Shown here piece after piece: positions 1 to 24,991 of a stretch of 24,991 nt of DNA (positions are counted from its first letter, which is position 1; every line of letters begins with the position of its first letter). The stretch comes from a virus. The notes beneath the pieces are model-generated. The model did not search any database. It saw nothing but the letters and a program-made list of their open reading frames with translations, and was not told the DNA's origin. A program made the translations under genes and the position numbers. The stretch is taken from the IMG/VR virus record IMGVR_UViG_3300011115_000012, positions 1 to 24,991 of that record; one strand, 5' to 3'.

Positions 1-1
1 G

Positions 2-79
2 CTAAACGGCGACTTGGATGTCGCGGGCATCCTCCCGGCGGTCGCCGTTGCTATTGAGGTTCTATGCCCGAGTCTGTAA
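2..79 (+). CDS. C-terminal end of an upstream gene (partial, tentative)
   Basis: The frame starting at base 2 is open from the window edge to a TAA at 77-79. It encodes about 25 residues reading LNGDLDVAGILPAVAVAIEV and then LCPSL. It would overlap the next start by 16 bases, which fits the tight packing seen throughout the window. The other two frames are less protein-like: one is very rich in Arg and Gly, and one has a stop at 3-5. The fragment is too short to assign a family or function. It could be chance open sequence. Confidence 0.35.
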   Translation, partial: LNGDLDVAGILPAVAVAIEVLCPSL

Positions 80-1977
80 ATGCCCTAGAGCAATATTACC
101 GTGACCTCGGGCCAGCGACCGCTAACCCTAATTTTCTGGCACAAGGTCGCAGGGCAAACGTGGCGCAGCGGTCAATGCCAGGACCAACAATGCAGGCAGC
201 CAACACCCAGCTCGCAAAAGAATTTAGCAGCATGGGGGATCGTGGCGCAATACCGGATCTCATCAACCGCGGATTAATTGCCAACACCGCAGGTCTGCCG
301 GTTGATCTCTTGAATACTGTTTTGCAATCCCTTGGACTGGGTGCAGAACAACCCGTTGGCGGTTCGGATTCAATTCGTCGGGCGCTGGAATATTACGGGT
401 TATCGTCAGACACCCAACGACCGATGCTTGAGACTCTTGCCGGACTGACCCCGCCAAAGGCTGTTATGGGAGCAGCTCGGGCAGCAGGACAAGGAGCAGA
501 AGCTGTAGGCAGGGCGGCGGCTCCGGTGGCTGGGCAGGCAATTGAGAATTACATGGTGCAATCGGGTTCTGTATTGCCGGTGGTTAAAATGGGCGGCGGT
601 AATTGGGTGAACAATTCTGTTGAAAAATCATTAGAAAACATAAAAGGTAATCTTATGGATTACCCTCGACCATTTTATGGTGCTCCGGATCATCCTGCAA
701 ATATTGCAACTATTGCAACTAATAATTGGGTTGATAAACAACTTACAAATTATGTAAAAAATCAAATGGGTACGGCTGGTGATCCAATAACAGCGTTAGC
801 AGAAAAAGGAATCTTGCATTTTGAGCCAGGCGCCACTAGTAGAACTCAATTGCCAAAAGAACTGTCGGCAAAAGTATCTCGCAGAATGTTAGATATGCCG
901 GAAGAAAACACAGCTGTATCAAACCTTGCTAAAACATGGGAAAACTATTCTGATTCCGCAATTACTGGCGCTCCATATAGACTTCAATTGCCAATGGTAA
1001 CGAAAGAAACTGCAAATCAAGAATTAAGTTTGTTGGGCGGAGATTTTGCGGTAAAAAATCCTAATGCGTTTGCATATGCAATGAATCGTGGGGCCGATAC
1101 ACAAGGTCTTGGCTTCAATAAATTATATGAAGAAATAAGAAATGCAACTTATTCCGGAGCTTCCCCGGCCAATAATTTACTTCCTAAAAATTTACAAATA
1201 AAACCAGAGTCACTTGAAAGGCTGTCTGTTCCGCAAGCGGTAGAGCGGGTAGCAAAAATAAATAAATGGAAAGCGTCCGAACAAATCAAGGCTGATTTAA
1301 ACCATTCTAAAAACGAAGCAACAATAATTGTAAAAGAATACCCAAATGAAGGTATGAATTTAGTTAGATTAAAACTTCCATCTGCTGAAATTCAACCTAA
1401 CAGAGACATAGCAAACAAAAGTTTAAAAGATGCCTTAAATTACGAAGGCAGAAAAATGAATCATTGCATTGGTTCGTATTGCCAAAAAGTAGCAATGCAA
1501 GACGGAACAGAGATTTATTCCTTAAGAGACAAAAAGGGAATTCCTCATGTAACAATTGAAGTTGAATCTTTTAAAATTCCTTACAAACCAGGTGAAGCGC
1601 AAAAATTAGCAGATGCACAAGGTTTAACTGGCGATGATTGGAATCGTTATGTTAACTCAAAAATAGCAGAAGGAAAAGAAACGGCAAATAGTGCAATTAA
1701 ATCAATACAAGGAAATTCAAATCAAAAACCAGCGGAAAAATATTGGCCAGCAATACAAGATTTTATAAATTCCAGAAATTGGATGAGCGCAAGAGATTCT
1801 TATAAAGTAGGTTTAATCAACAAAAGTGATTTAGTTGATGAATTCACAACTGACCAATTACAAAAAATGGGTAAAGGTGAATTTATTTCAAATAAAGATC
1901 TTAAATTGTTTAGAGCTAACAATCCTGGCGCTGCCAACCACGACGGTTGGGCAGATAAAACGCCACGAACATTTTAG
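64..1977 (+). CDS. Large phage protein with C-terminal PcfJ-like domain
   Basis: This is a 637-residue soluble protein. The ATG at 64 follows a GAGG ribosome site. Residues 1-180 are Ala/Gly/Pro-rich and resemble N-termini of other large virion or polyvalent phage proteins. A middle segment around residues 180-380 contains the phrase KQLTNYVKNQMGTAGDPI, which I remember from related phage proteins. Residues about 395-520 form a PcfJ-like domain. Its core is NHCIGSYC at 466-473, with Cys468 and Cys473, followed by YSLRDKKGIPHVTIEVE. PcfJ domains occur in phages and conjugative elements, and their biochemical role is not settled. After about residue 180 the gene becomes strongly AT-rich, unlike its start, which suggests a replaced or acquired module. 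Co-packaging with the ejection proteins is only inference. The family is fairly sure, the function is unknown. Confidence 0.8.
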   Translation: MPESVNALEQYYRDLGPATANPNFLAQGRRANVAQRSMPGPTMQAANTQLAKEFSSMGDRGAIPDLINRGLIANTAGLPVDLLNTVLQSLGLGAEQPVGGSDSIRRALEYYGLSSDTQRPMLETLAGLTPPKAVMGAARAAGQGAEAVGRAAAPVAGQAIENYMVQSGSVLPVVKMGGGNWVNNSVEKSLENIKGNLMDYPRPFYGAPDHPANIATIATNNWVDKQLTNYVKNQMGTAGDPITALAEKGILHFEPGATSRTQLPKELSAKVSRRMLDMPEENTAVSNLAKTWENYSDSAITGAPYRLQLPMVTKETANQELSLLGGDFAVKNPNAFAYAMNRGADTQGLGFNKLYEEIRNATYSGASPANNLLPKNLQIKPESLERLSVPQAVERVAKINKWKASEQIKADLNHSKNEATIIVKEYPNEGMNLVRLKLPSAEIQPNRDIANKSLKDALNYEGRKMNHCIGSYCQKVAMQDGTEIYSLRDKKGIPHVTIEVESFKIPYKPGEAQKLADAQGLTGDDWNRYVNSKIAEGKETANSAIKSIQGNSNQKPAEKYWPAIQDFINSRNWMSARDSYKVGLINKSDLVDEFTTDQLQKMGKGEFISNKDLKLFRANNPGAANHDGWADKTPRTF

Positions 1978-1988
1978 GAAAAAATATA

Positions 1989-2282
1989 ATGACCGCAGCC
2001 TGGACCCGCAAAGAAGGCAAAAACCCTGCCGGTGGCTTGAACGCCAAAGGCCGCGCCTCCTACAAGGCCGAGACTGGTGGAACCCTAAAGGCTCCGGTCA
2101 AGTCTGGCGACAATCCCCGCCGCGCCAGTTTTCTGGCTAGAATGGGCAACATGCCGGGTCCAATGGCAAAACCCAATGGGGAACCGACACGGCTGGCGCT
2201 GTCTCTGAAGGCGTGGGGAGCCAGTTCTAAGGTTGATGCTAAGTCAAAAGCCGCGGCGATCTCAAAGCGGAATAAAAGATGA
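1989..2282 (+). CDS. Small basic phage protein, probably DUF6321
   Basis: This is a 97-residue, strongly basic protein starting 11 bases after the previous stop, with an AGGAAA ribosome site. Its N-terminal pattern WTRKEGKNPAGGLNAKGRAS, then SGDNPRRASFLARMGNMPGP, and a C-terminal lysine-rich helix match a family I recognise as DUF6321. It is common beside packaging genes in phages. The Gly/Pro/Lys-rich N-terminal half looks extended, and the C-terminal 30 residues look helical. Its last bases overlap the methyltransferase start (ATGA, 2279-2282), so the two are probably translationally coupled. Function is unknown. Nucleic-acid or virion-DNA binding is an inference from charge alone. Confidence 0.75.
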   Translation: MTAAWTRKEGKNPAGGLNAKGRASYKAETGGTLKAPVKSGDNPRRASFLARMGNMPGPMAKPNGEPTRLALSLKAWGASSKVDAKSKAAAISKRNKR

Positions 2283-3499
2283 AGATTGAACAGGTAAAGC
2301 TCGATGCGCTGATTCCGTATGCTCGGAACAGCAGAACTCACTCCGATGCTCAAGTGGCTCAAATAGCTGCTTCCATAAAAGAATTTGGCTTTACCAACCC
2401 CGTTCTGATCGACGAGACGGGCAGCATTATTGCAGGCCATGGACGGGTGATGGCAGCGCGGAAGCTGGCGATTGCTGACGTTCCCAGTATTCGGCTCACC
2501 CATTTGACCGAGGCGCAGAAGAAAGCCTATGTTATCGCAGACAACAAGCTGGCCCTGAATGCGGGTTGGGATGACGAGATGCTGGCGGTGGAGCTCACCG
2601 ACCTGAAGGACATGGGCTTCGATCTAGACCTGACCGGCTTTAGCACCGACGAGATTGAGGATTTGCTGGCACCAGTGGGAACGGAGGGGCTGACAGACGA
2701 GGACGCTGTGCCGGAGGTGCCTGAAGCCCCTGTGACCGTCCTGGGGGACGTTTGGCTGTTGGGCAAGCATCGGGTGATGTGCGGGGATTCGACCAGCATT
2801 GATGCGGTTGAGAAGCTGATGGCGGGGGAGGGGGCTGACATGCTGCTGACCGACCCACCTTACAATGTGGCTTATGAAGGCGCAACAAAGCAGAAATTAA
2901 CCATTCAAAACGACAGCATGGGCGATGGCGAGTTTTGGCAGTTTTTGCGTGACGCGTTTGTAACCGCTGAAACTGCTATGAAAAATGGAGCTGTTTTTTA
3001 TATTTGGCACTCTGATTCGGAAGGATATAACTTTCGAGGCGCTTGCCAAGACGCCGGTTTTAAGGTTCGCCAGTGCTTGATATGGAAGAAATCGTCGCTT
3101 GTTATGGGAAGGCAAGATTATCATTGGAAGCACGAGCCATGTCTTTACGGATGGAAAGAAGGAGCTGGACACCTTTGGGCAGCAGATCGCAAGCAAACAA
3201 CTATCCTTGAGTTTGATAAGCCATCTCGCAACGGCGAGCATCCAACAATGAAGCCCGTAGGGTTGTTTGAATACCAGATGCTTAACAACACAAAGGGCGG
3301 GGATATTGTGCTCGACCTGTTTGGTGGATCTGGAACCACAATCATTGCCGCAGAAAAGAACGGGCGGTATGGTTACCTGATGGAACTCGACCCCAAATAC
3401 TGCGATGTAATCGTCCAACGCTGGCAGGAATTCACAGGACAGACAGCAACGCTGGAATCAAATGGTAAGCCGTTCATTTCGTTGAAGAAAGCCGCGTGA
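2279..3499 (+). CDS. ParB-like domain fused to DNA methyltransferase
   Basis: This 406-residue fusion has a ParB/Srx-like domain at residues 1-100, with the nucleotide-pocket motif GHGR at 53-56. A linker follows, then an S-adenosylmethionine-dependent DNA methyltransferase from about residue 155 to 400. The catalytic motif DPPY is at 192-195. The cofactor motif lies after it, as DLFGGSGT at 346-353, which is the beta-class order. DPPY in this class means N6-adenine or, less often, N4-cytosine methylation; the target site cannot be read from sequence. Such fusions are common in phages and usually lack a partner restriction enzyme, and none is seen here. Likely roles are protection from host restriction or marking DNA for packaging. 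The latter is suggested only by its position directly upstream of the terminase. Confidence 0.92.
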   Translation: MKIEQVKLDALIPYARNSRTHSDAQVAQIAASIKEFGFTNPVLIDETGSIIAGHGRVMAARKLAIADVPSIRLTHLTEAQKKAYVIADNKLALNAGWDDEMLAVELTDLKDMGFDLDLTGFSTDEIEDLLAPVGTEGLTDEDAVPEVPEAPVTVLGDVWLLGKHRVMCGDSTSIDAVEKLMAGEGADMLLTDPPYNVAYEGATKQKLTIQNDSMGDGEFWQFLRDAFVTAETAMKNGAVFYIWHSDSEGYNFRGACQDAGFKVRQCLIWKKSSLVMGRQDYHWKHEPCLYGWKEGAGHLWAADRKQTTILEFDKPSRNGEHPTMKPVGLFEYQMLNNTKGGDIVLDLFGGSGTTIIAAEKNGRYGYLMELDPKYCDVIVQRWQEFTGQTATLESNGKPFISLKKAA

Positions 3500-3518
3500 T
3501 TCCGCGTTCTTAAAAAGA

Positions 3519-3866
3519 ATGTCATTTATTAAACCTCACAGACCAACCGATAAAACAAGGCAACAGGCGCAGAGTGCTTCAGGTCTCGGCTTGCCTCAAG
3601 ACCAAATTGCTGCGTTGATTGGAATAGCGCCTGACACGCTGAGAAAGCATTACGAATTAGAGCTTGGACTGGGCAAAGCTCAAGCCTCGGCTGCGGTGGC
3701 GAAAACCTTGTTCAACAAGGCGACGATTGGCCAGGACACCACCGCGATGATCTGGTGGACTAAATCCCAAATGAAGTGGTCAGAAACCGTCCGGCAGGAG
3801 TTGACCGGCAAGGACGGTGGCGGGATCGTGGTTCACATCAACAACCAGGACACCGACCTTGTTTAG
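3519..3866 (+). CDS. terS: Terminase small subunit (putative)
   Basis: This is a 115-residue protein placed immediately upstream of, and overlapping, the large terminase gene. Residues 15-55 have a helix-turn-helix look (QAQSASGLGLPQDQIAALIG, then the recognition-like helix PDTLRKHYELEL). Residues 55-95 are helical and could form the oligomerisation core, including WWTKSQMKW. The C-terminal tail is Gly-rich with a short beta segment. This layout fits small terminases, which bind the packaging start site and regulate the large subunit. The call rests on the HTH and the gene order, because small terminases diverge strongly. The ribosome site is weak (AAAAAG), and TTCTT/AAGAA around 3508-3520 could pair over the start. 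Confidence 0.75.
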   Translation: MSFIKPHRPTDKTRQQAQSASGLGLPQDQIAALIGIAPDTLRKHYELELGLGKAQASAAVAKTLFNKATIGQDTTAMIWWTKSQMKWSETVRQELTGKDGGGIVVHINNQDTDLV

Positions 3867-5208
3867 CGCCACCGCAGCCCAAAGCAGAGCTACTGGGCTG
3901 ATGACCGGCGATGCCAAGCACGTCATGCTGGTCGGCGGATCAAGGTCGGGCAAGACGTTTGTGGCTCTCCGAGCACTGATCATCCGGGCGACTCTGGCGC
4001 CGAAGTCTCGGCACGTTGTCCTGCGGTTTCGATTCAATCATGTGAAGTCGTCGGTTATTCTGGACACCTTTCCAAAGGTCATGAGCCTGTGCTTTCCGCA
4101 GCTCACTTACGTGATCGACAAGACTGACTGGTATGCAACCCTGCCGAACGGCTCCCAAATCTGGTTTGGTGGGCTGGACGACAAGGACCGCACTGAGAAA
4201 ATTCTAGGGCAGGAATACGCCACGATATTCTTTAACGAATGCAGCCAGATACCCCTCTCGGCTCGCAACATGGCGGTCACACGACTCGCACAGAACTGCG
4301 TGGCTACGGTAGGTGGTCAACAGCGGCAGATGCGTCTGAAAGCGTTTTACGACTGCAACCCTCCGAGCATGGCGCACTGGACGTATAAAATGTTTGTCAA
4401 AAAGATTGAGCCAGAATCCGGCAAAGCATTGGCCGACTTGCTCAACTTCAGCATGATGACCATTAACCCGCGGGATAATCTGGAGAACCTGCCACCTGAT
4501 TACATCAAGGAGTTGGAGAACCTGCCAGCCAGGATGCGGCAACGGTTCCTTGAGGGCAAGTTCGCAGACGTGGCCGCAGGTGCGCTTTGGAACATTGAGA
4601 TGATCGACACCTACCGCGAAACGACCAATCTGCCCGACATGCTGCGCGTGGTCGTGTCTGTTGATCCTTCCGGCAGCGGCGACACCGACAATGCGGGGAA
4701 CGACGAGATCGGGATTGTGGTGGCTGGCCTAGGCATTGACGGCCGAGCTTATGTTCTTGAAGATTGCACCATGAAGGCTGGACCGAGCGTTTGGGCCAAT
4801 GTTGTGGCAACTGCTTACGATCGCCACGCCGCGGATCTGGTGGTGGCCGAAAAGAATTATGGTGGTGAAATGGTCCGGCATGTGATAAAAAGTGCTAATC
4901 CACACCTAAAATGCGAGTTAATCAACGCATCGAGAGGCAAAGCGGTGAGAGCAGAACCCGTTTCCGCACTGACAGAACAGGGCAAGATCCGGTTTGGCGG
5001 CACGTTCCCAGAGCTGGAGGACGAGCTGTGCTCGATGACGACTAACGGTTACATGGGCGAACGCTCACCCAACCGCGCAGATGCTTTTGTCTGGGCAATG
5101 ACCAAGCTATTCCCTGGCATCATCAAGACCGATGCCAAAGCGCAACGCAAGCACGTTATGCCGACTCAGAACATTAACCGCGGTGCAACCAGTTGGATGG
5201 GAGCGTAA
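3817..5208 (+). CDS. terL: Terminase large subunit (ATPase-nuclease)
   Basis: This is the DNA-packaging motor, which couples ATP hydrolysis to DNA translocation through the portal and cuts concatemers. With the GTG start at 3817, the Walker A is GGSRSGKT at residues 40-47. The Walker B is YATIFFNE at 134-141, with catalytic Glu141 and Asn at the usual Asp position. The RNase H-like nuclease carries acidic residues Asp283 (SVDPSGSGD), Glu345 (VVAEKNYGG) and Asp422 (NRADAFVWAM). The length suits phage large terminases. The start is uncertain. The first 14 residues lie over the small-subunit reading frame and look unlike protein. A TTG at 3859 gives LFSATAAQ, where resemblance to relatives begins, and would leave an 8-base overlap. 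Confidence 0.96.
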   Translation: MAGSWFTSTTRTPTLFSATAAQSRATGLMTGDAKHVMLVGGSRSGKTFVALRALIIRATLAPKSRHVVLRFRFNHVKSSVILDTFPKVMSLCFPQLTYVIDKTDWYATLPNGSQIWFGGLDDKDRTEKILGQEYATIFFNECSQIPLSARNMAVTRLAQNCVATVGGQQRQMRLKAFYDCNPPSMAHWTYKMFVKKIEPESGKALADLLNFSMMTINPRDNLENLPPDYIKELENLPARMRQRFLEGKFADVAAGALWNIEMIDTYRETTNLPDMLRVVVSVDPSGSGDTDNAGNDEIGIVVAGLGIDGRAYVLEDCTMKAGPSVWANVVATAYDRHAADLVVAEKNYGGEMVRHVIKSANPHLKCELINASRGKAVRAEPVSALTEQGKIRFGGTFPELEDELCSMTTNGYMGERSPNRADAFVWAMTKLFPGIIKTDAKAQRKHVMPTQNINRGATSWMGA

Positions 5209-5357
5209 TGAAAACCGGACTGTATGCCAACATTAATGCTAAGCGCGACAGAATAGCCGCGGGCAGCAAAGAGAAAATGCGTAAGCCTGGTGCTGCTGGC
5301 GCACCGACTGCCAAGGCGTTCAAGCAGTCGGCCAAAACCGCGAAGAAGGGTAAATAA
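5208..5357 (+). CDS. Tiny lysine-rich phage protein (49 aa)
   Basis: This ORF shares one base with the terminase stop (TAATG) and has GGGAG 5 bases upstream of the ATG. The protein begins MKTGLYANINAKRDRIAAGS and continues with KMRKPGAAGAP and a lysine-rich end. It has 11 Lys and 3 Arg against 2 acidic residues. I remember near-identical N-termini in many phages, always close to the terminase or portal, so this is a real conserved small gene and not noise. Function is unknown. High charge and placement suggest a nucleic-acid contact or a role around packaging, but that is inference. Confidence 0.8.
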   Translation: MKTGLYANINAKRDRIAAGSKEKMRKPGAAGAPTAKAFKQSAKTAKKGK

Positions 5358-5500
5358 TGCCACTCGTTAAGTCAAAATTGCCAACCGCCTTCCGCAAGAA
5401 CATCAAGGCCGAGGTTGCTGCTGGCAAGCGGGTCAAGCAGGCTGTAGCCATCGCCTATTCGGTCAAGCGCGCTGCGGCGGGTAAGAAGAAAGGCAAGTAA
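5357..5500 (+). CDS. Tiny lysine-rich phage protein (47 aa)
   Basis: This is the second of two consecutive tiny genes, joined to both neighbours by TAATG junctions. It starts MPLVKSKLPTAFRKNIKAEV and contains KQAVAIAYSVKRAA, then a run of lysines at the end. Eleven Lys and three Arg face a single Glu. The AIAYS-x-KR segment is a recurring motif in small phage proteins that I recall near portal genes. A single amphipathic helix is likely for residues 10-40. Function is unknown. Tight coupling with terminase and portal implies it is made in similar amounts. Confidence 0.78.
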   Translation: MPLVKSKLPTAFRKNIKAEVAAGKRVKQAVAIAYSVKRAAAGKKKGK

Positions 5501-5898
5501 TGCCGGATTGGGATAAAGCGGTTTACGGTGTTGGCGTTCGGGATGTGTATCCCGGCGAGGATAAGTATTTTAAAGACAACCCAAGCGTTACGGGAATGGC
5601 TGCGGAGGACAACAAGATTATCCTTAACCCGTATAGCAAGCTGTCCGAAAAAGAAAAGCGGTCGGTAATGATGAACGAAGCGGCGCGAGTGCATATGCGG
5701 CAGGGAATGATGGAAGCCCCGCGCTATGATTTGTCACCAGAACAAACAAAAGCCTTTGCAAACTACAGCAAAAGTATAGAAGATCAACGGCAAACGATAG
5801 CCGCACGAATATTATCTGGCGATCCCTCGGCGTTGCAACCTACGCCAGACCAGCTAGAATATGTGGGCAAATTGCGTCAATTTATGGGCGTTAAATAG
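5500..5898 (+). CDS. Hypothetical phage protein (132 aa)
   Basis: This is a 132-residue soluble protein coupled to both neighbours (TAATG upstream, TAGTG downstream). Recognisable stretches are ILNPYSKLSEKEKRSVMMNE followed by AARVHMRQG, and a helical C-terminus with LTPDQ-like spacing. I recall similar phrasing in unannotated phage proteins next to portals but know no function. There is no signal peptide or membrane segment. The NEAARVH segment is not a metallopeptidase HExxH motif. A virion or assembly role is possible only from position between terminase and portal. Confidence 0.72.
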   Translation: MPDWDKAVYGVGVRDVYPGEDKYFKDNPSVTGMAAEDNKIILNPYSKLSEKEKRSVMMNEAARVHMRQGMMEAPRYDLSPEQTKAFANYSKSIEDQRQTIAARILSGDPSALQPTPDQLEYVGKLRQFMGVK

Positions 5899-8144
5899 TG
5901 GCCTATCAAGACACGGGAATTAACGAAGCTGGCGCGGTGGCGTCGGGCGGCGCCAAGCCCGACCGCGACAACGGCGACATGCTGGCAACAATGCGTACGC
6001 GCCTGACGATGGCGATCAGTGCGTATTCGGATTCCCGTGAGGATGAGCTAGACGACCTGCGCTTTCGCGCCGCCTCGCCCGACAACCAATGGCAGTGGCC
6101 CGCCGACGTGCTGGCGACTCGCGGTTCGGTGCAAGGCCAGACGATCAACGCCAGACCTTGCCTGACCATCAACAAGCTGCCGCAGCACGTCCTGCAAGTC
6201 ACGAACGACCAGCGGCAGAACCGGCCCTCGGGCAAAGTTATCCCCGCCGACGACAAGGCTGACGTGGAAGTGGCCGAGATATTTAACGGCATCGTGCGGC
6301 ATATCGAGTATATCTCGGACGCCGACGTGGCCTACGACACCGCCTGCGACAACCAGGTCACCTTTGGTGAGGGTTACTTCCGCATCCTGACCGAATACTG
6401 CGACGACAACAGCTTTGAGCAGGATCTGCGGATCGGGCGTATTCGGGATTCATTCAGCGTCTACATGGACCCCACAATCCAAGATCCTTGCGGTTCAGAT
6501 GCTGAATGGTGCTTCATCAATCAGGAAATCACCAAAGACGAATATGAGCGTGAGTTTCCCGATGCCGCAACGCTGTCGAGCTTGGCTTACGGCGTAGGCG
6601 ACGGGCAACTAAACGCGTGGATCAACCAAGACACGGTGCGGATTGCCGAGTATTTCTACATCAAGCACGAAGCCAAGAAGCTCAACCAATACCCCGGCGG
6701 GATGACCGCTATGGCGGGATCACCGAAAGCAAAGCAAATTGAAATGATGGGTTTGGCTGCAACAAAAACCCGTGATGTAGACGTTCGGACGGTCAAATGG
6801 TGCAAGACCAACGGTTTCGAAGTGCTGGAAGAACGCGATTGGGCGGGTAAATACATCCCCGTTATCCGCGTCATTGGCAACGAATTTGAAATTGATGGCC
6901 GCATGTACGTCAGCGGATTGGTGCGGAACGCCAAAGACGCCCAGCGCATGTATAACTACTGGGTGAGCCAAGAGGCCGAAATGCTGGCGCTGGCCCCCAA
7001 GGCACCGTTTATCGGCTACGGCGGTCAGTTTGAGGGTTACGAGCAGCAGTGGAAAACGGCCAACATCAACAACTGGCCGTATTTGGAAGTCAATCCAGAC
7101 GTGACCGATGGCAATGGTGGCGTTCTTCCGTTGCCACAACGCGCACCTCCGCCGCTGGCGCAGAATGGTCTGTTGCAGGCTAAAATGGGTGCCGCGGATG
7201 ACATTAAAGGCACCACAGGCCAATACGATGCCAGCCTCGGATCTCAGAGTAACGAAGTCTCTGGCCGCGCTATCCTAGCTCGTGAAAAGCAGGGCGACAC
7301 CGGCACTTATCACTTTATCGACAACCTTGCCCGCGCCATTCGCTACGCGACGCGGCAACTGGTCGATCTAATTCCAAAAATTTACGACACACAGCGCATT
7401 GCGCGGATTATTGGGATTGATGGCGAAACTGACCAGGCGATGATTGATCCGAATCAGCCAGAGCCAGTGCGTAAGATTGTGGACCAGCAGACCGGCGCGA
7501 CCATCAAGAAGATCTACAACCCCAATGTCGGGAAATACGACGTTGCGGTCACCACTGGTCCAAGCTACATGACCAAGCGGCAGGAATCTTTGGATGCCAT
7601 GTCTCGCCTCCTGCAAGGCAATCCAAACCTGTGGGCCGTGGCTGGGGATCTGTTTATCAAGAACATGGACTGGCCTGGTGCTCAAGAGATGAGCAAACGC
7701 TTTGCCAAGACCATTGATCCGAAACTGATGGATGACTCAGACGCCTCGCCAGAACTTGCCCAAGCACAACAGCAGATGCAGGCAATGAGTCAAGAAATGC
7801 AGCAGATGCACCAGATGCTGCAAAACGTCAGCCAGTCGATGGAAGCGCAGACGCTGAAGGTCAAAGAGTTTGAGGCAGATGTAAAAGCCTACGATGCGGA
7901 AACCAAACGCATTAGCGCGGTGCAGGCCGGAATGTCCCCTGAGCAGATTCAAGACATTGTGATGGGAACCGTCCACGGCATGATTACTTCTGGCGATCTG
8001 ATTAACGAGATGCCAGGGCGCGATGTTGATATGCCCGGTATGCCAGAGATGCCGCAGGAAGGCATGGAACAGATGATGCCGCCGCAAGGTATGCCGCCTC
8101 AAATGCCCCCGCAGGGGATGCCACCGATGGGAGTTCCGCAATGA
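5898..8144 (+). CDS. Portal protein, P22-like
   Basis: The portal is a dodecameric ring at the head vertex through which terminase pumps DNA, and the docking site for tail accessory proteins. The 748-residue length is close to the P22 portal (725). Recognisable segments include the N-terminal DSREDELDDLRFRAASPDNQ, CLTINKLPQHVLQVTNDQRQ near residue 90, and the family hallmark TGQYDASLGSQSNEVSGRAI near residues 440-460. From about residue 616 a long Gln/Met-rich helix would correspond to the helical barrel or crown. The final 35 residues are Met/Pro/Gln repeats. The GTG start overlaps the preceding TAG by one base and no strong ribosome site is visible, so translation is probably coupled. Confidence 0.95.
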   Translation: MAYQDTGINEAGAVASGGAKPDRDNGDMLATMRTRLTMAISAYSDSREDELDDLRFRAASPDNQWQWPADVLATRGSVQGQTINARPCLTINKLPQHVLQVTNDQRQNRPSGKVIPADDKADVEVAEIFNGIVRHIEYISDADVAYDTACDNQVTFGEGYFRILTEYCDDNSFEQDLRIGRIRDSFSVYMDPTIQDPCGSDAEWCFINQEITKDEYEREFPDAATLSSLAYGVGDGQLNAWINQDTVRIAEYFYIKHEAKKLNQYPGGMTAMAGSPKAKQIEMMGLAATKTRDVDVRTVKWCKTNGFEVLEERDWAGKYIPVIRVIGNEFEIDGRMYVSGLVRNAKDAQRMYNYWVSQEAEMLALAPKAPFIGYGGQFEGYEQQWKTANINNWPYLEVNPDVTDGNGGVLPLPQRAPPPLAQNGLLQAKMGAADDIKGTTGQYDASLGSQSNEVSGRAILAREKQGDTGTYHFIDNLARAIRYATRQLVDLIPKIYDTQRIARIIGIDGETDQAMIDPNQPEPVRKIVDQQTGATIKKIYNPNVGKYDVAVTTGPSYMTKRQESLDAMSRLLQGNPNLWAVAGDLFIKNMDWPGAQEMSKRFAKTIDPKLMDDSDASPELAQAQQQMQAMSQEMQQMHQMLQNVSQSMEAQTLKVKEFEADVKAYDAETKRISAVQAGMSPEQIQDIVMGTVHGMITSGDLINEMPGRDVDMPGMPEMPQEGMEQMMPPQGMPPQMPPQGMPPMGVPQ
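8074..8141 (+). repeat. Imperfect tandem repeat encoding Met-Pro-Pro-Gln
   Basis: The 3' end of the portal gene carries an imperfect repeat with the consensus ATGCCNCCNCAGGGN. It encodes MPPQGMPPQMPPQGMPP and then a final GVPQ. It is a low-complexity tail after the predicted helical barrel. Such repeats can vary in copy number, so relatives may differ in length here. Confidence 0.7.
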
Positions 8145-8503
8145 AATGCGCTGATTTCGTAGGGATGCTGTTCTTGGCTCGGGATGTGGCGCACAGCGTT
8201 CACTTGAATACCCGCAGCTACTCCAAGCATGTAGCCTTGAACATCTTTTATGATCGTATTGTGGGCGCGGCAGACGATTTTACGGAAGCCTACCAAGGGC
8301 GGCATGGTCTGATCGGCCCGATCTCGCTCATGTCGGCCAAGAAAACGGCCAACATCATTGAGTTTCTGGAAGATCAATTGAAAGAAATTGAAAACGCAAG
8401 GTATGATATTGTGGATAAGTCTGACACTTCGTTGCAGCAGCTCATCGACAACATTATTGAGATATACCTTCGCACGCTCTACAAACTTCGTTTTCTAGCT
8501 TGA
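8141..8503 (+). CDS. DUF5856-like small helical protein
   Basis: This is a 120-residue protein overlapping the portal stop as ATGA, with GGGAG upstream. The N-terminus FVGMLFLARDVAHSVHLNTR, then SKHVALNIFYDRIV and FTEAYQGRHGLIGP, match a phage family I identify as DUF5856. Its helical layout, with two His residues (His18 and His21) and acidic residues such as Asp38 and Glu49, recalls a four-helix Dps/ferritin-like fold; that fold is an inference. No membrane segment is present. It sits between portal and scaffold genes, but a structural role is not established. Confidence 0.72.
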   Translation: MKCADFVGMLFLARDVAHSVHLNTRSYSKHVALNIFYDRIVGAADDFTEAYQGRHGLIGPISLMSAKKTANIIEFLEDQLKEIENARYDIVDKSDTSLQQLIDNIIEIYLRTLYKLRFLA

Positions 8504-8511
8504 GGTAAATT

Positions 8512-8784
8512 ATGTCAGCCAACTATAAAAGTATCAGCGCCACCAATCAAGTCAAGGTCGGTCTTACGGTCTTGAAAGGCATCTTTGTCAGCGCCGCAAG
8601 CGCAACGCCGACCATTACCGTCTTTGATTCTGCCACGGCAGCTAACACTGACCCGACGATATTGGCCGTGTTTACTCCCGCAGCGGCAGGTATTTATACG
8701 TTCACCGCGAACGGCATCACGGCAAGCAAAGGACTTTACGTTGTCATATCGGGAACGGTAGTGGCAACCATTATTTACGAATAA
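8512..8784 (+). CDS. Small beta-rich phage protein (90 aa)
   Basis: This is a 90-residue protein with GAGGT upstream of its ATG. It is composed almost wholly of alternating Val/Ile/Thr/Ala strands: VKVGLTVLKGIFVSAASATP, then TITVFDSATAANTDPTILAV and GLYVVISGTVVATIIYE. It is predicted to be a small beta-sandwich. Similar short proteins occur just before scaffold and capsid genes in related phages, from memory. A head or neck accessory role is plausible but unproven. There is no signal peptide or membrane segment. Confidence 0.7.
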   Translation: MSANYKSISATNQVKVGLTVLKGIFVSAASATPTITVFDSATAANTDPTILAVFTPAAAGIYTFTANGITASKGLYVVISGTVVATIIYE

Positions 8785-8789
8785 CCGTA

Positions 8790-8821
8790 CTGGCGCGGTA
8801 CGCCAGGGATTCTGAGGAATC
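8790..8821 (+). promoter_or_regulatory. Two hairpins in the scaffold leader, one covering the ribosome site
   Basis: Between the 90-residue gene and the scaffold there are two perfect inverted repeats. CTGGCG/CGCCAG (8790-8806) has a 5-base loop, and GATTC/GAATC (8808-8821) has a TGAG loop. The scaffold's GAGGAA ribosome site is split between the loop and 3' arm of the second hairpin. An alternative pairing CGTAC/GTACG overlaps the first hairpin, so two exclusive folds are possible. Translational control of scaffold is inferred; no U-tract follows, so it is not a standard terminator. Confidence 0.45.
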
Positions 8822-8826
8822 AAGCC

Positions 8827-9606
8827 ATGTCTGACGAAGTAATAGCGGAACAACCCGCGCCGGAACAGGACGCAACGGCTGCGCCTGAACCGATAGCAAA
8901 TGCGCCGGAAGCAGCAGAAGCATCCGAAGGCGAGCAGAAAGAAACTCCGAAGGTATTTACCCAAGAGGATTTGGACGCGGCCATCGGCAAGAGGCTTGCA
9001 CGAGAACAAAGAAAGTGGGAGCGCGAAGCAAGGCAGGCCGAAGCACCAAAGCCCGTCCCTGTAGAGCATGTAAAGCCGGAACAATATACGACGACCGAGG
9101 AATACGTTGATGCGTTAACGACTTCCAAAGCCGCCCAAATTGTCCAGCAGCAACAGTTTGCGAAACAGCAACAGGAATTGTTGGGGAACTATCACGACAA
9201 GGAAGAAGATGCGCGGAGTAAATACGAGGACTTCGAACAAGTCGCGTACAACCCCAAGCTACCGATCACCGATGTGATGGCTCAAACAATTCAAGCCTCG
9301 GATAACGGCCCCGATATTGCATACTATCTCGGCACAAACCCCAAGGAAGCTGACCGCATAGCCCAACTTCAACCGTTCTTGCAGGCAAAAGAAATAGGAA
9401 AATTGGAAGCGAAAATTGCTTCTGAACCCGTTACAAAACGCACATCCAGCGCACCTGCGCCGATTTCACCTGTCACAGCTCGCGGAGGTCAATCCAGCGG
9501 TTTTGATACCACTGATCCAAGGTCGATTAAAGCAATGACCACAACCCAGTGGATTGAAGCTGAGAGAGCCAGACAAGTGAAAAAGCAGGAAGCGAGGAAC
9601 CGCTAA
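8827..9606 (+). CDS. Capsid scaffolding protein
   Basis: Scaffolds direct coat protein assembly into a procapsid and leave before the head matures. This 259-residue protein has the expected build. An acidic, Ala/Pro/Glu-rich disordered N-terminus (1-45) precedes FTQEDLDAAIGKRLAREQRK and a charged coiled coil (about 45-75). A Gln-rich helix (IVQQQQFAKQQQELL) and a helical middle containing DNGPDIAYYLGTNPKEADRI follow. The basic C-terminus (ARQVKKQEARNR) is typical of the coat-binding end of P22-like scaffolds. It lies directly upstream of the capsid gene, and its ribosome site GAGGAA is partly hidden in a hairpin. Sequence similarity among scaffolds is low, so the call rests on architecture and position. 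Confidence 0.87.
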   Translation: MSDEVIAEQPAPEQDATAAPEPIANAPEAAEASEGEQKETPKVFTQEDLDAAIGKRLAREQRKWEREARQAEAPKPVPVEHVKPEQYTTTEEYVDALTTSKAAQIVQQQQFAKQQQELLGNYHDKEEDARSKYEDFEQVAYNPKLPITDVMAQTIQASDNGPDIAYYLGTNPKEADRIAQLQPFLQAKEIGKLEAKIASEPVTKRTSSAPAPISPVTARGGQSSGFDTTDPRSIKAMTTTQWIEAERARQVKKQEARNR

Positions 9607-9627
9607 TTACTTTTTAGGAGTTTTTTC

Positions 9628-10839
9628 ATGGCTAACAGCCTACTGACCATTGATATGATAACGAGGAAGTGTCTCGAAATACTTGAGAACAACCTTGTCC
9701 TTTCACGTAACGTGAACAAAGAATACGACGACAGCTTTGCCGTCGAAGGTGCCAAGATCGGCTCGACCCTGCGGATTCGTCTGCCGGATCGCGCGCTGGT
9801 GACCGACGGCGCCGCCCTGCAAGTTCAGGACGACAACGAGCAATACACCACGCTGACCGTTTCCAGCCAGAAGCACATCGGCATTAACTTTACTTCTGCC
9901 GAGCTGACCATGCAGTTGGACGACTTCGCGGAACGTGTTTTGAAGCCGCGTATCAGCCAATTGGCGTCCAGTGTGGATGCTGACGTTGCCAACGCTTACA
10001 AGTCTATTTTCAACACCGTTGGCACCCCGGGCACCACGCCGGCCACCGCGCTGGTTCTGTTGCAAGCGCAACAGAAGCTGAACGAGTCGGCGGCTCCCAT
10101 GTCGCCGCGATACGCCACCGTGAACCCTGCCGCTAACGCTGGCCTGGTCAACGGCATGACCGGTTTCTTTAACCCGACGGGCACAATTTCCCGCCAGTTC
10201 AAGACCGGCATGATGGGTGAGGGTGTTCTTGGCTTTGATGAGATGAATATGTCTCAGTCAATTGTCAACCACACCACGGGCAGTCGTGCGGGCACCATTC
10301 TGGTGAACGGTGCGGTTAGCACGCAAGGGCAATCCACCATCAGCATTGACGGTCTTACCGGTGCAACTGACACGGTAACTGCGGGTGATGTGTTTACCAT
10401 TGCTGGCGTCTATGCGGTCAACCCGCAGACCCGTCTTAGCACTGGTAGCCTGCAACAGTTTGTCGTGACTGCGGCACAAACGGGTGCTGGTAATGCTTTG
10501 GCAAACATGGCTATCTCGCCGCCCATGTACACGGCCAGCAACGCGTTGGCAACCATTGATGCGTTCCCCGCTGACAACGCCGCGGTGACGTTCGTGGGAA
10601 CCGCGTCTACCGTGTATCCGCAAAACTTGGTCTATCACAAGAACGCGATTACGCTGGCTACGGCTGACCTCTTGCTCCCGCAAGGTGTCGATATGGCTTC
10701 GCGTCAAGTGCATAACGGGATCTCGATGCGTATCGTGCGTCAGTACGATATTAACAACGACCGTATGCCTTGCCGTGTCGATGTGCTGTATGGTTTCAAC
10801 ACCATTCGCCCACCGATGGCTTGCCGTATCTGGGGTTGA
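9628..10839 (+). CDS. Major capsid protein, P22 coat-like
   Basis: This is the main shell protein with an HK97-type fold. It has 403 residues, close to the 430 of P22 coat. It begins MANSLLTIDMITRKCLEILE, with NVNKEYDDSFAVEGAKIGST and GINFTSAELTMQLDDFAERV soon after; these are characteristic of the P22 coat family. Residues about 215-310 (from SRAGTILVNG through SPPMYTAS) are strand-rich and match the place of the P22 insertion domain. The end, VRQYDINNDRMPCRVDVLYG, is also typical. A strong TAGGAG ribosome site precedes the ATG, stronger than most in the window, as expected for the most abundant virion protein. Confidence 0.95.
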   Translation: MANSLLTIDMITRKCLEILENNLVLSRNVNKEYDDSFAVEGAKIGSTLRIRLPDRALVTDGAALQVQDDNEQYTTLTVSSQKHIGINFTSAELTMQLDDFAERVLKPRISQLASSVDADVANAYKSIFNTVGTPGTTPATALVLLQAQQKLNESAAPMSPRYATVNPAANAGLVNGMTGFFNPTGTISRQFKTGMMGEGVLGFDEMNMSQSIVNHTTGSRAGTILVNGAVSTQGQSTISIDGLTGATDTVTAGDVFTIAGVYAVNPQTRLSTGSLQQFVVTAAQTGAGNALANMAISPPMYTASNALATIDAFPADNAAVTFVGTASTVYPQNLVYHKNAITLATADLLLPQGVDMASRQVHNGISMRIVRQYDINNDRMPCRVDVLYGFNTIRPPMACRIWG

Positions 10840-10846
10840 TAAAACT

Positions 10847-10880
10847 GCTTCCGCCTAGCGCGGGGGCATCTTAATTTTTA
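10847..10880 (+). terminator. Weak hairpin terminator or attenuator after the capsid gene
   Basis: GCTTCCGC (10847-10854) can pair with GCGGGGGC (10860-10867) around the loop CTAGC. This gives 8 base pairs, two of them G-U, followed by ATCTTAATTTTTA. The U tract is broken, so partial termination or RNA end protection is more likely than a full stop. The ribosome site of the next gene lies just downstream. Confidence 0.45.
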
Positions 10881-10892
10881 GGAGAAACAATC

Positions 10893-11315
10893 ATGGCACT
10901 TCCTTCAGTTGGTGGCGGCTATCAGTTTACTGATGGCAATACGAATGAACTGGAAATCGATACCCAAGCAGCACCGCAAACGGCAACGTCCACGGCAACT
11001 TTGACTACCACGCAAGTTTTGAATGGCCTGTTGGTAGTAGATCCAACGACTACGGCTTCAAGTCTTACCATGCCTACGGCAACCGCAATCGACGCGGTAA
11101 TGACCAACATGAAAACCAACAGCACGTTTCGGCTGACGGTTATTAATCTTGGCACCAGCACCGGCGTAGTTACGATGGTGGTTGGAACCGGCATTACTGC
11201 GGTAGGCAATCTGGTTGTGGCTATCACCGGCAGTGCGGCTGGCGTTGGTGGTGCGGCTCAGTTCCTGTTCCGCAAAACCGGCACCGCTGCGTACACCGTT
11301 TATCGGGTAGCTTAA
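10893..11315 (+). CDS. Putative capsid decoration or head accessory protein
   Basis: This is a 140-residue Thr/Val/Ala-rich protein directly after the capsid gene, with a strong AGGAG site. After a short N-terminus (MALPSVGGGYQFTDGNTNEL) come strand-like repeats such as TATLTTTQVLNGLLVVDPTT, TFRLTVINLGTSTGVVTMVV and AAQFLFRKTGTAAYTVYRV. I remember the phrase around TTQVLNGLLVVDP from predicted virion proteins of other phages. Position and beta-rich build suggest a shell decoration or stabilising protein, but no named family was recognised with confidence. The gene is followed by the clearest terminator in the window. Confidence 0.72.
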   Translation: MALPSVGGGYQFTDGNTNELEIDTQAAPQTATSTATLTTTQVLNGLLVVDPTTTASSLTMPTATAIDAVMTNMKTNSTFRLTVINLGTSTGVVTMVVGTGITAVGNLVVAITGSAAGVGGAAQFLFRKTGTAAYTVYRVA

Positions 11316-11322
11316 GTAACAA

Positions 11323-11356
11323 CACCTCGCGGCGTAACAACCGCGAGGTGGTTTTT
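11323..11356 (+). terminator. Strong intrinsic terminator between head and tail genes
   Basis: CACCTCGCGG (11323-11332) and CCGCGAGGTG (11341-11350) form a perfect 10-bp stem around the loop CGTAACAA, followed by GTTTTT. It begins 8 bases after the stop of the 140-residue gene. It should cut much of the transcription coming from the head genes, so tail genes are either read through at lower level or driven from elsewhere. Confidence 0.88.
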
Positions 11357-11367
11357 AAGGATTTGAT

Positions 11368-11541
11368 ATGGTCATCTACATGCGGCATCCCGTTCATGGT
11401 AACAAGGTCGCTATTGCAGAGGCCGAAGCTGAAGCGGATGAAAAGAACGGTTGGGAACGCTTTGAACTGGGCGACCCCGAAAATGAAGTCAACGAATTGG
11501 CTAAACCTCGCGGCAGACCGCGTAAGGAGCTTGCGGAATGA
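11368..11541 (+). CDS. Small phage protein with AT-hook-like C-terminus (57 aa)
   Basis: The ATG at 11368 follows AAGGA and lies just after the terminator U-tract. The protein starts MVIYMRHPVHGNKVAIAEAE, has NGWERFELGD in the middle, and ends KPRGRPRKELAE. The pattern YMRHPVHG with a later NGWERF is one I have seen in other phages at this place. RGRP at residues 48-51, flanked by basic residues, is the core of an AT-hook, a minor-groove DNA-binding element. Its stop overlaps the next start (ATGA, 11538-11541). Function is unknown. DNA contact at the head-tail junction is inference. Confidence 0.8.
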   Translation: MVIYMRHPVHGNKVAIAEAEAEADEKNGWERFELGDPENEVNELAKPRGRPRKELAE

Positions 11542-12251
11542 CCACCACGGCTGGCGATCAGATCAATGGGGCGCTGCGGCTAATCGGTCAATTAGCCGAA
11601 GGTGAAACGCCATCGGCATCGACTTCGCAAGATTCTTTGACCGCAATGAACCAGATGCTTGATAGCTGGTCGTCTGAACGTCTGTCCGTGTTCTCAACGC
11701 AAGATCAAATATTTACTTGGCCTGCTTCTACCGCAACACGCACTCTGGGGCCAACGGGTGATTTTGTTGGCAACCGTCCGGTATTGGTGGACGATTCGAC
11801 TTATTTCCGTGACCCGTCAAACAACATCAGCTTTGGCATCAAGCTGATAAACCAAGCGCAATACAACGGCATTGCGGTAAAAACCGTCACCAGCACTTAC
11901 CCGCAGGTCTTGTTTGTAAACATGACCATGCCAAACATAGAAATGACGATCTATCCGGTGCCGACTAAAGCGTTGCAGTGGCATATTGTCAGCGTCACCG
12001 AGCTGGTCGAACCGGCTACGCTAGCAACCGTTTTGGTGGTGCCTCCGGGGTATATCCGAGCTTTCCGATTTAACTTGGCGTGCGAGATCGCCGCTGAGTT
12101 TGGCGTCGAGCCACCGCCCCAAGTGCAACGGCTTGCGATGACCAGCAAGCGCAACATCAAGCGCATCAACAACCCCGACGACGTAATGAGCCTGCCGTAT
12201 AGCATCGTGGCGACTCGCCAGCGGTTTAATATCTACAGCGGGAATTATTGA
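11538..12251 (+). CDS. Tail accessory / head-completion protein, P22 gp4-like
   Basis: P22 gp4 binds the portal after packaging, helps hold the DNA in and forms the platform for gp10. This 237-residue protein starts MTTTAGDQINGALRLIGQLA, and SQDSLTAMNQMLDSWSSERL follows, a hallmark of this family. The middle, GIKLINQAQYNGIAVKTVTS, and the C-terminal helix FRFNLACEIAAEFGVEP are also typical. It is longer than P22 gp4 (166), mainly through a beta-rich middle. A strong AAGGAG site lies inside the preceding gene. The gp10-like gene follows at once, as in P22. Confidence 0.88.
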   Translation: MTTTAGDQINGALRLIGQLAEGETPSASTSQDSLTAMNQMLDSWSSERLSVFSTQDQIFTWPASTATRTLGPTGDFVGNRPVLVDDSTYFRDPSNNISFGIKLINQAQYNGIAVKTVTSTYPQVLFVNMTMPNIEMTIYPVPTKALQWHIVSVTELVEPATLATVLVVPPGYIRAFRFNLACEIAAEFGVEPPPQVQRLAMTSKRNIKRINNPDDVMSLPYSIVATRQRFNIYSGNY

Positions 12252-13688
12252 TTGAAAACGCCCATTCTTGGCGGCAGTTACGTTGCCAGATCGGTCAACG
12301 CTGCCGACAATCGCATGGTCAACCTGTTTCCCGAAGCGATACCGGAAGGTAGCGGGGGGAAAGAGGCAGGCTTCCTGCTGCGGTGTCCTGGCCTGCGTCT
12401 ACTGGCTACCGTAGGCAGCGGCCCGATTCGCGGCCTGTGGGTGACCAATGGCGTAGCTTATGTGGTGTCGGGCAGTGAGTTCTACAGCCTTGACACCGAT
12501 TGGGTGTCGACGTTAATCGGCACCGTGTCCGGCACAGGGCCGGTCAGCATGGCCGACAACGGCACGCAACTATTCATTGCATGTAACCCTGTCAGCTTCA
12601 TCTACAACACGTCCACGGCGGTGTTTGGGCAGATTACCGACGTGGATTTCCCCGGTGCGGGATCTGTCGGATACCTTGATGGTTACTTCGTATTTAACGA
12701 ACCGGACTCGCAAAAGTTTTGGGTGACCAGCCTGCTTGATGGAACGTCTATTGATCCGCTAGACTTTGCTAGCGCAGAAGGCTATCCCGACAACGTAATT
12801 GCGCTGATCGTAGACCACCGCGAGATATTCCTGTTCGGCAACACCAGCGTTGAAGTCTGGTATGACGCCGGAACGCCCGACTTCCCCCTGGCGCGGATTC
12901 AAGGCGCTTTTATGGAGGTGGGCTGCGAAGCTGCGTATTCTGTTGCCAAATTGGACAACAGCGTGTTCTGGCTAGGATCGGATGCCCGAGGTCGTGGGAT
13001 TGTCTACAGGGCCAATGGATACACGCCAGCACGCATATCTACCAACGCCGTCGAATACGCTATCCAAAGCTACGGCAGCATTTCCGATGCCATTGGCTAC
13101 ACCTATCAGCAAGACGGCCACCCGTTTTACGTGCTGATATTCCCGTCAGCAGAGGCCACTTGGGTTTACGATGTATCCACGCAACTCTGGCACGAACGTG
13201 CAGGGTTTGAAAACGGCGAGTTTGTGCGCCACCGCAGCAATTGCCAGATGTCGTTTAATGACGAAATCGTGGTGGGCGACTACGAGGATGGGCGGGTATA
13301 CGCTTTTGATTTGGACGTTTACGCCGATGACGACCAAATTCAAAAATGGTTGCGGTCGTGGCGGGCGCTGCCGACCGGCCAAAACAATCTCAAGCGCACC
13401 GCGCACCACAGCCTACAGCTTGACGCCGAAACGGGTGTTGGCCTGAACGACGGGCAGGGCAGCGACCCCCAGGTCATGCTGCGCTGGTCTGACGACGCGG
13501 GGCATACCTGGTCAAACGAACACTGGAACTCAATGGGCAAGCTCGGCACCTACGGCACCCGCACCATCCGGCGGCGGCTTGGCATGACCGCGAAAATCCC
13601 CGACAGGGTTTATGAGGTGTCCGGCACAGATCCGGTCAAGATCGCCATCATGGGCGCAGAGTTGTTTGTCACGCCAACGAGTAGCTAG
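12252..13688 (+). CDS. Packaged-DNA stabilisation protein, P22 gp10-like
   Basis: This is a tail hub protein that docks on gp4 and closes the DNA-filled head. At 478 residues it is almost the length of P22 gp10 (472). It begins KTPILGGSYVARSVNAADNR and MVNLFPEAIPEGSGGKEAGF, and continues with repeated beta-blades such as IRGLWVTNGVAYVVSGSEFY and the phrase REIFLFGNTSVEVWYDAGTP, all typical of this family. The start is TTG directly behind the TGA of the gp4-like gene, with GCGGGA upstream. No other in-frame start precedes it closely, so translation is likely coupled. Confidence 0.92.
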   Translation: MKTPILGGSYVARSVNAADNRMVNLFPEAIPEGSGGKEAGFLLRCPGLRLLATVGSGPIRGLWVTNGVAYVVSGSEFYSLDTDWVSTLIGTVSGTGPVSMADNGTQLFIACNPVSFIYNTSTAVFGQITDVDFPGAGSVGYLDGYFVFNEPDSQKFWVTSLLDGTSIDPLDFASAEGYPDNVIALIVDHREIFLFGNTSVEVWYDAGTPDFPLARIQGAFMEVGCEAAYSVAKLDNSVFWLGSDARGRGIVYRANGYTPARISTNAVEYAIQSYGSISDAIGYTYQQDGHPFYVLIFPSAEATWVYDVSTQLWHERAGFENGEFVRHRSNCQMSFNDEIVVGDYEDGRVYAFDLDVYADDDQIQKWLRSWRALPTGQNNLKRTAHHSLQLDAETGVGLNDGQGSDPQVMLRWSDDAGHTWSNEHWNSMGKLGTYGTRTIRRRLGMTAKIPDRVYEVSGTDPVKIAIMGAELFVTPTSS

Positions 13689-15937
13689 TGGCAAACCTAA
13701 ACATCACCAATATCCCCGCACCTCGGGTGCCGTTTATTGACGAGCGCACCGGCTTGATGGCGCGGGAATGGTATCGGTTTTTTCTCAACCTATTCGTTTT
13801 GACCGGCAGCGGCAACAACCCTATCACGCTGGAGGAACTGCAACTCGGGCCACCCAACCAACCCGACTTGGCCGAGCTGCTGATTCAAATCAATCAGAAC
13901 ATTGCCCCGCAATACGAAGATCAATCGGGCGACTTTTTAGCCACGCTCGACACCGCGCAACTCATGTCGATGATGGCGCGGTTTGAGACCGCTGACGCGG
14001 CGATCCAAGGGGCTTACCTCCAGCCACCGCAGCTACCGGTTGATGGCGTCTATGTGGTCGGCCCCGGTAGCTCGACTGACAACGCGGTTGCGCGGTTTGA
14101 CGGCACGACCGGAAAACTAATCCAAAATTCTGTCACCACTATAGACAACACCGGCAACGCCTCTGGAATCCTGTCACAACAATTCTCTGACGGCACCGCG
14201 GTTACGCTGGCGGCGGGTAAGTTTTGGTATAACGGCACAGATGGAAGCTGGAATGCGGGCATGGGCGGCGGCAACATCACTCAACAGGTCGGCGAAGAAA
14301 TCTTTGTCTACGGCAAAGCGTCTGCGGCTATTACCGATTCACCCCTGCAAATTATCTATCACACAGGCGTTGTAGGGGCCAGCGGGGTTATTAAATTTGC
14401 TCCTACGATTGCAGGCATTACCGACGTTAACGCAATTATTGGTGTAGCTACCGAATCCTTGGCGCTTAACGGTTTTGGGCGTGCTACCGTGTTTGGTGTG
14501 GTTCATGGAATCACAACCAACGGCACTGCTTTTGGCGAAGTGTGGGCTGACGATGATGTTATTTGGTACAACCCCGTAACCGGCAACCCCACTAAAGTTG
14601 AGCCTGTTGCACCCTACATTAAGGTGCAAGTTGGCCTTGTAATTAAAGCGGGTGCAGGCGGTTCTGGTTCTTTTCAAGTGAATATTGCACGAGGTTCAAA
14701 ACTTGGCGGCACCGACTCTAACGTGCAGTTTGGCACCTTAGCCAACAATAATCTGATCGCATACGACAGCACCGCTGGCTACTGGAAGAACGTCACCGCC
14801 AGTTCAATAGGTCTTGGCACTGTGACCAGTGTCGCGCAGTCCTTTACCGGCGGCTTAATTTCGGTTGCAGGCTCGCCGATCACCACATCCGGCACGCTGG
14901 CCTTGACGGTTGCAGGCACCAGCGGCGGTATTCCTTACTTCTCTAGTGCATCAACCTGGGCAACCTCTGCTGCGCTCGCGGCCAGTGCGTTAGTTCTTGG
15001 CGGCGGCGCGGGGGCGGCACCGGCTACGACCGCAACCGGAACGGGCGTTGTTACCGCGCTCGGGGTCAATACCGGAACGGCGGGCGCGTTTGTGGTCAAC
15101 GGCGGCGCTCTCGGCACACCGTCCAGCGGTACCGTCACCAACCTGACCGGCACCGCCAGCATTAACATCAATGGGACGGTTGGCGCTACAACGGCGGCTG
15201 CGGGTAAATTTACAACGCTAGGCGTAACGGCGCTTATTACCAGCACCCTTACTTCTGGCGAAGTAATGAAATTTGGTTCGCCATCTGCTGGCACCGGCAT
15301 CATCTACATGGATATGTTCAACACCTCCGGTGGTCTGTATCTGGGGATAGAGGGTTCTGCTGGTGGTTCGTTGTGGACAAATATCCCCGCCTACGCAACA
15401 GGACTTGGAGGGCGATCGGGCGGCGGTGGCATCTCGTTTAGCGCCAATGCAGTAACTCAGCACATGCTGCTTACGACAACGGGGTTGGCTATTACCGGCA
15501 CGTTGAGCGCAACCGGCGTTGTAACCTTTAGCAATTATGGCGTAGGTACCGCAACTTTCAATGGTTCTGGCGTCATTTCATCCGTGTCGGATGAAACGTG
15601 GAAAATCAAAGATGGCGCGCCAGCCAATCCCGATGCAATGCTCAAGCAGTTAGAGCCTGGCTATTGGTATTACAACGACGAGAAAAAAGACACCTTCGGC
15701 AAAGATCGACAGCTTGGTTTCTATGCTCAAAACGTCAACGCAGCTATTGGGCCAGAGGCAGCGCCAGAGCCAGAATTGTATATAAGCCAAGACGAAGATG
15801 GAAACGAAATTACGGTGAAAAAACCGTGGGGCTATTATGATCGGTCTGTGCTTGCAGTAACAGTCATGTCGCTGCAAAAGGCGCTGGCAACCATTGAGTC
15901 ATTAACTGCACGAATTGCCGCATTAGAGGCAAAATAG
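13688..15937 (+). CDS. Tail fibre with C-terminal S74 self-cleaving chaperone
   Basis: This is a 749-residue fibre. Residues 1-80 (IPAPRVPFIDERTGLMAREW, then YRFFLNLF) are a virion-attachment type N-terminus seen in related phages. The shaft, especially residues 377-515, carries Gly/Thr/Ala/Val repeats such as GTVTSVAQSFTGGLISVAG, GTSGGIPYF and GALGTPSSGTVTNLTGTAS. The C-terminus is a Peptidase_S74 intramolecular chaperone. The cleavage and catalytic motif is Ser634-Asp635 with Lys639 (SDETWK), and a trimeric coiled coil ends in SLTARIAALEAK. The family cuts itself before the Ser after trimer folding, releasing about 116 residues. The start is GTG, overlapping the previous TAG. The gene occupies the place where P22 has its tail needle gene. 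Confidence 0.92.
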   Translation: MANLNITNIPAPRVPFIDERTGLMAREWYRFFLNLFVLTGSGNNPITLEELQLGPPNQPDLAELLIQINQNIAPQYEDQSGDFLATLDTAQLMSMMARFETADAAIQGAYLQPPQLPVDGVYVVGPGSSTDNAVARFDGTTGKLIQNSVTTIDNTGNASGILSQQFSDGTAVTLAAGKFWYNGTDGSWNAGMGGGNITQQVGEEIFVYGKASAAITDSPLQIIYHTGVVGASGVIKFAPTIAGITDVNAIIGVATESLALNGFGRATVFGVVHGITTNGTAFGEVWADDDVIWYNPVTGNPTKVEPVAPYIKVQVGLVIKAGAGGSGSFQVNIARGSKLGGTDSNVQFGTLANNNLIAYDSTAGYWKNVTASSIGLGTVTSVAQSFTGGLISVAGSPITTSGTLALTVAGTSGGIPYFSSASTWATSAALAASALVLGGGAGAAPATTATGTGVVTALGVNTGTAGAFVVNGGALGTPSSGTVTNLTGTASININGTVGATTAAAGKFTTLGVTALITSTLTSGEVMKFGSPSAGTGIIYMDMFNTSGGLYLGIEGSAGGSLWTNIPAYATGLGGRSGGGGISFSANAVTQHMLLTTTGLAITGTLSATGVVTFSNYGVGTATFNGSGVISSVSDETWKIKDGAPANPDAMLKQLEPGYWYYNDEKKDTFGKDRQLGFYAQNVNAAIGPEAAPEPELYISQDEDGNEITVKKPWGYYDRSVLAVTVMSLQKALATIESLTARIAALEAK

Positions 15938-15959
15938 TGTTTAACGAATAAGGAACATC

Positions 15960-17855
15960 ATGGCCGTTAATCTTTCTCTTTTCGCCGGTGCAGGATGGCA
16001 GTTTTTTGATAATAATGGCGTTCCGCTGGCCGGTGGGCTGATCTACACCTATGCGGCGGGCACCACGACACCATTGGCAACTTATACGACCAGTGCGGGG
16101 AATATTGCCAACGCAAACCCAATCGTTCTTAATTCCGCAGGCCGATTGGCAGATGAAGTCTGGCTAACTACGGGAAGCAGCTATAAATTTATACTGCAAA
16201 CTTCCCTTGCTACGCAAATTGGCAGTTACGATAACATCAGCGGGGCAAATGATTTTACTAGCATATACGCAGCACTTGCGGCCTCAAGCGGATCGAGTTT
16301 AATTGGTTTCATTACTTCTGGCGGCAGCGCGGCGGCAGAAACGGTGCAAACAAAACTGCGTCAAATTGTAACGCCGCAAGATTTTGGCGCGGTAAATAAC
16401 GGCACAACGGTTGACAGAACTGCAATTAATGCAGCCATTGTTGCGTCTGACCGCGTTTATGCTCCTACTGAAACAGCGTATCTGGCAAGCAAAGTAAGTG
16501 ACACTGGGGCTATTGCGCTCGGGGTCAAAACGCTACTTGATAGCGGTTACTACAAAGACACCGGCAATGTTGCAGAGTTTATAACGATACCGGCCAGCTC
16601 TACGCAGGTCACATTGCGTGACGTAAAGATCACCGCCGGAACGGGCATTGCCTTACATCAAAACCTGACGAACAGCGTTGACACTATTATCTACGGGCCG
16701 CGTGTTGACTCGGCTGGCTATTCAATCTTATCAAATGAAAACTCAGATGGTTCTGATGGCTTTGTAATTCTTGGCGGCGTTGCGGCATCGTCAACATCGG
16801 ATGCGGTTAATTTCAACCATCCGGGCACCGCTGGCAGTCTTGCAACCAATTACAACTATTCCGCTATCGGGATGATGCTTTCGTCGGGCAATTTTGCCTA
16901 CAGCATCAGCGGCACATTGGGGTGGGCGGCAATCGGCAACCATGTCCGAACATCAACGCTTGAGGCGTTTCACGTTGAACATTCGCAGCGGCGCGGCGTG
17001 ATTGGCTTTAACACCGTGAAAGCGGCAGTCGCTAATGGTGTGCAACTCCTGCCGCCTTTAACCGCCGATCCTGCGGCTGATCCGGTTGTTGTGATGGGCA
17101 ACTCAATCACCCATACCGGCGCGCCCAGTACTACCGTTGGCATTAACGTGGTGAATAACGCGCAAACGCCTGGTTACCTTATCAGCAACTCAATTGTCGG
17201 CAATGTCTTGCGCGATTTTGGTGTTGGCATTAGTCACGCGTTATCAACGCAGCTTGTCGATAATAACGTAGTGATTTTAAATTCTTCCGCTGGAACCGGA
17301 TTGCAAGCGTCGAGAGAATCCTACATGGCCGGCACTAATGCCTTGCAAGAGTTTATTCCGGCCACACACGTTGCCGTTGAAATAGGTGCGGCGTCAACGG
17401 TTGGCAACGTAATCATCAACGGTCTGCGAGCTAACGGTTATGTTTTGCCTGCGGCGGTATTGCCAACAATTCTGACGCACTCAGACGCTCGCGGCACTGG
17501 CGGCAAATGTTATGGGTTCTTCTTTAAAATCTCAGGTTCTCATGCGGGTGGCGGTGCGGATAACATTAACTTGTTCCAGTGCGGCGCAAATACTCGTATG
17601 CGCGGCAATCTCAGTGTTTCGCTGGATAACAATGCAACCGGCTTGTTTTACTCTGCTGCGGTTCATTGGGATGGCACAACGCTGACGGTTGGCTCTACAC
17701 TGGCAGAAAAACCACTTGAGCAATACGCAGGGTCGTTTAGCGCGGGAACATTTAACGCAAGTGCCGGGTTAATTCGATTTAACTTCAACAGCACACCTGC
17801 GTTAAGCGGCGTCACGTTTGTTGTAGATTTTAACGGCATATTCTTCCAAGTCTAA
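15960..17855 (+). CDS. Tailspike with head-binding and beta-helix domains
   Basis: This is the likely host-receptor protein, 631 residues, with a good AAGGA site. Residues 1-105 resemble a P22 tailspike-type head-binding domain: GWQFFDNNGVPLAGGLIYTY and NPIVLNSAGRLADEVWLTTG. At about 130-160, QTKLRQIVTPQDFGAVNNGT followed by TVDRTAINAAI is the usual entrance to a right-handed pectate-lyase-like beta-helix. The helix continues with repeats such as GNSITHTGAP and SNSIVGNVLRDFGVGI. The final 100 residues look like a separate beta domain. Family members bind, and often cleave, surface polysaccharide. The catalytic acids cannot be picked from sequence alone. No S74 domain is present. Confidence 0.9.
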   Translation: MAVNLSLFAGAGWQFFDNNGVPLAGGLIYTYAAGTTTPLATYTTSAGNIANANPIVLNSAGRLADEVWLTTGSSYKFILQTSLATQIGSYDNISGANDFTSIYAALAASSGSSLIGFITSGGSAAAETVQTKLRQIVTPQDFGAVNNGTTVDRTAINAAIVASDRVYAPTETAYLASKVSDTGAIALGVKTLLDSGYYKDTGNVAEFITIPASSTQVTLRDVKITAGTGIALHQNLTNSVDTIIYGPRVDSAGYSILSNENSDGSDGFVILGGVAASSTSDAVNFNHPGTAGSLATNYNYSAIGMMLSSGNFAYSISGTLGWAAIGNHVRTSTLEAFHVEHSQRRGVIGFNTVKAAVANGVQLLPPLTADPAADPVVVMGNSITHTGAPSTTVGINVVNNAQTPGYLISNSIVGNVLRDFGVGISHALSTQLVDNNVVILNSSAGTGLQASRESYMAGTNALQEFIPATHVAVEIGAASTVGNVIINGLRANGYVLPAAVLPTILTHSDARGTGGKCYGFFFKISGSHAGGGADNINLFQCGANTRMRGNLSVSLDNNATGLFYSAAVHWDGTTLTVGSTLAEKPLEQYAGSFSAGTFNASAGLIRFNFNSTPALSGVTFVVDFNGIFFQV

Positions 17856-17863
17856 GGACAACC

Positions 17864-18052
17864 ATGATAATCCAACTGCTCAAATCCAAAACCGTCTGGT
17901 TTGCCATCTTGATCGCGGTGCTGTCGGTCGTGCAGGGCTATGTCGCGCTGCTGCCGGTCACGCCGGTGCAGCAGATGCTGGTCGGCGTGGTCATCTCGGT
18001 GGCGGTGCTAGTCCTGCGGCTCATCACCACGCAACCTATCTCGGGGAAATAA
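17864..18052 (+). CDS. Small two-helix membrane protein (62 aa)
   Basis: This is a 62-residue protein 8 bases after the tailspike stop, with AAGGA upstream. A short basic N-terminus (MIIQLLKSKTVW) precedes two hydrophobic helices, about residues 11-30 (FAILIAVLSVVQGYVALL) and 36-54 (QQMLVGVVISVAVLVLRLI). It ends in a short polar tail. Holins can have this shape, but the gene is far from the endolysin and among virion genes. A minor virion membrane protein that helps DNA entry is equally possible. I recall similar small genes in other phages beside tail genes, without known function. Confidence 0.7.
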   Translation: MIIQLLKSKTVWFAILIAVLSVVQGYVALLPVTPVQQMLVGVVISVAVLVLRLITTQPISGK

Positions 18053-18053
18053 C

Positions 18054-18389
18054 ATGACTGTAACCGTAAAAGTTCTTATTCCGGCCAAGACCGCAGAGGC
18101 CAGTCAGACCACGCAATACACGGCCACCAACGTCACCACGATCATTGACAAGTTCACGGCGACCAACTACAGCGCAACGGCGGCGACCTTGAGCGTGAAT
18201 CTGGTCACGGCGGCAGACACGGCGGGCAATCAGAACTTGATTACCAAGACCAAGACGCTGGCGGCGTCTGAGGTATATACTTTCCCTGAGATTGTCGGCC
18301 AGGTGCTGATGGCAAGCGGATTTATCTCTACCATCGCGGGAACGGCAACCGCCATCAACATTCGCGCTTCAGGGCGGGAGGTTAGCTAA
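18054..18389 (+). CDS. Beta-rich putative structural protein (111 aa)
   Basis: This 111-residue protein starts two bases after the membrane protein, with GGGGA upstream. It is strand-rich throughout: TVTVKVLIPAKTAEASQTTQ, DKFTATNYSATAATLSVNLV, then KTLAASEVYTFPEIVGQVL and NIRASGREVS. It has no signal peptide or cysteine. I remember comparable proteins among structural genes of podo- and siphoviruses, but no named family with a known role. It probably forms a small beta-sandwich. Its stop is followed directly by the start of the first ejection gene. Confidence 0.7.
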   Translation: MTVTVKVLIPAKTAEASQTTQYTATNVTTIIDKFTATNYSATAATLSVNLVTAADTAGNQNLITKTKTLAASEVYTFPEIVGQVLMASGFISTIAGTATAINIRASGREVS

Positions 18390-19526
18390 ATGAGCTTCTG
18401 GACAGACATACGCGATACCGTTGAATCGGCGGCGGTTGTTGCCGGTAATTATTTCCTGCCGGGTTCTGGCTTGGTTACGTCTAATTTAGCTAGTTCAGGT
18501 TCACAAGACCAGTTGAACTCTGGCCTCGGCCGTGTTGCTATGCTTGGTAGCGGTGTGGCCGGTGGAGTCGGGGGAAACCTGTCAAATTACGGCAAGTTTT
18601 ACGACGCTGCGGGTAATTTCCTCACAGGCACAGAATCTAGCGCACAACAATTCATCAACGCGGATATACAGCAGCTAATCGGTCAAGGCTATACGCCAGA
18701 ACAAGCAGCTAACCTTGCAAACGCTAGCTTTTCTGCGGCTCCCGTTGGCGGCGCGTCTGCAACGATGCCCGGTGGCACAACCGACTGGACAAAATACCTT
18801 AGTAACCCGTCAGTGCTTGGGTCTGCCATCAGTGGCGGTGCAGGACTGCTTGGCGCGGGTCTACAAGCCAACGCCGCAAGGGAGGCAGCACAAGGTATTG
18901 CCGACGCAAACCTTAGCTCCAATCAGCTTATGGCGCGGATGAACGAGCAGAATAGGGCAAGGCAGGAACCGTTCTACCAAGCTGGTTTGCGTGCGCTTCC
19001 TGCTTACACGCAAGGCGTGATGCCTGGTGGCGATCTGGTCAGACCGTTTGCAATGTCTGATTATCAAGCCGATCCAGGCTACGGTTTTCGCATGTCCGAA
19101 GGAATGAAAGCCTTGGACCGCAGCGCCGCCAGCCGCGGCAACCTGTTATCTGGATCAACGCTAAAAGGTGCAGAACGGTTTGGGCAGGATATGGCAAGCC
19201 AAGAATACAATAATGCGTATAACCGCTACGTTGGAAATCAGGCCACGCAGCGCAACGCATTGGCCGGTTTAACGGGCTTTGCACCGACCGCATCGTCTGC
19301 CATGCAAGCCGGTGATACGGCTTACGGCAGCAACGCGGCAAACCTTGCCAGCAACACGGCCAACGCAATGGCTGGCGCTGGTGCTACTCGCGCATCCTCT
19401 TACGGTAACGCTTTAGCGGGTATTGGGCAAAACATCTACAACACGATGAATCCCAATCCCATAAACGCAATGATGGCCTCGTATATGCAATCGCAAATGG
19501 CTCCTAAAACTGGAGTAACTGGATAA
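18390..19526 (+). CDS. Ejection / DNA transfer protein, P22 gp7-like
   Basis: This is the first of three consecutive genes that resemble the P22 internal proteins gp7, gp20 and gp16, which are stored in the head and injected with the DNA. The 378-residue protein has a Gly/Ala-rich, weakly hydrophobic N-terminal half, including SVLGSAISGGAGLLGAGLQA. Then comes a conserved block: QADPGYGFRMSEGMKALDRS, AASRGNLLSGSTLKGAERFG and SQEYNNAYNRYVGNQATQRN. This block is characteristic of the DNA transfer protein family found in many phages. GGAGG lies upstream and the stop overlaps the next ATG. It is longer than P22 gp7 (229), mainly at the N-terminus. Confidence 0.85.
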   Translation: MSFWTDIRDTVESAAVVAGNYFLPGSGLVTSNLASSGSQDQLNSGLGRVAMLGSGVAGGVGGNLSNYGKFYDAAGNFLTGTESSAQQFINADIQQLIGQGYTPEQAANLANASFSAAPVGGASATMPGGTTDWTKYLSNPSVLGSAISGGAGLLGAGLQANAAREAAQGIADANLSSNQLMARMNEQNRARQEPFYQAGLRALPAYTQGVMPGGDLVRPFAMSDYQADPGYGFRMSEGMKALDRSAASRGNLLSGSTLKGAERFGQDMASQEYNNAYNRYVGNQATQRNALAGLTGFAPTASSAMQAGDTAYGSNAANLASNTANAMAGAGATRASSYGNALAGIGQNIYNTMNPNPINAMMASYMQSQMAPKTGVTG

Positions 19527-21193
19527 TGGAATCTTTTAATTTCGGTGCATTTGACCCGACCATTGGGGCGCGGATCGCGGCTATCCCGCAAGAGGCGCAG
19601 AAACAACAGACCGCCAACATGCTGCAAGCCATGCAGATGCAGGGGGCTATGAATCAGAATGAGTTAGCTAGATATTCTTTGGCATCGGCGCAGAGGTCTG
19701 ACGCATCGCAAAACGCAGTCAATGCCGCGTTAAAAGGTTCTATTGTAGATGGAAAAATAAATTACGATTTATTGACATCTAATTTAGCTGGTGGCGCAGG
19801 GGCTTCTAAAATACCTGATTTTCTAAAAGCCAGAAGCGAAGAAGAAAAAAGAACTCAAGAGATAGAAAAAACAAAAGGCGACATAGCAAAACAAGCTAGA
19901 GAAGCGGTTGATTCAGAATTAACTTCATTTACTAAAAACGCATTTAAAGTTACTGACGTTCCCTCTCTTACAAATCATTTAAAAGCCTTTTATGAAAATC
20001 CATTGCTTGGGAAAATAGCTTCAAAATTTAAACCATTTGACCAAGCATTGAATGACGATATTAAACAGATAAGCACCCCAGAAGGATTGCGGCAATGGCA
20101 AGCTGAAAACGCAAACCTTACTGGAAAAGAATTAACTGATTTGTTGTTGAAAGTAACAACAACCACTGCCAATTTGGGAGACGTAAGCAGAGAAACACAA
20201 AGGGGTGGAATGGGTCAGACAATAGGCGTTCCAGTTGATACGCCTATGGGAGTATCACCAAACACAACTGCAACAATAAACGCTGCCAGAAAAAACCATT
20301 TAGAAAATCTAGCCCAGCAGGGATGGACATTTGACACTGAGCGCGGCATTGCTGTTAATGCAAGGCAAGGCATATCACGGCCAATTTCTACGTTAATGGC
20401 CCCAGTTGGCGGCGGCTTTTCTGCTGCGCCTGCTGTTGGCGGTGCGCCTGCCCCAAGCATTGCTGCTCCTGGTGGCGGTGTTCCTGGGCAGCGTCAAGCA
20501 CCAGCGGGGCAACCCGTGGCAGGGCCAAATGTCTTGGGGCCAAAACCGGAAAAACCTATATGGAATTCTGAAGCGCAAGGGTTTATTTACCCACCGTCAC
20601 AAGATAACCCGGCAGGTAAATTTGTACCCGTTCAAGGAATGGAAGGAAAATCACTTACCGAAGTGCAAGCAAAGTCTGCTTTGTTTGGTTCTGCTATGCA
20701 ACAAGCCAATACCGTAATTACAGAAATTGAAAAAAAAGGAACATTCACATCTGCAATTGTTCCAGGGTTGCTAGAAGGAATAGTAAAGTTAGCTCCGCTT
20801 GGTGTAGGTGATGCCGCAGCAAATGCAATTGAATCAGCTTTTAGAACAGATCCAACTGGGTTAATCGGCCCCAATGAAAATCAACAAAGATTAGCTCAAG
20901 CACAATTAGGTTTTGCAATTGGTTATTTAAGATCTACATCTGGCGCAGCTTTTGGCGCACAAGAAGTTGCAAACACAATAAAAGAATATTTCCCGTTACA
21001 AGGAGAAAGCAAAATAGTTATTAAGCAAAAATCTGAATCAAGAGAGCGAGCAATTCAAGGAATGCGACTTGCCGCTGGAAAATCTGGTTCTGATTTTATA
21101 AATAAATATGTGCCAAAAGTAAATACAGAAACATCGCCATCAAATTTATCTGAGCCACCTCCTGGTGCAGTAAGGCCGCGGGGGGATAGGTAA
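19526..21193 (+). CDS. Internal virion / ejection protein, gp20-like
   Basis: This 555-residue protein overlaps the preceding stop by one base. It has a Gln/Ala/Met-rich helical N-terminus (EAQKQQTANMLQAMQMQGAM), a long charged helical region to about residue 260, and a Pro/Gly/Ala-rich linker at 290-345. The C-terminal block holds FAIGYLRSTSGAAFGAQEVA near 466, then NTIKEYFPLQGESKIVIKQK and RAIQGMRLAAG. I recall this C-terminal block in large internal proteins of many podoviruses. The position between gp7-like and gp16-like genes supports the call, while direct similarity to P22 gp20 is not obvious. Much of the gene, roughly 19740-21130, is AT-richer than the head genes. Confidence 0.78.
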   Translation: MESFNFGAFDPTIGARIAAIPQEAQKQQTANMLQAMQMQGAMNQNELARYSLASAQRSDASQNAVNAALKGSIVDGKINYDLLTSNLAGGAGASKIPDFLKARSEEEKRTQEIEKTKGDIAKQAREAVDSELTSFTKNAFKVTDVPSLTNHLKAFYENPLLGKIASKFKPFDQALNDDIKQISTPEGLRQWQAENANLTGKELTDLLLKVTTTTANLGDVSRETQRGGMGQTIGVPVDTPMGVSPNTTATINAARKNHLENLAQQGWTFDTERGIAVNARQGISRPISTLMAPVGGGFSAAPAVGGAPAPSIAAPGGGVPGQRQAPAGQPVAGPNVLGPKPEKPIWNSEAQGFIYPPSQDNPAGKFVPVQGMEGKSLTEVQAKSALFGSAMQQANTVITEIEKKGTFTSAIVPGLLEGIVKLAPLGVGDAAANAIESAFRTDPTGLIGPNENQQRLAQAQLGFAIGYLRSTSGAAFGAQEVANTIKEYFPLQGESKIVIKQKSESRERAIQGMRLAAGKSGSDFINKYVPKVNTETSPSNLSEPPPGAVRPRGDR

Positions 21194-23028
21194 TGGCTAC
21201 GAAACCCTACGAGGTGGACGTTGGTGGCGTAACGTATGACGTTGATGCCCCGGATGAAACAACCGCATGGCGCTGGGCTAACATAGAACACAACAAGCCG
21301 GAAAACAGAATACCGGGTGCAATTAAACAACCTACGCGGCCACAAACATCGTTTTTGCGCGGCGATCTAAGCAAGAGCGTATTGGGTAATATTGCTCAAG
21401 CGGGTTCTGATATTGGATCTCTAATGTCAGAGGTTCCAATTTCTTTGGCTACGGGTGTAGCCAGCGGAATAATTGCCCCCCTTACGTCATTTGCAACACG
21501 CGTATCTGGCGGCGATCAGTATCAGGCTGACAAAGCGTTTAAAGAAGCTCTGCAACGATACACATACCAGCCACGCAATGAAATGGCGCAGGAGGCGGTA
21601 TCTGCTATTGGGGAGACGTTAGCGCCGCTTGTTGGGGTGCCTTACCTAACATTAAACGCATTGGGAAGGGCAGCGCCACCGGCCATTAATGCGCTAATCG
21701 CAAGAGCAACAACCGCGATCCCAGAGGTAGCCAATATGTTGCGGCGACCGGCTGCTGACCAGATGGTTGGAATGGGGGCTGCGTCAACTGAATTGCCTTT
21801 ACAACGTCAAGCTATGGCTGAAGGGGCAAGAATACCTTTGAAACTGAGCAAAGGACAGCTAACGCGGAATTTAGAGCAACAGCAGTTTGAACATGAAACA
21901 GGCAAGACATATCCAAGTGCAGAAGGGAAGCCGTTATTGCTTCAACAGCAAAAAGTAAACGAAGATTTTTTGCGTAATTTTGACGCGTCAGCAGAAGCTA
22001 TGGGCGGTGAGATTTTTGGGGAAACACAACTTGTTCCGATTGGCAAAGTTGTAGATGCGCCGTTAGTAAGGCGGTTTAAAGAAGCAAAAGCGGAAGTAAA
22101 AAAGAAATATGATGCTGCTGACGCTGCTGGTGAAACGCAAGAACAAGTTAGCATAAATCCGTTAATTAAATATATTGCTGATCACGAAACAGAAATAGCC
22201 ACCAATAATGCGCCAGTTCTTGCTAATTTAAAAATGCAACTTTCAAAATTAGGTGCCGCAGATACTTTATCAATTTATGATTTGGAACAATTAAGAAAAA
22301 GCGCAAATAAAATATCATTTCCGGGTAGTGGCGTAAATGAAGTTTACATGGGCGAACTTCGACCATTGTTTGAAGGAATTACAGAGGGTAAAGGCGGTGA
22401 TCTTTACAAAGCTGCTCGGGCAGAAAACACTAAATTTGCAAATGAATTTAAAGATCATGCAATAATTTCTAAGTTGTTGCGGAACAAACCAGGCACAAAA
22501 GACCGCGCTGTTGCTTTTGAGGATATTTACAAACACGTTGTTCATACGGGCAGTCTTGACGATTTACAACTTGTTAAAAACACTCTTTTGAAAGCCGGTG
22601 ATGAAGGCGAATTTGCGTGGAATCAAATTCGCGCTCAAGCCGCTGATGAATTAAAACAACGGGCAATGTCCAACATCAGCAAAGATGCTGCTGGCAACCC
22701 AATACCTAACGCAAAAGCGTTGAGGACTGCAACAGCACAATTAGATCGTGATGGAAAGCTAGATTTATTGTTTGGCAAAGACGAAGCAAAACGAATTAGA
22801 GAGCTTGTGCAACTTGGCGGCGACATTTACTCGCCAGTGCCTGGAACGATTAGCCCAGGCACCGCCAGTGTGTTGATTAGATCGTTGGATGCCATAGCAA
22901 AAAATGCTGTGATTAGCAGGATTCCTGTCGTGCGCTCTGTTGCAAGTGGTGCCGCAGAGATGGCGGCAAAAAAGGCTAGGGAAAAAAGAGTGAGTGAAGC
23001 CGTTAATTACAATGCGTTGATTCCATAA
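21193..23028 (+). CDS. Large ejection protein, gp16-like
   Basis: This 611-residue protein is the length of P22 gp16 (609) and sits in the same place. It begins with the phage-typical motif YEVDVGGVTYDVDAPDETTA followed by WRWANIEH. Weakly hydrophobic Gly/Ala/Leu-rich segments at about 55-100 and 130-180 could touch the membrane, as expected for a DNA translocation protein. A mostly helical, charged body follows (KRFKEAKAEVKKKYDAADAA; DTLSIYDLEQLRKSANKISF). No lytic transglycosylase motif was seen. Similarity to gp16 is judged by size, order and helical build, so the assignment is moderate. Its TAA overlaps the next ATG by one base. Confidence 0.75.
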   Translation: MATKPYEVDVGGVTYDVDAPDETTAWRWANIEHNKPENRIPGAIKQPTRPQTSFLRGDLSKSVLGNIAQAGSDIGSLMSEVPISLATGVASGIIAPLTSFATRVSGGDQYQADKAFKEALQRYTYQPRNEMAQEAVSAIGETLAPLVGVPYLTLNALGRAAPPAINALIARATTAIPEVANMLRRPAADQMVGMGAASTELPLQRQAMAEGARIPLKLSKGQLTRNLEQQQFEHETGKTYPSAEGKPLLLQQQKVNEDFLRNFDASAEAMGGEIFGETQLVPIGKVVDAPLVRRFKEAKAEVKKKYDAADAAGETQEQVSINPLIKYIADHETEIATNNAPVLANLKMQLSKLGAADTLSIYDLEQLRKSANKISFPGSGVNEVYMGELRPLFEGITEGKGGDLYKAARAENTKFANEFKDHAIISKLLRNKPGTKDRAVAFEDIYKHVVHTGSLDDLQLVKNTLLKAGDEGEFAWNQIRAQAADELKQRAMSNISKDAAGNPIPNAKALRTATAQLDRDGKLDLLFGKDEAKRIRELVQLGGDIYSPVPGTISPGTASVLIRSLDAIAKNAVISRIPVVRSVASGAAEMAAKKAREKRVSEAVNYNALIP

Positions 23029-23192
23029 TGGCAACCTCTACCGAACTCGACGTTCGCCTGACCTCGCACGAAGCGGTGTGCGAGCTGCGCTACGACACCA
23101 TCAACGCCAGGTTAAAACGCATTGAAATGATAGGCATTACTGCGGCGGGTGCCATTATTATGTTGCTGCTAAATTTAGTTATGAAAGGCTGA
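23028..23192 (+). CDS. Tail-anchored XhlA-like small protein (54 aa)
   Basis: This is a 54-residue protein joined to the preceding gene by TAATG. Residues 1-34 are a polar helix (RLTSHEAVCELRYDTINARL, then KRIE). Residues 35-52 are one hydrophobic helix (MIGITAAGAIIMLLLNLV), with KG at the end. Polar helix first and one membrane helix last is the layout of haemolysin XhlA-like proteins, which sit next to holin and endolysin genes and may assist lysis. The gene starts the lysis block here. No strong ribosome site is visible, so coupling to the upstream stop is likely. Confidence 0.75.
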   Translation: MATSTELDVRLTSHEAVCELRYDTINARLKRIEMIGITAAGAIIMLLLNLVMKG

Positions 23193-23194
23193 CC

Positions 23195-23731
23195 ATGAAA
23201 ACGCTATTGCTGCTGGCCCTGCTATCCACCAACGCGCTCGCCGGTGGCGTCAATTTGATGATGTGCAATGGCGAGTTTGCTTTGTGTGCAGCCTCGGCCA
23301 GCGTGCCGACCGGCAAAACAATCAGAGTAGATGGAAAAGAGTTTCAAGAGGGCATGGCGGTTTGCCCGGTGTTGACCGGCAAATCCATTGCTAATGCGGA
23401 TCTGATGAAGAACAACTGCAAGGCGCCGGCTGGCAAAGTCTGGTCACTGTTCTCGACCATCACCGAGTATCCCCAGGCGCCAAGCTGGGCGGTCGTCACG
23501 ATGACGCCCAGGACGTTCGTCACCACGACCGCAGCCGGTGGCGGGATGAGCAATCAATGGTCATTCCTGTGCGATAAACAGGCTAAGAAGGTCAACGGTG
23601 TGCAGCTCGCCAATTGCTACGGGCCGATCAATGAAAGCCCGTGGAATAACGGCCATGTGCCGCCGGGCAGCTCGTCGTTCACGGCTGCACCCGTGGGTGC
23701 TGCAAATCCTGTCGGTGGTAATGTGCCGTGA
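23195..23731 (+). CDS. Secreted six-cysteine protein of unknown function
   Basis: This 178-residue protein is read 2 bases after the XhlA-like gene, with AAAGG upstream. A clear Sec signal peptide (MKTLLLLALLSTNALA) would be cut after Ala16. No lipobox Cys follows, so it is not an outer-membrane lipoprotein. The mature part has six Cys (24, 31, 57, 75, 126, 141), an even number suiting three disulfides in the periplasm. The C-terminal 30 residues are Pro/Gly/Ser-rich. No known domain was recognised. Its place inside the lysis block suggests a part in lysis, envelope change or superinfection exclusion; these are inferences. It could also be a transferred accessory gene. Confidence 0.8.
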   Translation: MKTLLLLALLSTNALAGGVNLMMCNGEFALCAASASVPTGKTIRVDGKEFQEGMAVCPVLTGKSIANADLMKNNCKAPAGKVWSLFSTITEYPQAPSWAVVTMTPRTFVTTTAAGGGMSNQWSFLCDKQAKKVNGVQLANCYGPINESPWNNGHVPPGSSSFTAAPVGAANPVGGNVP

Positions 23732-24159
23732 ACCCGTTACTGCTTTCCGGCCTGTTTGACCTCGGCAAAGGTCTGATTGACCGGGTGCTCCCCGATCCCG
23801 CGGCTAAAGCGGCGGCGCAGCTTGAACTGCTAAAAATGCAGCAAGCCGGTGATCTGGCGCAGCTCGCTGCCGACACCGATCTGGCAAAACTGCAAATCCA
23901 GACCAACCTCGCAGAGGCCGCAGGCAACTGGTTTACCGCTGGCTGGCGACCGTTCATTGGCTGGATCTGCGGCGTTTCGTTGTGTTACGTGGCGATCCTC
24001 GAGCCAGTGGCGCGGTTTGTTGCCCAGGTCTGGTTTGCCTACACTGGTGCTTTCCCGACGATTGACACGCAGCTCACGATGCAGGTGCTGCTCGGGATGC
24101 TCGGGCTGGGGGCAATGCGGTCGGCTGAAAAAATCAAAGGCGCGGAGAACAACCGATGA
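23728..24159 (+). CDS. Holin, 3-TM GTA-type
   Basis: Holins make the timed hole in the inner membrane that lets endolysin reach the wall. This 143-residue protein has an N-terminal amphipathic and charged helical part (FDLGKGLIDRVLPDPAAKAA; LELLKMQQAGDLAQLAADTD). Then NWFTAGWRPFIGWICGVSLC begins the membrane region, which carries two to three helices at about 67-135. The phrase W-F-T-A-G-W-R-P is a hallmark of the 3TM holin family found in gene transfer agents and phages. It starts at GTG, overlapping the previous TGA by 3 bases, and the next gene overlaps its end by 4 bases. Confidence 0.88.
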   Translation: MNPLLLSGLFDLGKGLIDRVLPDPAAKAAAQLELLKMQQAGDLAQLAADTDLAKLQIQTNLAEAAGNWFTAGWRPFIGWICGVSLCYVAILEPVARFVAQVWFAYTGAFPTIDTQLTMQVLLGMLGLGAMRSAEKIKGAENNR

Positions 24160-24386
24160 AAGAAAAGCTCACTTTTGTAGTAACAACAATGGTCAGTTTT
24201 ACGCTCTGCATCGTCATTGTCGGGATGGTGTTTGCTTTGTGCTTTGGGTTGTTCGACAAAGAAGTGAACAACGAGGACATTTTTAAACTGTTAGCACCAG
24301 CGTTTCAGACCATTATCGGTGGGTTTATCGGACTGCTGGCGGGTATAAAATTCTCAAACTCAAGCGAGGGTAACGATGTTAAGTAA
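24156..24386 (+). CDS. Small two-helix membrane protein of the lysis block (76 aa)
   Basis: This is a 76-residue protein with GGAG upstream and a start inside the end of the holin gene (ATGA, 24156-24159). It has two hydrophobic helices, at about residues 7-32 (VVTTMVSFTLCIVIVGMVFA) and 46-66 (APAFQTIIGGFIGLLAGIKF). They are joined by an acidic loop, with a polar tail after them. The shape suits a class II holin, antiholin or pinholin partner of the 3TM holin. It directly precedes the endolysin and overlaps it by 11 bases. No specific family was recognised. Confidence 0.75.
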   Translation: MKEKLTFVVTTMVSFTLCIVIVGMVFALCFGLFDKEVNNEDIFKLLAPAFQTIIGGFIGLLAGIKFSNSSEGNDVK

Positions 24387-24888
24387 TTGGCCTGCGTCAC
24401 TGGCGCTGGTGTTGAAGTCCGAGGGAAATTTCGTAAATCATAGAAATGATCCCGGCGGCATGACTAACCTCGGCGTGACGCGCAATGTGTGGAAGGAATG
24501 GGTGAAGCATGAAGTTGACGAAGCCGAAATGCGCTCGCTGACGCCCGAGCTGGTGACGCCACTATACAAGGCGCGGTATTGGGATGCCTGCAAGTGCGAC
24601 GATCTGCCCCGAGGCGTCGATTACGCGGTGTTTGATAGCGCCGTGAACATGGGCAGCGGCAGGGCCGCAAAGTTGCTACAGGCGGCGCTCGGCGTGACCG
24701 CAGATGGTGCTATCGGCAGGGCCACGATCGCTGCTGCGACCGCTGCCGATCCCGTCGAGCTGCTGGAGGCGTTTAGCCTGGGCAAAGAAGCGTTTTATCA
24801 AAGTCTGCCGACGTTTTCGACGTTCGGCAAAGGCTGGCTAAATCGTGTGGCGCACGTTCAAGATGCGGCAGAGGGGATGATTTCATAA
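24376..24888 (+). CDS. Endolysin, GH108 N-acetylmuramidase
   Basis: This enzyme cuts the N-acetylmuramic acid to N-acetylglucosamine bond of peptidoglycan at lysis. The 170-residue length is usual for the family. The catalytic Glu16 lies in SEGNFVNHRNDPGGMTNLGV; most relatives have EGG here and this one has EGN. The GH108 domain spans about 5-90, including LYKARYWDACKCDDLPRGVD. A peptidoglycan-binding domain (type 3) follows, with FDSAVNMGSGRAAKLLQAAL and GVTADGAIGRATI. There is no signal peptide, so it needs the holin. GAGGG precedes the ATG, which lies inside the previous gene. Confidence 0.94.
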   Translation: MLSNWPASLALVLKSEGNFVNHRNDPGGMTNLGVTRNVWKEWVKHEVDEAEMRSLTPELVTPLYKARYWDACKCDDLPRGVDYAVFDSAVNMGSGRAAKLLQAALGVTADGAIGRATIAAATAADPVELLEAFSLGKEAFYQSLPTFSTFGKGWLNRVAHVQDAAEGMIS

Positions 24889-24989
24889 TCGTGAAACACC
24901 GCGCCCAATTCCGCGCTACCAACCTTACATGATTTAACCCACACGTTTTTTCCAATGCTTAAGTGCCGTAGATGACCTCTGCGATCGTG
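24858..24989 (-). CDS. C-terminal end of a convergent minus-strand gene (partial, tentative)
   Basis: On the minus strand one frame is open from the window edge (24989) to a TGA at 24858-24860. It gives about 43 residues ending NVWVKSCKVGSAELGAVFHD and then YEIIPSAAS. The text looks like protein: balanced charge, aromatic residues and a WV-x(5)-G-x-ELG-x(4)-DYEI pattern that reminds me of small phage proteins. It would overlap the endolysin end by 31 bases, tail to tail. The two other minus frames also show short open ends at the edge. No database check was possible. The 70 bases of plus-strand sequence after 24888 hold no other recognisable gene. Confidence 0.4.
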   Translation of the reverse strand, partial: HDRRGHLRHLSIGKNVWVKSCKVGSAELGAVFHDYEIIPSAAS

Positions 24990-24991
24990 TA

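Follow-up and report, generated by a model that had tools for sequence, protein, structure and literature searches.

The gene at positions 64-1977 of the analyzed virus record (a 24,991-base IMG/VR record, referred to as the window) almost certainly combines a constant leader with tail cassettes that are swapped at one genomic slot, judging from the comparison of its alleles. The whole is probably a phage polymorphic effector gene, consisting of a leader and an exchangeable cassette whose product would be delivered to the host. The window belongs to a tailed phage; its genes include those for a P22-type portal and a terminase as well as lysis-type genes (Pfam, PHROGs). The following features were annotated in the gene:

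64-1977, + strand: whole gene, leader and PcfJ-type tail (ORF of 637 aa; also present in two contigs with 99.9% identity)
64-579, + strand: leader, residues 1-172, common to alleles with different tails (nucleotide identity to L050, L014, L005, L006 and L288)
202-531, + strand: PVDL..EKPVGGS module, residues 47-156 (profile match E 2.1e-31; 42 viral loci)
544-579, + strand: junction motif ENYMVQSGSVLP, residues 161-172 (consensus ahead of seven, safely six or seven, unrelated tail clusters)
583-1974, + strand: PcfJ-type tail, residues 174-637, exchanged as a unit (GC 36%, GC3 23%; AlphaFold2)
1429-1566, + strand: PcfJ core, residues 456-501 (PF14284 match; conservation in 62 sequences)

The genes downstream are:

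1989-2282, + strand: DUF6321 gene, right-hand anchor of the exchange (PF19846, E 7.6e-25; nucleotide identity resumes at 1964-1989)
2279-3499, + strand: ParB-like N-terminus fused to a DNA methyltransferase (PF01555, PHROG 498)
3519-3866, + strand: terminase small subunit (PHROG 309)
3817-5208, + strand: terminase large subunit (PF03237/PF17289)

Exchange of Tails at One Genomic Slot

In the related contigs, all of which are metagenome contigs, the slot has the order VRR-NUC-like gene, leader gene, DUF6321 and terminase. The flanking DNA is about 80-92% identical between the window and these contigs. The similarity of L050, L005, L006 and L288 to the window ends at nt 559-583 and begins anew at 1964-1989; the stretches in between are dissimilar. 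L014 matches on the left side only, and L213, L274, L282 and L292 match on the right side only, from 1976. The nucleotide identity of the leader was 90-92% to L050, L014, L005 and L006 and 79% to L288; none was found past 559-583.

The tails behind this leader are of different types. An ART-like tail was identified in L050 (PF18760, E 1.3e-9) and, by similarity to L050, in L014 and L288, while L005 and L006 carry DUF7178-like tails. The tail of L213, L274, L282 and L292 is a separate type with a GC content of 35%. L266, whose small terminase subunit is 93% identical, has yet another tail, which by eye resembles part of the giant protein of L298. DUF6321 is the next gene in alleles with PcfJ, ART, DUF7178-like and L213-type tails, and across most of these phages the protein identity is 94-98% for the terminase large subunit and 91-96% for the portal.

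Among all fetched loci, the leaders of the 28 proteins with the junction motif form one BLAST cluster and the tails form seven. Once the motif is removed, a single cluster persists for 24 of 26 leaders; the other two are units inside giant proteins. The tail of L192 shows marginal similarity to the ART tails (E 5e-5), so the number of tail clusters is safely given as six or seven, and L192 was dropped as a wholly separate type. Further tails were sought by pattern-based searches, and the tail types given here are those among the matches listed; because of this search design, the absence of further tails means little.

Since the leader and both flanks are constant, the tails are unrelated and the breaks lie at two fixed places, cassette exchange is the best explanation. 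The simplest route would be homologous recombination within the conserved leader on one side and the gene downstream on the other. The earlier note had postulated a swapped module on a common N-terminal part, which agrees with the single front, the different rears and the coinciding breaks at one slot. The alignment of homologs, suggested there as a check, was carried out and revealed no end-to-end alignment with the same composition step, but one N-terminus paired with different C-termini.

The PcfJ allele of the window recurs in L012 and L013 with about 99.9% identity (IMG/VR 3300011335 and 3300011339). At exactly this slot it is essentially confined to one lineage, namely the window, L012 and L013. 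An artefact of assembly or binning that joined unrelated sequences might be suspected, as every relative is a metagenome contig. However, the window junction recurs in 3300011335 and 3300011339, both 99.9% identical to the window; two contigs share the L005/L006 junction and five the L213-type junction, and all of them break at the junction motif. Such an artefact is regarded as extremely improbable.

The tail of the window gene is separated from the next conserved gene by 11 bases; in L050, L274 and L288, the two genes touch or overlap. In none of these four was a small ORF found behind the tail and ahead of that conserved gene. This bears on a further explanation, in which the gene would encode a MuF-like polymorphic toxin that is phage-borne, serves competition between bacteria and is accompanied by an immunity gene. 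A constant N-terminus with variable C-termini would fit such a toxin (PMC5576092), but a MuF domain was not detected with Pfam or PHROGs, and the exchanged piece has no immunity gene, which disfavors a toxin-immunity arrangement, although an immunity gene could sit elsewhere. We consider this explanation very unlikely.

Some further observations were made on the surroundings of the slot. The gene at 2279-3499 has a domain swap of its own: its middle (window 2838-3380) differs from L006, L213, L274, L282 and L292, and its ends are 80-95% identical to them at the DNA level. The DUF6321 gene at 1989-2282 is stand-alone, and PHROG matches place DUF6321 C-terminally in larger phage proteins (for example phrog_3477, 850-926 of 928); its relatives are encoded in at least 599 viral stretches. 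At window 8141-8503, a 120-aa protein is encoded that resembles the ORF in the slot of L252, L254-L263, L267 and L268, which gives the impression of a move or a displacement.

Composition of the Gene

A GC-rich front and an AT-rich rear had been noticed in the gene before, and both were confirmed. In stretches of 120 bases, the GC content is 59-66% at 421-600 but 35-38% at 541-840, and it reaches 26% at 1801-1920. A single change point fits best at codon 179 (nt 601), across which GC drops from 56.1 to 35.9% and GC3 from 49.2 to 22.7%. The likelihood ratio at this point was 64.1, whereas 100 codon shuffles yielded 18.1 at most. At fourfold-degenerate sites, G or C was found in 51 of 110 positions of the front and 43 of 182 of the rear (58% in the other window genes). 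The change point and the homology break are no more than about 40 nt apart. The composition break is thus real, but the front, previously estimated at about 540 bases, measures about 520 bases according to the homology break at 559-583. Likewise, the rear is AT-rich as described, but this is not mainly the PcfJ-like domain, since most of the AT-rich rear precedes the PcfJ core. In standalone genes, the GC content of the tail is also lower than that of the leader, for example 60 to 35% in L274 and 59 to 43% in L005.

The earlier note had taken the composition break inside one reading frame as a sign of a swap. The swap is supported by the alleles, but the step itself is the weaker evidence. Of the 17 window genes testable by length, only the gene at 21193-23028 clearly exceeds its shuffles besides the gene under study (likelihood ratio 17.0 vs. 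13.5), and it is conserved end to end in relatives. Furthermore, the mean GC content of PcfJ modules is 5 points lower than that of their flanks (86 distinct proteins) and 7.1 points lower than that of the ORF portion preceding them (84 proteins). Because PcfJ modules are AT-richer nearly everywhere and the gene at 21193-23028 shows a step without exchange, the GC step is weak evidence when taken alone, and composition was rejected as proof of exchange; an import is compatible with the step but not demonstrated by it.

The same two observations speak for a single protein without any exchange, whose halves differ only in amino-acid or codon make-up. This explanation is refuted by the alleles, which show one leader and unrelated tails at one slot. 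In addition, the PcfJ module of the window lies 17 GC points below its flank, the extreme of the family compared to the mean of 5, and at fourfold sites 22 points below its upstream part compared to a mean of 8.5. The explanation without exchange is given practically no weight.

Two putative ejection-type genes at window 19526-23028 have a low GC3 (30 and 36). As the second is conserved end to end, low GC in this region is no mark of exchange. A scan for promoters and terminators around the gene at 64-1977 gave no more sites than in shuffled sequences.

The Leader and the Junction Motif

The junction motif follows the consensus [ED][NEQD][YH]M..[ST]G..LP, with the shared form ENYMV.SG..LP. The preceding module, whose fuller motif is PVDL..EKPVGGS[DE], matched no Pfam or PHROG family (residues 47-156). 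The proteins that contain it are mostly about 350 to 2,300 aa in length, and it is located at their start, in the middle or at the C-terminal end. PcfJ, ART-PolyVal, DUF7178, SLT transglycosylase, DdrB-ParB and ParB_N domains were found alongside. Of the 52 immediate neighbors of genes with this module in other phages, at least 22 match portal families, and the terminase large subunit accounts for at least 17. The PVGGS module is a previously undescribed module that recurs in giant phage polyvalent proteins, mostly at loci flanked by terminase and portal genes.

In shorter leaders, the PVGGS module is missing, whereas the start (VN.LPA..NPN.AAQG) and the junction are retained. The AlphaFold2 model of the leader has a pLDDT of 48 and gives no confident fold, so the leader is possibly a plain linker. 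In the collection of cultured phages, tblastn with three PVGGS-type leader queries gave no match, and a query of the short type matched at chance level only. Sequence relatives in the PDB were found neither for the leader nor for the PcfJ module (best E above 0.5).

Two related proteins were observed in addition. L298 encodes a 2196-aa polyvalent protein on the reverse strand (5502-12092) with two leader-junction units, one followed by a PcfJ module and the other by ART. The leader-type protein of L268 (3406-4236) has a tail that matches LPD23 and, weakly, the putative metallopeptidase family DUF6782.

The PcfJ-Type Tail

The match to PF14284 at residues 456-501 reached 22.8 bits (E 8.7e-5), which is below the curated cut-off of 25, and the protein is therefore termed PcfJ-like rather than a formal member. 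The PcfJ-like match with Cys468 and Cys473 recognized in the earlier note is nevertheless real, as 58 of 62 members of the module family match PF14284 (best E 1.2e-10). The module spans about 460 aa, includes an N-terminal subdomain that is conserved, and has at least 217 viral relatives. With 62 relatives, AlphaFold2 modeled its fold confidently, at a pLDDT of 88.1 and a pTM of 0.80. Across the 62 sequences, Glu499 is invariant, His467 is found in 60, Cys468 in 58 (otherwise mostly Ser) and Cys473 in 54. Tyr472, Arg488, Asp489 and His495 are nearly invariant, and the window protein has every conserved residue. This pattern weakly suggests that the module may be an enzyme using the conserved His-Cys pair.

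Matches to the module in a viral structure library were PcfJ-like proteins of uncultured phages. The structural matches in the PDB (VIA) were nearly all GNAT-fold chains or acetyltransferases over model residues 240-411; the best of them had a Z of 8.2, an rmsd of 3.9 and 123 aligned residues, a Z level that unrelated models also reach. Foldseek found nothing significant with the model (GNAT E 0.15), and hhalign of the module against a small GNAT set gave a probability under 1%, scarcely above column-shuffled controls. Compared with the GNAT motif A (Q/RxxGxG/A), the PcfJ family has the loop QxKGxxN, which is SIQGNSN in the window. The GNAT-like topology of the model is taken as a lead, and a GNAT-like acyl transfer by the module is rather unlikely.

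In the literature, nearly all matches to PcfJ were names of C. elegans plasmids (pCFJ), and in the collection searched no publication pairing PcfJ-like with phage or PcfJ with polyvalent proteins was found.

Proposed Function

Polyvalent proteins have been proposed to be packaged and injected with the phage DNA (Iyer et al., 2017; PMC5512222). Based on this proposal and on the gene context, delivery by the virion is just favored for the protein described here. The conserved leader (residues 1-172), ending in the junction motif, would be followed by an exchangeable effector cassette, here of the PcfJ type. The leader may serve packaging or injection with the DNA, a role that the earlier note had also conjectured and that the gene context fits, and after entry the tail would act early on the new host. 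Either way, the gene product probably acts on the infected bacterium.

The main rival is a never-packaged intracellular protein. Such a cytoplasmic accessory effector would be made after infection for anti-defence or host take-over, its leader would be a spacer or oligomerisation segment, and its tails would be traded as host defences vary. The genes upstream are nuclease-like, the gene is absent in many relatives that have the 120-aa ORF in the slot, and the leader has no predicted fold, all of which would suit this alternative. The gene is located between a nuclease-like gene and the DUF6321 and methyltransferase genes, outside the structural block, so early expression is possible. In contrast, the leader module recurs in proteins encoded directly between terminase and portal genes, and the tail types are those of phage polyvalent proteins (ART-PolyVal, LPD23 and PcfJ in giant proteins). 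The cytoplasmic effector is a lesser, though serious, possibility.

A more specific form of virion delivery can be formulated. It would comprise a virion-delivered single-effector polymorphic class without immunity genes, in which a leader ending in ENYMV[KR][ST]GG[IV]LP is both the packaging or injection signal and the trading border between compact genes and giant polyvalent proteins, and in which one such effector, PcfJ, acts as a His-Cys enzyme whose fold is GNAT-like but divergent. Taken with all its parts, this is unlikely.

If the proposed reading is true, a short tag marks the start of effectors in many uncultured phages, which would allow a systematic collection and testing of tails, and the leader becomes testable as an injection signal. 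The uncharacterised PcfJ family, found on plasmids and in phages, would join the exchanged phage effectors, and its biochemistry would become testable.

Comparison With Known Systems

For MuF toxins, a role in bacterial competition has been proposed (Jamet et al., 2017; PMC5576092). As in these phage proteins, the N-terminus encoded by the window gene is constant and the C-terminal effectors vary. It differs in the N-terminus itself, which has no MuF domain, and in the exchanged cassette, which contains no immunity ORF.

The phage polyvalent proteins share with the window-type genes the effector types ART-PolyVal and LPD23, late-gene neighborhoods, the leader module and the PcfJ modules in giant multidomain proteins. 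The window gene is located upstream of DUF6321, methyltransferase, terminase and portal genes, in accordance with a late-gene neighborhood. The main text of PMC5512222 does not mention PcfJ. Unlike polyvalent proteins, window-type genes occupy one slot, and in each of them a fixed leader and junction precede one effector; a single effector was recognized in the window protein, whereas its relatives L298 and L046 are multidomain proteins.

The tail resembles the PcfJ family (PF14284) in the His-Cys core and the flanking strands, but the unit of 460 aa is about three times as long as the Pfam model (147 positions).

CdiA/Rhs-type polymorphic toxins have a conserved motif at the border between the constant and the variable part, as is the case for the window gene. 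They differ from the window system, which is found in a phage context and has neither secretion machinery nor, in the exchanged cassette, an immunity gene. Altogether, the gene is classed as a variant of the phage polymorphic/polyvalent effectors.
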